Made by a program: the position numbers and the translations under genes
Assembly: GCF_002585305.1 (NCBI RefSeq)
Contig: NZ_NUNF01000014.1
Span: 62,001-126,000 of the forward strand
From: Bacillus sp. AFS037270
GTDB taxonomy: Bacteria > Bacillota > Bacilli > Bacillales_B > DSM-18226
Direction of reading: 5' to 3'
Length of the DNA stretch: 64,000 bases
Shown: positions 1 through 64,000 of the stretch, piece after piece
How positions within the stretch are numbered: position 1 is the first letter of the stretch
Layout of the letters: each line of letters opens with the position of its first letter
The notes under the pieces: generated by a model
Told to the model about the DNA's origin: nothing
The model's input: the letters and a program-made list of their open reading frames with translations, nothing else
Databases searched by the model: none

Positions 1-1115
1 TTCTCTGGCAACTGAAGTTCGACAATTACATCGGAGGAAGGATGATCGTATAAAGCGATAGAGTAGTCCTGTGTATAATTGGCCGTAACCTCTGAGAAAA
101 GCTCGCCTAAATCTAGCCGTAAAGACAACGTTCCATTCTGAACTTCACTAGTAAGAAGCGATTTATATAAAGTATATTCAATGTCATTTAAGGCTTGAGT
201 ATGTCGAAACAAACCAGCTTGCAGGGTATCGGAATGCAGAGAACTTACATCAATCTGCAAGTTAATGATTTTACCATCCAACTCATAATTCATTACATCA
301 ACAAAAGGGGAAACCTTTTCGACCCGAATGGATAGACTCTTTTTAGCGGTTGAATACAGCTTCGATTTTAAATTCTCGTTAAAATCACACTTGACTAGTT
401 TAACTTGGTCTTCCAAGAAAAGTGGCAGTTCAACAGAAACGTTTCTATCCATAATTTCAGCGATAAAATCTAGGTTACTAACCTGATCATATTCAAGCGT
501 ATTTAAAGCATCTAGGTCAAGGCGATACACCCCTTGGTCAATGGGTTCCAATTGAATACCTGGATGATAAATTAATATGTCTTTAAAGATCCTCTTCTTT
601 ACCTGAAGGTTGGAAATATCAATGGTATGGCCATTATAATTAAACGGTGATAAGTGAACAGATAATTGCTGTTTTTCTAAATCCAGTTTATTGACTTTGC
701 ATGTTACATTAATCTTTGTAATATTAAGTCCAAGCGAATTTTTGTTATTCGTGAAGTTGACTTTAGCCACTTGACAATAGTGAACGCTTTCTATTTTCTT
801 GAGTTTTTCTGCGATATCCTTTTCAATCTTTAATTGTCGATATTCGCCTTGATGATTAATATAAATCCAAACAATTTGCTTTGTTAAATTTATTAATGAA
901 AAGTGATCCGCTAATGAAGATAGGGCTATTTTAATTTCATGCTGGGTCCCATCACTATTAACATCCGCTTCAAAATACTCATTGTAGGCACTGACCGCAT
1001 ATCGTGTCATATCTTTTAGCCGCAATTCTGCCTTTAAGTCACTTAATGGCTTGGCACTAGAAAAATGTATCGTAATAAAGTGTGTATCGAGTGAAAGATC
1101 CTTTATTTTATACAT
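1..1115 (-). CDS. N-terminal part of a third TagF-like wall polymer protein (truncated by window edge)
   Basis: An open frame with no stop runs on the minus strand from ATG at 1115 to the left edge (about 371 codons). The start is preceded by an AAGGGAGTT-type ribosome binding site. The product begins MYKIKDLSLDTHF and is rich in alternating hydrophobic/polar stretches like the beta-type N-terminal regions of the next two genes. No catalytic glycerophosphotransferase domain falls inside the window. It lies 59 nt downstream of the 1139-residue homologue on the same strand, so it is probably the third gene of that operon. Inference: it continues to the left into a CDP-glycerol glycerophosphotransferase domain like its neighbours. 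It could instead be a catalytic-domain-free relative. Its sequence is clearly not a copy of either neighbour. Confidence 0.75.
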   Translation of the reverse strand, partial: MYKIKDLSLDTHFITIHFSSAKPLSDLKAELRLKDMTRYAVSAYNEYFEADVNSDGTQHEIKIALSSLADHFSLINLTKQIVWIYINHQGEYRQLKIEKDIAEKLKKIESVHYCQVAKVNFTNNKNSLGLNITKINVTCKVNKLDLEKQQLSVHLSPFNYNGHTIDISNLQVKKRIFKDILIYHPGIQLEPIDQGVYRLDLDALNTLEYDQVSNLDFIAEIMDRNVSVELPLFLEDQVKLVKCDFNENLKSKLYSTAKKSLSIRVEKVSPFVDVMNYELDGKIINLQIDVSSLHSDTLQAGLFRHTQALNDIEYTLYKSLLTSEVQNGTLSLRLDLGELFSEVTANYTQDYSIALYDHPSSDVIVELQLPE

Positions 1116-1174
1116 AAACACAACTCCCTTAGGAAAAGGACAGGAAAGACAACCTGTCCCTTATGAATTCTTTC

Positions 1175-4100
1175 TTATTTCTTGTTACCCTTTGGTTTAG
1201 CATTACTTTGACTTTTACCTTTGCCACCACTATTACCTTTACTTTTTGACTTCTTGATGAAGGCCTTAATGGCTTTATATGTTCTTTCACAGTTTTTCTT
1301 ATCCACATATTTAAAGTACTTGCTTCGTAAAGAGCCAAACTCTTCTTTTTCTTGAAAATCTCTGTTAATGTATTCCTCTACGGAATCCACTAATTGGTCG
1401 ACGGTAAAGGCGCGATCCCCAAATAACTCGGTCTCCATATCCAAGTAGCTTCCTTGAAAGGCAGTGTATTTATCTACATCAAATTGGAAGAAGACAACCG
1501 GTTTCTTCTGATAGTACATTTCCCATGCGACACTGGAGTAATCCGTGATCAGCATGGAAGAATCCATTAGAAGTTTATTGACCTTTTCCTCACCATATTG
1601 GTAAATCTTGATGTTTTGGTTATCGACATTAAACGTATCGATATAGGTTTTAAACTTTGGATGGATATAGAAGCTGAGTTTAACCCCGCTTTTCGCTAAA
1701 AGTTCCTTTAAACGCTCCGAACGGAAGAATCCTACGTAGTTTTTATAATAATCGGATTCAACAAATTGCTCCTCTGGGAGATCATCCATCCAGGTTCTCC
1801 ATGTTGGCATAACAAAGATCTCTTTTTCCTCACCAGAGGTATCTTCTAAGACGTCCCAGCGGCAAAAGCCGGTAACCGCGATTTCGTCTTCGTTATAGTT
1901 AAAGTATTTCTTAATAATATTTTTCTCATAATCAGAAGTCGCAATGAACAGGTCGACGGCACTGTTCTTAGTTTTTCTAAACACGTAATCAACCCGTTTT
2001 AGGGCTGTAACACCATGCTGTAAAAAGACATGTTTTTTCTTTTTTAGAGCCTGAAGCAATTTGCCCTTCTGAATCCGAATATCATAGACATGTCCCTTTG
2101 ATTCCGATGAAACCAATAACTTGGCAGCGTACATATAGAGCATGTACTTAAAGCTCATGAACTCAATTACTTTATCTTTCATATGGGCAACATTTTCGTA
2201 GTCGGGTGAATCCCTTTTAATGATGTAATAAAAGTCCTTCTTTTTATTGTTTTCATAGCAATATTTAAAGAAGTAATAACCATTATCCTGTGCACCCTCA
2301 GAGAATTTCTCATACCCTAACCAGATATCTTTTCGGTCAAAGTATTTTTGGAATAAACGATAGGTGTAATAGGCGATATTTTCTTTGATTTTAAAAGCAT
2401 TCGCTTCGTAGCTTGGCTTTTCACGATACGTAAGAGCTAATGTGTTGGCTCCTGAGATATAAGGGTAAATAAAATAGCCATTATCATAGGTAAAGGAGTA
2501 CTCGGTTATTTTTGTATCGATTTCTTCCTTTACTTGTTTCGTGGGATTTTTAATTTTAACAGGGAAGACCATACCTTCAAGATCAATTAATAAGAACATA
2601 TCCCAATAAAATGGCTGGAACTCATGGTTGGCTACGTCAACTTCAAAGGTAACGACACTTTTCGAGCCATTATTTTTTGAACTTGTTACAGGCAGTTCGT
2701 ACTCAATATTTTCATCCGCTTTGCCTCGATACTTTAGCATAATGTTGTTGACGGCGAACTGATCCACATCCACAAGCTCTACTTCGGCTGTCCCAACGAT
2801 TTTCGATCCGGACATATGAAAATTGGTTAAAGAAATCTTTGGAGCTACCCGCTCATTATCGACATTCGTTTTTTCATTCACAACGATTGATAATTCATTA
2901 TAAACGGTTAAATAGGGAACAAAGACGGTGTTACCTCTGGTCGCAATCGGTGCAAAATAACGTAAATGCTTTGGTGCCAGTTCATCGTAAAAACATCCAA
3001 CTTTTCCAGTCTCGATGATGTTCCCATGGGTAATTTCCATATGGATGTCCCATCTTGATTTACCATATTGGTATGCGTCAATAAACTCCGCCAGATGAAG
3101 GGTAATAACACCTTTTTCAAACACAGTTGCAGGGTCGATATCCACTACCCAAGTATCCGTGCTATTTCTTGCTTTAAGGGTAACCCGGAGCATTTCAATT
3201 TTAATAACCGGGATATCACTAAGCCTAAATTGTATACCTGCGTCAAAGAATTGAAGGTCTTGAATACTAATATTCGAATTGATGTTAGTGTACATCAGTT
3301 TTTGATAGGTGAGTTTATCGCCAAATAGCAACCCAAGATCATTCTTGGTGGAGATATAGACAATGACGTTCATTTTATCGCTAAGTGAAACAGGTTTGAA
3401 ATATCGTTGATTGTCCCCAGCTGCCCAAACCGTTTGTTTCTTAAGTTTATAGATCTCTAAATGGTCATCTTCCTGATTATAGGCCTTAAGATAGAATTCC
3501 CATTTTTCATTAAGATTGAACTTGCTTGGAGCTAATGCTCTCGCTAAATCAATTTCTAAGGAATCATCAGAAATGGTGTAATAATCTGGATGGATTAATA
3601 GAGAATCCGTATTTTTGGTACTCTTTATCTCTAAACTCCATTCCCTGTCAGCGAGAAATTCAGATATTATTTCTGGATTGTAATGAATCGTCATTTTCTC
3701 CTGATTAACGGTAAGTTTATGATAGTTAATATCTAGGATTTCTTTGGTGCTTCTTTCATAATCGAAGAGCCAGTGATCGACAGCAACAAAGGAAATTTCA
3801 CCTTTAGTTGTGATATAGGGAAGTACTTTAAACTTTTCCCCGATGTCAACGAGGTTGAATTTTTGATTTTGAACAATGTCATCTTTTAATAAAACACGGA
3901 AGGTTTGGATCACACGACCAACTTTAATATTTAGGAATAAATCATATCGTGATTTTAAGCTCCATTTTCTGCTCGTTAAATCAAGTGTGATTCTATGATC
4001 ATTGAGTAATTGATAGCGGATGACTTTACTATCATTACTTTTTCTTTTATTTATAACAAAATAAAAGTCCTCGAGTTCGTTAAAATGAATTCCTGATGTT

Positions 4101-4594
4101 AATTCAAGTGAGTTATTCGTTATGGTTACATCTTTAACATAGGTTTTATCATTAATAAAGGTACAAAAACTTTTATAGACCTCAGATTTACTCCCATATA
4201 AAATGGAAAGCTCGTTTTTGGTCGTTAAATAGAGTACCGCTACCTTTTCCGGATTTATATGATATGGAGTCTGTAAATACTTCATGGAACGTTCTTTTAA
4301 TTCTGGAACAGGTTTGTACAGACGAACGGCAGTATCATCGGATGTATACACATATACATCTAGAATTGTTTTATCCTCTGATTGAAAGGGAACTTGGTTT
4401 AGATCCAAGTAAAAACCAGTCTCGGTCCCAATCTTGACTAACTCAACTGGATAGTTGACACGTGAACCGGACTTTCGCTCCGCGATCTCCACTGTTACGG
4501 ATGCTTCATCGGTAAAGGGGGACGGGTCTTTAAAGGTTACACTTAATAAATGCTCTTTAATGTCATAGGAAGACACCCTAATTGGCTCTGACAT
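1175..4594 (-). CDS. CDP-glycerol glycerophosphotransferase family protein with long repeat-bearing N-terminus
   Basis: 1139 residues. The C-terminal ~370 residues (about 740-1110) form a TagF/TagB-type glycerophosphotransferase domain: H860-G861 in LQHGVTALKR, PTWRTW at 930-935, HPK at 978-980 and TDYSS at 1017-1021 are the family's conserved blocks. Such enzymes transfer polyol-phosphate units from CDP-polyol at the inner membrane face to build teichoic acids. The N-terminal ~720 residues are unusual. A Y-[IL]-[ST]-x-x-[NG]-x-[LI] motif recurs at residues ~122, 260, 413, 561 and 712, marking about five ~150-residue repeats that are probably beta-sandwich. The tail is Lys/Gly/Ser-rich. ATG 4594 has an AAGGAGTGATC binding site. 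It sits 25 nt after the 856-residue paralogue, in the same operon. Exact polymer and substrate (glycerol or other) cannot be told. Confidence 0.88.
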   Translation of the reverse strand: MSEPIRVSSYDIKEHLLSVTFKDPSPFTDEASVTVEIAERKSGSRVNYPVELVKIGTETGFYLDLNQVPFQSEDKTILDVYVYTSDDTAVRLYKPVPELKERSMKYLQTPYHINPEKVAVLYLTTKNELSILYGSKSEVYKSFCTFINDKTYVKDVTITNNSLELTSGIHFNELEDFYFVINKRKSNDSKVIRYQLLNDHRITLDLTSRKWSLKSRYDLFLNIKVGRVIQTFRVLLKDDIVQNQKFNLVDIGEKFKVLPYITTKGEISFVAVDHWLFDYERSTKEILDINYHKLTVNQEKMTIHYNPEIISEFLADREWSLEIKSTKNTDSLLIHPDYYTISDDSLEIDLARALAPSKFNLNEKWEFYLKAYNQEDDHLEIYKLKKQTVWAAGDNQRYFKPVSLSDKMNVIVYISTKNDLGLLFGDKLTYQKLMYTNINSNISIQDLQFFDAGIQFRLSDIPVIKIEMLRVTLKARNSTDTWVVDIDPATVFEKGVITLHLAEFIDAYQYGKSRWDIHMEITHGNIIETGKVGCFYDELAPKHLRYFAPIATRGNTVFVPYLTVYNELSIVVNEKTNVDNERVAPKISLTNFHMSGSKIVGTAEVELVDVDQFAVNNIMLKYRGKADENIEYELPVTSSKNNGSKSVVTFEVDVANHEFQPFYWDMFLLIDLEGMVFPVKIKNPTKQVKEEIDTKITEYSFTYDNGYFIYPYISGANTLALTYREKPSYEANAFKIKENIAYYTYRLFQKYFDRKDIWLGYEKFSEGAQDNGYYFFKYCYENNKKKDFYYIIKRDSPDYENVAHMKDKVIEFMSFKYMLYMYAAKLLVSSESKGHVYDIRIQKGKLLQALKKKKHVFLQHGVTALKRVDYVFRKTKNSAVDLFIATSDYEKNIIKKYFNYNEDEIAVTGFCRWDVLEDTSGEEKEIFVMPTWRTWMDDLPEEQFVESDYYKNYVGFFRSERLKELLAKSGVKLSFYIHPKFKTYIDTFNVDNQNIKIYQYGEEKVNKLLMDSSMLITDYSSVAWEMYYQKKPVVFFQFDVDKYTAFQGSYLDMETELFGDRAFTVDQLVDSVEEYINRDFQEKEEFGSLRSKYFKYVDKKNCERTYKAIKAFIKKSKSKGNSGGKGKSQSNAKPKGNKK

Positions 4595-4619
4595 TTATTG
4601 ATCACTCCTTCTTGCTGTT

Positions 4620-7190
4620 TTAACGTCTAATTAACTTATTTTTCATATAATTGGCGAAGTGGAAGAAAAATTCATTTTTCTTAGAATACGCCCAAATGGT
4701 TCGTAAAAGAGATGACTCATAAAGGCCTAAGCCTCGTTTTTTCTTGGCTAACTGCTTCTTATGGTTTAGAATCTCCTCATATATACGGCTGGAATTTTGC
4801 CGGTCTGTATATTTGAGATATTTCTTTCGCATCAAAGCATACGTTTTTTCCTCTTTGAATTGTCGCTTTGCATATTTCTTAATCAAGGAAAGTAAACCGT
4901 CGACGGTATGGGCTCGGTCACCAAACAGGTCTTTTTCCATATCGATGTAGCTACCCTGATACTTCAGGTAGTCATCCAAATCAAACTGATAAAAGATGAT
5001 CGGTTTTTTCTGATAATACATATCCCAGGATACACTTGAATAATCGGTAATTAATAAGGATGACTTCATTAACAATTCATTCAATTGGATATCTCCAAAT
5101 TGATAAATTTTAATTCGAGGATTTTCACTCGAGAACTTATCAATATAGGCCTTGAATTTTGGATGAATAAAGAAATTAAGATGAATATCATACTGGTCTA
5201 ATGTTTGATTAAGTTCTTGGGAATTTAGCAATGACTCGTACTGCCGGTAATATTCCGAAAGTATGAATTTTTCTTCAGGAAGGTCATCCATCCAGGAACG
5301 CCAGGTCGGCATTAGAAGGATGGTGGATTTCCCTTGGGATTGATCCGTAAGTACATCCCAGCGGCTTAGGCCTGTGATAATGACTTCATCATCGCTATAG
5401 CCGAAATTTTGTTTAATAATTTCTTTTTCATGCTCAGAAGAGACGACAAATAAATCAACTGCCCCTTTGCTGGACTTTTTAAATACCTGATCAACCCTCT
5501 TCAAAGCAATGACACCATGTTGTAAAAATACTTGGCGTTTTCGATCCAACGCCTTTTTTAACAGCCCCTTTTGGACTCGAATATCGTAGACATGGCCTTT
5601 GGATTCTGACGATATTAATAATTTTGCGGCAAACATATAGACCATATATTTAAAACTCATATAATGAATGGTTTTATCTCTCATCGCTTGGAGGTTGTCA
5701 TAATCGGGTGAATCTTTTTTAATGACATAATAAAAATTCATATGCTTGCCTTGTTGGTAGCAATATTGGAAAAAGTAAAAGCCATTATCCTGGGCACTAT
5801 CGGCAAATTTTTCAAAGCCAAGCCAGATGTCTTTTCGGTCAACATACCACTTGAAAATGTGATAGATAAAATAGGCCAGCTTTTCCTTAAAATAAAACAA
5901 TGATGTTTCATGCTGCTCTTTTACCTTATACAGAAGAGCGATCGTGTTGGCCGCTGTTACATACGGATGGACCCAGTATCCATTTTCGTACGTAAACGAT
6001 TGTTCGCCGGATTTATTATTAACCCGCCTGCGGACCAGATCTGCAGGATTCCTTAACCGAATCATTGTTTCTTGGTCTTGAATATCCACAAGCAGATAGA
6101 AGTCCCAATAATAATTCTGAAGCTGAAGCTGGGAAATATCGAAGTTAAACAATACAAAGCTATCTAAATGGGTCTGTTTTTGTTCAATGATTGGAAAAGG
6201 GTACTCAATGTGGTCCGTTTTGCTTCGATATTTTAAAATCAAAGATTTTACCCGAAAGGATTGAACCTCGGGTAGCTTCACATAAACTTTCCCGTTAATG
6301 CGGCTGCCTCTCATGTTAAATTGCAAGATCTTGACGTCTGACTGAACTTTTTCGTTAGCGAGATGGTGCGCCTCATTAATGACTAATGCGAGACTGTTGT
6401 GCTCTGTTAGGTAAGGTGTAAGCAAGTTTACGCCAGATGTTTTACTTGAGAAGAAGTACCTTTTACTCTTCGCTGCTACTTCTTGGTCATAGGTCCCCAA
6501 TTTCCTTCTCTCTGACACCCCAAGATCATTTACCTCTTCTAGATAGAAATCCCAGCGCGAAGTCTGATTATAATAAACCTGACAAAAGTTACGTAAATCT
6601 ACTACCATTCGCCCATTTTGGAGTTGTGCGTTCTCCGTCCATTCAGTCTTTGAACTTCTTTCCACTAGCACAAGCTGAGTCTTGGGCTTAAATGGGCTCT
6701 TAACAGAGAAAGAAAGAACCATTTTTTGCTGATTAAACTGTAGATCACTAATAATAGCTTTATCTCTCTTCTTAAGGAGCAGCAGTTTAGATGCCTCTCC
6801 GTAAACAAGGCTAAGTCTATTGCCCTTCGTTGAAAAAAAGGCCATTTTTTGTTGATCCATCAATGAAAACCATGAATAGGTGATTTTATTTAGTAAGGGC
6901 TTTGATAAAATGGTTAATTTGTAGTTTTTACCATTGCTGAAACTAACAAAAATACGGAATGTGCTAACGTTGCCATTGGGATTTGGAAAATCAATAGAAT
7001 GAAAAGGGAGTTTAAACTGAATATGTTGTTCATTGGTTTCTACTACGTGGGCAGGATATCGCTTTTCACACTTTAATTCTTGATTATAGAAGATGAAAGT
7101 GAGATTTTGGTCCTCTAAAGGGTTTTTGTGGAGTACACCGGTTAACACTCCGTCTTTATAGTCTACATCCAATAACTGCATACTTTTCAC
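4620..7190 (-). CDS. CDP-glycerol glycerophosphotransferase family protein, shorter paralogue
   Basis: 856 residues. The catalytic domain (about 437-825) carries HG at 558-559, PTWRSW at 628-633, HPK at 676-678 and TDYSS at 715-719, the signature blocks of TagF/TagB teichoic acid polymerases. It closely resembles the catalytic half of the next gene. Upstream are about three copies of the ~150-residue N-terminal repeat (motifs near 119, 259 and 410), against five in the 1139-residue protein. The start is taken as GTG 7190 because a run of GGGGGG lies 8 nt before it; the in-frame ATG three codons on would be 17 nt away. It is first in a three-gene minus-strand operon that follows galU after a terminator. 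Probable role: wall or cell-surface phosphopolymer synthesis at the membrane. Confidence 0.88.
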   Translation of the reverse strand: MKSMQLLDVDYKDGVLTGVLHKNPLEDQNLTFIFYNQELKCEKRYPAHVVETNEQHIQFKLPFHSIDFPNPNGNVSTFRIFVSFSNGKNYKLTILSKPLLNKITYSWFSLMDQQKMAFFSTKGNRLSLVYGEASKLLLLKKRDKAIISDLQFNQQKMVLSFSVKSPFKPKTQLVLVERSSKTEWTENAQLQNGRMVVDLRNFCQVYYNQTSRWDFYLEEVNDLGVSERRKLGTYDQEVAAKSKRYFFSSKTSGVNLLTPYLTEHNSLALVINEAHHLANEKVQSDVKILQFNMRGSRINGKVYVKLPEVQSFRVKSLILKYRSKTDHIEYPFPIIEQKQTHLDSFVLFNFDISQLQLQNYYWDFYLLVDIQDQETMIRLRNPADLVRRRVNNKSGEQSFTYENGYWVHPYVTAANTIALLYKVKEQHETSLFYFKEKLAYFIYHIFKWYVDRKDIWLGFEKFADSAQDNGFYFFQYCYQQGKHMNFYYVIKKDSPDYDNLQAMRDKTIHYMSFKYMVYMFAAKLLISSESKGHVYDIRVQKGLLKKALDRKRQVFLQHGVIALKRVDQVFKKSSKGAVDLFVVSSEHEKEIIKQNFGYSDDEVIITGLSRWDVLTDQSQGKSTILLMPTWRSWMDDLPEEKFILSEYYRQYESLLNSQELNQTLDQYDIHLNFFIHPKFKAYIDKFSSENPRIKIYQFGDIQLNELLMKSSLLITDYSSVSWDMYYQKKPIIFYQFDLDDYLKYQGSYIDMEKDLFGDRAHTVDGLLSLIKKYAKRQFKEEKTYALMRKKYLKYTDRQNSSRIYEEILNHKKQLAKKKRGLGLYESSLLRTIWAYSKKNEFFFHFANYMKNKLIRR

Positions 7191-7238
7191 TAAAATAACC
7201 CCCCTTTACGAACACGCTCTATGGTTGAAACCCTAAAT

Positions 7239-7267
7239 ATTTTAACATGATTCTATCTAATGCGACA
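7239..7267 (-). promoter_or_regulatory. possible sigma-A promoter of the TagF-like operon
   Basis: Reading the minus strand, TGTTAAAAT gives an extended -10 (TAAAAT, 7244-7239, with TG one base upstream). A poor -35, TGTCGC at 7267-7262, lies 17 bp away. Position fits: about 49 nt before the GTG start and downstream of the galU terminator. Only the extended -10 is persuasive. Confidence 0.35.
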
Positions 7268-7352
7268 GGAAATGATAATATTTTTCTCGTCTTCCACTAA
7301 TTTCTACAAAAGTGACATACCCTACTTTGTATGCTCTATTATTTCCTTCTTT

Positions 7353-7387
7353 AATAAAAAAACCCTATTTCTCATTAGAAATAGGGT
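7353..7387 (-). terminator. rho-independent terminator after galU
   Basis: On the minus strand an 11-bp perfect stem (ACCCTATTTCT with AGAAATAGGGT, 4-nt loop, 7362-7387) is followed by a run of seven T. It begins about 10 nt past the galU stop and separates galU from the TagF-like operon. Confidence 0.9.
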
Positions 7388-7396
7388 CTAGAAGAG

Positions 7397-8281
7397 CTAT
7401 TTCAAAACCTTTTCTCTGTTTAAAACTTCGTTTAAGAAGTCGAGTACATCACCGCGAAGGTCATTATGCTGAAGTGCGAATTCGATTGTCGTTTTAACGA
7501 AACCAATCTTTTCTCCAACATCAAATCGTTTTCCTTCAAAATCATAGGCAAAGACACGCTGAATGCTGTTTAAATGCTGGATGGCATCCGTAAGCTGAAT
7601 TTCGCCGCCAGCTCCTGTTTCTTGATTTTCTAAAAACCTGAATATCTCAGGTGTTAAGACATATCTGCCCATAATGGCTAAATTAGACGGGGCCGTTCCT
7701 GCTTTAGGTTTTTCCACAAAGTTATTGACTTGATAGCGTCGTCCTTGTTTTGCACCCGGATCAATAATACCGTATCGGTTGGTTTCTTCCTCAGGAACGG
7801 TTTGAACACCAATAACAGAAGAATGTGTTTCTTCGTACTGATTAATAAGCTGCTTTAGACATGGTGTTTCACTTTGTACGATATCGTCGCCAAGGAGAAC
7901 GGCAAAAGGTTCATTACCGATAAAGTTTCTTGCACACCATACGGCATGTCCTAATCCCTTTGGCTCCTTTTGTCTGATATAATGGATATCGGCCAGGTTA
8001 GAAACATAATTAACAGCTTCCAATAACTTGAATTTCTCTTTTTCCAGTAGGTTTTGTTCTAATTCTGGTGTATTATCAAAGTGGTCTTCTATTGCCCGTT
8101 TGGATTTACCGGTTACAATAATAATGTCCTCAATTCCAGAAGCAATTGCTTCCTCGACAATGTATTGAATCGTTGGTTTATCAACAATCGGCAGCATTTC
8201 CTTTGGCATAGCTTTTGTAGCTGGTAAGAAACGTGTTCCCAATCCAGCAGCGGGTATGATTGCTTTTCGTACTTTTTTCAT
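7397..8281 (-). CDS. galU: UTP-glucose-1-phosphate uridylyltransferase (first copy)
   Basis: 294 residues from ATG 8281 ([20 protein letters not shown]). It makes UDP-glucose from UTP and glucose-1-phosphate in the cytoplasm. The nucleotide-binding loop [18 protein letters not shown], the VDKPTIQYI block and the [15 protein letters not shown] region are those of bacterial GalU/GtaB. The start is chosen because GGAGTGGAG sits 7 nt upstream; a TTG six codons earlier lacks a site. It precedes the TagF-like operon, so UDP-glucose for teichoic acid glycosylation is one likely use. A second, very similar galU lies at 19258-20148. Confidence 0.95.
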
Positions 8282-8576
8282 ATTTATACTCCACTCCAAA
8301 TGAATTAATTTATCTACACTTTTGGACGTATTTTAGTCTAAACGAAAATGTAGGGGTTGTAAATATTTGTTCTGGAAATGAAATCCCATCTTAAAATAAA
8401 TTAATATCTTTTTAATAATCCCAAAATTTATGACATTTTCCTACTTTTTTAAATTTGTGCTATGATGTCAATTGAGAGTTTTTTAAAGAGTAGGGTGTAT
8501 TTATTTTCTTCATTATATAAAATAAAATAACGACAAAATATAGACAGTTTAGAAATACAAGTAGCAAGGAGAAAAC
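8282..8576. promoter_or_regulatory. divergent intergenic region between galU and tagH
   Basis: 295 nt, AT-rich, no open frame worth calling. On the plus strand TATGAT at 8461-8466 is a plausible -10, but no good -35 lies 16-18 bp upstream (TGACA at 8431 is 25 bp away). The 15-mer TTTTCCTACTTTTTT at 8436-8450 recurs on the minus strand upstream of the LCP gene (14235-14249). No clear operator was recognised. Confidence 0.4.
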
Positions 8577-10214
8577 ATGGATAATTCAGTTGTTTTTGAA
8601 CATGTCACGAAAAAATACAAAATGTATAAAAAGACATCTGATAAATTATTGGATTTGGCATTACCACAAGGCTATGGTAAGGATTTTTATGCATTACAGA
8701 ATATAAATTTTACAGCAAAAAATGGCGACGTAATCGGCATTATCGGGGTCAATGGCGCGGGGAAATCGACGATGTCAAACCTCATCTCTGGTGTGATACC
8801 ACCCACCCAAGGGAAAGTAACCATCAAGGGCGAAGCAGCACTCATTTCCATTGCGGCTGGGCTGAATAATGAACTGACAGGCAGAGAGAATATCGAATTA
8901 AAATGCCTAATGCTCGGCTTTAGGAAAGATGACATCGAGCGGTTAATGCCGGAAATTATTGAGTTTGCCGATATCGGGCAATTTATCGACCAACCGGTAA
9001 AAAAATACTCAAGTGGGATGAAATCCAGGTTGGGTTTTGCCATTTCAGTTAATATTGACCCGGATATCTTAGTAATCGATGAAGCACTATCTGTAGGGGA
9101 TAAAACATTTTACCAAAAATGTGTAGATAAAATGAACAGCTTTAAAGACAAAGGAAAAACCATTTTCTTCATTAGTCATTCAATTGGTCAAGTAAAGGAA
9201 TTCTGTCAAAAGGCGCTCTGGTTAGAGGCGGGGGAAGTAAGGGCTTTCGGACCTGTCGAAGAAGTCGTCCCGAAGTATGAGAAATTTATCCGGGAATTCA
9301 ATAAGTTATCGAAGGAAGAGAAGAAACAGTTTAACAATGAAATAATGGAGAGACGGAGCAGGGCACAGGTTTCACCGGAAAGCAAAACCTCTGATACATT
9401 GGAAAGCAGCAGCACGCCTGTACCAGGAATTGGGAGCTTATCACGTCTAAAACCCAAGAAGAAGAGCTCGTCGTTATGGTTAAATTCATTATTAGTAATT
9501 GTTTTATTAATTGGTGCGGCGGTTTTACTATTTAAATGGAATAATGTCGTAACTTACTTCCAGGCAGACAAAAGAGAGCACGTCACGAATGAAGAGAAGA
9601 GTAAAGAAGCATCTCATGCAAAGGAGGCGGAACCAGCCTCTAAGGAAACTACAGCTCCTGTGAAAGATGTTCGCTATGTACTTGTGAATACAGGGTTTGT
9701 AAGAGATATGCCGGATTATGCTGAGAGTCAAAAGGTTACGACGGTAAACTTCGGGGATGCCATCACCGTAGAGGAAATGAAGGAAGATCCTGTTCAGGGG
9801 TTTAATTGGTTAAAATTCAAATTAGCAACTGGACAAGATGTTTGGATCAGTGAAAAGCTTGTGACCAAATTGGAGCCGCAACCGGATGAGTCCGAGTTTG
9901 TAGCCTCTGTTAGTTCGCTGACAGATAATGACCAATTAGGTGAGTCATTATCTGCTTTTGGGAAATCAGAGCAGGAAATTGGTGCAGATGCAGACCCTGC
10001 TACGATGGCGTTTAATGATCAAGGTCAATTGAGCGAACTTCATTTAAATCTAGACCGTCTAACTAGGCAAGAGGTAATGGAGCAGTTAGGTGAGCCCGCA
10101 CTCCGCCTCAATAATTATACTTATTTATATCACGGGGAGGACTATGACTTTATCTTATATGCCAACAATCTAGGTCACTTTACAAAAATGACAGTGAGAC
10201 CGGTATCGGGATAG
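8577..10214 (+). CDS. tagH: teichoic acid export ABC transporter ATP-binding protein
   Basis: 545 residues. The first ~240 residues are an ABC ATPase: Walker A GVNGAGKST at 57-65, signature YSSGM at 144-148, Walker B ILVIDEA at 164-170, H-loop His 201. A transmembrane segment lies at about 300-319, then an extracellular part with an SH3b-like domain (about 366-432) and a further C-terminal domain. ATPase plus membrane anchor plus SH3b is the TagH architecture known from B. subtilis, whose partner permease is TagG. TagH energises flipping of undecaprenyl-linked teichoic acid. The AAGGAG binding site before ATG 8577 is good. Oddity: no tagG permease gene is adjacent or anywhere in the window. 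Confidence 0.92.
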   Translation: MDNSVVFEHVTKKYKMYKKTSDKLLDLALPQGYGKDFYALQNINFTAKNGDVIGIIGVNGAGKSTMSNLISGVIPPTQGKVTIKGEAALISIAAGLNNELTGRENIELKCLMLGFRKDDIERLMPEIIEFADIGQFIDQPVKKYSSGMKSRLGFAISVNIDPDILVIDEALSVGDKTFYQKCVDKMNSFKDKGKTIFFISHSIGQVKEFCQKALWLEAGEVRAFGPVEEVVPKYEKFIREFNKLSKEEKKQFNNEIMERRSRAQVSPESKTSDTLESSSTPVPGIGSLSRLKPKKKSSSLWLNSLLVIVLLIGAAVLLFKWNNVVTYFQADKREHVTNEEKSKEASHAKEAEPASKETTAPVKDVRYVLVNTGFVRDMPDYAESQKVTTVNFGDAITVEEMKEDPVQGFNWLKFKLATGQDVWISEKLVTKLEPQPDESEFVASVSSLTDNDQLGESLSAFGKSEQEIGADADPATMAFNDQGQLSELHLNLDRLTRQEVMEQLGEPALRLNNYTYLYHGEDYDFILYANNLGHFTKMTVRPVSG

Positions 10215-10230
10215 GGTCCTAATTCATACT

Positions 10231-10263
10231 AACCTGAATGATGATACATCGTTCGGGTTTTTC
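10231..10263 (+). terminator. terminator after tagH
   Basis: AACCTGAATGATG pairs with CATCGTTCGGGTT (one or two wobbles) around a short ATA loop, then T5. It starts about 16 nt past the tagH stop. Confidence 0.8.
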
Positions 10264-10325
10264 TAGCACCCGCTACTTTTAAAGGTTTTGGAATACTTTA
10301 GTCTTAAAAAGAAGGAATAAATGAA

Positions 10326-11474
10326 ATGAATCAAAAAATCAAAGTAATGACAGTCTTCGGTACAAGACCAGAAGCAATAAAAATGGCGCCACTTGTCAAA
10401 GAGTTAGAGAATAATAGTGACATCATCGAATCCATTGTGACAGTTACTGCGCAGCATCGTCAAATGTTGGATCAGGTATTGGAGATTTTTAACATTACTC
10501 CCAACTTTGATTTAAACATCATGAAAGACCGGCAGACATTAGTCGATGTGACAATCCGAGGATTAGATGGATTAAATAAGATACTTCAAGAAACAAAACC
10601 AGATATCGTGTTGGTCCATGGGGATACTACAACGACTTTTACGGCAAGTTTAGCAGCGTTTTACAATTCCATTCCAATTGGTCATGTGGAAGCGGGGCTT
10701 CGTACCTGGAATAAATTTTCTCCCTATCCTGAAGAGGTGAACCGTCAATTGACTGGAGTGATGGCCGATTTGCATTTTGCTCCTACAACTCAATCCAAAA
10801 GAAATCTTGTTCAAGAAAACAAGCAGGAGGATAGTATTTTTATCACTGGTAATACAGCGATTGATGCCTTGAAAACGACTGTAAAATCAAACTATTCGCA
10901 TACTGTTCTAGATAGGCTGGGAAATGACAGGTTAGTCCTTATGACTGCCCATAGAAGAGAAAACATAGGGAAGCCAATGGAAAATATGTTTAATGCCATT
11001 AGAAGGCTAGTGGAAAAACATGCTGATATCCAAGTTGTCTATCCGGTACATATGAATCCTGTTGTAAGACAAATCGCCGATAAAATTTTGGGTAATCATA
11101 ATCGGATCCATTTAATTGAGCCACTAGATGTCATCGACTTTCACAATTTTGCGTCTAGATCATACCTCATTTTAACTGACTCTGGCGGCGTCCAAGAAGA
11201 GGCGCCATCGCTAGGGGTTCCTGTGTTAGTGCTTAGGGATACAACGGAACGTCCTGAAGGGGTCGAAGCGGGGACTTTGAAGTTAGCGGGTACTGAAGAG
11301 GAAGTTATTTTTAATTTAGCTGATGAGCTGTTAAGCAATACAGAAGTGCATGATTCGATGTCGAAAGCGTCCAATCCTTATGGCGATGGTAATGCTTCAA
11401 AAAGAATTGTTGAAGCAATCTTATATTATAAAAATATTATCAAGACTAGACCGAATGACTTGGGAGAATCCTAA
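10326..11474 (+). CDS. mnaA: UDP-N-acetylglucosamine 2-epimerase (non-hydrolysing)
   Basis: 382 residues. It interconverts UDP-GlcNAc and UDP-ManNAc, the precursor of the ManNAc-GlcNAc linkage unit of wall teichoic acid. Visible family motifs: VFGTRPEAIKMAPL at the N-terminus, VHGDTTTTFTASLAAF, HVEAGLRT, the HRREN block, and TDSGGVQEEAPSLG with R-x-T-E-R-P near the C-terminus. Length matches MnaA/WecB. A GAAGGA binding site lies a normal distance before ATG 10326. It follows tagH, consistent with teichoic acid linkage synthesis. Degenerate sequence resembling its last ~25 nt plus its terminator reappears after pyrH. Confidence 0.95.
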   Translation: MNQKIKVMTVFGTRPEAIKMAPLVKELENNSDIIESIVTVTAQHRQMLDQVLEIFNITPNFDLNIMKDRQTLVDVTIRGLDGLNKILQETKPDIVLVHGDTTTTFTASLAAFYNSIPIGHVEAGLRTWNKFSPYPEEVNRQLTGVMADLHFAPTTQSKRNLVQENKQEDSIFITGNTAIDALKTTVKSNYSHTVLDRLGNDRLVLMTAHRRENIGKPMENMFNAIRRLVEKHADIQVVYPVHMNPVVRQIADKILGNHNRIHLIEPLDVIDFHNFASRSYLILTDSGGVQEEAPSLGVPVLVLRDTTERPEGVEAGTLKLAGTEEEVIFNLADELLSNTEVHDSMSKASNPYGDGNASKRIVEAILYYKNIIKTRPNDLGES

Positions 11475-11475
11475 T

Positions 11476-11506
11476 AAAACTGATGGTTTAATTCCCATCA
11501 GTTTTT
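11476..11506 (+). terminator. terminator after mnaA
   Basis: AAAACTGATGG and CCATCAGTTTT form an 11-bp stem around an 8-nt loop, ending in a T run. The same arms recur in the terminator after pyrH. Confidence 0.9.
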
Positions 11507-11563
11507 ATTATCATCTTAGTTGGAACGCAAGTTAACATAAATTCGTAATTAGGAGTAAATGAA

Positions 11564-12295
11564 ATGAAGAGCAAAGGCATTATTATATTTCTTTTAGTAG
11601 TAACCTGTTTCTTAGCAATTATAGTGATAAATGATCATTTTATAAAAGAAAAAGATAGTAATTATACGAACAATAATAAAAAACAGGCTATAGAGACTAA
11701 AAAAGAAACAAAAAAGGAATTAATTTATTCGCCTATGGGGGACAGCCTAACAGAGGGCTTTGCTGCAACTAAAGAAGGCAGTAGATATACCGCGGTTTTA
11801 GCTAAATTAATAGAAGAAAAGTTAGGTTATCATGTTATTCAAAAAGGTGTATACAAATCGGGAAGTACGTTATGGCAATATGGTTTGCCGAATTTTGATA
11901 AAATAAATGAACAAAATCCCGACTTAATTACCATAGAATATGGAACAAATGACTTGCAACATGACAACAGACACGAAACTCCATACCAATTTAAGTATAA
12001 TTTACTGCTACTTCTCAACAAGATACAAAAGGATGATCGAAAAATAGTTTTAGTAACAACCTGGAATAGAGGGGAAAAATCAGCGCCGTATGATCAAGTG
12101 ATCAAAGAGGTTGGTTTAAAAAAGAAAATCCCAGTTGCCGATATCTCTTCAGTGTGGGAAAATCGAACAGATACACAGGGTCCAAGAGGGCTTCAAACAC
12201 CATATGGAGTTAGTGACAATTTTCATCCCAATAATAAGGGGCACAAGGAGATAGCAGAAATAATTTTTAAACAAGTGTATCCATTATATAAGTGA
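11564..12295 (+). CDS. SGNH/GDSL-family hydrolase, membrane-anchored or secreted (copy 1)
   Basis: 243 residues. An N-terminal hydrophobic segment (about 5-24) is followed by a Lys/Asn-rich linker, so the catalytic part should lie outside the membrane. Block I is SPMGDSLTEG with Ser 61, block III is EYGTNDL (about 125-131), and block V is SDNFHPNN with Asp 218 and His 221. These give the Ser-Asp-His triad of SGNH esterases. Family members remove or add acyl groups on polysaccharides and lipids; the substrate here is unknown. GAGT-type site AGGAGTAAATGAA precedes the ATG. A very similar copy lies at 14366-15097. Position next to teichoic acid genes suggests a wall polymer substrate (inference). 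Confidence 0.85.
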   Translation: MKSKGIIIFLLVVTCFLAIIVINDHFIKEKDSNYTNNNKKQAIETKKETKKELIYSPMGDSLTEGFAATKEGSRYTAVLAKLIEEKLGYHVIQKGVYKSGSTLWQYGLPNFDKINEQNPDLITIEYGTNDLQHDNRHETPYQFKYNLLLLLNKIQKDDRKIVLVTTWNRGEKSAPYDQVIKEVGLKKKIPVADISSVWENRTDTQGPRGLQTPYGVSDNFHPNNKGHKEIAEIIFKQVYPLYK

Positions 12296-12405
12296 CTTGA
12301 TAATACTTTGTTTAACAACAAATGCTTTAAGGCAAGGTCACGGAAATAGTTTTTTTATAAGGACACAATGTGTTCGAAAATATACAAATACATACGGAGG
12401 TTAAT

Positions 12406-13131
12406 ATGAACAATCCTAAATACAAACGAGTGGTTTTAAAATTAAGTGGGGAAGCACTTGCTGGTGAGTCCAGTTTTGGTATTAAGCCTTCTGTAATCAA
12501 ATCAATTGCTGAACAGGTAAAAGAAGTAGCAGATCTAGGCGTTGAAGTAGCTGTTGTCGTTGGCGGAGGTAATATTTGGCGCGGTAAGATCGGCAGTGAG
12601 ATGGGGATGGACAGAGCAACAGCAGATTATATGGGAATGCTTGCAACTGTTATGAATTCTTTGGCGCTTCAGGATAGTTTAGAGCAATTAGGAATTCAAT
12701 CACGTGTACAAACATCCATTGAAATGCGTCAGGTTGCTGAACCATATATCAGACGCAAGGCGATGAGACACCTAGAAAAGAATAGGGTTGTGATCTTTGC
12801 AGCAGGTACAGGTAATCCTTACTTCTCAACAGATACAACAGCAGCATTAAGGGCAGCGGAGATTGATGCGGAAGTGATCTTAATGGCTAAAAATAATGTC
12901 GATGGAGTTTATTCTGCAGACCCAAGAATTGATCCTAATGCCACTAAGTATGAAGACCTTACATTCTTGGATGTCATTAAGGAAGGCTTAGCCGTTATGG
13001 ATTCAACTGCTTCTTCATTATGTATGGATAATGATATTCCATTGATGGTGTTCTCAATTATGGAACAAGGCAATATCAAAAAAGCCGTTATGGGCGAAAA
13101 AATTGGAACAATTGTTAGTGGGAAAAACTAA
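12406..13131 (+). CDS. pyrH: UMP kinase (probably an extra copy)
   Basis: 241 residues from ATG 12406 ([18 protein letters not shown]). It phosphorylates UMP to UDP. The amino-acid-kinase fold motifs are present: LKLSGEAL with [11 protein letters not shown], the [15 protein letters not shown] stretch, the [20 protein letters not shown] block, and the [14 protein letters not shown] loop. All are standard bacterial PyrH. The start is set by CGGAGG 5 nt upstream; an in-frame ATG 12 codons earlier has none. In Bacillaceae pyrH normally sits with rpsB, tsf and frr; here it stands alone between an SGNH hydrolase and an LCP gene. It may be a second copy supplying uridine nucleotides for UDP-sugars (inference). 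Confidence 0.93.
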
Positions 13132-13156
13132 TGCCAAGGCAGGTCATCCTTCATTA

Positions 13157-13250
13157 TAAAAACTAGACCGAAGGAATTTGGTGGGTCCTGCTAAGAGTAA
13201 GTATAAAAAAACTGATGGGGTGTGTTACCCCCATCAGTTTTTATTATCAA
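13157..13250. repeat. degenerate copy of the mnaA 3' end and its terminator
   Basis: After the pyrH stop the sequence ACTAGACCGAA, then a TGGG-rich stretch ending TCCT, then ACTGATGG...CCATCAGTTTTTATTATCA repeats the order found at 11443-11513 (mnaA last codons, stop, terminator). The final 19 nt CATCAGTTTTTATTATCA-type block is identical apart from flanks. Internal spacing has drifted. This looks like the scar of a duplication that also produced the two SGNH hydrolase genes. Confidence 0.65.
13205..13243. terminator. bidirectional terminator between pyrH and the LCP gene
   Basis: AAAACTGATGGGG pairs with CCCCATCAGTTTTT, a 12-13 bp stem with an 8-nt loop and A-run/T-run on both sides. It can therefore stop transcription from pyrH (plus) and from the LCP gene (minus, ending at 13253). 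Confidence 0.9.
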
Positions 13251-13252
13251 AC

Positions 13253-14182
13253 TTATTTTAGTTCTAATTGAGCCCTTAGTTCATTTTGAAGTCTTTGCTT
13301 CTCTGCATCAGAAACTAAACCATAATAGATACCGCCAATTTTAGTTCCTGTCTCTTTGATTTCCATTTGGGTGATGTTACTGCCAACAGATTTATAATTC
13401 TTTTGAATATCGACCATTTCATTAAAAGTAAGGTTTGTTTTGACATTCTTGCCAAGTGCACTGAAGATATTAGAGTAGTTCGTCAAGCTTGATACGCTTG
13501 CACCTTCTTTAATAACTCCTTGAATAATTTGACGCTGTCTTGTTTGACGGCCAAAGTCGCCGCGAGGGTCTTGTTTTCTCATTCGTGCATATGCTAGCGC
13601 TTGTTTACCGTTTAAGTTCAATTGACCTTTAGCAAAATGATTGCCATCATAAGAGAAATCTAAATCGTTTTGAACGGTAATACCGCCAACGGCATCAACG
13701 ATATCTTTAAATCCTTCCATATTGACCTTCATGTAATAATCAATCGGGATATTTAAGAAGTTTTCAACTGTATCAACTGACATTTGCACGCCTCCAAAAG
13801 CGTAAGCGTGGTTGATTTTATCTTGTGTACCTTTCCCGACAATCTCAGTACGAGTATCACGTGGAATACTTAGCATCTTAACTGAATTAGTATTTGGATT
13901 AACCGTCAAGACAATCATGGTGTCAGAGCGGCCTCTGTCACCCGCTCGCTCATCGACACCAAGCATTAACACTGAGAATGGATCTTTTTCTGTAATCGCC
14001 ACTGGTTCTGTGCGCTTATCTGATTGTTTTTGCTCAATCGGCTCATGCATGGTTTCAACAGCCGTTTTTAACGAATTATATACATTATAAGCATATACTC
14101 CTCCGCCTACGATGAGGACAAGAAGAATAATACCTGTGATCTTCAGCCAAGTCTTTTTCTTTTTCTTATTTTCAGATCGCAT
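13253..14182 (-). CDS. LytR-CpsA-Psr (LCP) family wall polymer ligase, TagU-like
   Basis: 309 residues. A Lys-rich N-terminus and a transmembrane helix (about 13-32) put the LCP domain outside the cell. Conserved features seen: FSVLMLGVDER, the R-x-SDTM-I-V-L-T-VNP stretch, the Arg-rich SIPRDTRTEI, KINHAYAFGG, and YARMRK-DPRGDFGRQ-R-RQ near the end of the domain. LCP proteins transfer undecaprenyl-linked teichoic acids or capsule to peptidoglycan. GGAGGTAATAT gives a strong start at ATG 14182. It lies alone on the minus strand between two plus-strand SGNH hydrolase copies. Which of the Bacillus paralogues (TagT, TagU or TagV) it matches best cannot be settled by eye. Confidence 0.92.
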   Translation of the reverse strand: MRSENKKKKKTWLKITGIILLVLIVGGGVYAYNVYNSLKTAVETMHEPIEQKQSDKRTEPVAITEKDPFSVLMLGVDERAGDRGRSDTMIVLTVNPNTNSVKMLSIPRDTRTEIVGKGTQDKINHAYAFGGVQMSVDTVENFLNIPIDYYMKVNMEGFKDIVDAVGGITVQNDLDFSYDGNHFAKGQLNLNGKQALAYARMRKQDPRGDFGRQTRQRQIIQGVIKEGASVSSLTNYSNIFSALGKNVKTNLTFNEMVDIQKNYKSVGSNITQMEIKETGTKIGGIYYGLVSDAEKQRLQNELRAQLELK

Positions 14183-14365
14183 ATATTACCTCCAAAAATT
14201 TTACAATTATTTTGCACTCGATAAATAGAATACCAAAAAAGTAGGAAAATAGATATATAAAAAAATATGTAAATTAATTAGAAGTTGTTGTTTCGTTTAT
14301 TCTAAGTGATTCTGGGGAAAGTATATTAAGCTGAATAATCAAACCAATGATTAGGAGTAAAATAA

Positions 14366-15097
14366 ATGAAGAGTAAAAGTATTATCATATTTCTTTTAGT
14401 AGTATCCTGTTTCTTGGCCATTATAGTGATAAATGATCATTTTATAAAAGAAAAAGATAGTAATCAAACGAACAATAATAAAAAACAGACTATAGAGACT
14501 AAAAAGGAAAAAAGAAAAGAAATAATTTATTCGCCTATGGGGGATAGCTTAACAGCTGGTTTTGCTGCAACTAAAGAAAGCAAAAGGTATACAGCTGTTT
14601 TAGCTCAATTAATAGAAGAAAAGCTAGGTTATCATGTTACTCAAAAAGGAGTATATAAATCGGGAAGTACATTATGGCAATATGGTTTGCCGAATTTTGA
14701 TCTTATTAATGAACAAAATCCCGATTTAATTACTATAGAGTATGGAACAAATGACTTGCAAAATGATAACAGACACGAAACTTCATACCAATTTAAGTAT
14801 AATTTACTGCAATTACTGAACAAGATACAAAAAGAGGACAGAAAAATAGTTTTAGTAACAACCTGGAATAGAGGAACAAAATCTGCACCGTATGACCGAG
14901 TGATTAAAGAGGTTGGATTAAGAAGGAATATTCCAGTGGCCGATATCTCTTCAGTATGGAAAAACCGAACGGATACACATGGTCCAAAAGGGCGTGAAAC
15001 ACCCTACGGGACTAGTGATGACTTTCATCCCAATGATAAGGGACATAAGGAGATAGCAGAAGTAATTTTTAAACAAGTGTATCAATTATATAAGTAA
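14366..15097 (+). CDS. SGNH/GDSL-family hydrolase, copy 2
   Basis: 243 residues, same length as the copy at 11564 and identical to it over most of its length, including the signal/anchor segment, Ser 61 in MGDSLTAG, YGTNDL and Asp 218/His 221 in the final block. The ribosome-binding stretch TTAGGAGTAAA is also shared, so duplication included the start region. Differences cluster in surface-type positions and the linker. Catalytic triad intact, so both copies should be active. Likely an extracytoplasmic esterase or acyl-modifying enzyme of wall or secreted polysaccharide; substrate not deducible. A terminator follows directly. Confidence 0.85.
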   Translation: MKSKSIIIFLLVVSCFLAIIVINDHFIKEKDSNQTNNNKKQTIETKKEKRKEIIYSPMGDSLTAGFAATKESKRYTAVLAQLIEEKLGYHVTQKGVYKSGSTLWQYGLPNFDLINEQNPDLITIEYGTNDLQNDNRHETSYQFKYNLLQLLNKIQKEDRKIVLVTTWNRGTKSAPYDRVIKEVGLRRNIPVADISSVWKNRTDTHGPKGRETPYGTSDDFHPNDKGHKEIAEVIFKQVYQLYK

Positions 15098-15125
15098 CTG
15101 GATAAAGGATAGTTAGTTTCGGTAC

Positions 15126-15159
15126 AAAAGCTGGCAGGTTTCACCTGTCAGCTTTTTTT
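15126..15159 (+). terminator. terminator after SGNH hydrolase copy 2
   Basis: AAAAGCTGGCAGGT and ACCTGTCAGCTTTT form a long stem with a 3-nt loop and one G-U pair, followed by T3-T7. Confidence 0.92.
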
Positions 15160-15414
15160 GCCTTCGATGAACGTCAAAACCTTGATAGTGTCTCGGTGAT
15201 TAGTATAGTTCTTGCTGTTGGTGCAACTTAATTGAAACTAAGGGCCTAATATCCAGAAGAAGGATACGTAGTATAGCTCTAATGTGGCGAGTTAACGGAG
15301 AGATTTAGGGAAAATTAAATTAGGTCAAAATTACCAATATATGTGAAAAAGAAGGATAATGGCCAAATTCGTCGAAATTATAGCGATATATATCATATAA
15401 GGGAGAGGACCTCG
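15160..15414. other. intergenic stretch before the TM2-like membrane gene
   Basis: No open frame, repeat or convincing promoter was recognised in these 255 nt. An in-frame GTG at 15343 could extend the next gene but has no ribosome binding site. Confidence 0.4.
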
Positions 15415-15948
15415 ATGAGAAGCAGCCGGCCTTATAAATCCCCAAATGCTGCGATGTTATGGTCACTTGTTCTACCAGGATTCGGACAACTATACAACAA
15501 GGATTATTTTATCGGTATCATATTATTAGTATTAGAATTCTTAATCAACTTAAAATCACACCTAAATCTAGTTCTAGTAAATACGTTCAATGGGGATCTC
15601 CTGCACGCACATGAGTCGGCTAATTACAGCTGGGGGCTATTCTATCCATCCCTATATGGCTTTGCCATCTGGCATGCTTATAATTCAGCTAAGGCCAATA
15701 ATAATAAACTGGAAGGGAAAACAGTTGAAAAACGAACCTATTTTTCGGGGTTCTTTATTGGGCTGGTTATTGGTATGGATTTCGGCTTATTTTGGCATGA
15801 TGGGAGTTTAATAAAAACGTTCCCTTTTTTGGACTATCCAGTTTTTAATGGCGTATTATTTGGACTACTGCTTGGCTTAATAGGTAACGTATTGGAAAAG
15901 GAACTCTACCGGAAATCTCAAAAGAAAAGTACAGAGAAGATCGAATAA
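15415..15948 (+). CDS. hypothetical multi-pass membrane protein
   Basis: 177 residues from ATG 15415, chosen for the GGGAGAGG site 6 nt upstream. The N-terminal motif NAAMLWSLVLPGFGQLYNKD resembles the beginning of TM2-type or related small membrane proteins, in which a P-G-x-GQ-x-Y turn precedes two hydrophobic helices. Further hydrophobic segments lie at about 40-55, 80-100, 118-136 and 145-165. The C-terminus is charged (KSQKKSTEKIE). No enzymatic motif was seen. It lies upstream of the exopolysaccharide operon on the same strand, with a separate promoter between, so membership in the polysaccharide system is not shown. Confidence 0.7.
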   Translation: MRSSRPYKSPNAAMLWSLVLPGFGQLYNKDYFIGIILLVLEFLINLKSHLNLVLVNTFNGDLLHAHESANYSWGLFYPSLYGFAIWHAYNSAKANNNKLEGKTVEKRTYFSGFFIGLVIGMDFGLFWHDGSLIKTFPFLDYPVFNGVLFGLLLGLIGNVLEKELYRKSQKKSTEKIE

Positions 15949-16058
15949 AAACTTACATTTGATGTGGCTTTGCTCTATAAAAGGGCATGCCTGATTTTAT
16001 TTGTTCTAATATTTCGACTTTTTACGCAAATATTTCACATATTACGACTGGAAATATA

Positions 16059-16087
16059 TTTACATTGCGGAAAACTTAAAGTAAAAT
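16059..16087 (+). promoter_or_regulatory. sigma-A promoter of the small 50-residue gene
   Basis: TTTACA (16059-16064), 17-bp spacer, TAAAAT (16082-16087). It lies about 37 nt before the TTG start at 16125. Confidence 0.7.
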
Positions 16088-16124
16088 AGGAAACTAGTAA
16101 ACTTGCAAAGGGGGATTTTGGAGG

Positions 16125-16277
16125 TTGGAGCGTAAACCTAAGGGGAATAGCCAGAATAATGTCGATTTTACACAAATTGTGATAAAGGCATACGATAAAG
16201 GTGTTAATGAAACCGAAATTACTCTAGAAAAATTGATTGAAGACTTAAAAGCTGATTTAAGACAATTGGTCATTTAA
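16125..16277 (+). CDS. small hypothetical protein, 50 residues
   Basis: An open frame starting TTG GAG CGT at 16125 and ending TAA at 16275-16277. AAAGGGGG lies 10 nt before the start, a sigma-A promoter lies 37 nt before it, and an intrinsic terminator begins 16 nt after the stop, so this is a self-contained transcription unit. The product is charged and probably helical: residues ~30-48 (EITLEKLIEDLKADLRQL) look amphipathic. No family recognised. It sits directly ahead of the exopolysaccharide operon leader, so a regulatory role is possible but only inferred. Confidence 0.6.
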   Translation: MERKPKGNSQNNVDFTQIVIKAYDKGVNETEITLEKLIEDLKADLRQLVI

Positions 16278-16293
16278 TTATATAAATTACCTT

Positions 16294-16326
16294 AAGCTGT
16301 TAAGGAAATCCTTGCGGCTTTTTTTA
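16294..16326 (+). terminator. terminator after the 50-residue gene
   Basis: AAGCTG and CGGCTT plus TAAGG and CCTTG form a stem of about 11 bp with an AAAT loop and one bulge, followed by T7. Confidence 0.8.
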
Positions 16327-16652
16327 TTGGGTTTATTAATAGTTACTCATGATTGAGGATTAAAAAAATCCTAGTTTCTTCTATTATATATATAATGTAA
16401 GTGTTTACAGTTTAATCTCAGACTCGTAATTCATCTGTCCAGTGAGTAATAGTGGTCCAAGGAAATATAGGGAATTTTAACCAAATTTAAATTCCCTCTT
16501 CTATTTTCTTACAATTCGGTGTTTAATAGAGTATGTGCAATGAGATTGTTATATTTTGAAATAGTAGTGTAATATTTTTGTTAAATTATGAAAAAAACAA
16601 CAAATTATGATATAATACTCTAAGTTTTTATTTATGCTTTTAGGAGGACGAA
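16327..16652 (+). promoter_or_regulatory. leader/promoter region of the exopolysaccharide operon
   Basis: 326 nt without a gene. TATAAT at 16611-16616 is a good -10, 36 nt before the Wzz-like start, but no matching -35 is at 16-18 bp, so an activator may be needed. A hairpin AGGGAATTT/AAATTCCCT (16469-16497, 11-nt loop) lies further upstream. It has only a weak T-rich tail and could be a fold in a longer leader or an operator. Confidence 0.45.
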
Positions 16653-17402
16653 ATGGAAGAGACAATTAGTTTAAAAGAACTATTTGAGACATTGAAAAAA
16701 CGATTATGGTTGATCGTGTCGATAACAGTCATTGCCGCAGTCATTAGTGGAGTCATCAGTTACTATTTTTTAACCCCGATCTATCAGGCATCTACACAAA
16801 TTCTCGTTAACCAAACAAAAAATGAACAAGGTGTTTACAACTCAAATGAAGTACAAACAAACCTTCAATTAATCAATACGTATAATGTTATCATTACAAG
16901 CCCGGCGATTTTAGATATTGTTTCAAAAGAACTGGATTTAAACATTACAGCTTCCCAACTAAAAGGCAAGATTACAGTGGGAAGTGAAAAGGATTCTCAG
17001 GTTGTAAACTTGTCAGTTCAGGATTCAAGTCCCGAAGTAGCTGCTCAAATTGCCAACAAAACAGCGGAAGTGTTTAAACGTCAAATCCCGAGCATTATGA
17101 AAGTGGATAACATCAGTATTTTAGCGAAAGCAGATGTATCTGAGAATCCATCTCCAATTAAGCCAAGGCCATTACTAAACGTGGTAATTGCAATAGTTGT
17201 TGGTTTAATGGCAGGTGTCGGATTAGCCTTCTTACTTGAGTACTTAAACAGCACGATTAAAAACGAACAAGATATTGAAAAGATACTAGAGCTTCCAATC
17301 TTAGGTGTTATTGCAACGATTGATGACCAAAAAATCGAAGAATTGAAAATGCACCGAGATTCAAGAAGATCAACTGGAAGAGGTGAGTCACTTGGCTCTT
17401 AA
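16653..17402 (+). CDS. Wzz/CpsC-family polysaccharide co-polymerase (BY-kinase membrane modulator)
   Basis: 249 residues. Wzz topology: transmembrane helices at about 17-37 and 174-195 flank an extracellular loop. N-terminal ISLKELFETLKKRLW and the proline-rich NPSPIKPRPLLNV before the second helix are typical of the Firmicutes chain-length regulators (YwqC, EpsA, CapA). It controls chain length and activates the cytoplasmic tyrosine kinase encoded next. TTAGGAGGACGAA precedes ATG 16653. Its 3' end overlaps the kinase start by 11 nt, indicating translational coupling. First gene of the Wzy-type exopolysaccharide locus. Confidence 0.92.
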   Translation: MEETISLKELFETLKKRLWLIVSITVIAAVISGVISYYFLTPIYQASTQILVNQTKNEQGVYNSNEVQTNLQLINTYNVIITSPAILDIVSKELDLNITASQLKGKITVGSEKDSQVVNLSVQDSSPEVAAQIANKTAEVFKRQIPSIMKVDNISILAKADVSENPSPIKPRPLLNVVIAIVVGLMAGVGLAFLLEYLNSTIKNEQDIEKILELPILGVIATIDDQKIEELKMHRDSRRSTGRGESLGS

Positions 17403-18099
17403 AAAGAAAAAGTCACAATCGAATCCAAGCAGAAAATTAATTACCAGTGTCGCACCGAAGAACGCGATTTCTGAACAATACCGTGCCATCCGTACCAATA
17501 TTCAGTATTCCTCGGTTGATGAAGAAATCAGAGCGATAATGGTCACATCATCCGGACCGGCCGAGGGAAAATCGACTACAGCAGCAAACCTGGCTGTAAC
17601 CTTTGCCCAGCTTGGGAAGAAGGTATTATTAGTCGATGCCGACTTACGTAAGCCAACAGTTCACCATACCTTTCAAGTCAACAACATCTATGGTTTTACA
17701 ACGGTTTTGACCAAGCAGACAACCCTTGAAAAAGCAGTAGTGGAAACAGTAGAAAAGGATTTGTTTATCTTAACGTGTGGTCCAATACCGCCAAACCCAG
17801 CAGAGTTATTAAGCTCGAAATCCATGGAGCAATTTATTACAGATGCAAAAGAAATGTTTGACTATGTCATCTTTGATACACCACCATTATTAGCAGTGGC
17901 CGATCCGCAAATTCTGGCAAATCAGTGTGACGGTACTATTTTAGTTGTCTACAGTGAAAAAACGGAAATTGAACTGGCGAAAAAGAGTAAGGAACTATTA
18001 CAAAATGCTCAAGGTAAGCTGCTTGGTGTAGTGCTAAACCATAAGGAAATAAAGAAAAATGATTATTACTATTATTATGGGACTTATGGTACAAAATAA
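17392..18099 (+). CDS. BY-type tyrosine kinase (CpsD/CapB/YwqD family)
   Basis: 235 residues from TTG 17392, chosen because GAGGTGA lies 5 nt upstream; GTG 17383 would overlap that site. Walker A SGPAEGKSTTAANLA, Walker A' LLVDADLRKPTVHHTF and Walker B VIFDTPPLLAVAD are clear. The C-terminus ends in a tyrosine cluster (NDYYYYYGTYGTK), the autophosphorylation site of bacterial tyrosine kinases. Together with the preceding Wzz protein it forms the two-part kinase that controls polysaccharide length and export. B. subtilis counterparts are YwqD and EpsB. Confidence 0.94.
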   Translation: MALKKKKSQSNPSRKLITSVAPKNAISEQYRAIRTNIQYSSVDEEIRAIMVTSSGPAEGKSTTAANLAVTFAQLGKKVLLVDADLRKPTVHHTFQVNNIYGFTTVLTKQTTLEKAVVETVEKDLFILTCGPIPPNPAELLSSKSMEQFITDAKEMFDYVIFDTPPLLAVADPQILANQCDGTILVVYSEKTEIELAKKSKELLQNAQGKLLGVVLNHKEIKKNDYYYYYGTYGTK

Positions 18100-18185
18100 C
18101 CATTCGACAATTTTCGTCCCTTTACTAGGACTTTCGATGGTGCTAGTATAATAAAGTAGGAATTAAGTGGAAATGAGTGGGACCT

Positions 18186-18950
18186 ATGATCGACTTGCAT
18201 TGTCACATATTGCCCGGGATTGACGATGGGGCAAAGGATCTGTCGGAAAGCATCCAGATGGCTCGCAAGGCTGTAGAACAAGGTATACAGACCATAGTGG
18301 CAACGCCGCATCATTTAAATAATCACTATGAAAATCCAAAGCAACAAATCTTGGAAAGAGTTGAGGAGTTAAACCGAGTATTACGGGATGAAAAGATAGA
18401 TTTAAAGATTCTCCCCGGCCAGGAGACGCGGATTTACGGGGAATTGGTAAATGGCTATGAGATGGGAGAAATTCAACCGGTGAATGGTAGTCAATATGTA
18501 TTGGTTGAGTTCTCCTCCAGTCATGTCCCGAGATACACGGAGAAGTTGTTTTATGATCTACAGGTGAAAGGACTTATCCCAATCATCGTTCACCCGGAAC
18601 GGAACCAGGAAATCATTGAACAGCCGGACCTCCTTTATAAGCTTGTTCAAAATGGGGCTTTAACTCAAGTGACGGCTGGCAGTGTTTGTGGTGACTTTGG
18701 CAGGAAAATTAAGAGTTTTTCATTACAGTTAATCGAAGCAAACTTAACACACTTTATTGCATCTGATGCTCACAATACGAGAAGCCGTACATTTAAGCTG
18801 AGAGAGGCTTTTGACCTTATCCATGAAAAGTATGGGAATGAAATGGTTTACCTATTCGATGATAACGCAGCCCTTGTGATAGAAGGCAGCAATGTTTATA
18901 AAGAAGTGCCGGAAAAAATTAAAAAGAAAAAGTTCTTTAAAATTTTTTGA
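18186..18950 (+). CDS. PHP-type tyrosine-protein phosphatase (CpsB/YwqE family)
   Basis: 254 residues from ATG 18186 (MIDLHCHILPGIDDGAKD), the conserved family start; a GTG nine bases upstream is an alternative and the ribosome binding site (GTGGGA) is weak. It is a Mn-dependent phosphatase of the PHP fold that dephosphorylates the BY-kinase. Metal ligands are visible in DLHCH, ATPHH, the E in GQETR, HPERN and SDAHN. A TATAAT at 18147 with poor -35 may give some separate expression. Gene order Wzz-kinase-phosphatase matches ywqCDE. The EAR-like RNA starts 26 nt downstream. Confidence 0.94.
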   Translation: MIDLHCHILPGIDDGAKDLSESIQMARKAVEQGIQTIVATPHHLNNHYENPKQQILERVEELNRVLRDEKIDLKILPGQETRIYGELVNGYEMGEIQPVNGSQYVLVEFSSSHVPRYTEKLFYDLQVKGLIPIIVHPERNQEIIEQPDLLYKLVQNGALTQVTAGSVCGDFGRKIKSFSLQLIEANLTHFIASDAHNTRSRTFKLREAFDLIHEKYGNEMVYLFDDNAALVIEGSNVYKEVPEKIKKKKFFKIF

Positions 18951-18976
18951 GTAAATGATTGTATGGTACAACAATT

Positions 18977-19110
18977 TTCAGGTGTTTATACCTGAACGGC
19001 GAGGCTTCCCTGTCCGTTATCCATGGAGGTACTCGGTCATACTGTGGGTCATAGGAATGGCCTTAGACGCATGTCGTCAATAGTATGGTGTGAGGACGGG
19101 TTAGATGCCC
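18977..19110 (+). ncRNA. EAR-like (eps-associated) antitermination RNA, candidate
   Basis: Densely structured intergenic RNA. Hairpin TTCAGGT/ACCTGAA (18977-18996). Stem AACGG/CCGTT around a purine-poor loop next to it. Then a three-way junction closed by CATACT (19038-19043) with AGTATG (19082-19087). It encloses GGTCAT-AGGA-ATGGCC (19047-19062) and GACG-CATGT-CGTC (19066-19078). GGACGGG (19094-19100) could also pair with the CCCTGTCC near 19008, allowing a pseudoknot. Known biology: the EAR element (Rfam epsC family) lies inside Bacillales eps/capsule operons just after the kinase genes and lets RNA polymerase pass downstream terminators. Place and strand match that exactly, and a strong terminator follows. 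Identity as EAR is inference from structure and context. Confidence 0.72.
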
Positions 19111-19127
19111 ATTTTAAAATAAAAACG

Positions 19128-19193
19128 AATAAATATCTAATGAAAGAATAAGCGTGAATCCGCTTGCAATTCCATTAGGTATTTATTTTTTTG
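19128..19193 (+). terminator. strong intrinsic terminator between EAR-like RNA and galU2
   Basis: AATAAATATCTAATG (19128-19142) pairs with CATTAGGTATTTATT (19173-19187), 15 bp with one G-U, capped by a second small hairpin AAGCG/CGCTT, then T7. It stands 65 nt before the galU2 start, inside the polysaccharide gene run, so downstream expression needs read-through or a new promoter; none was recognised between it and galU2. Confidence 0.92.
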
Positions 19194-19257
19194 CCCCAGC
19201 ACTTTAGTGGGGGAAAGAGTTTAGTAGATAAACAAATGATAGATGGGGGTATATGAT

Positions 19258-20148
19258 TTGAAAAAAGTTAGAAAAGCAATCATCCCAGCAGCTGGACTGG
19301 GGACTAGATTTTTACCAGCAACGAAAGCAATGCCGAAGGAAATGTTACCAATCGTTGATAAGCCGACTATTCAATACATAATTGAAGAAGCAGTGGCGTC
19401 AGGTATTGAAGATATTATAATCGTTACAGGTAAAGGCAAGCGTGCCATCGAAGATCACTTCGATATGGCAATGGAGCTCGAGGAGAACCTAATTGGAAAG
19501 AAAAAATTTGATCTGCTAGAAAAGGTTCAATTTGCAACGAATCTAGCAGATATCCACTACATTCGTCAGAAGGAACCCAAAGGACTTGGACATGCGGTTT
19601 GGTGTGCTAGAAACTTTATTGGGAATGAGCCATTTGCCGTTCTTTTAGGTGATGACATTGTTCAAGGCGAAACTCCTTGCCTTCGTCAGTTAATTAATCA
19701 ATATGAAGAGACCTACTCTTCAGTGATTGGCGTTCAATCGGTTCCTGACCAAGAGACACATCGTTATGGGATCATTGATCCTTCATCACAGGACGGAAGA
19801 TTGTATCAGGTTAACAACTTTGTAGAAAAACCAAAACCAGGTACAGCACCGTCGAATCTAGCGATAATGGGTCGATATATATTAACTCCAGAAATTTTTA
19901 TGTTCCTTGAGGAGCAAGAAAAAGGCGCTGGGGGAGAAATACAGTTAACGGATGCTATTCAAAAATTAAATCAAATTCAAAGAGTATTTGCTTATGATTT
20001 CGAAGGGAAACGGTATGATGTTGGTGAAAAGTTTGGTTTTGTCAAAACAACTTTAGAATTTGCCTTGCAGCATGAAGACCTCCATGATGACATGATCGAT
20101 TACTTGAAAAAACTCGTTTCTACTTTAGATATAGAAAAAGTATTGTAG
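19258..20148 (+). CDS. galU: UTP-glucose-1-phosphate uridylyltransferase (second copy)
   Basis: 296 residues from TTG 19258; GGGGG lies 8 nt upstream, whereas ATG 19243 lies within that site. Same motifs as the first copy ([34 protein letters not shown]) and nearly colinear, differing mainly in the helical segment around residues 70-85 and at the C-terminus. It makes UDP-glucose, here feeding UDP-glucuronate (ugd) and glucosyl transfer in the exopolysaccharide pathway. First gene after the EAR-like RNA and terminator. Confidence 0.95.
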
Positions 20149-20168
20149 AGAGAAGGTAGGGGTTCAGG

Positions 20169-20846
20169 TTGCCTGATTTATCAAATCAAAATGTTGTTTA
20201 CTTAGATGAACAAAATGCTAGGATTGAAGTAAATAACGGGAAGATGTATATAATAACTAAGAGATTAATTGATATCATCGGTGCTTCATGTGGAATTATA
20301 TTTCTGTGTCTTCTATTTGTTTTAATCGCCATCTTAATTAAGATTGAAGACCCTAAAGGTAAAGTTTTTTTCTCGCAAAAGCGTGTTGGATTGAATGGAA
20401 AAGAATTTAAAATGTATAAATTCCGTTCGATGGTCTCAAATGCAGAGGAGAAATTGCGAGAACTATTAAAATATAACGAAGTAACTGGTGCCATGTTTAA
20501 AATGAAAGATGACCCTCGAATAACTAGAGTTGGAAAGTTCATTAGGAAGACAAGTATTGACGAGTTACCACAGCTTTTTAATGTATTAAAAGGGGATATG
20601 AGTTTGGTAGGACCACGTCCACCACTTCCAAGAGAGGTTGCTGTTTACACTGAATTTGATAAACAACGTTTAATGGTAACCCCTGGTTGTACAGGATTAT
20701 GGCAAGTGAGTGGTAGAAATAGCGTGGGTTTTGAGGAAATGGTTGAACTAGATCTTACTTATATTCAAAATCGTACGGTATTATTCGATGCGAAGATCCT
20801 TTTTAAAACAGTTTTGGTGCTTTTTGGATCCAAGGATGCATTTTAG
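20169..20846 (+). CDS. undecaprenyl-phosphate sugar-1-phosphate transferase (priming enzyme)
   Basis: 225 residues, start TTG 20169 behind GAAGGTAGGGG. One N-terminal hydrophobic helix (about 37-60) and the bacterial sugar transferase domain: KRLIDIIGA, the KGKVFFSQKRVGLNGKEF-MYKFRSM block, DDPRITRVGKFIRKTSIDELPQ, GDMSLVGPRPPLP and TPGCTGLWQVSGRN. It attaches the first sugar-phosphate to undecaprenyl phosphate at the inner membrane face, starting each repeat unit. The short, single-helix form resembles the CpsE/EpsL catalytic half rather than the long WbaP form. Which sugar it uses is not deducible. Confidence 0.92.
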   Translation: MPDLSNQNVVYLDEQNARIEVNNGKMYIITKRLIDIIGASCGIIFLCLLFVLIAILIKIEDPKGKVFFSQKRVGLNGKEFKMYKFRSMVSNAEEKLRELLKYNEVTGAMFKMKDDPRITRVGKFIRKTSIDELPQLFNVLKGDMSLVGPRPPLPREVAVYTEFDKQRLMVTPGCTGLWQVSGRNSVGFEEMVELDLTYIQNRTVLFDAKILFKTVLVLFGSKDAF

Positions 20847-20933
20847 AGTTTATAAAAATGCAGAAAGTAGCGCTAAATATTAATTCTTCTATGATTTAAA
20901 GGAAATGGTTTAAATATATGCTGAAAGGCGAAA

Positions 20934-22139
20934 ATGATAATGGGAATGAAAAAAAATGTTGTTATTATTCATTCACTGTATTATCCCACTATAGTAGGGG
21001 GGGCAGAAATATCTACTAAAATCTTGGCAGAAACCTTATCTGCCAAATATAATATTTCTGTTATTGCAGTCGGTGGACACAAAAGTACTGATGGAATTTA
21101 TGTAGAGGAATTAAATAATGTAAAGATATATAGAATTCCTTATAATAACCTTTATTGGATTGGTGTTAAGAAAAATAAATCTTTAATTAGTAAGTTAATT
21201 TGGCATATTATTGATATATATAATCCAGTGCAATATAAATTAATAAAAAAAATATTGGGCGAAATAAAACCAGATATAATACACACGCAAAATCTACCGG
21301 GATTGAGTCTATCAGTATGGAAAGTTGGTAAAGATTTGAACATTCCTATAGTTCATACCTTAAGGGACTATTCATTGTTATCTCCCGTTGAATCCAAAAT
21401 CTTTTCAAGATTTTATAAAATGATATCAATTTCATTTAGTAGATATGTATCTGTGGTTACTGGAATATCAAATTTTATCCTTGAGCAACATTTAAGTAAA
21501 GGTATGTTTGTAAATTCTCGGAATTTTGTAATTCCCAATGTGGTAGAATCTGATGTTATAATTTCAAACAAAAAAATTGAAGATACTCCAGTTAGAGTAG
21601 CTTTTTTTGGACAATTAGCTTCAAATAAAGGATTAGAATATCTAATAAACGCAATTAGGGAAATTGATACTAGGATAGTTTCTACTTTAGAAATTTATGG
21701 AGATGGTCCTTTAAAAGAAGACCTAATGAAATTATCAATTGGTGATACTAGAATAAAATTTAATGGAAAGATTCCAAAGGAACAAATTCAATTAGCAATG
21801 TCCGATGTAGATTTGGTAATTGTCCCATCAACTTGGGAGGAACCATTTGGGCGAGTGATTATTGAGGCCTACCAGGTTGGTACTCCAGTACTGGCATCTA
21901 ATGTAGGAGGTATTCCGGAAATTATAATAAATAATTCTCATTTATTCGAACCCCAAAATATTGATTCTATTAAAGAGTCTATACTATCTTATAATAGATT
22001 ATCTGTTTATGAGAAAAGGCAGTTAAGTGAACAGTGTATTAAGTATAGTCAGTCTTTTAACACTGAAAATTTATTAATAAAACACGAAACAATATATGAG
22101 AGACTTATTAAAAGTAGAAGGAAAGAGAAAAATGATTAA
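20934..22139 (+). CDS. glycosyltransferase family 4
   Basis: 401 residues. GT-B fold: N-terminal SLYYPTIVGGAEIST loop, IHTQNLPG, and C-terminal RVAFFGQLASNKGLEYLI, then PSTWEEPFGRVIIEAYQVGTPV, the E-x7-E donor-binding motif of GT4. It adds one sugar of the lipid-linked repeat unit in the cytoplasm. Start uncertain between ATG 20934 and ATG 20940; AAAGGCG precedes both. Its stop overlaps the next gene by 8 nt (ATGATTAA), so the two are coupled. From here to 30.9 kb base composition is clearly more AT-rich than in the flanking housekeeping-like genes, typical of horizontally exchanged polysaccharide cores. Confidence 0.88.
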   Translation: MIMGMKKNVVIIHSLYYPTIVGGAEISTKILAETLSAKYNISVIAVGGHKSTDGIYVEELNNVKIYRIPYNNLYWIGVKKNKSLISKLIWHIIDIYNPVQYKLIKKILGEIKPDIIHTQNLPGLSLSVWKVGKDLNIPIVHTLRDYSLLSPVESKIFSRFYKMISISFSRYVSVVTGISNFILEQHLSKGMFVNSRNFVIPNVVESDVIISNKKIEDTPVRVAFFGQLASNKGLEYLINAIREIDTRIVSTLEIYGDGPLKEDLMKLSIGDTRIKFNGKIPKEQIQLAMSDVDLVIVPSTWEEPFGRVIIEAYQVGTPVLASNVGGIPEIIINNSHLFEPQNIDSIKESILSYNRLSVYEKRQLSEQCIKYSQSFNTENLLIKHETIYERLIKSRRKEKND

Positions 22140-23415
22140 TGAAGTCAGTTTCATGACTAATTCCAAATCTAGAAATAAGATTCTAAGTTACTTATTTGTG
22201 TTCACTCTTCTTATATATATATCTTTTTATGGAACATTGTCTATATTTATTAATAATTTTCTCTTTAATGTAACCAAAGATGTAGCTTTAATTTTATTAG
22301 CGATTTACTCAATAGCAAAAGTACGATTATATCTTGGGAATAATTACCTAAATGTCTTAATTGCTACACTTCTTACTTTAACTATATTTGGTTTTTTAGG
22401 TACTATTCTTTCAGGTAATTATATAGGATATATTTATGGGTTTAAAATAACTATTCTACCGATTTTTTTGCTACTCTTTGGGGTTTTAATATCAATGAAT
22501 ACAAGTTTTATAAAATACGAAAAGTTATTCTTGTTGATTTTTATTATAAGTATTGCTATTTGGATTATGCAGTATTTTTTAGGAATCGAGCAGTTGATAA
22601 ATATGGGATTTAATTATGGGGTGAATGTAAAAACTTATCTAGGTGATTTACCAAGGCTACCGTCTATGATGGGAGTACCTGAAAGTTATGCTTTTACTCT
22701 AGCTCTTTTAGGTTTATTGCTAGCTAATGGAGAACTATTTTCTGGATCTAAGTCTTCACAATCTTTAATAAGAATTTTCACAATCACTTTTTTAAGCCTA
22801 GCAACTATTAGAAACGCAATAATACTTTGGATAATAAGTGAGATTATGGTTTTTTTGTTTAGTTTTAGGAATAAAAGCGTTAAGAATTTTTACTTATATG
22901 CTTCGTTTCTTCCATTCTCTCTAATTATAATTCTTGTTTTAATTTATTATTATATATTTTTTACGAATCATAATTTTAGCTTGTTTGCATATGATTCTTT
23001 AATCGATCGTCTGGATCATTGGGGGCTTTATTTGCCAGGTATTTCTTCTATCAATGGTTGGATTGGATTCGGATTAGGTAGCATAGGAGCTGCAAGTAGA
23101 AGGACTGCAACTCTAGGATATAATTCATTAGATTATGCTGTTGATAATCAGTATATAGCACTTTATCAGCAGTTCGGTATAATTGGTTTCTTAGTATTTC
23201 TTATCCTAACTTTCCTTATTTTAACTTTACTGTATAAGAATGCTATTAACAATAAACGTAAAAATGCGCAAGTTGCATTTTCAATATTTACAGCTACTCT
23301 AATTGTATCTTTTTTTGGGAACAGCTTAGAGGTTTTCCCTTTTAATATTATGCTATGGTTAATTATTGGTAATGGTATTTCACAACCTATTCATTTAGGA
23401 ATGAAGCGTAATTGA
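22132..23415 (+). CDS. Wzy-type O-antigen/exopolysaccharide polymerase, putative
   Basis: 427 residues from ATG 22132 with GAAGGAAAG just upstream; it overlaps the preceding transferase stop by 8 nt. About 10-12 hydrophobic helices and one larger extracytoplasmic loop between about residues 270 and 345 (including DHWGLYLPG and GFGLGSIG) give the Wzy/WaaL polymerase layout. It should join repeat units on the outer face of the membrane. Such proteins have little sequence conservation, so the call rests on topology and position beside a flippase and a Wzz protein. A terminator overlaps its stop codon. Confidence 0.78.
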   Translation: MINEVSFMTNSKSRNKILSYLFVFTLLIYISFYGTLSIFINNFLFNVTKDVALILLAIYSIAKVRLYLGNNYLNVLIATLLTLTIFGFLGTILSGNYIGYIYGFKITILPIFLLLFGVLISMNTSFIKYEKLFLLIFIISIAIWIMQYFLGIEQLINMGFNYGVNVKTYLGDLPRLPSMMGVPESYAFTLALLGLLLANGELFSGSKSSQSLIRIFTITFLSLATIRNAIILWIISEIMVFLFSFRNKSVKNFYLYASFLPFSLIIILVLIYYYIFFTNHNFSLFAYDSLIDRLDHWGLYLPGISSINGWIGFGLGSIGAASRRTATLGYNSLDYAVDNQYIALYQQFGIIGFLVFLILTFLILTLLYKNAINNKRKNAQVAFSIFTATLIVSFFGNSLEVFPFNIMLWLIIGNGISQPIHLGMKRN

Positions 23416-23441
23416 TTTTATTAATTCAATTACGTTTTTTT
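23407..23441 (+). terminator. intra-operon terminator overlapping the wzy stop
   Basis: CGTAATTGA (23407-23415, including the TGA stop) pairs with TCAATTACG (23426-23434), then T7. The 228 nt that follow up to the flippase are very AT-rich and hold no convincing promoter. Confidence 0.85.
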
Positions 23442-23669
23442 ATTGTTCCTTTATTCTGGAATATTAAAAAATAATTGCTGTCATTTAAATAGGCTAATTT
23501 AAAATAGTTAGTTGAATTTTAGTAATAAAATATATCAAGAGTATGAAAAGTAAATAATCGGTCAAATAAAATATAATTTAAATGTTAAATAACTATTTTG
23601 AGTAAATGAAATAAATACAATATTTTGTTTTTAGGTAAAGTAATTCACTTGTAAAGGTTAGGTTAAAAT

Positions 23670-25112
23670 GTGATGCTGAAAAATTCAATTTGGTCATTTA
23701 TAAACATAATTGGAATACAGATATTTGCTGTAATAGTTAATGCTTTACTTGCGAGGATATTATACCCAGAGATTTTTGGAATTCTAGGTATGGCAACAGT
23801 ATTTACAGGTTTAGTTTTAGTTTTTCAGGATTCAGGATTAAATGCTTTTTTAATTCATAAATCAAATATTAGTCAAAAAAATATAAATGCAATTTTTTGG
23901 CTTAACATCCTTATATCGCTATTATTATCTTTGTTACTGATTTTGATTGCTACTCCTGTTTCTAATTTTTATCAACAACCTGAAGTTTCAACAGTAATTT
24001 ATTATGTTGCATTAGGAGTAATTATTGGATCTTTTGGGATGACATATCGAGCAGTGTTGGTGAAAAATAGGGAGTTTAAGAAACTTACAATAATTGATAT
24101 GGTTGCGGAGTTAGCAAGTAGTGTCATGTCCATTACATTAGCAATATATCATTTTGAATTATTAGCAGTAACAGGTAAGTTATTAATGAGGCCTTTATTC
24201 CAATCTGTACTTCTGTTAATAACCTCTGGTAAATATTTTCTAAATAAGCCATCTTTTCATAATATTAAAGAAATGATCAGCTATAGTAGTAGAATTTTGG
24301 GGTCTCAGATATTTATTTATTTTAATAATAATATTGATTATTTTTTAATAGGTAAATTACTTGGCAGTAAGAGTCTTGGATTATATACTATTGCATTTCA
24401 ATGGAGTGTATTAGCTCGATTTTATATTGCTGGAGCGATTTCAAAAGTGGCTTTCCCTGAAATTTCTAAACACAAGGATGATTTAGATTTTGTGAGGAAT
24501 TTGTACTTAAATATTATAAGCAGAACAAGTTTTTTAACGTTTCCAATATGTATTGGTCTATTAATAGTAGCACCTGAGTTTATTAAAATTGTTTATGGTG
24601 ACAATTGGGAAAGTGCAATACCAGTCCTTCAAGTCTTGTTAATTGCAGGTATGATTAGTTCAATCATAAATGTTGGTGGGGCTGTATTTAATGGGCTTGG
24701 AAAACCAGAAATAGATATGTGGCTAAATATAATTTCTTTTGTATTTCTAGGAATAGCAATCTTTATAGGTTCAAATTTCGGAATTTTAGGTGTTGCATTA
24801 GGCATACTGATTAGATCATTAATTTTTGGTTTTGTACAAATATATATTATTAACAAAACTATTAGGCTTCCACAAATTATCTATTTAAATTCTTTATTGC
24901 CTAATCTTTATAGTACGATAATAATGGGCGTCTCTTTATGTATTGTAAGGTTTTACTTTATAGGAGAATCTGTATTATTAAATTTAATCATTATTGTTAC
25001 ATTAGGTATCTCTCTATATATATTTACCTCTTATTTTATTAATAAAAGTGAATATATATGGTGGAAGAATAAGTTAATACCAAGTACTAAAAAGTATAAG
25101 TTAAATATTTGA
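23670..25112 (+). CDS. Wzx-type flippase (MOP/polysaccharide exporter family)
   Basis: 480 residues with 12 or more hydrophobic helices. The N-terminus (SIWSFINIIGIQIFAVIVNALLARILYPEIFG) and the later GSKSLGLYTIAFQWSVLARFYI segment match the WzxC/TuaB branch of polysaccharide flippases. It moves undecaprenyl-linked repeat units across the membrane for Wzy. Start GTG 23670 or the ATG immediately after it; AAAGGTTAGG lies 7 nt before the GTG. AT-rich codon use like its neighbours. It is preceded by a terminator, so its transcription probably depends on read-through from upstream. Confidence 0.9.
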   Translation: MMLKNSIWSFINIIGIQIFAVIVNALLARILYPEIFGILGMATVFTGLVLVFQDSGLNAFLIHKSNISQKNINAIFWLNILISLLLSLLLILIATPVSNFYQQPEVSTVIYYVALGVIIGSFGMTYRAVLVKNREFKKLTIIDMVAELASSVMSITLAIYHFELLAVTGKLLMRPLFQSVLLLITSGKYFLNKPSFHNIKEMISYSSRILGSQIFIYFNNNIDYFLIGKLLGSKSLGLYTIAFQWSVLARFYIAGAISKVAFPEISKHKDDLDFVRNLYLNIISRTSFLTFPICIGLLIVAPEFIKIVYGDNWESAIPVLQVLLIAGMISSIINVGGAVFNGLGKPEIDMWLNIISFVFLGIAIFIGSNFGILGVALGILIRSLIFGFVQIYIINKTIRLPQIIYLNSLLPNLYSTIIMGVSLCIVRFYFIGESVLLNLIIIVTLGISLYIFTSYFINKSEYIWWKNKLIPSTKKYKLNI

Positions 25113-25172
25113 TTTTTCTATGTATTAGGAAATGCCATTTATTTAAGAGTAACAACTAGAAGGGGAAAAGAA

Positions 25173-26216
25173 ATGAAAATTGCAATTATTTCAAGATATT
25201 TACCTAGTGGATCAAAGGGTGGTGTTGGATATCAAGTACATTATTTATCCAATCATCTCGTGAAAACAGGACATGATGTAACGGTATATTCAATGTTTGA
25301 AAAGCCAGTTGATGCATTATACGATGTTGTAAAAGTTTCTATAAACAAACCTAAGCAAAAACTTTTGAAAGTATTTGCTTTTGCCGTTGAATTAAATAAA
25401 CAAGATTTTTCTCAGTATGATATCATCCATTCACATGGTGATGAATATTTATTGTGGGGGAAAAAGAAACCAATAATAAGAACATTTCATGGATCTGCCA
25501 TTGCCGAGGCAATACACAGTAAAAATTTAAAGGGATTTATTAGACAGATGATTTTATACCCATTTGAATTTTTATCCTTAATTCGTTCCGATTATTCAGT
25601 AGGAGTATCGTTAAATACTAAGAAATGCATTCCATTGATTAACGAGGTTATTCCAAATGGAGTTGATATCCATTCCTTTGAAAAAAATAATGTTAAAAAA
25701 AGTTCGGAACCCTCAATTTTATTTGTTGGAACAATAGAAGGAAGAAAAAGAGGTAAGTTATTAGTAAAATGCTTTAATGAAATCATTAAACCGGCTTTCC
25801 CAGATGCAAAGTTATGGTTAGTTTCTGATCAACCGGTTCAAGGTGAGGGAGTGGTAAATTATGGTAGAGTCGATACAAACACTCTAATTGACCTTTATAG
25901 TAGTTCATGGATCTTTTGTTTGCCTAGTAGTTATGAGGGGTTTGGAGTCCCTTATATAGAGGCGATGGCTGCAAGTTCAGCTGTTGTGGCAACTCCGAAC
26001 ATGGGGGCCAAGGAGATACTTAAAAATGGTGAATTAGGTATAATTGCTCGTGAACATCGTTTGGGTGAAGAAATAATACAATTATTAGGCGGTATGGAAA
26101 AAAGGAATGAATTCATAAATAAAGGTAGAAATGAAGTACAAAAGTATAGTTGGGATTGCGTTTCAAGTAGCTATTTGAAACTATATAAAAACCTCGTAAA
26201 AAAAAATAATAAATAA
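25173..26216 (+). CDS. glycosyltransferase family 4
   Basis: 347 residues, start ATG 25173 behind AGAAGGGGAAAAG. N-terminal RYLPSGSKGGVGYQVHYL, IHSHGDEYL and RTFHGSA are typical of the acceptor domain. The donor domain shows ILFVGTIEGRKRGKLL and PSSYEGFGVPYIEAMAA, the GT4 E-x7-E motif. It transfers one sugar to the lipid-linked oligosaccharide in the cytoplasm. It follows the flippase on the same strand after 60 nt. Donor sugar unknown; GDP-mannose and UDP-sugars are all made by enzymes in this locus. Confidence 0.88.
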   Translation: MKIAIISRYLPSGSKGGVGYQVHYLSNHLVKTGHDVTVYSMFEKPVDALYDVVKVSINKPKQKLLKVFAFAVELNKQDFSQYDIIHSHGDEYLLWGKKKPIIRTFHGSAIAEAIHSKNLKGFIRQMILYPFEFLSLIRSDYSVGVSLNTKKCIPLINEVIPNGVDIHSFEKNNVKKSSEPSILFVGTIEGRKRGKLLVKCFNEIIKPAFPDAKLWLVSDQPVQGEGVVNYGRVDTNTLIDLYSSSWIFCLPSSYEGFGVPYIEAMAASSAVVATPNMGAKEILKNGELGIIAREHRLGEEIIQLLGGMEKRNEFINKGRNEVQKYSWDCVSSSYLKLYKNLVKKNNK

Positions 26217-26237
26217 TAGTATAAAAAGGTGATAGTG

Positions 26238-27392
26238 TTGACACGCAGATTATTTGTAAGTCTAGATTTTCCGCCAGAAAGAGGGGGAATTCAAAACTAT
26301 GTTTATGGGATTGTATCAAACCTAAATCCACATGAATCATTCGTATTAACATCGGATCATATTGGGGAAGACAATTATAGCGAATTTGATAAATCTCAAG
26401 ATTTTAAGATTTTTCGGACTGCTTTATCAGGTAGAAAAAGTATTTTTAAGAAATTAACGTCAATCTTAATATTAATTTATAAATTAATATACTTGAAGTT
26501 CAAAGTAGGTTACAAAGAGATACACTTTGGAAATGTTTTTCCAATTGGGTTGGTAGGGCCTTTAATGAAGAATCTATTAAATATACGGTATGTGGTATAT
26601 ATTCATGGATTAGATGTTCTTAGTTTAAAAAGGAAATCTAAGTTTTCTTATATCTTATTATTATTTATCTTAAAAAATGCTAACAAAATAATCTGTAATA
26701 GTAGCTATACCAAGAATATAATTCTTAATATGGGAATAAAAGAAAAAAAAGTGGCCATAATATCACCTGGTATAGATGTAGAAAGTTTTAAGAGTGAGAA
26801 TAAGAAAAATTTATTAATTGATAATTATAAACTTTATGGAAAAAAAGTATTACTGACTGTTTCTAGATTAGTCGAGAGAAAAGGACATGATATGGTCTTA
26901 GAATCCTTAAGAACTTTAGTGAATGAAATTCCTGATATATGTTATGTTATTTGTGGTGATGGCCCTGATAGGTCAAGGTTAGAGCATCTTGTAAAAAAAT
27001 ATAGTTTAGAAAGTTCAGTGATTTTTACAGGAAGTCTTCCCAATGAAGAAGTAGATGCTTTATATAAAGCTGCGGATCTATTTATCATGCCAAGTAGAGA
27101 AATTAAAGATAAAGGTGACGTTGAAGGCTACGGTATCGTTTTTCTTGAGGCAAATTATCATAAATTACCTGTAATTGCTGGTAATAGTGGTGGAATAAGT
27201 GACGCAGTATTAGATGGGGAGACAGGTTTTCTAGTAGATCCAATAAATTACTATGAAATAACAGATAAAATTAAAAAACTTTTATTAGATCAGGAATTAT
27301 CGGTTGAAATTGGGGAAAAAGGATACAGTTGGGTTGTAGATAATTGTCTATGGAAACATAGAGTGGAACAATTACAACAACTGAAGATTTAA
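26238..27392 (+). CDS. glycosyltransferase family 4
   Basis: 384 residues from TTG 26238, chosen because AAAGGTGA ends 5 nt upstream; the GTG at 26229 is inside that site. LDFPPERGGIQNYVYGI and the YIHGLDVL segment mark the acceptor domain. LLTVSRLVERKGHDMVLESL, VICGDGPDRSRLE, and GDVEGYGIVFLEANYHKLPVIAGNSGG mark a PimB-like donor domain. Such enzymes often use GDP-mannose (family knowledge), which fits manC and manA in this locus, but donor use here is inference. Same operon as its neighbours. Confidence 0.88.
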   Translation: MTRRLFVSLDFPPERGGIQNYVYGIVSNLNPHESFVLTSDHIGEDNYSEFDKSQDFKIFRTALSGRKSIFKKLTSILILIYKLIYLKFKVGYKEIHFGNVFPIGLVGPLMKNLLNIRYVVYIHGLDVLSLKRKSKFSYILLLFILKNANKIICNSSYTKNIILNMGIKEKKVAIISPGIDVESFKSENKKNLLIDNYKLYGKKVLLTVSRLVERKGHDMVLESLRTLVNEIPDICYVICGDGPDRSRLEHLVKKYSLESSVIFTGSLPNEEVDALYKAADLFIMPSREIKDKGDVEGYGIVFLEANYHKLPVIAGNSGGISDAVLDGETGFLVDPINYYEITDKIKKLLLDQELSVEIGEKGYSWVVDNCLWKHRVEQLQQLKI

Positions 27393-27570
27393 CAAATAAA
27401 ACCCTTATCTTGTCTAATTCATAGTTTTTGGGGAAATTTTAAAAGCTACTACGCAATTAAAGTTCTACCATCTTAGGAATTTAAACACACTATAGCACTA
27501 TATATCAAACCACATGGATTTTATTTTTATGAAGGTTGGTGGTTTATCATTATTTCTATGGAGGGAATTT

Positions 27571-28710
27571 ATGAATAGGAGATTTGGAGAATTAGATTCC
27601 ATACGAGGTTTAGCAGCCGTAACAGTTGTTTTGTCACATAGTATCACAATTTCTGGATTAGTAGCTCCGGGAACAAATTTTGCAAGTATATTTAATATGA
27701 TTATTGTAAACTCACCGTTGAAAATTTTATTATTAGGCCATGAAGCAGTAATCCTATTTTTTATTTTAAGCGGTTTTGTACTTTCCCTTTCCTATTATAG
27801 AAATGCTAATCAAACATACTTTTCCTATATTATAAGAAGATTTTGTAGAATTTATATACCATATTTATGTGCAATATTATGTGGCATTCTAATGAGAATT
27901 AGCTTTTCAAAAGATATATTTCCAGAGTTATGGAATACTCATATAGACTGGGGAGTAATTTTAAATCATATTTTTTTACTTGGTATGTTTAATCAAAATG
28001 CTTTCGATCCGGTGGTGTGGTCATTAGTTCATGAGATGCGAATCTCTATAATCTTTCCTTTTCTGATACTGTTAATTAATAAGTTCCATTGGAAAGTCAA
28101 TATTGTATTTGGAGTGATATGCTCTTTATTAGGGATATCTCTTCATTATTTATTTAAGAATAAATTGGATTTATATACGAATTATTATGATTCTATGCAT
28201 TATATTCTAATGTTTACAGTAGGTGCCTTACTAGCAAAATATAGTCTAGATTTAATAAAAATTTATCAAACAAAATCTACATGGATTAAATTTCTATTCT
28301 TTGTTTCAGGATTATGTTTTTATATTTACTCTAGGGCGGTAGTTATGAGGTTTCTTGATGACTCTTTACTAATCACTCTGGTTTCGGATTGGGGAACAAT
28401 GATTGGCGGAGCTATTATTATTATCACTTCAATAGCTGAAAAGAGGGCATCAAAAATCTTATTAATTAAACCTATATCGTATATAGGAAAAACATCTTAT
28501 AGTATATATTTATACCATTTGATAATATTCCTAACTTTAAAAAACCTATTAAATGGGATGTTAAGTAATTGGTTAATTTGGTTATTAGGGATGTTATTTT
28601 CGTTATTAGTATCTACTATTATGTATTTTATAATCGAAGAACCTAGTATTAGTATAGGTAAGAAACTCACAAAAGTTAAGTTTGGAAATGGTAATAAATC
28701 AGTCGCATAA
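27571..28710 (+). CDS. acyltransferase family 3 membrane protein (O-acyltransferase), copy 1
   Basis: 379 residues from ATG 27571, with ATGGAGGG 5 nt upstream; longer in-frame starts lack a site. About ten transmembrane helices. The N-terminal RFGELDSIRGLAAVTVVLSH with its R-x10-H pattern, and GHEAVILFFILSGFVLSL, are hallmarks of OafA/NodX-type acyltransferases. These move acetyl or similar groups across the membrane onto extracytoplasmic sugars. A same-length homologue lies at 36133-37272. Probable job: O-acetylation of the exopolysaccharide. Confidence 0.9.
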   Translation: MNRRFGELDSIRGLAAVTVVLSHSITISGLVAPGTNFASIFNMIIVNSPLKILLLGHEAVILFFILSGFVLSLSYYRNANQTYFSYIIRRFCRIYIPYLCAILCGILMRISFSKDIFPELWNTHIDWGVILNHIFLLGMFNQNAFDPVVWSLVHEMRISIIFPFLILLINKFHWKVNIVFGVICSLLGISLHYLFKNKLDLYTNYYDSMHYILMFTVGALLAKYSLDLIKIYQTKSTWIKFLFFVSGLCFYIYSRAVVMRFLDDSLLITLVSDWGTMIGGAIIIITSIAEKRASKILLIKPISYIGKTSYSIYLYHLIIFLTLKNLLNGMLSNWLIWLLGMLFSLLVSTIMYFIIEEPSISIGKKLTKVKFGNGNKSVA

Positions 28711-28723
28711 ATGGAGGAGACTT

Positions 28724-29785
28724 GTGGAAATTTTTATAAATGGTAGATTTTTAACCCAAAAAATCACCGGAGTCCAAAGATTTGCATTAGAGATTATTAA
28801 GAGGATCAACCAATACACAGAATGTAAGGTAATAGTTTTAGTTCCAAAAAATTACAATTATATTCATGCTATAAGAGATGTTGAGGTAAGAAAAATAGGA
28901 GTTAATTCAGGTCATTTATGGGAACAAATCGATTTATACAAATATGTGAAGTCTAAACCGCTAATAAATCTATGTAATACTGCACCTATTATAAAACGAA
29001 ATCAAATAGTTGTTATTCATGATACAGCTGTTTATTCTGCACCTAACGGTTTTTCGAAATTATTTAAGATTTGGTATAAAGTTCTTTTTTTCTTTATAAG
29101 TAAATTATCAAAAAAAATTTTAACTATATCAAATTTCTCTTCAAAAGAAATACTAAAATATTTAAATATAAGTAAAACAAAGCTTGCTCAAATTAGTGAA
29201 GGTACTGAGCATATTAAAGAAGTTAAAGAAAATAAAGATGTTCTTGGAAAATATGGTTTGGAGAAGGGTAAATATGTATTCGCTGTTAGTAGTTTAAATC
29301 CAAATAAGAATTTTGAGGCACTAATAAAAGCTACTCAATTTTTCCAAGAAAAAAGTTTCAACATTGTTATCGCTGGAGGGACAGATCCGAAAGTTTTTGG
29401 GATTTCGAACTTTGAGGGAAATAATATAAAATATTTAGGTTATATAACAGATGAGGACTTAAAGGGTTTATATATGAATGCGGGATGCTTTGTATTTCCT
29501 TCAATATATGAAGGTTTTGGTTTACCACCACTTGAAGCGATGTCAGTAGGTTGTCCAGTAGTTGTATCTAGAATTGGGCCCATCCCTGAAGTGTGTGAAG
29601 ATGCAGCGATATATTTTGATCCTTATGATGAAAGAGATCTTGCTAATAAGATTCTTATGGTAATGAATGATGAGTTACTAAAAAAGGAATTACAAAGTAA
29701 AGGATACCAACAAGCACAAAAGTTTTCATGGCAAAACGCATCACGTCAATTGGCCAATCACACTAGTTGTCTTAATTTTGAATAG
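28724..29785 (+). CDS. glycosyltransferase family 4
   Basis: 353 residues from GTG 28724, chosen for GGAGGAGA 3 nt upstream; only 13 nt separate it from the acyltransferase stop. FINGRFLTQKITGVQRFALEI and VVIHDTAVY are typical of the MtfB-like mannosyltransferase branch. The donor domain has FAVSSLNPNKNFEALI, YLGYITDEDLKGLY, and PSIYEGFGLPPLEAMSVGCPVV with the E-x7-E motif. MtfB relatives add mannose from GDP-mannose in other bacteria, consistent with manC downstream; the substrate here is inferred only. Confidence 0.88.
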   Translation: MEIFINGRFLTQKITGVQRFALEIIKRINQYTECKVIVLVPKNYNYIHAIRDVEVRKIGVNSGHLWEQIDLYKYVKSKPLINLCNTAPIIKRNQIVVIHDTAVYSAPNGFSKLFKIWYKVLFFFISKLSKKILTISNFSSKEILKYLNISKTKLAQISEGTEHIKEVKENKDVLGKYGLEKGKYVFAVSSLNPNKNFEALIKATQFFQEKSFNIVIAGGTDPKVFGISNFEGNNIKYLGYITDEDLKGLYMNAGCFVFPSIYEGFGLPPLEAMSVGCPVVVSRIGPIPEVCEDAAIYFDPYDERDLANKILMVMNDELLKKELQSKGYQQAQKFSWQNASRQLANHTSCLNFE

Positions 29786-29822
29786 TTTAGTTAATTTTTA
29801 TTTAAAGAAAGGAGGAATATAA

Positions 29823-30899
29823 TTGAGGGTACTTCATATAGGTGAATATATTAAAGGTGGAGTTGCAACATATATAAGAGAAGTTGTAGACTTTCAAATT
29901 TCAAGAAAAGAAATTACTGATATATATTTAATGCAAAGTAGTTCAAATTCAGAAGTAACTTATAAATTACCAGATACCCACTTAATTACTTATAATTATA
30001 AGCGGAAGATTCCCTACTTTATAAAATCTTTATTTAAAATTAATAAGGAGATAAAAAAATTAAATCCTGATATTATACATGTTCATAGTACCTTTGCCGG
30101 AGTTTTTGTAAGACTACCATTACTTTTTTATAAGAGGGATTTTAAAGTTATTTATTGCCCACACGGTTGGGCTTTTTGTATGGAGACTTCAGAAATTAAA
30201 AGGAAAATTTATTTGGCAATAGAGAAACTACTGGCTAAGAGAACGGATTTAATTATAAACATATCTGAATACGAACAATTTGAATCAATAAAAAGAGGGA
30301 TATCTAGAGATAAATTACTATTAATTAATAATGGTATTTCTAATCAAAGGGAGATAAGAAATATACAATTGGATCTTGATAAAAACAAAATTAATATTTT
30401 ATTTGTGGGTAGATTTGATAAACAGAAGGGTTTAGATATCTTGTTAAGTTTTTTAAAAACTTATGATAATAATGCTTTAAGATTTTACATTATTGGTGAC
30501 AATGTACTAGAAAACATCGATATTGAGATACCTTCTAGTGTTATTACCTTGGGTTGGATTGATAATAGTAAAATTGATTCTTATTACAGTCTGTTCGATG
30601 CAGTTATAATTCCTTCTAGATGGGAAGGATTTGGACTTGTGGCAATTGAAGCGATGAAAAATAAAAAGGCTATTATTGTAAGTAATAGAGGTGCATTACC
30701 TGATTTTGTTAAGGTCAATAATGGTTATGTTTTTGAACTTGAAAATTTAGAGACACTAGAAATAATATTAGATTCATTAAACAAAGAGGAGTTAGTCCAA
30801 AAAGGTAATAAGGGATTTGAATTATTTAATAGTTGCTACACCAGTATACGAATGAATGAAGAAATTCTTAATTGCTATGAAGAACTATTACAAGAATAG
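29823..30899 (+). CDS. glycosyltransferase family 4
   Basis: 358 residues, start TTG 29823 behind AAAGGAGG. LHIGEYIKGGVATYIREV and IHVHSTFAGVF are acceptor-domain features; NILFVGRFDKQKGLDILL and PSRWEGFGLVAIEAMKNKKAII give the donor site of GT4. The GGVATYI start resembles EpsD/EpsF-like transferases of Bacillus exopolysaccharide clusters. Last of the transferase block; the next gene makes GDP-mannose. Acceptor and donor unknown. Confidence 0.87.
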   Translation: MRVLHIGEYIKGGVATYIREVVDFQISRKEITDIYLMQSSSNSEVTYKLPDTHLITYNYKRKIPYFIKSLFKINKEIKKLNPDIIHVHSTFAGVFVRLPLLFYKRDFKVIYCPHGWAFCMETSEIKRKIYLAIEKLLAKRTDLIINISEYEQFESIKRGISRDKLLLINNGISNQREIRNIQLDLDKNKINILFVGRFDKQKGLDILLSFLKTYDNNALRFYIIGDNVLENIDIEIPSSVITLGWIDNSKIDSYYSLFDAVIIPSRWEGFGLVAIEAMKNKKAIIVSNRGALPDFVKVNNGYVFELENLETLEIILDSLNKEELVQKGNKGFELFNSCYTSIRMNEEILNCYEELLQE

Positions 30900-31026
30900 T
30901 TATTATTAAAATGTTAAATTATGTATCATATTGAAAATAATTAAATATGTAAAATTCTTTTAAGACACGTATTTAAGCACCAATTTTGGTATGTATACTC
31001 TAAAAACAGGAAATCAGGAGGACAAA

Positions 31027-32403
31027 ATGAAATTAGTTTTATTATCAGGCGGCTCAGGTAAACGATTATGGCCTTTATCCAATGATGCAAGGTCAAAGCA
31101 ATTTTTGAAAGTGTTACTTAATGAAGATAACGAGTTACAGTCAATGGTACAAAGAGTTTGGGGGCAATTAGAGAAATTAGGATTGACTGAATCAGCGGTA
31201 ATTGCAACAAGTAAGTCCCAAGTAGAAATGCTTCAAAACCAAATTGGTAAGGATGTCCCTATAATTGTTGAGCCAGAAAGAAGGGATACATTTCCTGCAA
31301 TAGCTCTTTCAGCTTCTTACTTATTTTCTAATGGAATAGCAGCTCGAGACGAGATTATAGGTATTTTACCAGTTGATCCATATGTAGAGGATAAATTTTT
31401 TGCTAGATTATTAGACTTAGGAGATATATTAAATTCATCTGAAGCAGATTTGGCTCTAATGGGGGTACAGCCAACATTCCCTTCTGAAAAATATGGTTAT
31501 ATTGTTCCAGATAAAATACTATCTACTGATAGCTTTGTAAAAGTTAGTCATTTTAAAGAAAAGCCAAAAACTGAAGAGGCAAAATTATTATTAGAGCAAA
31601 AAGCATTGTGGAATTGCGGTGTTTTTGCATTTAAACTTAATAAGATTATTTCTTTATTAGAGCAAAAAGGGTTACCAACAAATTATGAAGAATTATCAGC
31701 TAAGTACGGTCTTTTACCAAAAATAAGCTTTGATTACGAAGTAGTAGAAAAAACTGAGAATATTATTGCAATTCCATATGAAGGCCAATGGAAAGACTTA
31801 GGTACATGGAATACCTTAACGGAAGAAATGGGGACTAATATTCTTGGTAAAGCACAGGTAAGTGAAGATTCTAAAAATGCACATATTATTAGTGAGTTAG
31901 ACATACCAATTTCGGTACTTGGATTGTCAAACATTTTAGTAGCAGCTAGTCCTGATGGGATACTAGTTACTGATAAGGATTCAAGTCCAAGGGTGAAAGA
32001 ATTAGTCGGTAACCTAGATCAAAGACCTATGTACGAAGAGCGTCGCTGGGGATGGTATCGCGTCTTAGATTATAATAAATATGAGGAGCAAAATGAGGTA
32101 TTAACCAAACGTATAAAAATATCAGCTGGAAAAAATTTAAGTTATCAATACCATAAATATCGAAGAGAAGTTTGGACTATTGTAAATGGTGAAGGAGTTC
32201 TTCTTTTAAATAATGAATTCAAAGTTATTAGACCTGGGGACATAGTAGAAATTCCAATTGGAACTAAGCATGCTGTTAAGGCTGTTACCGATTTAGAGTT
32301 TATTGAGGTACAAACGGGTACTCAATTAGTAGAAGAAGATAATCATCGTATTTTCTTATCATGGGAAGAGATTGAAGCAAATGTCTATTCACTAATTAAT
32401 TAG
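31027..32403 (+). CDS. manC: mannose-1-phosphate guanylyltransferase with C-terminal cupin domain
   Basis: 458 residues from ATG 31027 (TCAGGAGG 6 nt upstream). The N-terminal nucleotidyltransferase domain shows LSGGSGKRLWPLSND and SKQFLKV, then VEPERRDTFPAIALSA and FKEKP. The C-terminal part from about residue 335 (RRWGWYRVLDY, then SYQYHKYRREVWTIVNGEG, PGDIVEIPIGTKHAV) is a cupin of the type II phosphomannose isomerase kind. It makes GDP-mannose from mannose-1-phosphate and GTP, and the cupin may add isomerase activity. Downstream manA supplies mannose-6-phosphate. The usual GGSGTR loop reads GGSGKR here, a common variant. Confidence 0.93.
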   Translation: MKLVLLSGGSGKRLWPLSNDARSKQFLKVLLNEDNELQSMVQRVWGQLEKLGLTESAVIATSKSQVEMLQNQIGKDVPIIVEPERRDTFPAIALSASYLFSNGIAARDEIIGILPVDPYVEDKFFARLLDLGDILNSSEADLALMGVQPTFPSEKYGYIVPDKILSTDSFVKVSHFKEKPKTEEAKLLLEQKALWNCGVFAFKLNKIISLLEQKGLPTNYEELSAKYGLLPKISFDYEVVEKTENIIAIPYEGQWKDLGTWNTLTEEMGTNILGKAQVSEDSKNAHIISELDIPISVLGLSNILVAASPDGILVTDKDSSPRVKELVGNLDQRPMYEERRWGWYRVLDYNKYEEQNEVLTKRIKISAGKNLSYQYHKYRREVWTIVNGEGVLLLNNEFKVIRPGDIVEIPIGTKHAVKAVTDLEFIEVQTGTQLVEEDNHRIFLSWEEIEANVYSLIN

Positions 32404-32611
32404 TTGTTCTTTCTGTAGCTCTACGAAAACAGGTAGACTATTTAATAATGCAGCCAATGTAATTATTATTATGTAATATCTTAAATATTGAACTGTAGGT
32501 ATACAATTAATTAAAAAGGATTAATGTATCAATATAATACATGCTGTAATATAAATATAGGAATCTGATTTGCATAGTATGTTACCAATAAATAAACTTT
32601 TAAAAAGTACT

Positions 32612-32640
32612 TTGACAGTTACAGTTGTTTTATCTAATAT
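32612..32640 (+). promoter_or_regulatory. sigma-A promoter of ugd
   Basis: Perfect -35 TTGACA (32612-32617), 17-bp spacer, TAATAT (32635-32640). It lies 43 nt before the ugd start, so ugd, and perhaps pgcA by read-through, can be transcribed independently of the upstream transferases. Confidence 0.8.
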
Positions 32641-32683
32641 TATTTTTTCATAGTCGAAACTATTTAAAAAGGTGGAATTAAAA

Positions 32684-34000
32684 TTGAAAATTGCTGTTGC
32701 AGGAACTGGATATGTTGGCTTAGTAACCGCGGTATGTTTGGCAGAGCATGGGCATTTCGTTTCTTGCGTAGATATAGATGAAAGAAAAGTGGCATTAATG
32801 AAGTCAGGGATTTCTCCCATTTATGAACCAGGGCTTGAAGAATTAATGATAAAAAATATGGATAAATTGACATTCACAACAGATTACAAAGCAGCATATA
32901 AGGATGCAGATGTTATATTTATTGGAGTAGGAACTCCAGAAAAACATGATGGTTCGGCTAATTTAGCTTATGTATTTACCGCTGCTGAACAAATTGCACA
33001 AAGTATTGAAAAAGATTGTATTGTTGTTGTGAAATCAACTGTACCTATTGGGACGAATGAAAAAATTGATTATTTGGTTAAAAATAATCTTAATTTTAAT
33101 GTAAATGTATCAATTGCTTCAAATCCTGAATTTCTTTCACAAGGTACAGCGGTGAGAGACACCTTATGTGCGTCTAGGATTATAATTGGAGTAGAAGAAG
33201 AATTAGCAGCTCAAGTATTAAAGGATGTGTACAAGGATTTTGGTGCTCCTATCCTTGTTACAAATCGAAAGAGTGCAGAAATGATTAAATATGCTTCAAA
33301 TGATTTTTTAGCATTAAAAATCTCTTTTATAAATGAAATTGCTAACCTTTGTGAAATTATTGGAGCAGATATTGAAGATGTAGCCCAGGGAATGGGATAT
33401 GATAGTCGCATAGGAAATCAATTTTTAAAATCAGGAATTGGTTATGGGGGCTCTTGCTTTCCAAAAGATACTAAAGCTCTGAATTGGCTTGCAAACTTCC
33501 ATGACTATGAATTAAAGACTATTAAAGCTGCAATTGAAGTAAACGAAAACCAAAAGTTAAAATTAATCAAAAAATCCCGGAAATATTTTAATACCTTAAA
33601 AGGTTTAAATATAGCTGTATTAGGTTTAACCTTTAAACCAGGTACAGATGATTTAAGAGAAGCACCATCATTAGTAAATATTCCATTAATGCTTGAAGAT
33701 GGAGCAAATGTTAAAGCATGGGATCCTGTTGGAGTCGATAACTTTGAGAAGTTTATTCCTAATGGTATAACATATTGCCTAACGATTGAAGAGACTATTA
33801 AAGATGCAGATGTATGCTTTATCTTTACTGAGTGGAATGATGTAAAAGATTTTGACTTAAACAAATATAAAGAGCTAATGAAAAGACCAATTATTTTGGA
33901 TGGAAGAAACTGTTATGATATTGCTAGTGCTAAGGATGCTAATTTAGTTTATGATTCAATTGGAAGAGAAACGGTTAATAGTGTAGAGGTACTTGTATAG
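32684..34000 (+). CDS. ugd: UDP-glucose 6-dehydrogenase
   Basis: 438 residues from TTG 32684, with AAAGGTGG 8 nt upstream. NAD-binding GTGYVGL at 7-13, YEPGLEE, the STVPIGT and SNPEFLSQGTAV blocks, and the catalytic Cys 258 in GIGYGGSCFPKDT are all present. The C-terminal LGLTFKPGTDDLREAPS completes the family pattern. It oxidises UDP-glucose twice to UDP-glucuronic acid, giving the polymer acidic residues. B. subtilis homologues are TuaD, Ugd and YtcA. It uses GalU product and has its own promoter. A hairpin terminator follows. Confidence 0.95.
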   Translation: MKIAVAGTGYVGLVTAVCLAEHGHFVSCVDIDERKVALMKSGISPIYEPGLEELMIKNMDKLTFTTDYKAAYKDADVIFIGVGTPEKHDGSANLAYVFTAAEQIAQSIEKDCIVVVKSTVPIGTNEKIDYLVKNNLNFNVNVSIASNPEFLSQGTAVRDTLCASRIIIGVEEELAAQVLKDVYKDFGAPILVTNRKSAEMIKYASNDFLALKISFINEIANLCEIIGADIEDVAQGMGYDSRIGNQFLKSGIGYGGSCFPKDTKALNWLANFHDYELKTIKAAIEVNENQKLKLIKKSRKYFNTLKGLNIAVLGLTFKPGTDDLREAPSLVNIPLMLEDGANVKAWDPVGVDNFEKFIPNGITYCLTIEETIKDADVCFIFTEWNDVKDFDLNKYKELMKRPIILDGRNCYDIASAKDANLVYDSIGRETVNSVEVLV

Positions 34001-34018
34001 GATTGAAATTTATTCAGA

Positions 34019-34048
34019 GGAAAGAACCAAAGGTTCTTTCCTTCCTTT
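34019..34048 (+). terminator. hairpin terminator after ugd
   Basis: GGAAAGAACC and GGTTCTTTCC form a perfect 10-bp stem with an AAA loop; the tail is T-rich but interrupted (TTCCTTTAATTCTTT), so termination may be partial. Confidence 0.7.
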
Positions 34049-34112
34049 AATTCTTTAGATTATAATCCTAGAATCTAAATCGTCAAAATTCTAAGATTAG
34101 GGGGATATTATT

Positions 34113-35855
34113 TTGACTTGGTTAAAGAATGCAGAAAAATGGCTTTCTTTTAATAATTTAGAATGTGATATAAAAGAAGCATTATTTATGATGGAAAGCG
34201 ATAAAAAATTATTAGAGGATAGTTTTTATAAACACTTAGAATTTGGTACCGGTGGTATGCGCGGGGAGCTGGGCCCTGGAACTAACCGATTGAATACTTA
34301 TACCATCCGCAGGGCAGCTGAGGGATTAGCAAAGTATATCGTTGAACAGGGGGAGGAAGTTAAACAGCGTGGGGTTGTGATTGCCTATGATTCACGCCAT
34401 AAGTCTCCGGAATTTGCGTTAGAAGTTGCTAAAGTGGTAGGTAAGCAGGGAATTAAGACATTTGTATTTGACGAACTTCGTCCAACACCGGTTTTGTCTT
34501 TTGCGGTTAGATATTTACATGCCTTTTCAGGAGTAGTCATTACAGCAAGTCATAATCCGCCTGAATACAATGGTTTTAAGGTGTATGGAGAGGATGGTGG
34601 CCAAATTCCCCCAGAAGCAGCGGATACTATTATTAAATATGTAAATGCTGTTGAAAATGAACTTACTGTCGAAGTGGCAGAAGAGCAGGCACTTCTATCA
34701 ACTGGGTTATTAACCTACATTGGAGAAGAGGTTGATAATGCCTATGTAGAACAATTGAAATCACTTCAGCTAAATCCTGAGATAGTAACTGATGTCGCGA
34801 AGGATTTGAAAATTGTATACACACCATTACATGGTACAGGGAATAAACCTATCCGTGCAGGGCTAAAGGTATTCGGATTTGAACATGTTACTGTTGTAAA
34901 GGAGCAAGAACTACCAGATGCGAATTTTTCAACAGTCAAGTCGCCTAATCCCGAAGAACATGCAGCCTTTGAATTAGCCATAAACTATGGTGAAGAAATT
35001 GGTGCGGACATTCTCATGGCGACAGATCCTGATGCGGACCGATTAGGTGTAGCCGTAAAAAACGGTTCTGCTGAATATGTGGTATTAAGCGGAAATCAAA
35101 TGGGAGCATTAATGCTTGAGTATCTACTATCGCAAAAACAATCCAAGGGCATACTTCCTCAAAATGGTGTTGTCATTAAAACAATTGTTACCTCTGAAAT
35201 CGGTCGGGCCATTGCAGAGTATTATGGTATCCAAGCCATGGATACACTGACAGGTTTTAAATTCATTGGAGAGAAAATCAATGAGTTTGAACAATTGGGC
35301 CAGCATAACTTCTTATTTGGTTATGAAGAGAGCTATGGTTATCTGATTGGCGCTTTTGTACGTGATAAAGATGCCGTTCAGTCTGCGATTTTTGCAGCAG
35401 AAGTAGCGGCATATTATAAATCGAAAGGCATGACCATGTATGAAGGTCTTCTAGCAATCTTTGAAAAGTATGGTTTTTACCAGGAGTCACTTCAGTCAAT
35501 TACCTTAAAGGGGAAAGATGGAGCAGAACAAATTGCTCGTTTAATGGATACATTTAGAAATGAAGACTTGATAGAGGTAGCGGAAATTAAAGTAACAGCA
35601 GTGGAAGATTATGCAACTTCTGTAAGAAAAGATGGTATTTTGGAAAATAAGATTAACTTACCTACATCAAATGTATTAAAATTTTATTTAGCAGATGGTT
35701 CATGGTTCTGTCTACGTCCGTCTGGTACAGAGCCTAAGGCGAAATTTTACTTTGGTGTTAAAGGAAATTCAATAGAACAAAGCCGGGAGAAATTAGTTAT
35801 TTTACAAACTGCAGTTATGAGTAAGGTGAATGATATATTATTAACAAAAGTATAA
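34113..35855 (+). CDS. pgcA: phosphoglucomutase/phosphomannomutase, PgcA type
   Basis: 580 residues, start TTG 34113 behind AGGGGGA. The alpha-D-phosphohexomutase signatures are complete: catalytic Ser 146 in [13 protein letters not shown], metal loop TDPDADRLG, sugar-binding GYEESYGY and phosphate-binding [12 protein letters not shown]. It interconverts glucose-6-phosphate and glucose-1-phosphate for GalU; relatives also act on mannose phosphates. No other phosphomannomutase is seen here, so it may supply mannose-1-phosphate for ManC (inference). Base use is closer to housekeeping genes than to the AT-rich transferase block. A decayed copy of its 3' end lies after manA. Confidence 0.95.
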
Positions 35856-35901
35856 CTTTATATCCTTTTTATTATTAAAAGAAGAAAGCACTAATATTCA
35901 G

Positions 35902-35938
35902 CACCCTTGTCCTCTTTTCAGACAAGGGTGTTTTTTTA
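35902..35938 (+). terminator. terminator after pgcA
   Basis: CACCCTTGTC and GACAAGGGTG, perfect 10-bp stem, 9-nt loop, T7. The same arrangement, preceded by AGAAAGCACTA, recurs after the pgcA remnant at 38853. Confidence 0.93.
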
Positions 35939-36132
35939 TTTCCGTATATTCAGGCTGAGTGTATATATTGTTTATAAAAGTACTTGGAAAATTCGGTAAT
36001 ATAGATTGAAATATAACCAATGGTTAGCTTTTTGATATAGGCTATTCCTCTTTATTAACTTATCTTGCTTTACCTATTTACAAAAATTGTTAAATGTTAA
36101 CGGTGTAAATGAAAAAATAGGAGGATTTATTT

Positions 36133-37272
36133 TTGAAACGCTATGATGAATTAGACTCTTTAAGAGGACTTGCCGCACTTAGTGTGGTTATTTACCATGC
36201 ATTAAATTTGACCATTACTAATTGGAGTGAAATTAACAATATTATTTGGAGATTATGCATGTATTCTCCACTAAGATTGCTATGGTCTGGTCATCAATCT
36301 GTAATCCTTTTCTTTGTATTAAGTGGTTTTGTATTGTCATTGCCATTTTATAGGACAAAGGTTGACTCTACATTCTATTTTCAATATTTAATTAAAAGGA
36401 TATGCAGAATTTATATACCTTTTGCTATTTCTATTGGAGCTGCCATCCTAACAAGAATATACCTAACAGGAACAGTAAATTTGGAAGGATTATGGATCGG
36501 TCAAATTTCTTGGAAACCGATATTACAGCATTTATTTTTAATTGATATGTTTAATCAAAATTACTTCAACCCCGTCGTTTGGTCTTTGGTTCATGAAATG
36601 AGGATATCCATTATTTTTCCGATTATTATAGCCGTTATTTTAAAGTACAATTGGAAAAATGTGTTAACTTGTTCTTGGATTTTATCAGTTTTAGCTATAG
36701 TAATGCATTATTTATTTCAAGATAAAGTAGATATTACAACTAACTATTTTGATACTTTTCATTATATTTTAATGTTTGTTGTTGGCTCTTTAATGGCTAA
36801 GCACAAAGAAAATCTAATAAGACTATATAATTCAGTAAAACTTAATTTGAAATATGGAGTACTTTTATTAGGTTATTGTCTATACGCTTATTCCATTGGA
36901 ATTCATATCCCATTTTTTGGTCGTTATATTGGCGATTGGTTTACTACATTAGGCAGTATGTTGATAATAACAACTGTTATTTCTGGAAGTTTGCTAAGTA
37001 AACCCCTTTTATTAAAACCGATTGTTTTTATAGGGAAGATAAGTTACAGCGTTTATTTATCTCATTTAATAATCTTTCTTGCATTAACTAATAATTTTTT
37101 AGGAAAATGGACAAATTCAGAAATATGGATAGTGGGGCTTTTATTAACATTTATTATTTCGACAATATCCTATTACTCTATTGAAATTAATAGTATGAAG
37201 TTGGGAAAAAATCTTGCAAATAGAGTTACCAAAAGAAAGACTGTACAAAATAACACAGAAATGTCAGCATAA
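36133..37272 (+). CDS. acyltransferase family 3 membrane protein, copy 2
   Basis: 379 residues, start TTG 36133 behind AGGAGGA. Same length and motif order as the copy at 27571: RYDELDSLRGLAALSVVIYH, GHQSVILFFVLSGFVLSLPF, NQNYFNPVVWSLVHEMRISIIFP-type central segment and ISYSVYLSHLIIF near the end. Multi-pass. It probably O-acylates the same or another surface polymer. It is framed by the pgcA terminator and a stretch of imperfect repeats, so it may have been inserted or duplicated separately from the main operon. Confidence 0.9.
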   Translation: MKRYDELDSLRGLAALSVVIYHALNLTITNWSEINNIIWRLCMYSPLRLLWSGHQSVILFFVLSGFVLSLPFYRTKVDSTFYFQYLIKRICRIYIPFAISIGAAILTRIYLTGTVNLEGLWIGQISWKPILQHLFLIDMFNQNYFNPVVWSLVHEMRISIIFPIIIAVILKYNWKNVLTCSWILSVLAIVMHYLFQDKVDITTNYFDTFHYILMFVVGSLMAKHKENLIRLYNSVKLNLKYGVLLLGYCLYAYSIGIHIPFFGRYIGDWFTTLGSMLIITTVISGSLLSKPLLLKPIVFIGKISYSVYLSHLIIFLALTNNFLGKWTNSEIWIVGLLLTFIISTISYYSIEINSMKLGKNLANRVTKRKTVQNNTEMSA

Positions 37273-37674
37273 AACGCTATTGAAGAAAATAGTGAAACAT
37301 ACTCACTAGCACGTAAATGCTAATGTATAAGGAAGGCAGTAGATTAATTAAGTAATCTTCTAAACAGGGACAAACACACTTTTTCTTAATTAGATTTTTC
37401 AAAGGGAATCAGTTTATTTCCAATACAAAAAATCATCAAGTTGTCTTTATAAGACAACACCGCCATTTTCAATAACAGAAATAATAGTCTTATTTGCCGC
37501 CGCTAGCATAACACTCATAGAGCATGGGGGAGAGAATAGTGAGACACTCAAACTAAGCATCTTACAATGGAAGAGTTGGTAGACTATAAATATAGGGGAT
37601 TTCAAGTAAGATGTAAGGCTTGCAGTTATTTTATATTAGCTTATAACAGATTAACATAATGAGGAGGGCTTCTT
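37273..37674. repeat. gene-free stretch with an imperfect direct repeat and a hairpin
   Basis: 402 nt without a credible gene. The tail of the acyltransferase gene and what follows (37262-37345, GCATAAAACGCTATTG, then ATAGTGAAACA and CTAG-AGC) is imperfectly repeated at about 37500-37590 (GCATAACACTCATAG, then ATAGTGAGACA and ACTAAGC). Between them a perfect 8-bp hairpin GTTGTCTT-TAT-AAGACAAC (37440-37458) lacks a T-run. It looks like decayed duplicated sequence. Confidence 0.45.
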
Positions 37675-38619
37675 TTGGTACCGTTATTTTTACAACCCGT
37701 TTTTAAAGAAAGAATTTGGGGTGGTACAGCTTTACAGGAACTATTCGGGTATGAAATTCCGAACGAAAACACAGGGGAGTGCTGGGCGATATCTGCACAT
37801 CCTAATGGGCCCTCTATGATAGAAAATGGCCCTTATAAGGGGATGACGCTAGATCAATTGTGGAGTGAGCGTCCGGAGCTCTTTGGATATCCAAAGGAAA
37901 GGGTTTTTCCTTTATTAACCAAGATTTTGGATGCGGACATGGATTTATCGGTCCAAGTTCATCCCAATGATTCCTATGCATTAGTTCATGAAAATGGTGA
38001 ACTGGGTAAGACTGAATGCTGGTATATCATTGATTGTAAAGAAAATGCCGATATGATTTTCGGGCATAATGCCAAAACGAAGGAAGAATTAAAGCATCAA
38101 ATTCAAAATGGTCATTGGAATGATTTGCTTCGCCGAGTGAAAATCCAACCAGGTGACTTTTTCTATGTCCCAAGTGGGACTATTCATGCTTTATGTGAAG
38201 GAACGCTTGTATTAGAAACGCAACAGAGTTCAGATACAACCTACCGGGTGTATGACTATGATCGCCGAGATACAGAAGGGAACTTAAGGGATCTTCATTT
38301 GGAGAAAGCAATGGAGGTTACTACTGTTCCGCATCAAGATGATGTAATTACAAGGGCTGTTCATGAAAATGGTAATACTAGGATTACGACATTTGTGAAA
38401 TCGGAATTTTTCTCAGTATATAAATGGGAGGTTGATGGCAAGTCTAGCTTTGCATTTAATGATAAGTATTTGCTTTTTAGTGTGAGTGATGGTGAAGGAA
38501 CCCTTTCACATAATGGGAAGTATTATGGATTGAAGAAGGGGACCCATTTTATAATTCCTGTGGGCTTTGGGGAGTTTGTGGTAGACGGGAATTGTGAAAT
38601 GATTGTGTCGCATACTTAA
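37675..38619 (+). CDS. manA: mannose-6-phosphate isomerase, class I
   Basis: 314 residues, start TTG 37675 behind [25 protein letters not shown], the zinc ligands in [10 protein letters not shown] and KTECWYII, and [38 protein letters not shown] are the type I family blocks (B. subtilis ManA/Pmi/YvyI length). It converts fructose-6-phosphate to mannose-6-phosphate, the entry to GDP-mannose made by manC. A degraded phosphoglucomutase 3' end starts about 10 nt after its stop. Confidence 0.94.
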   Translation: [314 protein letters not shown]

Positions 38620-38629
38620 GAGAGTAAGG

Positions 38630-38800
38630 ACCATTAGACAAGCAGCTGGTCTTGAAAGTAAGATTATCTTGCCGTCATCTAATGTATTGAAATACTAATT
38701 AACGGGGCTCATGGTCAGTCTGAGTCGTTTAGAACAGAGCCTAGAAAATTTAACGGCTATATAAACGGCCGTAATGAATATGGTAAATGATAGATAGGTT
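38630..38800 (+). pseudogene. remnant of a pgcA-like phosphoglucomutase 3' end
   Basis: From 38630 the frame reads TIRQAAGLESKIILPSSNV, matching [20 protein letters not shown] of the intact PgcA, then hits a stop. After a frame change TEPRKFNGYING matches the [13 protein letters not shown] phosphate-binding region. The terminator that follows also matches the one after pgcA. So this is a shortened, frameshifted second copy of the last ~75 codons, with divergence showing it is not a recent tandem duplication. The rest of that gene is gone. Confidence 0.82.
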
Positions 38801-38852
38801 GCAAGGTTATAACCTCATAATTCAATTCTAATAGGAAAGCACTACTAATTCG

Positions 38853-38886
38853 CACCCTTTTCCTCTTAGGAAAAGGGTGTAATTTT
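38853..38886 (+). terminator. terminator copy after the pgcA remnant
   Basis: CACCCTTTTCCT and AGGAAAAGGGTG, perfect 12-bp stem with a CTT loop; the T-run is broken (TAATTTT). It is homologous in position and flank to 35902-35938. Confidence 0.75.
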
Positions 38887-38907
38887 GGAAATTTAAGAGA
38901 CAGCATA

Positions 38908-39377
38908 ATGAATAAAAGAAAATGGTGGGTACTTGGAGCCGTAATTTGGATGCTTACGATTTTTACCTTACCCAGCTGCCATACTTTACTGGGGAGAATA
39001 CCTGTAAAGCCGTTCATAAGGTTGTCGTAACAGAACATCAAACGATCCATACACCTAGCGTTGACACTACAGAAGTAGATTCCCTGAACTTAGTCATAAG
39101 AAAGGCGACACATATTACCGTATTCGGAATTCTTGCCTTCTTATTGTTTAAGTCACTTGAAATCAAACGATTCTCTTTTATTATCTCTTGGTTTCTAACT
39201 GTACTATATGCCATGTCTGATGAGTATCATCAATCTTTTATGCCAGGTAGGGTGTCCTCTCAAAAAGATGTATTCTTGTTTGATTCTGTAGGCGCGTTGC
39301 TAGTTCTCTTTATTACTTATTTAATAAAGAGAAAGAGACTGATCAAAAACCGTAATTTAAGGCCTATAGGAGACTAA
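38908..39377 (+). pseudogene. VanZ-family membrane protein with an apparent 1-nt frameshift
   Basis: The N-terminal part MNKRKWWVLGAVIWMLTIF is read from ATG 38908. The rest (LTQLPYFTGENTCKAVHK, then YAMSDEYHQSFMPGR, the VanZ signature, and two more helices) is in another frame. One extra T in the run T5 at 38960-38964 would fuse them as TIFYLTQLPYF, a normal VanZ-like start. Without it the first frame stops after a few codons, and the second has only an internal ATG at 38922 with no good binding site. This is a recent mutation, a phase-variable tract or a sequencing error. VanZ relatives are small membrane proteins linked to glycopeptide (teicoplanin) resistance or of unknown role. Confidence 0.8.
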
Positions 39378-39445
39378 TTCCAGACAAAATCATAAGCCAA
39401 TCATCTAGCTAGATGCCTATATCTGCTGATTGGCTTAATTTTTAA

Positions 39446-39460
39446 ATGTAAGCGATTACT
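39446..39460. promoter_or_regulatory. cre-like CcpA site
   Basis: ATGTAAGCGATTACT fits the loose cre consensus WTGNAANCGNWNNCW at every position. It lies between two convergent genes (vanZ and the GT2 gene), not near a start, so it may be chance or act as a roadblock. Confidence 0.35.
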
Positions 39461-39591
39461 GAATAATACTGCTATTTCCGGATTGTTTTTATTTTTCTTT
39501 AGAATCCAAAAAGTTGGTCTATTAATTTTTAGTATAACTAATGAATACCCAAATTAATTAAGAAAAAGAGTGTATTTAAAAATACACTGCG

Positions 39592-40944
39592 TTACTTCCA
39601 GTTTCTTTTAAATTTAAAAACCTCTTGTATATAACCATATACCGATACAGGAGAAATAATTAATTGATAACCAAGAATGAAAAATATAAAGCCTGAAATA
39701 TTTTTTCTGATTTTTAAGTCTAATGCTTTAAATACAACATTTCTTTGATAGAAATAAAGAATACTATAACTGATAAGTGTTAAAGGTAATACAAGTAATG
39801 TCATTGGGCCAACAATCCAGTTATAACCAAAGAAGGCCAAAATCAGTCCCGGAATCCAACATAGGGTATAGGTAAGATCTAAATATGGCATGATCAGATT
39901 TATGCCTGTTAAATATTTAACGTAAACTTGAGGCTGCTTCCAAGGCTTTATTTCGTTCAATCCTTCAATCATGCCTCTTGCCCATCTTGCTCGTTGTCGT
40001 ACAAAGTGAATAAACGTACTTGGAACTTCAGTAAAAGAAACAGCCAATGGCTCAAAATATACTTTCCATTTTTTCTGAAGCAGACGCCATGTTAGCACAA
40101 TATCCTCACCTATGGCATCAGGCCAACCGCCTACTTCTTTAATGCAATTAGTTTTATAAAGACTATAAGCTCCTTGGGCTACCAATGTTCCTTGGTACAA
40201 GCCTTGAAGTCTCTTAATGGATGCAATCCCTAAGAAGTAGTCCCATTCTTGAATTTTTGTCCATAAATTCTCTCTGCTGTTTTTTGTTAGAACAGATCCT
40301 GCAACGGCACATACGTCTTCAGGGCTAGATTTCATGCGTGCCACAAGATACCGGATAGAAGATGGATGTAGTAGAGTATCGGCATCAATTGTAATCACAT
40401 AAGGAGTCTCTACCCATTCTAACGCGTGATTTAGAGCATTGAATTTTCCGGGTTTCTCTTCATTAAGTAACTCAATTTCAATTTTTAATTCCCTTTTAGC
40501 CTTTACTACTTCATGAACTGTTTTATCTGTCGAACCATTATTGATAACAAATACCTTTACTTTTCCTGAATAGTCTTGTTTATCAATGTAATGTAAAGTC
40601 TGAAAGATTTTGTCTTCCTCGTTATGTGCTGCTATGAGTATGGTAATCTCATCATTCGGATATTCATTCTTAAAGGCAGGTTGGCGATCTAGAATTAAGC
40701 TTATGACTAAAAAAGCATTCAGATAGCCGGGGATGTAGGATATACCACCAATGATAAGTAGGGCTAATGGAAACGATACGATTTTTGCAAGGTCCTCTAA
40801 CCATGGAAGTGCTATATATATAGAAAAGCACATCCATATAAAAGCTGCTATATGACTGATCCAAAACTTTGTTTTTATTGGTATATATTTTCTTTTGAAT
40901 TCTTTTGTTACTTGGGAGTTAATGGGACTTAATACTGGTTTCAT
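39592..40944 (-). CDS. membrane glycosyltransferase family 2, processive-synthase type
   Basis: 450 residues. Two N-terminal helices (about 28-48 and 56-85), a cytoplasmic GT2 domain (about 98-330), then three or four C-terminal helices. Donor motif DAD at 187-189, GED at 279-281 and QRARW at 317-321 (the Q-x-x-R-W motif of processive synthases such as PgaC/IcaA, BcsA and HasA). So it probably builds or extends a beta-linked polysaccharide while passing it through the membrane. A binding site GAAAGG and an extended -10 (TGGTATTAT on the minus strand, near 41003-40995) precede it. No accessory ica/pga genes are nearby; it stands alone opposite the vanZ remnant. Confidence 0.88.
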   Translation of the reverse strand: MKPVLSPINSQVTKEFKRKYIPIKTKFWISHIAAFIWMCFSIYIALPWLEDLAKIVSFPLALLIIGGISYIPGYLNAFLVISLILDRQPAFKNEYPNDEITILIAAHNEEDKIFQTLHYIDKQDYSGKVKVFVINNGSTDKTVHEVVKAKRELKIEIELLNEEKPGKFNALNHALEWVETPYVITIDADTLLHPSSIRYLVARMKSSPEDVCAVAGSVLTKNSRENLWTKIQEWDYFLGIASIKRLQGLYQGTLVAQGAYSLYKTNCIKEVGGWPDAIGEDIVLTWRLLQKKWKVYFEPLAVSFTEVPSTFIHFVRQRARWARGMIEGLNEIKPWKQPQVYVKYLTGINLIMPYLDLTYTLCWIPGLILAFFGYNWIVGPMTLLVLPLTLISYSILYFYQRNVVFKALDLKIRKNISGFIFFILGYQLIISPVSVYGYIQEVFKFKRNWK

Positions 40945-41401
40945 AGAACATTAGCCTTTCTTTTATGAAAAAGTAATAACATCCTATAATACCATGATTT
41001 TAATTAGAGGGAATTGAGGTTTTAATGTAAAATAAGGAGTAAATTGGAAGGGACTATTATTTGTAATACAAAAAGTTTCTTTGGATTATTGTGTATTATT
41101 ATTCGTTACACAACTTGAAACAACTTTTATTCTTAAGACATACCGATTTTTAAGTGGGTGTTTTCGGATATATAATCACCAATCAATGATGTTCGGTCTT
41201 ATATGGGTCTATCATAATCTAATCGTTTTATTTGTAAATATTAACTTGAGCCAGAGTGATCACTTCAATAGTGAGCCACTTTATTCTGAGTTATTTCCAT
41301 TTTTGGTGTGAGTAGATTAGGGTATCTTGTTCCGTGGGGCTGATACCCTAATCTTCTCGTGTACTTACTGATTTATAATGTGAGGGGCTGTACTTAGCTA
41401 G
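40945..41401. other. intergenic region with a 12-bp inverted repeat
   Basis: 457 nt. GATTAGGGTATC (41315-41326) and GATACCCTAATC (41342-41353) are a perfect 12-bp inverted repeat with a 15-nt loop and no T-run; it lies about 50 nt beyond the 3' end of the XRE gene and could stop transcription from the right. A 76-codon frame at 41081 was not accepted (no binding site, no recognisable protein). Confidence 0.5.
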
Positions 41402-41743
41402 TTATTCTTCTTTTTCATCTCTAAATAAATCGCCAATTAAACCTAGGTCTTCTATTTCTTTATAAAGCTCAGAACCATCCATGCCTAGGGCTTGTGCAAT
41501 TTTTTCGAAGACAGGTAGACTTGGCAAGCTCTTTCCTGTTTCAATATTACTCATCGCTTTCCTTGTTATTTTACATTCAGCTGCCAGATCATCTTGAGAC
41601 ATTTTCAAATCACGCCTTTTCATTACTATTAATTCTCCAATTGACTCTATTTCATATTCCTTCATGGGAAATTCCCCTTTTACCCCAATTACATAATTTG
41701 GGCAGGGGGGAGCTCCCAAAAGAGCGATACGGTTATTTTTCAT
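41402..41743 (-). CDS. XRE-family helix-turn-helix regulator
   Basis: 113 residues. The HTH lies at about 35-90: GELIVMKRRDLKMSQDDLAAE with the recognition helix ITRKAMSNIETGKSLPS, typical of the Cro/CI (HTH_3) fold. An acidic C-terminus follows. Start ATG 41743 has a strong TTAAGGAG site 7 nt upstream; an internal ATG at 41665 has a weaker site and would remove a 26-residue N-terminal extension containing PPCPN. It is probably a DNA-binding repressor. No partner toxin or phage gene was seen; comK lies 164 nt upstream on the same strand. Confidence 0.85.
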   Translation of the reverse strand: MKNNRIALLGAPPCPNYVIGVKGEFPMKEYEIESIGELIVMKRRDLKMSQDDLAAECKITRKAMSNIETGKSLPSLPVFEKIAQALGMDGSELYKEIEDLGLIGDLFRDEKEE

Positions 41744-41907
41744 ATTATTCTCCTTAAGTTTAAGTAATGGATCTATCCTTTATTTGTTCATTCTTATTCT
41801 ACGTATCTAGCAGGATTTTTTATTATCCCATTCCAAGATACTGATATAGGACCTTTCAAGAGAGCTGTTAAAGGCTAGCTCCTTTTGTGGAAGATTTTGC
41901 TTTTTAG

Positions 41908-42477
41908 TTAACCGCTGTATTCCACTAATGATTTAAAGTTGTATCTGCCTTCTTTCAACTTGTTAATTTGTCTCTGCTTTTCTGATTCATTGAAGTATGA
42001 GAGGGGATGAGGATGGTTCCCTCTCTCTCTGGAAATATTCTTCAGTAGAAGAGCGGTTTGGATCTTGTTGATAAAATAGTACTTCTTCAAATCGATAATG
42101 ATTGAAACACCATTGCTAAGTTCAACTTCAGTCTTGCAGCCGCGGGTCTTGGTTTTGACAATATGATCAGGATTAAACCAAACACAATCTTCCTTTTTGG
42201 GGGATTTATATGGAAAAAGACAAATGCCCTTATATGGGTTGACAAGGATGGGGCACATATTGATATTGCCAAGTATGTTTTTTGTACCTTTTATAGCTCC
42301 TTTTAAATCGAAGCCTATGTATTTCAATGTGTCGTCCATTACCTGTATTGGTGTTCTGTTTACTAAGAGTGTTTGCCCGCCGACCATAATTCTCGCACAA
42401 AACTTCCCTTCGTTGTTATATTCACCTGTCATTAAAATGATGTCCTCATCCAATAAATAAAACTGATCAATAATCAT
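41908..42477 (-). CDS. comK: competence transcription factor ComK
   Basis: 189 residues, similar to the ~190 of known ComK. Shared pattern: the MVGGQTLLVNRTPIQVMDDT stretch, ILVNPYKGICLFPYKSP (like IMVDPSNQIFLFPTLS in B. subtilis), a Cys-x-W-F/I pair, then a T-x-V-x-LSNG segment. ComK is the master activator of competence genes in Bacillus and binds AT-rich K-boxes. GGGAGATG precedes ATG 42477. Similarity to the B. subtilis protein is moderate by eye, so a ComK paralogue remains possible. The upstream 358 nt contain no other gene on this strand except the start of a repeat cassette. Confidence 0.82.
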   Translation of the reverse strand: MIIDQFYLLDEDIILMTGEYNNEGKFCARIMVGGQTLLVNRTPIQVMDDTLKYIGFDLKGAIKGTKNILGNINMCPILVNPYKGICLFPYKSPKKEDCVWFNPDHIVKTKTRGCKTEVELSNGVSIIIDLKKYYFINKIQTALLLKNISRERGNHPHPLSYFNESEKQRQINKLKEGRYNFKSLVEYSG

Positions 42478-42780
42478 AAAACATCTCCCGATTTGTTTTT
42501 TTGAACTACTTAAATTAGATTAGCGCGAACATTTTTGTGAGCAACTAAGTTGAGGTTTACTAGATTTGTGCTTGAACTTCACCTCTTTTGCTGCAGGTTC
42601 TATACCTGGTTATAATAGGTGCATTCGCCAATTCGATTGTTTGGAAATAGAATTGTAAACATGGGAGCGATTTCCTCTAACATTATTTAATTATAATTAG
42701 GATTTTTTAACCATGTACTAAAGTGCACAAAATTCGTCAAAGTTTGACATATTTGTTACAAAAATTGGGGAATCATGGGG

Positions 42781-43035
42781 GAAGCGTGGGGACGGTTCGC
42801 GTGCTCCTTTTTAATGATTGCTCTTTCCTAATTCATTATGGCTTCATTCGATCGGGCAGATTTTGTATCGATTGGACCACGAGATCTAACTTCGACTCAA
42901 TCCGGTAAAGTAGATAGAGGGTCACCACGATGGGGAATCCTACTTCGCTAATGAATGGTATAATTTGTTCCACGAGTCTTCACTCCTTTCATATAAAGGT
43001 ATAGTTCCGAAGCAGAAGAACCGTCCCCGCGCTTC
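42781..43035. mobile_element. 255-bp inverted-repeat cassette carrying yvrJ (copy 1)
   Basis: Ends are GAAGCGTGGGGACGGTTC (42781-42798) and GAACCGTCCCCGCGCTTC (43018-43035): an 18-bp terminal inverted repeat with one mismatch. Inside is a single small gene, yvrJ, on the minus strand. A second, decayed copy with matching ends lies at 50576-50825, and half-ends occur at 43042 (GAGAACCGTCACC) and 59590. Size, inverted ends and several copies suggest a non-autonomous element moved in trans. No transposase is inside it. Confidence 0.8.
42836..42973 (-). CDS. yvrJ: YvrJ family small membrane protein
   Basis: 45 residues, start GTG 42973 with AAAGGAGTGA 7 nt upstream, stop TAA at 42838-42836. The product begins VEQIIPFISEVGFPIVV and has one hydrophobic helix (about 5-23), then a short amphipathic tail (RIESKLDLVVQSIQNLP). 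This matches the short YvrJ family, function unknown, typically found beside DUF2922 and DUF1659 genes in Bacillaceae, as here. The gene lies wholly inside the inverted-repeat cassette. A terminator stands between it and DUF2922, so its expression may depend on read-through. Confidence 0.85.
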   Translation of the reverse strand: MEQIIPFISEVGFPIVVTLYLLYRIESKLDLVVQSIQNLPDRMKP

Positions 43036-43061
43036 CACAGGAGAACCGTCACCCACGATTT

Positions 43062-43095
43062 AAAAAAAAGGCCGGGTTCATGAGAATCCGGCCTT
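43062..43095 (-). terminator. terminator after DUF2922
   Basis: On the minus strand AAGGCCGG pairs with CCGGCCTT (12-18 nt loop, partly extendable), followed by T8. It starts 7 nt past the DUF2922 stop. Confidence 0.9.
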
Positions 43096-43102
43096 GCGGT
43101 TA

Positions 43103-43321
43103 TTATGCTAGTTCATAGTCGGTTACATTTCGGTCGATGATTCTTGCCCCTTTTGCTGAGGCAAGTTTGCCGCTGCCTGTAGTAAATACGTTAGCTGCAA
43201 TAATCTGCGCCATGGAAAGTTTCACCACATCTTCATCCACTGGCTCCTTTGGATTATCGACGGTGATTTTCGCCGTTTTTCCAAACTCGGTGTCAAATTG
43301 TAATTCTAATGTTTTGGCCAT
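43103..43321 (-). CDS. DUF2922 family protein
   Basis: 72 residues, start ATG 43321 behind TAGGAGGTG. The sequence KTLELQFDTEFGKTAKITVDNPKEP and the C-terminal GARIIDRNVTDYELA match the DUF2922 pattern of small beta-rich Bacillaceae proteins of unknown function. It is second in a two-gene unit with DUF1659 (37 nt apart); yvrJ follows beyond a terminator. No catalytic residues are evident. Confidence 0.85.
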   Translation of the reverse strand: MAKTLELQFDTEFGKTAKITVDNPKEPVDEDVVKLSMAQIIAANVFTTGSGKLASAKGARIIDRNVTDYELA

Positions 43322-43358
43322 TTATTTTCACCTCCTATCATTGGATATTTATTGGACA

Positions 43359-43577
43359 TTAACCGATAATCTCAGAGCTGTCATTGCGTTCCACTTTGTT
43401 TAAGTCGCCATTACATAAAACTGAGATCGCTTGGGCTGCTTGGAACAGTTGGTCAGCTGTTGCCGCTTTCGTTACATTGCTAAACGTTTTAGACTTTAAG
43501 ATTGGATTTCCTTCGTTATCGATGCCCGCTTGAAATACCAACCGAAGCTTTGTCGTTTCTAGTAATCCTTGTGCCAT
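43359..43577 (-). CDS. DUF1659 family protein
   Basis: 72 residues, start ATG 43577. AAAGGAGGTGATC directly upstream is a full-length complement of the 16S anti-Shine-Dalgarno tail, so strong translation is expected. TTKLRLVFQAGIDNEGNPI, KSKTFSNV and the helix ATADQLFQAAQAIS are DUF1659 features. It pairs with DUF2922 in Bacillaceae; function unknown. Similar size and fold pattern to DUF2922 suggest the two products may form one complex (inference). Confidence 0.85.
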   Translation of the reverse strand: MAQGLLETTKLRLVFQAGIDNEGNPILKSKTFSNVTKAATADQLFQAAQAISVLCNGDLNKVERNDSSEIIG

Positions 43578-43660
43578 CTTCGATCACCTCCTTTCGTCTT
43601 ATATATATAGTTTGAGAGACTTAAAGGACAGGTAGGTCAAAAATATTTTTACGATTCCAA

Positions 43661-43708
43661 AGGCAGAACGCACCTTATTTCAATGAGGTGCGTTCTGCCT
43701 GTTTTTTT
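43661..43708 (+). repeat. left-end hairpin of the TnpB element
   Basis: AGGCAGAACGCACCT and AGGTGCGTTCTGCCT form a perfect 15-bp stem with the 10-nt loop TATTTCAATG, followed by G and T7. No plus-strand gene lies upstream to need a terminator. The loop is identical to that of the hairpin at 45530-45549. Confidence 0.85.
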
Positions 43709-43791
43709 ATGATTTCAAATCACTTCGATTGATTATTTCTATAATTATCCATATAATCAATTATATAGAATGTGTGTTCGGGGTGAGGGGT

Positions 43792-45216
43792 ATGGCGAAG
43801 GAGAAGAAAATACGTTATATAGTAGAGTTAGATGTACTTTTAGAGACATTTCAACTGCATATACTAGAAACTAGATTTGAAATTGCTCGTCATATCTCAA
43901 ATGCTTGTAAAGGAAAAATGCTAGAAAACATTGCTCTTATGAGAGCTGATGAAGAATATCAATTATGGTTGAAGAAAGAAAAATCTGAAGTACGGTCGGC
44001 TGCACTAGGAGAAATAAGAGAAAAATATGATGTCTCTCAAACCGGGGCTGAGCGAATCGTCAAAGAAATGGGCAAACATTTTAAACAAAAGAAGCCTAAA
44101 AATTTGAAGCATAAACAAAAAGTACATTTAGATTCTCATATCGTACAGAAAATTGCCCTTCAAGTTTGGAAGTCTATTTCTGACTATCTTTTCGGAAAAG
44201 GCAAAAAGGTGCATTTTAAAAAGTACGGACAATTTGATTCGGTTGAAGGAAAAAACAACGAAGCTGGTTTAACCTACGAAAACGGAGTTTTATATTGGAA
44301 TGGTTTAGAAATGAAAGTTCATGTTCCAATGAAAGATAAATACATACAGAAGGCTCTACACGATGAAATCGCCTATTGTCGCCTGGTTCGAAAGACTATT
44401 AGGGGGAAAGTCAACTATTATTTGCAGTTAGTATTAAAAGGTACTCCTCCACAAAAACACAAAACTTGTGATGGTGAAGTCGGATTAGACATTGGTATAT
44501 CAACCATTGCAGCTGTATCGGATAAAGATGTAATGATTGAGGAATTTTGTGATGGCTTGGAAATGATGGAGAAAGAAAAACGGAGAATTTTTAGAAAAAT
44601 GGATAGGTCTAGGAGGGCGACCAACCCTAATAGGTACAAAGAAAACGGGACTATAAAAAAGGGGAACAGAGATAAATGGATACGTTCTAAACATTATTGG
44701 AAACAGTTGTTTAAGCTAAAAGAAATCTGCCGTAAGATAGCCTCTGTTCGAAAAATTATGCACAATAAACTAGCTAATACCATTCTCAATATGGGAAACC
44801 AGGTATATTGCGAAAAAATGAATTACAAGGGGCTCCAGAAAACAAAGTTCGGCAAAAGAATTGGATACAAAGCACCAAGCATGTTTTTATCCATTGTTAA
44901 TAAAAAACTATCTTATCAAGGATTAAAAATTGAGTACGTAAATACGTGGACGGTGAGAGCTAGCCAGTATTGCCATGTGTTAAATGATTATCAGAAGAAG
45001 AAGTTGTCTCAACGGTTTCACGTCCTACCGGACGGAACAAAAATACAGAGAGATTGTTACTCCGCTTGGCTAATTAAAAACGTAAATAATGCAAAAAATA
45101 AAGTAAACAGAAAGAAGTGTATAACCGAATATTTATCGTTTCTTGAAAACTACAAAAAGACCGAAAAGTTGCTTCGGTCATTAAATAAAAAGTTTATATT
45201 TAGCATCGGATTTTAA
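43792..45216 (+). CDS. tnpB: TnpB-family RNA-guided nuclease (OrfB-like)
   Basis: 474 residues from ATG 43792, with GGGGTGAGGGG directly upstream; longer in-frame starts lack a site. RuvC-like catalytic residues appear intact: D233 in GLDIGISTIA, E341 in VYCEKMNYKGL, D421 in KIQRDCYSAWL. The N-terminal part is helical and basic. The usual C4 zinc ribbon between the second and third motifs is missing: only C394 remains in SQYCHVLNDY and no CPxCG is seen, a feature of one large Firmicutes TnpB branch. Known TnpB proteins cut DNA using an omega-RNA encoded at the element's right end. The gene ends shortly before such a structured region. Confidence 0.85.
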   Translation: MAKEKKIRYIVELDVLLETFQLHILETRFEIARHISNACKGKMLENIALMRADEEYQLWLKKEKSEVRSAALGEIREKYDVSQTGAERIVKEMGKHFKQKKPKNLKHKQKVHLDSHIVQKIALQVWKSISDYLFGKGKKVHFKKYGQFDSVEGKNNEAGLTYENGVLYWNGLEMKVHVPMKDKYIQKALHDEIAYCRLVRKTIRGKVNYYLQLVLKGTPPQKHKTCDGEVGLDIGISTIAAVSDKDVMIEEFCDGLEMMEKEKRRIFRKMDRSRRATNPNRYKENGTIKKGNRDKWIRSKHYWKQLFKLKEICRKIASVRKIMHNKLANTILNMGNQVYCEKMNYKGLQKTKFGKRIGYKAPSMFLSIVNKKLSYQGLKIEYVNTWTVRASQYCHVLNDYQKKKLSQRFHVLPDGTKIQRDCYSAWLIKNVNNAKNKVNRKKCITEYLSFLENYKKTEKLLRSLNKKFIFSIGF

Positions 45217-45549
45217 TTATTTAAAATTCAAACCTTTGCCGTGTTGAATCCCACGGAAGAACAGGAAATCTATGACGTTAGTTTTAGAGATCTCTTGTTT
45301 GGCAGGTTAAAGCCAGATGCGAATACTAAACGGCGACTGGAAAACCACCGGGTTCCGCCATGTCTAAGACTGTCTTTCTTTTGCGTGGAAGAGCTGTTCA
45401 TTCGCGAATGTTGCATGGAAAACTCATGAGTCTAAACGGCAAGAATTGAATGATCTAATGTTCTTGTCTAGTAAGGAAAGGGGAAAGTACATGTACCCTT
45501 CATTCAAAGAAGGTCTAATCTTTTAGAACCACCCTATTTCAATGGGGTG
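45217..45549 (+). ncRNA. candidate omega-RNA / right end of the TnpB element
   Basis: 333 nt after tnpB with no credible gene and several hairpins: CCTTC-ATTCAAA-GAAGG (about 45497-45513), a GTACATGTAC palindrome, and the terminal CACCC-TATTTCAATG-GGGTG (45530-45549). By analogy with known TnpB elements the omega-RNA scaffold would overlap this region and the guide would be the DNA just past the right end. Extent and strand are inference. Confidence 0.5.
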
Positions 45550-45600
45550 AGGATTCAGAAGTTTGTTGTTTGCGTGTTGTATAGACATGTATAGACACGT

Positions 45601-45632
45601 AAAAAGGGCTGTGCCATGGGTTGGCACAGCCT
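45601..45632 (-). terminator. orphan hairpin, minus-strand terminator-like
   Basis: GGCTGTGCCA and TGGCACAGCC, perfect 10-bp stem with a 5-nt loop; on the minus strand it is followed by C and T5. No minus-strand gene was found to the right of it. Confidence 0.55.
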
Positions 45633-45892
45633 AGGATTTGATTCTCCAGTTTCTCAATATTCCGCATTGTTATTTGTTTGGATTAGGAAGATGTATAAAT
45701 AGAGGATTAAATGGCGACCCCTGAAAGGAGGGGCAAGAGATCACACCTATATGTGTAAAATAGAAGGCTCTGATGGTAGTAGTAAGGAAGAATGAGCGTT
45801 ATGGATTGTCATAGTCTCCTATTTTATCAGTTATCTTGGGTTTAATTTTATCGATTATTGGACAAGCTTGGGGGGAGGGAGGAGAATTCGAA

Positions 45893-46093
45893 ATGATGAC
45901 TAGAAAAGAGTATTTAGAAGCCATTACCTTTGTTAAGGAAGAAGAGGAAAGATATAAACGATTAGTTCGTTTAATTTCCAATCAGCTGGACAGGGATTTA
46001 ACAGGAAAAGAAATCAAATATATTCATTGGCTGGCTGGTATCGATACAGAAGCGTTTGAGGTATTTGAAAAGATATTCGAAGATATTGGTTAA
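45893..46093 (+). CDS. hypothetical protein, 66 residues
   Basis: Start ATG 45893 (or the next codon) behind a long GGGAGGGAGGAG site. The product is highly charged and helical: KEYLEAITFVKEEEERYKRL, then LDRDLTGKEIKYIHWLAG and FEVFEKIFEDIG. No family recognised. The strong binding site and soluble, balanced composition favour a real gene. It stands alone between the TnpB element and the intergenic repeat at 46270; nothing in the context suggests a function. Confidence 0.65.
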   Translation: MMTRKEYLEAITFVKEEEERYKRLVRLISNQLDRDLTGKEIKYIHWLAGIDTEAFEVFEKIFEDIG

Positions 46094-46269
46094 GAAGAGG
46101 GGGCTGATGAGGCCTCTTTGTTATAGATAAAGAACATTTGTATCATTTTAATTAACAGGTTAGTATAATTAAGCCCATATTAGGTATAACTGAACATATT
46201 TATTTACTAGCGGGTTAAAATTAAGCTTGGGGAAGGCTCTTAATGAATTGGTATAAAAGTGCACTATTT

Positions 46270-46417
46270 TTGTAGAATCATAGGATTATAATAACCTGAT
46301 TTCCTCGGCAATTTTCTTACCGTCATTTTAAGGGAAATCCATATATAGCGGTCATTACACTGGATTTAATTAAACGTTTGATTAGTATGGCATAAAGGGA
46401 AATTAGTCGAAATAATG
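46270..46417. repeat. ~148-bp intergenic repeat, copy 1
   Basis: From TTGTAGAAT to AATAATG. It is closely matched at 61365-61511, including GATTTCCTCGGCA, GATAGC/ATAGCG-GTCA, CTGGATTTAATTAAACG with TTTGATTA, and AAATTAGTCGAAA. A shorter part (TTTAATTAAATGTTTGATTAG, then ATAGGGAAATT) recurs at 49641-49690. All copies lie in intergenic DNA. AAACGTTT is a palindromic core. Function unknown. Confidence 0.75.
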
Positions 46418-46657
46418 GAACAAGAATGGCGAACAACGTCTAAAGTTGTTAGCCTAAACCTTATCCGAAATCTTTTTGTTTGCGGCAGCGAGCTTCCTGG
46501 TAGTTTCGTCGAGCACAGAGATGTTTTTGCTAATAAAAATGTTATTCATTCAGTTAGAAAAAGATTGGACCTGACCCGTATTTTGAAACGAATTGTTTTG
46601 AAATCCGTATTTATAACAATTACAATTGTTATAAGTATAAAAAGGGCGGTTGGGGAA

Positions 46658-47239
46658 ATGGAGAAATTCTTAAAAGGACTTTTGATGGGTCTTTCGATTG
46701 TTGCTGTGGTGGGGGTCATTATTGTCGGTGTTCTAATATATCAAGTGACTAGCAATGGGAGTGAAAAAACAGTAGCGGATACAGGGTCTTCGCTTGATAC
46801 GGAAGTCGAAAACGATGGGGAGACTTCACTTGATACGGAAGTCGAAAACGATGGAGAGTCTTCACTTGATACGGAAGTCAAAAACGATGCCGAGCTTGAA
46901 AAAGAGATTACTGAAGGTATTTACATACCTACAGAAAAAGAATTCCAATGGATTGTTCACCGTATGACGCACCAAAAAGTTGCTGCAGATGAAAAAGATG
47001 GAGCGACCGAAATGACACCCGAAAGAATTGACCAATTACTTAAAACATTAGATGAAGCCGATTATGTCTACAAAGATGTTTATCTAGGAATCTTGAACGA
47101 ATGGGATAAAGGGAATTTCCAAAATGCGGTCGAAGCACACAACGAAATTCTTTCCCTTCAAAACGGGACAATCGGAGTTGCGACACGGTTGTTGACACCC
47201 GAGGAAGAACAAGAATTCATTGAACAAAACTTTCGATAA
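46658..47239 (+). CDS. DUF6241-like membrane-anchored protein with 12-residue tandem repeat
   Basis: 193 residues from ATG 46658 (GGTTGGGGAA upstream); a frame open further upstream is not used because it has no site. An N-terminal helix (about 5-30) anchors the protein. Next come three tandem units SLDTEVENDGE-x, acidic and unstructured. The C-terminal ~110 residues (EKEFQWIVHRMTHQKV, MTPERIDQLLKTLDEADY, NAVEAHNEILSLQNGTIG, RLLTPEEEQEF) match the DUF6241 domain of Bacillaceae, function unknown. It probably faces the outside. The 148-bp repeat lies about 240 nt upstream. Confidence 0.75.
   Translation: MEKFLKGLLMGLSIVAVVGVIIVGVLIYQVTSNGSEKTVADTGSSLDTEVENDGETSLDTEVENDGESSLDTEVKNDAELEKEITEGIYIPTEKEFQWIVHRMTHQKVAADEKDGATEMTPERIDQLLKTLDEADYVYKDVYLGILNEWDKGNFQNAVEAHNEILSLQNGTIGVATRLLTPEEEQEFIEQNFR
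46790..46897 (+). repeat. 36-bp in-frame tandem repeat, three units
   Basis: Units begin at 46790, 46826 and 46862, each encoding S-LDTEV-x-ND-x-E-x. Units 1 and 2 differ by few bases and unit 3 has drifted more. Such repeats can change number by slippage, altering linker length. Confidence 0.85.
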
Positions 47240-47270
47240 GATGCGGACGGAAAATCCTTTGTGAAATGTA

Positions 47271-47316
47271 AAAGAGTAAGGATCCTATCAAGTTGTGGAT
47301 CCTTACTCTTTTATTT
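47271..47316 (+). terminator. terminator after the DUF6241-like gene
   Basis: AAAGAGTAAGGATCC pairs with GGATCCTTACTCTTT, 15 perfect bp with an 11-nt loop, then a T-rich tail. Confidence 0.92.
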
Positions 47317-47446
47317 TTATTTATTATTATCCCAGCTGATCCAGCTGGATAATGGAAGAGGACATAATCCCTATTGTAATAGAAGGATATAATCGTTATA
47401 TAATAAAAATGGATAATAATATGACTAGAATGGGGAAGTAGAGTAG

Positions 47447-48319
47447 ATGTTTAAAAAGGGATTAGCCATCTTTGTTGCCATGTTTGTTTTACTTTCAGGA
47501 TTTCTTGTAGCTAAACCGGTAGCTGCAGCAAGCGTAACAAAATATGTAACAGCGACTGCATTGAATGTCAGAACGGGTCCGGGAACGACCTACCAAATTG
47601 TAACAACCATTAAGCAAAACCAAGCTGTCACTGTGTCACAAACGAAAGGCTCTTGGGATCAAGTAACTGTTGCTGGTAAAACAGGTTGGGCATCCAACCA
47701 ATACCTAACCACTAAGAATTTGGCGGAGAGGTTAATGACAGTAGGAAGCAACAAACAGTTAATTCTTGTCACTGCTAATGGCTACAATACCTCAAATGCT
47801 GAAATTCGTACCTTCGAGAGAAATTCCCTAGGGAAATGGGTACCTGTTTTAACCACCACAGGCCATATTGGTAAATATGGATTTGCCACTGCCGCAAGTA
47901 TGCGTGAAGGCGGTAAAAGGTCTCCAATCGGAAAGTACTCCATTGGAACCGCATTTGGACGTTATGCAAATCCAGGGACCAAAATGCCTTATAGAAAAAT
48001 CACTAGCGATGATGTTTGGGTAGATGATCCAACTTCAAAACTTTACAACACTTGGCAATCAAGAAGTAAAACACAAGGTCAATGGAATAGTGCTGAAAAC
48101 ATGAATATCGCAGCCTATACCTATGGTTTCGTTATCAACTACAATACACAACGAACTCCGTATAAAGGTAGTGCGATCTTCTTCCACATTGGAAGTGGCT
48201 ATACGCTGGGATGTACCTCCACCTCACAAACGAATGTTGTCAGCATCTTGAAATGGTTGGACCCTAATAAGAATCCAGTCATTATTCAAACTCCGATTCA
48301 GGAGCTAAACAAATACTGA
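47447..48319 (+). CDS. secreted SH3b-domain L,D-transpeptidase-like protein
   Basis: 290 residues. Signal peptide 1-28 (VAKPVAAASV cut region), SH3b domain about 31-90 (ALNVRTGPGTTYQIV, GWASNQYL), then a YkuD-like catalytic domain. H247 in FFHIGSGY and C256 in TLGCTSTS give the H-x8-GC-[TS] catalytic motif. Such enzymes form or edit peptidoglycan cross-links or attach proteins; SH3b domains bind wall peptides. The binding site before ATG 47447 (TGGGGAAG) is moderate. Monocistronic, flanked by terminators on both sides. Confidence 0.88.
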   Translation: MFKKGLAIFVAMFVLLSGFLVAKPVAAASVTKYVTATALNVRTGPGTTYQIVTTIKQNQAVTVSQTKGSWDQVTVAGKTGWASNQYLTTKNLAERLMTVGSNKQLILVTANGYNTSNAEIRTFERNSLGKWVPVLTTTGHIGKYGFATAASMREGGKRSPIGKYSIGTAFGRYANPGTKMPYRKITSDDVWVDDPTSKLYNTWQSRSKTQGQWNSAENMNIAAYTYGFVINYNTQRTPYKGSAIFFHIGSGYTLGCTSTSQTNVVSILKWLDPNKNPVIIQTPIQELNKY

Positions 48320-48341
48320 TTCTCCTCGGAGAAACAAAAAG

Positions 48342-48371
48342 CCAACAGAGTATTTCTCTGTTGGTTTTTTT
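48342..48371 (+). terminator. terminator after the L,D-transpeptidase-like gene
   Basis: CCAACAGAG and CTCTGTTGG, 9-bp stem, 5-nt loop, T7. The ~280 nt that follow, up to the DJ-1/PfpI gene, show TTGATA and TATAAT near 48583-48614 but with a 19-bp spacer; nothing else was recognised. Confidence 0.9.
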
Positions 48372-48652
48372 GCAAAATAGGGATTACCCAGGCGGCCAAA
48401 GAAGAGAAAGGGACACATTTATGAATTGTGGCATTAGCCCACGACTGATCAAGAGCACAAGATATTAAAAGGCCTTTACATTAGGTACAACTTTGAGCAT
48501 ACCATTATGGATTTCTTTCTTTGGATGGATAAAAATAGCCATTCATGTTTTTTCCACGTAGTCAGGGGAGTGAACGTTTTTTATTGATAGTTTATTTATG
48601 GTAAGGTTTATAATAGAAATCAAAAATAAACGATACGGAAAGGAAATGGGAT

Positions 48653-49177
48653 ATGCGTTTACAGGGAAAGAAAATTATCAGCTTGGTTCATCATGAATTT
48701 GAGGATTTAGAACTTTGGTACCCGATTTTAAGGCTTAAAGAAGAGGGGGCAGTTGTCCATTTAGCAGGAGAACTTGCTAACGAAACCTATATTGGTAAAT
48801 ATGGCGTTCCCGCTAAGTCCGAAGTTGCTTATGCTGATGTGAAGGCTGAGGACTATGATGCCATACTAGTTCCTGGTGGATGGGCTCCTGATAAAATTCG
48901 CCGTTTTCCTGAGGTCCTTAGTTTACTCCAGGATATGAATGCCAGTGAAAAACCAATCGGTCAAATTTGCCATGCAGGATGGGTCCTCATTTCTGCAAAA
49001 ATTCTGGAAGGTAAAAAAGTAACCAGTACACCTGGTATTAAGGATGATATGGAAAATGCAGGAGCCATCTGGTATGACGAGCCTGTCGTCACTGACGGTC
49101 ACATTGTTTCAAGTCGCCGGCCGCCTGATCTGCCTGACTATTTACGGGAATTTATTTCTGTATTAGAACGAAAATAA
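48653..49177 (+). CDS. DJ-1/PfpI family protein (general stress protein 18 type)
   Basis: 174 residues. Glutamine-amidotransferase-like fold with nucleophile Cys 106 in GQICHAGW, upstream acid E17/E20 in HHEFEDLELWYPILR, and the RRPPDLPDY segment near the C-terminus. This is the PfpI/YhbO/YraA/YfkM group; members are annotated as proteases or protein/nucleotide deglycases and stress proteins. Start ATG 48653 follows GGAAAGGAAATGGG. Single gene with its own terminator. Which activity applies is not deducible. Confidence 0.9.
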   Translation: MRLQGKKIISLVHHEFEDLELWYPILRLKEEGAVVHLAGELANETYIGKYGVPAKSEVAYADVKAEDYDAILVPGGWAPDKIRRFPEVLSLLQDMNASEKPIGQICHAGWVLISAKILEGKKVTSTPGIKDDMENAGAIWYDEPVVTDGHIVSSRRPPDLPDYLREFISVLERK

Positions 49178-49208
49178 AATTGTTTGTCACACTGGGAAGA
49201 TCAGTGAG

Positions 49209-49246
49209 AATAAACTGTTCATTTTAAATGGACAGTTTATTTTAAT
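49209..49246 (+). terminator. terminator after the DJ-1/PfpI gene
   Basis: AATAAACTGTTCATT and AATGGACAGTTTATT, about 14 bp with one wobble and a tight loop, then TTTTAATT. Confidence 0.85.
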
Positions 49247-49911
49247 TACCAATTACATGGAAAAACTCCTATTCGGAATGATACGAGTTTTTAGTAAGTG
49301 CAAGGTTGATCCAGGGTAATAGGATGGATATCATTAATAATTTAACTACGAACCTTTCAATCTTTAATGACTGGATAAGATGAGTTGTGGACAGCTCTCG
49401 ACATTTTTTTCATGCAATTGGGGTGACAAATGCAGAAATGACGTGGAAAAGATTGTTTTTAAACAAATGTTTGATTAGATGCGAAAGATAGCGAACTGAC
49501 AAGAGGGATGTAAGTTGAGTCGATAACAATAGAATTTTCCGGGAAATTGTAGTTTTATCTGTGAAATATTCTCACTTGGCTCGACAATCTTTTTTACTAG
49601 TTTTGAAGAGTAAAGTAAGAGGGACGAAACTTTCAGCTTTTTTAATTAAATGTTTGATTAGTATAGCATATAGGGAAATTTGTTGTTATGATGTCGTTCC
49701 TTGTCATAAAAATTAATCATTAACTACCCGGATCATACGTGTATATATGGTTTAATTTGATTTAGGAGTGAATAAAATTAGAGGAGTCCTCGAAATTAAG
49801 TCAATCCGCAGAGAGACGATTTAATGGAGAGACAAAAGTGTTTTCAGAGCTTCTTGGAACCTTGGGTGTTTACTGGGTTTTTCCAAAATTTTTAATGTGA
49901 GGAGAATTTTT
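49247..49911. other. long gene-free region containing a partial intergenic repeat
   Basis: About 665 nt without a gene. At 49641-49690 it carries the TTTAATTAAATGTTTGATTAG-ATAGGGAAATT part of the 148-bp repeat, and at about 49457 a further ACAAATGTTTGATTAGATG. No convincing promoter for the lipoprotein gene was identified. The rest may be decayed sequence. Confidence 0.5.
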
Positions 49912-50493
49912 ATGAACTTAGCATTAAAAAGATCATTACTTAAATGGGCTCTTGTGACGCTAGCTTTCATTCTTATGATAGGATGTTCAAGAAATAGCAG
50001 TACAACAGGCGGTAATCAGGATCAGAAAGACACCACTTCCAACAATCCACCCCCATCTTCTTCCACTTCTCATTCATCTGATGCATCAAAATCAATTGTC
50101 TATAAAAATACAAAATACGGTTTTAGCTTTAAGCTTCCTGCAAATTGGAGAGGTTATTCCATTATAACTGATCAGTGGGAGGGGGTCGCTAATGATAACG
50201 GTAGTATAGTAGATGAAACAGGGCCGATTATATCTATTAGAGATCCTAAATGGACTAAGGAAACCCCACGCCAGGACATCCCCATTATGGTATTTACACT
50301 TAACCAGTGGAACTCACTTAAGCAAGGCGTATTTCATGTAGGAGCCGCTCCTGTAGATCCAACTGAATTGGGTCGAAACAATGATTACGTGTTTGCACTT
50401 CCTGCACGATACAACTATGCCTTTCTACCGGGATATGAGGATGTGGAAGAAATTTTAGCCAATAATCCTTTACAGACAACCCAACTAAAATAA
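49912..50493 (+). CDS. hypothetical lipoprotein
   Basis: 193 residues from ATG 49912; TGAGGAG lies 6 nt upstream, and the GTG at 49897 is inside that site. The signal peptide ends in a lipobox LMIGC (Cys about 29), then a Ser/Thr/Asn/Pro-rich linker, then a globular part starting YKNTKYGFSFKLPANWRGY. That start resembles the PsbP-like/DUF1795-type fold of Bacillus surface lipoproteins. Function unknown; membrane-anchored on the outer face. Confidence 0.75.
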   Translation: MNLALKRSLLKWALVTLAFILMIGCSRNSSTTGGNQDQKDTTSNNPPPSSSTSHSSDASKSIVYKNTKYGFSFKLPANWRGYSIITDQWEGVANDNGSIVDETGPIISIRDPKWTKETPRQDIPIMVFTLNQWNSLKQGVFHVGAAPVDPTELGRNNDYVFALPARYNYAFLPGYEDVEEILANNPLQTTQLK

Positions 50494-50575
50494 GAGGATT
50501 GGCTAGATTAGGAAAAATATTCATTGTCATTTAAGGATTAATAGATTGAGTTTCTTATGAAGTTGATCTGGAAAA

Positions 50576-50825
50576 GAAGCATGGGGACGGTTCTCATGCT
50601 CCTTGACTGCTAGTCTCCTAAATCATTACGGTTTTATTTGGTTGGGAAGATTTTATATCTATTGGACTACCAGATCTAACTTCGACTCAATCTGGTAAAG
50701 CAGACAGAGGATCACCACGATAGGGGATCCTACTTCGCTAATGATTAGTATGATTCGTCCCGCGAGTCTTCACTCCTTTCTATAAAGTGCTGATTCCGAA
50801 GCAAAAGAACCGTCCCTGTGTATTC
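50576..50825. mobile_element. inverted-repeat cassette, decayed copy 2
   Basis: Ends GAAGCATGGGGACGGTTC (50576-50593) and GAACCGTCCCTGTGTATTC (from 50807). The interior aligns with the 42781-43035 copy through TTCGACTCAATC, GTAAAG, CACCACGAT, CTACTTCGCTAATGA and GCGAGTCTTCACTCCTTTC. The right end is more diverged. Confidence 0.8.
50626..50763 (-). pseudogene. decayed yvrJ inside cassette copy 2
   Basis: 138 nt, the same length as intact yvrJ. The start codon position reads GCG instead of GTG, although the AAAGGAGTGA site is kept. The frame reads IISEVGSPIVVILCLLYQIESKLDLVVQ and then hits TAG and TAA. Confidence 0.85.
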
Positions 50826-50834
50826 TGGATCCGG

Positions 50835-51191
50835 TTATTTAACGTATGGCTTGTAATCTACGTCAACCTTATCTTTTTCTTGGTAGGGTGCCAGCATAAA
50901 AGCTGCTTTAAAAACGGTATCTCCCTTGTTGATTAAATAGTGGACTTTTTTTGGTTCAACATGAATAAAGTCTCCTTGTTTACATTGGAAAATTTCCTCG
51001 TCTATATGAATTTCTAGTTCTCCCTCTAAGATAAAGAAGTTTTCCTCCATCACGTTATGATAATGTGCTGTAAAATCCTGTCCTGGTTGTAACACAACGA
51101 CACCGAAGTTCATTCTCGGTCCTTTCATAAGGTACTTAGGACCACTATCACCAAATCGGTATTCTAGCTCATTCTCGTTTATAACAGTCAT
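50835..51191 (-). CDS. cupin-domain protein of the lsr locus
   Basis: 118 residues from ATG 51191 with AAAGGAGTG 7 nt upstream; a longer frame overlaps the kinase end and is not used. Single cupin: PGQDFTAHYHNVMEENFFILEGE has the metal-binding H-x-H-x-E pattern, and GDFIHVEPKKVHYL supplies the second motif with its His. It lies 22 nt after lsrK on the same strand, so it is co-transcribed with the autoinducer-2 kinase. lsrG, the usual phospho-AI-2 isomerase/monooxygenase-fold gene, is absent here; this cupin may take over processing of phospho-DPD (inference). Confidence 0.85.
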   Translation of the reverse strand: MTVINENELEYRFGDSGPKYLMKGPRMNFGVVVLQPGQDFTAHYHNVMEENFFILEGELEIHIDEEIFQCKQGDFIHVEPKKVHYLINKGDTVFKAAFMLAPYQEKDKVDVDYKPYVK

Positions 51192-51213
51192 TTTGTTCAC
51201 TCCTTTGGATGTT

Positions 51214-52773
51214 TTATAGTCCTGGGGCAATCCACATATGGTTTGTGTATCCTTGATCTGCTAGATCTAGTTGTACCTTGTACACAGCCTCCCACTTTTT
51301 ATATAACTCTTCATAAATGAAGTGATTCGATTCGTTTGGTTCGAGGGTTTTTTCGAATTTAACCACTTGAGTAATGGCTTCATTAAAACTTTCATAAACG
51401 CCTGCTCCAACACCAGCACAAATGGCCGCACCTAGTGCTGTCGATTCCTTTACAAATGGAACTTTTACCTTTATATTCAGAACGTCAGCAACAATTTGGC
51501 ACCATAGATCACTTTTTGAAGCCCCGCCTCCAAAAACAATCGATTCCGGTGATTTGTTTGTTATTTTGGAAATGATTTCGATATTGCCCTTTGTGACAAA
51601 CGCGGCATTTTCCATAATGGCCCGGTAAAACGTTGCTTTATTATAGGAGCTATCAAACTTAAAATCTATGAAACTTGGTGCCGCATGTTTCCATGAAAAG
51701 TAGTTCATTTTATCGGAAAACGTGCAAATCATTCCATTGCAGCCAGCCGGTACATTTTGGGCTCTTTTCTCCATTTGGGCATAAATGCTTTCCCCGCTTT
51801 CTTTCTGAAGAAAGGCTTCAAGCTCACAAAACGTATCCCTGAACCATCTCATGATCAATCCAGGAAAGAAGGCGATGGCCTCATATTGCCAAGTGTTTGG
51901 GATGGCATGGCAATTCACTCTTACTTTGCAAAGATCATTGATTTCAACATGATTGGTTGTATATTCATATTGCCAAAAGCTCCCGCCTAAAACAGCTGCA
52001 TCCCCTTCGTTAATGACCCCCATGCCAATACAGCCTAATTGAGCATCGCCACCCCCTGCCACAACGATCGTTTGAGTGCTTAATCCCGTAAGTGCTGAGA
52101 ACTCCTTAGTCACATGGCTAATAATGGATCCGCTTTCATTTACAATCGGAAAAATATCACTTCTAAGATCTACCTTCTCAGCAATGCTAGGATCCCAAAC
52201 TCTTTTCTTAATATCGAAAAGACCAGTGGTGCAGCCATTCGAAGGTTCAACCGAAATCACATCGGTCATACGATATGTAATCCAGTCGTTCAGCATTGTA
52301 ACGTATTTAACTTTGTTATAGGTTTCAGGGTTATTATTTTTTACCCAAAGGATTCTCGGAATCGCTCCTAATGAAAAGGTCTGTCCAGAAACATGATGAA
52401 TGTCTGCTTCGATTGTGTCACTTATTTTACAAAGGTGAGCCACTTCATCGTTTGATCTTGAATCCACGTTGGCACAGGCCCATAATTCCTTCCCGTTTTC
52501 ATCGTATAGGACAATGGCTTCACGCATACTTGTGGTTGAAATAGCCACAATGCTTTCAGGGTTAACCTTACTCTTAGCTAAGATTTCCTTTATTAGATTG
52601 ATGATAATGTCTATATTTTTCTCGATATCAAAGTCCATGGAGCCTGGATACCGTTTATCTTCATGATGGGTCCATTCTGATTGTGTAACAAATTGTTCAT
52701 TGCCTAGTGTGTTAAATAAAATGACTCTGACACTGCCGGTTCCGGCATCAATCGCCATTAAGTACTTTTCCAT
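51214..52773 (-). CDS. lsrK: autoinducer-2 kinase LsrK
   Basis: 519 residues from ATG 52773 (AAAGGATG about 10 nt upstream; GTG 52782 adjoins that site). FGGY carbohydrate-kinase fold: N-terminal MAIDAGTGSVRVILF, SMREAIVLYDENGKELWACANVD, GGGDAQLGCIGMGV, GGSFWQYE, then VFGGGASKSDLWCQIVADV, STALGAAICAGVGAG and the terminal HMWIAPGL. These follow E. coli LsrK closely along the whole length. It phosphorylates imported AI-2 (DPD) in the cytoplasm, producing the LsrR inducer. Transcribed away from the transport genes, followed by the cupin. Confidence 0.94.
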   Translation of the reverse strand: MEKYLMAIDAGTGSVRVILFNTLGNEQFVTQSEWTHHEDKRYPGSMDFDIEKNIDIIINLIKEILAKSKVNPESIVAISTTSMREAIVLYDENGKELWACANVDSRSNDEVAHLCKISDTIEADIHHVSGQTFSLGAIPRILWVKNNNPETYNKVKYVTMLNDWITYRMTDVISVEPSNGCTTGLFDIKKRVWDPSIAEKVDLRSDIFPIVNESGSIISHVTKEFSALTGLSTQTIVVAGGGDAQLGCIGMGVINEGDAAVLGGSFWQYEYTTNHVEINDLCKVRVNCHAIPNTWQYEAIAFFPGLIMRWFRDTFCELEAFLQKESGESIYAQMEKRAQNVPAGCNGMICTFSDKMNYFSWKHAAPSFIDFKFDSSYNKATFYRAIMENAAFVTKGNIEIISKITNKSPESIVFGGGASKSDLWCQIVADVLNIKVKVPFVKESTALGAAICAGVGAGVYESFNEAITQVVKFEKTLEPNESNHFIYEELYKKWEAVYKVQLDLADQGYTNHMWIAPGL

Positions 52774-52824
52774 GCTATTCACTCATCCTTTCTATTCCTT
52801 TAGGGATTCATGACCAGGAGCATT

Positions 52825-53745
52825 TCATTCAATTAGACTTTTGGCAACAACCTCATCTGTAATTAATACATCGATATAGCCCCCTTTTAGTGCACCGATA
52901 ATAGCCTCTCTTTTTTCAACTCCTCCAGCCACGGCAACAACATGGTTCAGTGATTTTAATAAATGGATATCAGTACTAACCAGTTGCTTATGCAAGGGAA
53001 GATCTAGAACATGGCCATTTCGATCATAAAATTGGCTTAATAAATCTCCTGCAGCCCCCAATGATTTATAGATTTCCATTTCATGCGTGCTCAAATATCC
53101 TTCCTTTACAAGGGTGGCCCGTTCGTTTACTGCTCCAATGCCAATAATGGTGATCGTAGAGTAAGGGATCATTTCAAAGATTTTCTTGATTGGTTTTTCA
53201 TTAATCAACTGTTTGGCGAGGTGTTCGGTAGATGTTAATAATGGGGCCGGCATAATGTAATGGTTGTAATTGGGATTTGTATAATAATCGGATGATGAAT
53301 CGATAGCTGTTGGAATGTAGAATTTGACGCCTCCGGATAACGAGACGAAGGTGACTTTATACTTAGTTGAGATATTTAAATGTCCCAAGGTTCCTGAAAC
53401 GGCTTGCCCATAACCAACATTAATCATCGTGTCGCTGGTAATTCGGTCTTGAATATAGTGGGCGGCGGCTTTTGTCAGACTATTTAACGGATTTTCGTTA
53501 GAGGCAGGAACGATATAAATATCTTGTAATTGATATTGTTGCTTGATTTGATTCTGCAAATCGATGTTAACCAATTTTTCCAGATTAATTTTAAATTGGA
53601 TAATGTTATTGGCTTTCGCGATATCTAGGTATTTAATCACTTTCATTCTAGATAGATTTAAAGACTCTGCTATCTCATTTTGCGTCATTCCTTCAATGTA
53701 ATATTTCCATGCGATTTTTATGATCAGGCTATTTTCATATGACAT
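52825..53745 (-). CDS. lsrR: LsrR-like transcriptional repressor (SorC/DeoR family)
   Basis: 306 residues from ATG 53745 (GAGAGTGA 6 nt upstream). N-terminal helix-turn-helix: AWKYYIEGMTQNEIAESLNLSRMKVIKYL. The remainder is the SorC sugar-binding domain (VGYGQAVSGTLGHL, VSLSGGV, IGIGAVNERATLVKEGYLS, AVAGGVEKREAIIGALKGGYIDVLITDE). LsrR represses the lsr genes until phospho-AI-2 binds. It is divergent from lsrA and 51 nt upstream of lsrK on the same strand, so lsrR-lsrK-cupin form one operon. Confidence 0.93.
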   Translation of the reverse strand: MSYENSLIIKIAWKYYIEGMTQNEIAESLNLSRMKVIKYLDIAKANNIIQFKINLEKLVNIDLQNQIKQQYQLQDIYIVPASNENPLNSLTKAAAHYIQDRITSDTMINVGYGQAVSGTLGHLNISTKYKVTFVSLSGGVKFYIPTAIDSSSDYYTNPNYNHYIMPAPLLTSTEHLAKQLINEKPIKKIFEMIPYSTITIIGIGAVNERATLVKEGYLSTHEMEIYKSLGAAGDLLSQFYDRNGHVLDLPLHKQLVSTDIHLLKSLNHVVAVAGGVEKREAIIGALKGGYIDVLITDEVVAKSLIE

Positions 53746-53805
53746 GTTCTTCACTCTCTACAGTTTATTTTTGATACAAAAGTTTTATGTTAAAACAATT
53801 GTGAT

Positions 53806-53832
53806 ACTTTTGCATGACGGTAAAACAAAAGT
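53806..53832. promoter_or_regulatory. inverted repeat, possible LsrR operator
   Basis: ACTTTTG-N13-CAAAAGT, with a further GATACAAAAG about 35 nt closer to lsrR. It lies about 60-90 nt upstream of lsrR in the divergent region. SorC-family operators are often AT-rich palindromes, but the exact Bacillus LsrR site is not known to me. Confidence 0.4.
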
Positions 53833-54037
53833 AAAAGCCAAATCCCACGATCACCCTTCTATATTGTAATAAGCATGTAATGAATATTTTGCCTGGTTCA
53901 TATAATCTACGAGGGAATCATTCATTAGGTGTTTTGGCTTATTTTTAAAATTTGCCAACATCAGAGATATATAGAAGGTTTACTAGCTAATATATGTTTA
54001 ATCGTTAATAAAATGTATGAATCCGTAATAGGCTTAT

Positions 54038-54052
54038 TAGTAAGCGGTTACA
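54038..54052 (+). promoter_or_regulatory. cre-like CcpA site upstream of lsrA
   Basis: TAGTAAGCGGTTACA differs at one position from WTGNAANCGNWNNCW, has a palindromic GTAA-CG-TTAC core, and resembles known cre sites of sugar operons. It ends 24 nt before the lsrA start. Repression by CcpA would parallel CRP control of E. coli lsr (inference). Confidence 0.6.
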
Positions 54053-54076
54053 AAAATAGTGCTAAGGTAGGGGGTT

Positions 54077-55588
54077 ATGATGAAAGCGCCGAGGAACTTA
54101 GTGAGATTGGAGAATATCCGGAAGGCCTTTAACCGAAACATAGTTTTGGAGGGGGTTTCATTAGAACTTAATGAGTCAGAAGTAATAGCTATTATCGGCG
54201 GTAATGGAGCAGGGAAGAGTACCTTAATGAAAATCCTCACAGGGATCTACAACTCGGATGAAGGGGTTATTGAGATTGCTGGTGAAAAAGCGGATCATCT
54301 AAATCCTTCTTCGGCACATGAAAGAGGCATTTATTTAGTGCCGCAGGAACCATTGCTATTCCCAAATATGACGGTTGAACAAAACCTCACGATTGGATTT
54401 CGAAAAGATAAAAATGAAGTGAGAGAAGAATCTGCAAAGCTAATTAAAGAGTTAGGCTGGAATCTTGATTTGAATCGGTTAGCTGTTACATTGAGTATCG
54501 CTGAACAACAACAGCTTGAGATCATAAAGGGGCTTTTAAGAAAGTCAAAAGTGTTAATTCTGGATGAACCAACCTCTACGTTAACGTTTTCAGAAACAGA
54601 GTCATTATTCAAAGTGATTAAACAGTTGAAAAATGCTGGGGTTGGAATCATCTATATTACCCACCGTCTTGACGAAGTTTTTCAGATTTCCACCCATGCC
54701 GTCATATTACGGGACGGAAAAGTAACACTTAAAGGGAAAATAGAGGAGTTCACGAAAGACATGTTGATTCAAGGGCTGCTTCCAGTTGGAAATGAAAATC
54801 ACTACGAAAATCAGTTTAAAAGACGAGGGTCCACTCACGAGGGAGAAGAACCAATCCTAAAAGTTGAAAACATAGTTGGCGATGGTTTTAAGAATATTAG
54901 TTTTGAAGTTTACAAGGGAGAGGTTGTGGGTCTTGCCGGGCTTGTCGGTGCCGGAAGAACAGAGATTGCGGAAGCGATTTACGGAATTAATCCGATTGAG
55001 AGCGGAAAGGTCTATCTTGATGGAAAGGACATTACAAAGTTATCCATAAATGAAACGCTTGACAGCGGGTTGGCTTATATTCCGGAAGATCGCTTTTTAA
55101 ACGGTATTTTTTCGATCACTTCTGTGAGAAATAATATCACATCGCAAATTATTAAACGACACGGTTTTTTTACCAAGAAAAAATTAGAAGAACAAGTGGC
55201 CGATCAGTATATTGATCGATTAAGGATAAAGGTGAATTCCCGGGAGGATGAAATCAAATCACTTTCAGGCGGGAATCAACAGAAGGCTGTGATTGCAAGG
55301 GCGTTATCCATGAACCCTAAATTAATCATCATGGATGAACCAACAAGGGGAATTGATGCGGCTGCAAGGGGTGACATTTATTCCATCCTGACAGAATTAA
55401 AAAGCCAGGGATTTTCCATTCTGCTCATTTCCTCTGATCTAGAAGAAATCGAAAGAATTAGTGACCGCATCTATGCTGTCTATCAGGGGACCTGCGATGT
55501 TTGCCTAAACGTAGACCAAATAAATGCGGTCAATGTGATGAAGGCAGCTTTTGGAACATTTAAAGGAAGTGATAAGACACATGCCTAG
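54077..55588 (+). CDS. lsrA: autoinducer-2 ABC transporter ATP-binding protein
   Basis: 503 residues, two fused ABC ATPase domains as in RbsA/LsrA. Walker A GGNGAGKST at 41-49; degenerate second P-loop GLVGAGRTE in the C-terminal half; signature blocks LSIAEQQQ and LSGGNQQK; Walker B ILDEPTS and IMDEPTRG. It energises AI-2 import with LsrC, LsrD and LsrB. AGGTAGGGGG lies just before ATG 54077 and the next codon is also ATG. First gene of lsrACDBF, overlapping lsrC by 8 nt. Confidence 0.93.
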   Translation: MMKAPRNLVRLENIRKAFNRNIVLEGVSLELNESEVIAIIGGNGAGKSTLMKILTGIYNSDEGVIEIAGEKADHLNPSSAHERGIYLVPQEPLLFPNMTVEQNLTIGFRKDKNEVREESAKLIKELGWNLDLNRLAVTLSIAEQQQLEIIKGLLRKSKVLILDEPTSTLTFSETESLFKVIKQLKNAGVGIIYITHRLDEVFQISTHAVILRDGKVTLKGKIEEFTKDMLIQGLLPVGNENHYENQFKRRGSTHEGEEPILKVENIVGDGFKNISFEVYKGEVVGLAGLVGAGRTEIAEAIYGINPIESGKVYLDGKDITKLSINETLDSGLAYIPEDRFLNGIFSITSVRNNITSQIIKRHGFFTKKKLEEQVADQYIDRLRIKVNSREDEIKSLSGGNQQKAVIARALSMNPKLIIMDEPTRGIDAAARGDIYSILTELKSQGFSILLISSDLEEIERISDRIYAVYQGTCDVCLNVDQINAVNVMKAAFGTFKGSDKTHA

Positions 55589-56564
55589 GGTTAGAAAAAT
55601 ATTCAAACAACGGGAATTTAGAACTCTCCTATTTTTAGTCCTTCTATTTATTGTTGTGGGTTTTATCAACTCAGACTATTTATCTTTACAAAATATCGAT
55701 CGATCTTTGAAAAGCAGCTTGCTTTATATTGTTCTTGCCGTCGGGATGACCTTTGTCCTGTTAACCGGGAATTTAGATATTTCAGTAGGCGGAACAATGG
55801 GTTTAAGTGCTGCTGTTTGTGGAACGATTCTTCGCGATGGAGGAAATATCCTTCTAGCTGTGATCACTGCCATACTTATTGGGGCTATCATTGGACTCAT
55901 TAATGGATTTGGAGTGATCAAGTTAAAAATTTCTTCGTTTATCATGACTATAGCGATCCTTTCCATTACAAGAGTGGTTCAAGTTATTTATACGGACGGG
56001 AAATGGGTAGAGAATATACCTGCAAACTTCAAAGAGCTTTCGAATGTAGACATCTTTGGAATTAATTTATTATCTTTCATCGTTATTGTGGGGGTCATCT
56101 TCGTTCAGTTATATCTATCTAGGAGTAATAAGGGAAGGTATTACAATGCTATTGGTGATAACGCAGACGGTGCCATTTCATTAGGAATTCCTGTGAATAG
56201 ATATATTGCCTATTCCTTTGTCATTTCTGGTATCTGTGCTTCTTTAGCTGGATTAATCTTTGTTAGTCAAATTGGCTTTGTCTCAACCAACGCTGGAGCA
56301 GGAATAGAGTTGACGGTGATCGCAGCCTGCGTTCTTGGGGGTGTGTCATTGATAGGCGGGATTGGAACGGTTGTTGGGGCAGCGTTGGGAGCGATTATTT
56401 TAACGTCCATCAACTCTGCTCTGGTTTATATGAAAGTACCAGCCTTTTGGAATGATACGATTTCGGGTTCTCTATTAATCATTATTGTAGTGATTGATGC
56501 CTTGCTTGCGTTTCATTCGAATAAAAAGGCAAAGAAACTAAGATTAAATGCAAGGGTTTTGTAA
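55581..56564 (+). CDS. lsrC: autoinducer-2 ABC transporter permease
   Basis: 327 residues from ATG 55581, whose AAAGGAAGTGA site lies inside the lsrA 3' end. About nine or ten helices. BPD_transp_2 motifs LVLLFIVVGFINSDYLSL, GMTFVLLTGNLDISVGGTMGL, GVIKLKISSFIMTIAILSI and the ELTVIAACVLGGVSLIGGIGTVVGA exit segment. It pairs with LsrD as the membrane channel for AI-2. Overlap with lsrA indicates coupled translation. Confidence 0.92.
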   Translation: MPRVRKIFKQREFRTLLFLVLLFIVVGFINSDYLSLQNIDRSLKSSLLYIVLAVGMTFVLLTGNLDISVGGTMGLSAAVCGTILRDGGNILLAVITAILIGAIIGLINGFGVIKLKISSFIMTIAILSITRVVQVIYTDGKWVENIPANFKELSNVDIFGINLLSFIVIVGVIFVQLYLSRSNKGRYYNAIGDNADGAISLGIPVNRYIAYSFVISGICASLAGLIFVSQIGFVSTNAGAGIELTVIAACVLGGVSLIGGIGTVVGAALGAIILTSINSALVYMKVPAFWNDTISGSLLIIIVVIDALLAFHSNKKAKKLRLNARVL

Positions 56565-56584
56565 AAGGAGGCGTAGAACTTTTT

Positions 56585-57583
56585 ATGTTAAATAAAATCC
56601 CTAAATGGAACCTTACTTTATTCGTCTTGATCATTGCTGAAATGATCGTTTTTGGGATAATTAATCCAAGATTTTGGAATGTCACGATCTTGTTAAATAG
56701 CTTTAACGATTTTATTGCGATTGCCATTATTGGCTTTTTTGTCACACTGGTCGTTATTACAGGAGGAATAGACATTTCAGGCGTTTCGATTATTGGGTTA
56801 ACCTCCGTTGTCACAGGTCTTTTGTCGCAAGTGGTTGGAATTAATATCTGGGGCTCCGTCATTTTTGCCATTTTAATTGGTGGGTTATGCGGCCTTCTTA
56901 ATGGAGTTCTTATTGCTTATGGAAGAGTTCAAGCGATGGTCATCACCCTTGGCGGCATGCTTTTATATAGCGGGATTGCTATTGTGCTGGTGGGATTTTC
57001 TGGTGTAAGTACCTATGAAGGGATTTCGGGCTTTCCTGATAGTTTTAGCAACATTGCAAATGGAGAGGTCATGGGAATCCCTCATGCTGTTATCTTATTT
57101 GTTATTATGTTTCTCATTGCTTATATTCTCCTGCACCGCACAAGGTATGGCAGATATATATACTTGACAGGAATTAATCAAAACACAGCTGATTACTCCG
57201 GAATCAATACGAAAAGAATCATTGCTAGTTCATACGTCTTGTCAGGGTTAAGTGCTGGTATTGCAGGGGTTGTATTAACTTCCTATTTAGGCAGTGCAAG
57301 AGCCGATTATGGTGCTGAGTATCTAATGCCCATTCTAACTGTTGTTGTGTTAGGAGGGACATTAATCACAGGAGGTAAAGGGGGTGTTGTAGGGACAGCG
57401 TTAGCCAGCATAATATTAGGATTTATGCAGATAGGATTACAAATGGCTGGGGTCTCTACCCAGTATATAGGATTAGCTACTGGGGTTCTACTTATCGTAT
57501 CTGTCGCATTCCTGGGCATAAATCCAGAGTTCAGATTTAACATGAAAAGGATCTTAACACAAAAACAACATATTGGGGGTTAG
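56585..57583 (+). CDS. lsrD: autoinducer-2 ABC transporter permease
   Basis: 332 residues, start ATG 56585 after AAAAGGAGG. Same permease family as lsrC: VTLVVITGGIDISGVSIIGL, GRVQAMVITLGGML, GINTKRIIASSYVLSGLSAGIAG and the LMPILTVVVLGGTLITGGKGGVVG segment near the C-terminus. Second half of the AI-2 channel. It lies 20 nt after lsrC and 5 nt before lsrB. Confidence 0.92.
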   Translation: MLNKIPKWNLTLFVLIIAEMIVFGIINPRFWNVTILLNSFNDFIAIAIIGFFVTLVVITGGIDISGVSIIGLTSVVTGLLSQVVGINIWGSVIFAILIGGLCGLLNGVLIAYGRVQAMVITLGGMLLYSGIAIVLVGFSGVSTYEGISGFPDSFSNIANGEVMGIPHAVILFVIMFLIAYILLHRTRYGRYIYLTGINQNTADYSGINTKRIIASSYVLSGLSAGIAGVVLTSYLGSARADYGAEYLMPILTVVVLGGTLITGGKGGVVGTALASIILGFMQIGLQMAGVSTQYIGLATGVLLIVSVAFLGINPEFRFNMKRILTQKQHIGG

Positions 57584-57588
57584 GGACA

Positions 57589-58665
57589 GTGAGAAAAATA
57601 AAGTCTATTAGAATAGTAAGTATTATGGCGATTCTGACATTATTATTAGCTGCCTGCGGATCCAATGAAAGCTCTTCCGGAGACGGGGGTAAAAAGAAAG
57701 ATCCTAAAGATATTCAGGTGGTTTTCATTCCAAAAATGACAGGGAATGCCTTCTTTGAGTCTGGAAATGATGGGGCACAAGAAATGGCCAAGAAGGTTGG
57801 TTTTAAAGTAAAGTACGATGGTGCCCCTGAAGGTACGGTAGCTAATCAAGTACAAATTATTAATAGTGCCGTCAATAGCGGTGCTGATGCGATTGCTATT
57901 TCTTCAGTCTCTTCTGACGGTTTGAATCAAGCATTGAAAAAGGCATTAGATGCCGGCGTTAAAGTTGTCACATGGGACTCAGATGTTGATCCTAAATATC
58001 GTTCTGTTTATGTAGACCAAGGTACACCAGATATCCTAGGAAAAATGCTTGTTGACATGGCTGCCCAGCAAATGGATAAACCTGATGAGGCTAAGAAAAT
58101 TGCCTGGTTCTATTCCAGCCCGACAGTTCCAGACCAAAACTCATGGGTTAAAGCTGCAAACCAATATATTAAAGAAAAATATCCAAAATGGGAAGTTGTT
58201 ACGACTCAATACGGTGATGCAAATGAACAAAAATCATTACAAGTGGGAGAAAGTATTTTAAGTTCTTATCCTGATATTGATGCGGTTATTTGCCCAGACT
58301 CAACCGCTCTTCCGGCAATGGCACAAGCGGCTGAAAATAAAGGATTAAAAGCGGATGATGTCATTATTACAGGATTTGCTTCTCCCAATTCAATGAGACA
58401 GTTTATTGAAAACGGTACTATTAACAACCATGGTTTATGGGATGTAAAAGATCAAGGTGCCCTTGCCGTATACGTCGCTTATTGGTTAGCACAAGGAAAG
58501 GAACTAAAAGTTGGAGACTCTTTGGATGTTCCTGATATGGGTTCCGTTAAAGTAGAGCCGAACACCATCCAAGGCTACGATTATACAGCAGATGATTCAG
58601 GAATTATTGTGTTGCCGGAACGGATTGTATTTACGAAAGACAATACGAAAGACTACGATTTTTAA
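57589..58665 (+). CDS. lsrB: autoinducer-2 binding lipoprotein
   Basis: 358 residues, start GTG 57589. Signal peptide with lipobox LLLAACG (Cys about 23), then a short linker and a periplasmic-binding-protein fold: VVFIPKMTGNAFFESGNDGAQEMA, GADAIAISSVSSDGL, VVTWDSDVDPKYRSVYVDQGT, GFASPNSMRQFIENGTI and LWDVKDQGALAVY. It corresponds to LsrB, which captures AI-2 outside the membrane. The lipid anchor is the Gram-positive form. Located directly after the permeases. Confidence 0.93.
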   Translation: MRKIKSIRIVSIMAILTLLLAACGSNESSSGDGGKKKDPKDIQVVFIPKMTGNAFFESGNDGAQEMAKKVGFKVKYDGAPEGTVANQVQIINSAVNSGADAIAISSVSSDGLNQALKKALDAGVKVVTWDSDVDPKYRSVYVDQGTPDILGKMLVDMAAQQMDKPDEAKKIAWFYSSPTVPDQNSWVKAANQYIKEKYPKWEVVTTQYGDANEQKSLQVGESILSSYPDIDAVICPDSTALPAMAQAAENKGLKADDVIITGFASPNSMRQFIENGTINNHGLWDVKDQGALAVYVAYWLAQGKELKVGDSLDVPDMGSVKVEPNTIQGYDYTADDSGIIVLPERIVFTKDNTKDYDF

Positions 58666-58703
58666 GAGTTAAATAGAGTACTTGTTATAAAGGAGTGAGA
58701 GAA

Positions 58704-59582
58704 ATGGCTGATACACAGGGCAACAAAAATGCAAAGGATTTTTCTGAGAGTATCCCGTTCGCGAACAATGGGAATTACCATGTAAAAGGTGCAAACAATT
58801 ATGATTGGGGAATGAAGGATCGGTTATCGAGAATTTTTAACCCGGACACTGGCAAAACCGTCATGTTAGCGTTTGATCATGGTTATTTCATGGGACCGAC
58901 TTCAGGGCTAGAAAGATTAGATCTGCTTATTCCTAGATTAGCAAATTTTGCCGATTGTTTAATGGGTACTAGAGGGGCTATTCGAAGCAGTGTCCCGCCG
59001 ACTTTTAATAAAGCGATAGCCTTACGAGCTTCCTCTGGTTCCAGTGTTCTCCAAGATGACCTGAGTCATGAATCCATGGTCGTTGATATGGAGGATGCTA
59101 TTAAGATGAATGCAAGTGCGATTGCGATTCAAACCTTTATTGGCTCTAATGGACAGAAGGAAACCATTGAAGAGTTAAACCGAGCTGTTAACCTTGGCTC
59201 AAGATATTCCATTCCCACACTAGGTGTCGTAGCCGTTGGTAAACAAATGGAGCGCACCACTAACTTCTTCTTGTTAGCCACAAGAATGCTGGCCGAATTT
59301 GGTGCACAAATTGTAAAAACCTATTATTGTGAGGACTTTGAAAAAGTTGCCTCAGCTTGCCCAGTTCCATTGGTCGTTGCAGGCGGGAAGAAACTACCAG
59401 AAAAAGATGCCCTCACACTAGCCTACAACTCTATTCAAGGTGGAGCAGCTGGAGTGGATATGGGAAGGAATATATTCCAATCTGAATACCCCGAAGAAAT
59501 GATTCAAGCAGTTCGTAAGGTTGTTCATGAAGGGTTTACTGATAAAGAGGCTTTTGAGTTTTACCAACATCTCATAAACTAG
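58704..59582 (+). CDS. lsrF: phospho-AI-2 thiolase/aldolase-like protein LsrF
   Basis: 292 residues from ATG 58704 (AAAGGAGTG upstream). Class I aldolase-like TIM barrel: NYDWGMKDRLSRIFNPDTGKTV, MLAFDHGYFMGPTSGLERLD, VVDMEDAIKMNASAIAIQ and the Lys in QIVKTYYCEDFEKV, the position of the active-site lysine in E. coli LsrF. It completes breakdown of phosphorylated DPD inside the cell. Last gene of the operon. A half-copy of the inverted-repeat cassette end begins about 8 nt after its stop. Confidence 0.93.
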   Translation: MADTQGNKNAKDFSESIPFANNGNYHVKGANNYDWGMKDRLSRIFNPDTGKTVMLAFDHGYFMGPTSGLERLDLLIPRLANFADCLMGTRGAIRSSVPPTFNKAIALRASSGSSVLQDDLSHESMVVDMEDAIKMNASAIAIQTFIGSNGQKETIEELNRAVNLGSRYSIPTLGVVAVGKQMERTTNFFLLATRMLAEFGAQIVKTYYCEDFEKVASACPVPLVVAGGKKLPEKDALTLAYNSIQGGAAGVDMGRNIFQSEYPEEMIQAVRKVVHEGFTDKEAFEFYQHLIN

Positions 59583-59589
59583 AATCATA

Positions 59590-59606
59590 GGGACGGTTCT
59601 GGTGCT
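59590..59606. repeat. solo end of the GGGACGGTTC inverted-repeat family
   Basis: GGGACGGTTCTGGTGCT immediately after lsrF matches the left end of the two yvrJ cassettes. No matching right end is seen nearby; a GTGCCTGTCACCGCTTCC at about 59700 may be a relic. Confidence 0.6.
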
Positions 59607-59659
59607 TTTTTTAGGTAGTATCAACTAACTAATCTTATAATAAAAGTATGTTATTATGT

Positions 59660-59693
59660 AAAGCTTCTACTTTTGAGTAGGAGCTTTTCCTTT
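59660..59693 (+). terminator. terminator of the lsr operon
   Basis: AAAGCTTCTACT and AGTAGGAGCTTT (one wobble/mismatch) with a TTTG loop, then TTCCTTTAT. Confidence 0.75.
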
Positions 59694-59778
59694 ATATATG
59701 GTGCCTGTCACCGCTTCCTGATTCTATTAATGAAGTAGCAGTAAATGGTTATGACCCATCATTCTCCAAAAACAACAA

Positions 59779-59804
59779 AAAAAAAGACGACAAAATATTG
59801 TCGC
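59779..59804 (-). terminator. terminator after the 93-residue gene
   Basis: On the minus strand CGACA and TGTCG (extendable with G-U pairs) enclose an AT loop and are followed by TCT9. It begins 4 nt past the stop. Confidence 0.75.
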
Positions 59805-59807
59805 CCC

Positions 59808-60089
59808 CTAACATTGTCTTTCGATATCTTTTAATTCTTGAAGAAAGTCTTCTCGTACCCAGTAATATGTTTTGGTTTGTTTAAATGCTTTAATACATTC
59901 TTTTAACTGTTTATTCTCTTCCATTGAGGTTGCCAATGTTTCTGACGACAAGTTATTAGGAACTCTGTTCAGTAATCTTTTTAAATTTTCATGTGTTACC
60001 GGATCCAGTTTAGAAAAAGTAACTTCTAAAGCAATTTCCATGAATGTCTTAAACCTACAGGGGCTTGGAATGACTATACATGTCTGCAT
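59808..60089 (-). CDS. hypothetical protein, 93 residues
   Basis: Start ATG 60089 behind GAAGGAGGAG, and a terminator right after the stop, so a genuine transcription unit is likely. The product is mostly helical and charged: FMEIALEVTFSKLDP, THENLKRLLNRVPNN, KQLKECIKAFKQTKTYYW, EDFLQELKDIE. Three cysteines. No family recognised and no membrane segment. It stands convergent to lsrF with no linked genes, so the context gives no clue to its job. Confidence 0.7.
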   Translation of the reverse strand: MQTCIVIPSPCRFKTFMEIALEVTFSKLDPVTHENLKRLLNRVPNNLSSETLATSMEENKQLKECIKAFKQTKTYYWVREDFLQELKDIERQC

Positions 60090-60542
60090 GAAATCTCCTC
60101 CTTCTAATGCTTTGTTCTAGCATAACAGGAAGTGGACAAGAAGTTTGTTCTTTTATGGTAAAAAACATAAATGATTTTGTCGTATTAGAGCAGTCTCTCT
60201 TTGAATCATTCTGAAATTTTTCCAATAAATTAGAATCGGAAACAACATTAGTTTATGCGGCAGCAATACTTTCTGTCATATTAGAGGATGGGTGCCCACC
60301 TCTTGAATTAACAGGAATCTGGTTTTTAAAGTAGTTTTCTTCAAACACAATCAAAATATGGCCAATTTTAGGCAGTTAAAGACTACATATTTTTTATGAG
60401 AAACAACTGTCCTATTATTTTCAAAGTTTCGACCTGAAGTATTTTCGAGGATTTCAACTACGACCGAGTTCTCTCCTTTAAGAATAATACCTAGAGGGAA
60501 TGAAATAATAAAAGTAATAAGCAGTAAAAGAGGTTGATTACT
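60090..60542. other. gene-free region with a possible coding relic
   Basis: 453 nt. A short frame around 60221-60336 reads LESETTLVYAAAILSVILED and onward to a stop without a start codon, suggesting a fragment of a lost gene. No promoter, repeat or hairpin stood out. Confidence 0.4.
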
Positions 60543-61022
60543 TTGTTAAATAAAATAGTATTATGGACTATATTAATTGCTCCATGGTTCACATTATTTT
60601 TAGTTGAGAAGGAAAATATAAAACGCTTTATGCCTGCAGCGATGTGTGCATCCTATTTAATGATCATTTATAACGTGGTCGCCAATAATCAAAAACATTG
60701 GGTAATTAATGAGACGCTTATTCCGTGGTTAAAACCCTTATTTGTTTCTGGTGTATTTGGTGCTTTTCCAGTAATAACTTTATGGGTTTTTCATTATACT
60801 TACGGAAAGTTTTGGAAATATCTTGTTACTAACATTATCATAGATTTCTTATTTGCTGTTTTTCCTATACATTATTTGTTTCAAGAAGTATTAGGAATCT
60901 ATGAGCTAGTTAACATTACTATATGGGGGCGTTTTATCCTATTTGTCTTTTTTTCTATAGTTATTTATGGTTATTATAAGTGGCAAGAGGATATGTTCCA
61001 TTCAAAACCTAAAAGAACGTAA
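60543..61022 (+). CDS. hypothetical multi-pass membrane protein (CBO0543-like)
   Basis: 159 residues from TTG 60543, with AAAAGAGG 9 nt upstream. Four or five hydrophobic helices (about 2-20, 33-48, 63-83, 90-112, 122-142) separated by short loops with Trp/Tyr at interfaces. The KENIKRF-PAA start, helix layout and a short basic tail resemble the CBO0543-type Firmicutes membrane proteins of unknown function. No catalytic motif. Single gene followed by a terminator at 61218. Confidence 0.7.
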   Translation: MLNKIVLWTILIAPWFTLFLVEKENIKRFMPAAMCASYLMIIYNVVANNQKHWVINETLIPWLKPLFVSGVFGAFPVITLWVFHYTYGKFWKYLVTNIIIDFLFAVFPIHYLFQEVLGIYELVNITIWGRFILFVFFSIVIYGYYKWQEDMFHSKPKRT

Positions 61023-61217
61023 TACATATTCCGATTTGGGTGACGTTAGTGAAGTAACAGTTATATTTAAGTACCTTGGTTTAATCTATAAAAAAGTACA
61101 TATCATAATCTTTAAAGGTGATATAATGAAAAACTCATTAATTATTTTATATAGCTTTGCTAATTGTACCTAGTATTTTCAAAAGAAGTCCCTAAACCAT
61201 CGGACTAAACGTTATTT

Positions 61218-61240
61218 GGCACCTTTTTAGGTGCCTTTAT
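61218..61240 (+). terminator. hairpin terminator
   Basis: GGCACCT-TTTT-AGGTGCC, perfect 7-bp stem, followed by TTTATTATTTG. It lies about 195 nt after the CBO0543-like gene, a long but possible 3' UTR. Confidence 0.75.
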
Positions 61241-61364
61241 TATTTGCCCTTAAAATTAGAATAAGTTAGTTTAATGGATAAAGATTTGGCTAAACAGTAT
61301 TAATATTTAGCCTAATTTTTGGGGCTACTAGAAACAACATGAATATGATGAAATTGGACAATTC

Positions 61365-61511
61365 TTGTAGAATATTAGGTTTTAAAAACGTGATTTCCTC
61401 GGCATTTTTCTTCCATTCATTTTGAGGAAAATCCTTAGATAGCAGTCACTTTACTGGATTTAATTAAACGTTTGATTACTTTTAACATATAGGAAAATTA
61501 GTCGAAAAAAT
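61365..61511. repeat. ~148-bp intergenic repeat, copy 2
   Basis: Matches 46270-46417 over its length, including the TTTAATTAAACGTTTGATTA block. The surrounding 61023-61737 (715 nt) has no accepted gene; the only other structures are the terminator at 61218 and a GC-richer hairpin AGCCCTTC/GAAGGGCT near 61709-61731. Confidence 0.75.
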
Positions 61512-61737
61512 GTCGCATCATAGAGATTGATTGTGTTAGCGATATTTGACAATTTATTTAGGATCTATTTCAACAATTTTTTTAAGATTGCATTTGCAAA
61601 GAAGCAAAAGGGACGCTTAGGAAGACAGGAAGCAAGAATATTCAATTATTTAAAGTTGGCCGGAAAGGTACGAACCAACTTTCCCTTCTGTCGGTTGCCT
61701 TTTACAAAGCCCTTCCCCGTAGAGAAGGGCTAAGGTA

Positions 61738-62619
61738 TTATTTTAAATTTTTTCGTCCTTGTTCATATTTCTTTTCATGCAAATGATCTACATAATCATC
61801 TGAAATTTCACCTAAATGAAGTAAATCCTCTCCGTTGTCCACAACATCCAATGATTTAAAATACTGTTGAGGGATCGTAAAGTCAATCAGAAGTTCCCCT
61901 GATGTACTATAGATACTGCCGGATAAATTGCCTTTTGGAGGTTCCTCCATTTTTAATAAATCGTTTAACGTTACAGCTTGTCCGTTCACCTTAAAGTTCA
62001 TTTTAATTTCATACAAGGCAATGGTTTGCTCCAAAATTTGAACCATTTCATTTAGGTCTTCGTCGCTTAATTGACTAGGATCTTCTACATTGAGGAATTT
62101 TTCCCAAAGGGTATCGTTTGTTGCAATTTGGTCAAGTTGATCTTTATTTTTTTCTTCTACATCAGCTAAATAGTTGAATAATTTTTCCGCTTCCGCTTCC
62201 GTAATGCCAAATTCCCCTAATGCATTTTCGACCTCTGCCATATACTCATCGTTATTTACATAAAATTCAAGGGATGCATCCAAATCCTCTATAAATTTAT
62301 AGTCATTCACGTTATCACCAAAATGGTCCATCAAATCATCAAATTCTTTCTCGGTCAGGCCATATTTAGTTAATAACTCCTGAAAATTTTGCGAGGTAAT
62401 GGGAGTTCCCATGACATCTTTAAGTTCTTCCACAGTGTTAAAATCATCTAATGGAATTTCATAGTAGGAAAGGTAGTGGAGTAACTCTTGTTTCGTCCAT
62501 CCGATCTCCGCTAAATATTGGTTCAATTCGGTTTCTGGTGGAGCAGCATTCGCTGAAGGAACATTTAATAGGAATGGCAGCGTGAGCATGAGCACTAATA
62601 AAACCCTAATACGGACCAT
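61738..62619 (-). CDS. processed-acidic-surface-protein-like secreted protein, no sorting signal
   Basis: 293 residues, start ATG 62619 behind AAAGGAGGGTACC. Signal peptide 1-26 (NVPSANAA cut region), then repeated short helical units: LNQYLAEIGWTKQELLHYL, FQELLTKYGLTEKEFDDLMDHFG, VENALGEFGITEAEAEKLF. The overall charge is strongly acidic. This matches the processed acidic surface proteins of Bacillaceae, which normally end in an LPXTG-type signal used by a class D sortase. Here the protein ends HEKKYEQGRKNLK with no LPXTG or C-terminal helix, so it is either secreted or truncated. No sortase gene is in view. Confidence 0.75.
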   Translation of the reverse strand: MVRIRVLLVLMLTLPFLLNVPSANAAPPETELNQYLAEIGWTKQELLHYLSYYEIPLDDFNTVEELKDVMGTPITSQNFQELLTKYGLTEKEFDDLMDHFGDNVNDYKFIEDLDASLEFYVNNDEYMAEVENALGEFGITEAEAEKLFNYLADVEEKNKDQLDQIATNDTLWEKFLNVEDPSQLSDEDLNEMVQILEQTIALYEIKMNFKVNGQAVTLNDLLKMEEPPKGNLSGSIYSTSGELLIDFTIPQQYFKSLDVVDNGEDLLHLGEISDDYVDHLHEKKYEQGRKNLK

Positions 62620-62843
62620 TGGTACCCTCCTTTAATTTGGTGCATTTATAATTTACCCTGATGAGGAGTACTTAGAAATAGAAACATACGTAATTCTTTT
62701 GGAAGCCTCTCCAAGATTACACAGAAATGAGGCAGATGAAAGGAAAGTATCCATTGGACGATATTCTTCCCAAAGTTCATTTTCATAAAAACGAAGGTAA
62801 TGTGAAATCCTATTCACACTGGAACAAAATGGGGGAGGATTCA

Positions 62844-64000
62844 ATGAGGGACATTCAAGAAAAAGGTCTATTTTGGCGTTGGGGAATAAGGATGTATAGA
62901 TTACGCTGGGTAGTAACCATTTTTTGGGTATTGTTATTTGTAGTTTCCGCATTCTTTGTTCCAAAACTACCTGATCGACTGAAGGATAGTGGATTAACTG
63001 CAAAGGGGAGCGAATCGGACCACGGATTTTCATTAATGAAAAAGGAACTTGGGACATCTCTGTCTACCATTACTGTGGTTTATACAAGTCGTGATATAGA
63101 CCTAACTAGCGTACAAGCGAAGAAGGACATACTGAAATCATTAGATCAATTGAAAAAACAAAATTATGTTGAAAACATTCATTTCAATGTCACACCTCGT
63201 TTAAAAGAGGATAAGGGAATCCAGTCTATTGTTGTTGAACTAAAATTAAAGAATCAAGAGGCGCTCAACCATTTTCGAGAGATAAAGGGTCTGATGGGGA
63301 AACCCAAAGGCATGAAGACCTTTGTAGATGGAGAAATTGCTACCATTCATGAAGTACAGCAGGCGACAAAACAAGACATGGCCCATTCAGAAAAGATTGG
63401 CCTTCCGATTGCCTTACTTGTTCTATTATTTATTTTTGGGACTGTTTGGGCAGCAATTCTACCTCTGTTAGTTGGTATAATGAGTGTTTCTCTAACACTT
63501 GGAATTACTTATCATCTTACTGAATTTTACTCGCTTTCGAATTTTCTCCCAAATATAGTGATGATGCTAGGTCTTGCGATCGGAGTTGATTATGCCCTTT
63601 TTCTTGTCAGTCGTTTTCGAGAGGAATTAAAAAGACAGCAATCAGTAGAGGAAGCCGTAGCTATGGCTACACAAACAGCCGGACAATCTGTTTTCTTTTC
63701 TGGATTTGCTGTGTTAATAGGTATGTTTGGCATGCTTTTTATAAAACTCCCTATTATTTACTCGCTATGTTTGGGTGGGGTGCTTGTGGTCTTTTCAGCC
63801 ATGATCCTATCAAGCACGCTTTTGCCTTCTTTATTAGGCATTCTTGGCCATCGTATCAACTCTCTTAAGGTATTTGCACGTACTCAAAAGAGAATGGAAA
63901 ACTCCATCATATGGGAGAGAATCGCACTTTCTGTCATGAAACGGCCAGCCGTCCTAGCCATCGTGATCAGTACCTTGTTAATATCACTTATGCTCCCTAT
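62844..64000 (+). CDS. MMPL/RND-family transporter (truncated by window edge)
   Basis: Open from ATG 62844 (GGGGGAGGA upstream) to the right edge, 385 codons so far. N-terminal helix WVVTIFWVLLFVVSAFFVP, a large extracytoplasmic loop (about 40-185), then a bundle of helices. GVDYALFLVSRFREEL is the MMPL/YdfJ signature at about residue 248, followed by the QTAGQSVFFSGFAVLIGM helix. These proteins export lipids, antibiotics or other hydrophobic molecules using the proton gradient. The second half of the protein lies outside the window; substrate unknown. Confidence 0.9.
   Translation, partial: MRDIQEKGLFWRWGIRMYRLRWVVTIFWVLLFVVSAFFVPKLPDRLKDSGLTAKGSESDHGFSLMKKELGTSLSTITVVYTSRDIDLTSVQAKKDILKSLDQLKKQNYVENIHFNVTPRLKEDKGIQSIVVELKLKNQEALNHFREIKGLMGKPKGMKTFVDGEIATIHEVQQATKQDMAHSEKIGLPIALLVLLFIFGTVWAAILPLLVGIMSVSLTLGITYHLTEFYSLSNFLPNIVMMLGLAIGVDYALFLVSRFREELKRQQSVEEAVAMATQTAGQSVFFSGFAVLIGMFGMLFIKLPIIYSLCLGGVLVVFSAMILSSTLLPSLLGILGHRINSLKVFARTQKRMENSIIWERIALSVMKRPAVLAIVISTLLISLMLP

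Follow-up and report, generated by a model that had tools for sequence, protein, structure and literature searches.

An EAR RNA flanked by a 5' hairpin and a sequence-conserved terminator-like hairpin in an exopolysaccharide operon of Bacillus sp. AFS037270

In bacteriophage lambda, the antitermination site qut lies just before a promoter-proximal terminator that gates a long operon, and the factor acting there, Q, is a protein. The EAR element (epsC RNA, RF01735) is reportedly the subject of 2010 papers by Irnov and Winkler and by Weinberg et al. According to excerpts of PMC7858274, EAR causes polymerase to read through the terminators of the eps operon as well as foreign terminators, and acts on several terminators at distal sites. 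The put element of phage HK022, as portrayed in part of PMC9378689, is a cis-acting RNA of about 70 nt with two stem-loops, which leads polymerase to ignore terminators without needing a dedicated protein. EAR resembles it in this mode of action but is presumably not of the put family. Another antitermination factor, LoaP, is described for Bacillus velezensis in an excerpt of PMC12691694.

The locus presented here lies in a 64,000-nt stretch of DNA (the window) in which an exopolysaccharide operon extends along the + strand from approximately 16.65 to 34 kb (Table 1). An earlier note on this DNA had claimed an EAR within the operon, and the covariance-model check that it had set beforehand was run and returned a strong match to RF01735 (E 1.7e-14, model positions 1-117), the sole Rfam family scoring over its cut-off in the window. 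Judged by this match, the RNA is a genuine EAR of the known kind. It shares with EARs the fold, the conserved loops, the pseudoknot and the location in an exopolysaccharide operon. What sets it apart is an additional hairpin at its 5' end (P0) and, immediately behind it, a terminator whose sequence is conserved (the gate). These two flanking elements, found in Neobacillus and nearby genera, are what is novel relative to known EARs. A literature search that did not extend to the primary EAR paper retrieved no report of an EAR-proximal terminator or of EARs in phages, and priority is not claimed because that paper lies outside the search.

Table 1. Features of the exopolysaccharide operon around the EAR; positions refer to the window
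Feature	Position	Strand	Evidence or remark
Possible promoter of the operon, ATGAAA-17-TATAAT with TG ahead of the downstream hexamer	16588..16616	+	10/12; weak, scan near chance
EpsA-like chain-length protein (PCP)	16653-17402	+	Pfam Wzz; TIGR01006 206.8 bits, under cut-off 296
EpsB-like tyrosine kinase	17383-18099	+	TIGR01007 over cut-off
CpsB/CapC-type phosphatase, last gene before EAR	18177..18950	+	Pfam PF19567, 216.8 bits
P0 hairpin abutting EAR 5' end, outside Rfam model	18977..18996	+	Stem TTCAGGT..ACCTGAA
EAR (epsC RNA, RF01735)	18997..19111	+	cmscan 92.5 bits, gathering cut-off 42
Predicted terminator (gate) with an AT-rich outer stem of 15 bp, an inner hairpin that covaries, and T7	19128..19193	+	
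galU, first gene behind gate	19258..20148	+	TIGR01099 404.6 bits; TTG start by conservation
Exopolysaccharide genes that would need read-through	20169..34000	+	Family matches
Second terminator-like hairpin, end of the 22096-23415 ORF	23397..23450	+	-17.8 kcal/mol, T-tract

Several structural details of the note could be followed up in the same way. Both strands of its three-way junction, CATACT at 19038-19043 and AGTATG at 19082-19087, fall within the Rfam consensus structure. The pseudoknot it had considered possible is backed at the family level by covariation: in an alignment of 108 of 127 distinct EARs, 51 cells are changed on both sides between columns 1-4 and 18-21, a value reached by none of 500 shuffles, and the window EAR retains three of the four pairs. 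According to Weinberg et al. (PMC2864571, in a figure legend), a pseudoknot between the first four EAR bases and the first loop had been predicted in work by others, and we take it to be the one tested here.

The eps/capsule setting was likewise recognized correctly, with genes for a PCP, a kinase and a phosphatase upstream and for GalU, transferases and a flippase downstream. Beyond galU, the operon encodes a polyprenyl glycosylphosphotransferase, glycosyltransferases, a flippase, an acyltransferase, an NTP transferase/mannose-P isomerase and a UDP-glucose dehydrogenase family protein, and no family match was obtained for 22096-23415. The window resembles a piece of chromosome from the Neobacillus group, the nearest relatives of its phosphatase being encoded at two loci of Neobacillus cucumis, with identities of 85 and 86%. 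Placement of the EAR after the phosphatase gene, to which the note had drawn attention, holds true in the window but is not unusual, as 37 of 80 phosphatase loci have a full-length EAR profile match that starts no more than 300 nt past the phosphatase match. At a larger scale, EARs were found in 61 of 398 genomes sampled from the class of Neobacillus bataviensis (G003) and in 9 of 398 sampled at the phylum level, all nine of which were already in the class sample.

The 7-bp hairpin that the note had counted as part of the RNA is present, but it stands outside the Rfam EAR model and looks like a lineage-specific extension. In Neobacillus-group loci, the end of a P0-like stem is no more than two bases away from the first base of the EAR. 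A stem score of 6 or higher was reached in 24/25 group loci, in 15/98 other EARs and in 62/1000 mononucleotide shuffles; for a score of 8, the corresponding counts were 16/25, 5/98 and 9/1000, the other EARs being counted in both cases without L097, L100, L105, L108, L109, L146 and L163 (same lineage or repeats). The stems vary in sequence between loci, and P0 might stabilize the EAR by stacking on the pseudoknot helix.

The gate hairpin begins after a gap of 16 nt. The 15-bp terminator with T7 described in the note is indeed there, with an outer stem (19128-19142/19173-19187), an inner stem and seven Ts at 19186-19192, and its distance of 65 nt to galU agrees with the homology-based TTG start (the ORF list gave 19243). 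For the segment 19112-19200, the folding energy is -22.4 kcal/mol, with a z of -5.1, and none of 200 shuffles is as stable. A hairpin scan of the + strand between 16.5 and 36 kb turned up no stronger hairpin with a U-tract than the gate; a simpler terminator scan, restricted to loops of 3-8 nt, did not list it. A stable hairpin with an immediate U-tract, as expected of an intrinsic terminator, is thus present at 19128-19193, whereas the stem is not GC-rich.

Conservation of the gate is concentrated in its arms. Across the window and its 20 nearest loci, which were chosen by phosphatase nearness without reference to the motif and are therefore free of motif-selection bias toward conserved arms, the two arms are 93.2 and 96.1% identical, compared with 68% for the inner part and 79.2% for the EAR. 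Among 13 galU-type loci (this and the next comparison used 23 motif-picked loci, without L019 and L022), identity amounts to 93 and 97% in the arms, 80% in the EAR, 69% in the spacer and 58% in the leader behind the gate, with values of 56% at third and 97% at first and second codon positions of galU and, with the aligner unchanged, 51% for shuffled hairpins. Between galU-type and EpsC-like loci, the arms are 93-94% identical and the first gene 51%, the gate being kept with either gene behind it. Ten gates outside the training set described below, mostly from other genera, have arms that are 72-73% identical, and their EARs are 72% identical.

Pairing is also maintained. An alignment of 26 gate sequences shows pairing in 92.8% of its cells and both-side changes in 17, and neither value was reached by any of 500 shuffles. 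Four of the five pairs with both-side changes belong to the inner stem, while 9 of the 18 outer-stem pairs are invariant and one is unpaired in 19 of the 26 sequences, so that the covariation rests mainly on the inner stem. Searched against Rfam, the gate yielded no family over cut-off, only three microRNA families far under theirs.

No conserved promoter was seen between the gate and galU, where the leader is little more alike among the 13 loci than the shuffled hairpins are; a promoter-like match at 19229-19257 (9/12) came from a scan that was near chance (113 found, 101 expected). With the EAR 16 nt before the strongest U-tract hairpin detected on this strand of the region and no conserved promoter seen behind it, a gate is the economical reading. 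It is probable that P0, EAR and gate form a cassette in which EAR-modified polymerase passes the gate into the polymer genes and otherwise stops after the control genes. Polymerase arriving from upstream of epsA would always transcribe the three control genes, and the cis-acting EAR would then convert the elongating enzyme to a termination-resistant form. Once the folded EAR had engaged polymerase, the gate would be ignored, as would the terminator-like hairpin at 23.4 kb, and the polymer genes would be transcribed to about 34 kb, a distance of about 15 kb; if the EAR were not folded or engaged, transcription would stop at about 19190. Read-through at the window EAR is assumed by analogy with work on B. 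subtilis as summarized in reviews. From the identity of the EAR, the layout, the conservation of the gate, its inner-stem covariation, the recurrent P0 and the linkage of gate to EAR, all of them read from sequence, we infer that the EAR acts on the gate and that stopping is the default. The arrangement of an antitermination site followed by a terminator is like that of lambda qut, although Q action needs a protein and EAR, as far as known, is RNA alone. Speaking against this reading are the AT-rich composition of the hairpin (27% GC overall), unlike that of textbook terminators, arm conservation that exceeds the needs of plain termination and fades with distance, the many EARs without a gate, and the gate-like hairpins without an EAR in L015, L214 and L215. 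If correct, the locus would provide a compact native test construct, in which a natural EAR and the terminator that it acts on, only 16 nt away, come in one short fragment.

The conserved arms raise the question of what reads them. Since arm identities of 93-96% would not be needed for termination alone, a separate sequence-specific RNA- or DNA-binding factor might read the gate, which would then be a regulated attenuator with EAR as a partner rather than the sole antagonist. The contrast between these arms and the inner part (68% identical, across the window and the 20 nearest loci), whose stem nevertheless keeps pairing, favors such a factor, as do the gate copies without EAR in L015, L214 and L215 and the second copies in L018 and L002. 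No candidate protein emerged, however: the LoaP family scored over cut-off in none of 20 related genomes, each of which has one NusG-like match, and on this basis LoaP is disfavored as the gate reader in these genomes. With no more than one mismatch allowed, the arm 15-mer was counted 90 times across 14 genomes, 25 times in gate hairpins or their extra copies and 65 times elsewhere, compared with 56 for a backward control, which likewise speaks against such a factor. A dedicated arm-reading factor appears somewhat unlikely.

Linkage of the gate to the EAR was assessed with R1, a covariance model built from 26 training hairpins that had been picked by a motif expression (30 rows, 4 repeats removed), a procedure that favors conserved arms. 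R1 finds a single place in the window (88.9 bits), plus a mirror match on the minus strand. In 20 EAR-bearing genomes, with 150 of 2564-8708 candidates scored per genome so that copy numbers are lower bounds, it locates at least 19 places, distributed over 17 genomes, and in each of these genomes one place immediately follows an EAR. Because 16 of these 17 EAR-linked places are training sequences, what is informative is how rarely the model turned up anything else. Three genomes (G016, G018 and G019) have an EAR but no R1 match among the 150 candidates scored. Across the 398 class genomes (13 candidates scored in each, counts again being lower bounds), strong matches occur in four, all EAR-bearing and all represented in the training set; the 337 genomes without an EAR match contain no strong match and two weak ones (36 and 40 bits). 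Over 62 sources, comprising the window and 61 of the 80 phosphatase loci, R1 gives 33 + strand matches with E 0.002 or better, of which 23 were in training and 32 sit 12-217 nt behind an EAR. Nine of the ten matches outside training lie 19-217 nt behind an EAR, and the tenth is in L015. A mobile repeat or generic genomic terminator that happened to lie behind the EAR would be palindromic and AT-rich with a few extra copies, as the gate is, yet the usual single place per genome behind the EAR and the lack of strong matches in the genomes without one (both lower-bound surveys), together with the arm 15-mer counts, disfavor this explanation and leave it highly implausible.

The gate does not represent EARs at large. 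Apart from five weaker matches that were left out, the class survey comprises 64 EARs, 34 of which are followed within 140 nt by a hairpin with an energy of -20 kcal/mol or lower, compared with 10/64 at upstream, 13/64 at mid-gene and 23/384 at shuffled controls. Strong hairpins with a U-tract follow 6 of the 64 (controls: upstream 0/64, mid-gene 2/64, shuffles 1/384), and a looser terminator test gave 28 of 64 versus 14 upstream and 15 mid-gene. In a larger set weighted towards Neobacillus, 74 of 129 EARs have a hairpin of this strength within 140 nt, 30 of them with a U-tract (controls for the hairpin: upstream 15/129, mid-gene 18/129, shuffles 23/774); this set was reduced from 146 rows to 130 by dropping L098, L176, L177 and 13 duplicates, and to 129 by dropping L087, which has too little downstream sequence. 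In loci of the L128-L135 type, the EAR is followed some 50 nt later by the start of galU, with no gate in between. The generalization that a terminator stands behind every EAR was accordingly rejected: strong hairpins are common, but because a U-tract is uncommon behind class-survey EARs, the gate is regarded as a lineage feature and not a family rule.

Strong hairpins without a U-tract behind many EARs, and the fact that the gate palindrome also scores on the minus strand, would suit an element for mRNA processing or 3'-end protection, which would yield more epsA-epsB-phosphatase message than message for the polymer genes while EAR acted on distal terminators only, in line with the account for B. 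subtilis. In each of the 26 aligned gate sequences, however, the stem is followed by four or more Ts, a feature for which termination accounts and processing does not, and we regard the processing explanation as quite improbable. A riboswitch-like attenuator, in which UUAGAU of the EAR 3' loop pairs with AUCUAA of the gate 5' arm, draws on a 6-nt complementarity that does exist in the window; in alignments inspected by eye, however, the arm changes in L012, L016, L017 and L018, and the EAR loop in L003 and L025, without a change in the partner. Competing base pairing between EAR and terminator was rejected because the complementarity is not maintained across loci, and the chance that it governs the gate seems negligible.

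Nearly all EAR loci from the genome survey (82/83) have at least one tblastn match to exopolysaccharide proteins. In the exception, L178 (genome G263, EAR at 8001-8104), tblastn matches are instead to the regulator encountered upstream of viral EARs (see below), TerL and HNH, and this locus is probably a prophage. Pattern scans of IMG/VR for EAR cores retrieved 14 distinct contigs that score 79-107 bits with the Rfam model; these viral EARs are handled as 15 loci (L231-L245), two being pieces of one contig, and the evidence consists of the IMG/VR contigs and the one genome locus. Among eight contigs tested, the gene directly upstream of the EAR belongs to phrog_21810 in seven and to phrog_248 (transcriptional activator) in L240, and the downstream genes tested include integrase-like, HNH, terminase small and large subunit and tail protein genes. 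Of 14 viral upstream regions, two of which (L231 and L236) are near-identical, 12 carry a box of the TACAGT or TACATT type at a distance of 28-42 nt from the EAR, and 12 show an 11-bp periodicity (p 0.04 or better), the exceptions being L238 and L240. A stem abutting the EAR with a P0 score of 6 or higher occurs in 9 of the 14 contigs. Among the 13 viral loci with 250 nt of downstream sequence, a terminator-like site lies within this distance behind the EAR in seven, compared with one of 13 mid-region controls, which lends further support to the EAR-gate reading.

Blastn searches of named phages (INPHARED) with the window EAR and two viral EARs, and a tblastn search with one upstream regulator, gave no match; in plasmids, two weak EAR-like blastn matches were obtained, in Paenibacillus and Arthrobacter records. 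As a possibility that we consider doubtful, P0, EAR and terminator might constitute a portable processive-antitermination cassette common to exopolysaccharide and phage late operons, the arms in the Neobacillus group being read in addition by some further factor. The phage EAR would then be preceded by an activator-type promoter, with its 11-bp repeats and TACAGT box, and followed by the late genes, in the manner of qut and Q but through RNA alone. If this were true, the arm-reading factor would be a second input on slime production in Neobacillus-group operons. Should the phage EARs be confirmed, they would join HK022 put as another type of phage RNA and offer simple genetics for the way in which EAR alters RNA polymerase.

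Several individual loci deserve mention. At 8760-8931 of L015, a gate hairpin is kept behind the phosphatase and no EAR was detected, an apparent EAR loss. Gate-like hairpins without a nearby EAR are found ahead of an unannotated ORF in L214 (8612-8677) and ahead of a 608-aa ORF with an EpsC-like start and a PGT homologue in L215 (7969-8034). Second gate copies lie within L018 (11082-11147, E 6.6e-10) and L002 (10710-10771, E 0.027); they came to light in the arm 15-mer count and the R1 search of the phosphatase loci, not in the R1 genome searches. The interval between EAR and EpsC-like gene contains a 12-13-bp palindrome without a U-tract in L111, L112 and L116, which in L112 and L116 takes the form TCGGTTTAGCTG/CAGCTAAACCGA. 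In five Gottfriedia and Bacillus loci (L048, L050, L055, L060 and L063), the EAR profile match at about 8783-9001 is split by approximately 100 extra nt, and the two of these that were scored with the Rfam model (L048 and L060) reach 92-95 bits. Finally, one 2.0-Mb genome carries two EARs about 0.5 kb apart (G077:C42:9106-9221 and 9758-9876), scoring 56 and 102 bits, respectively.
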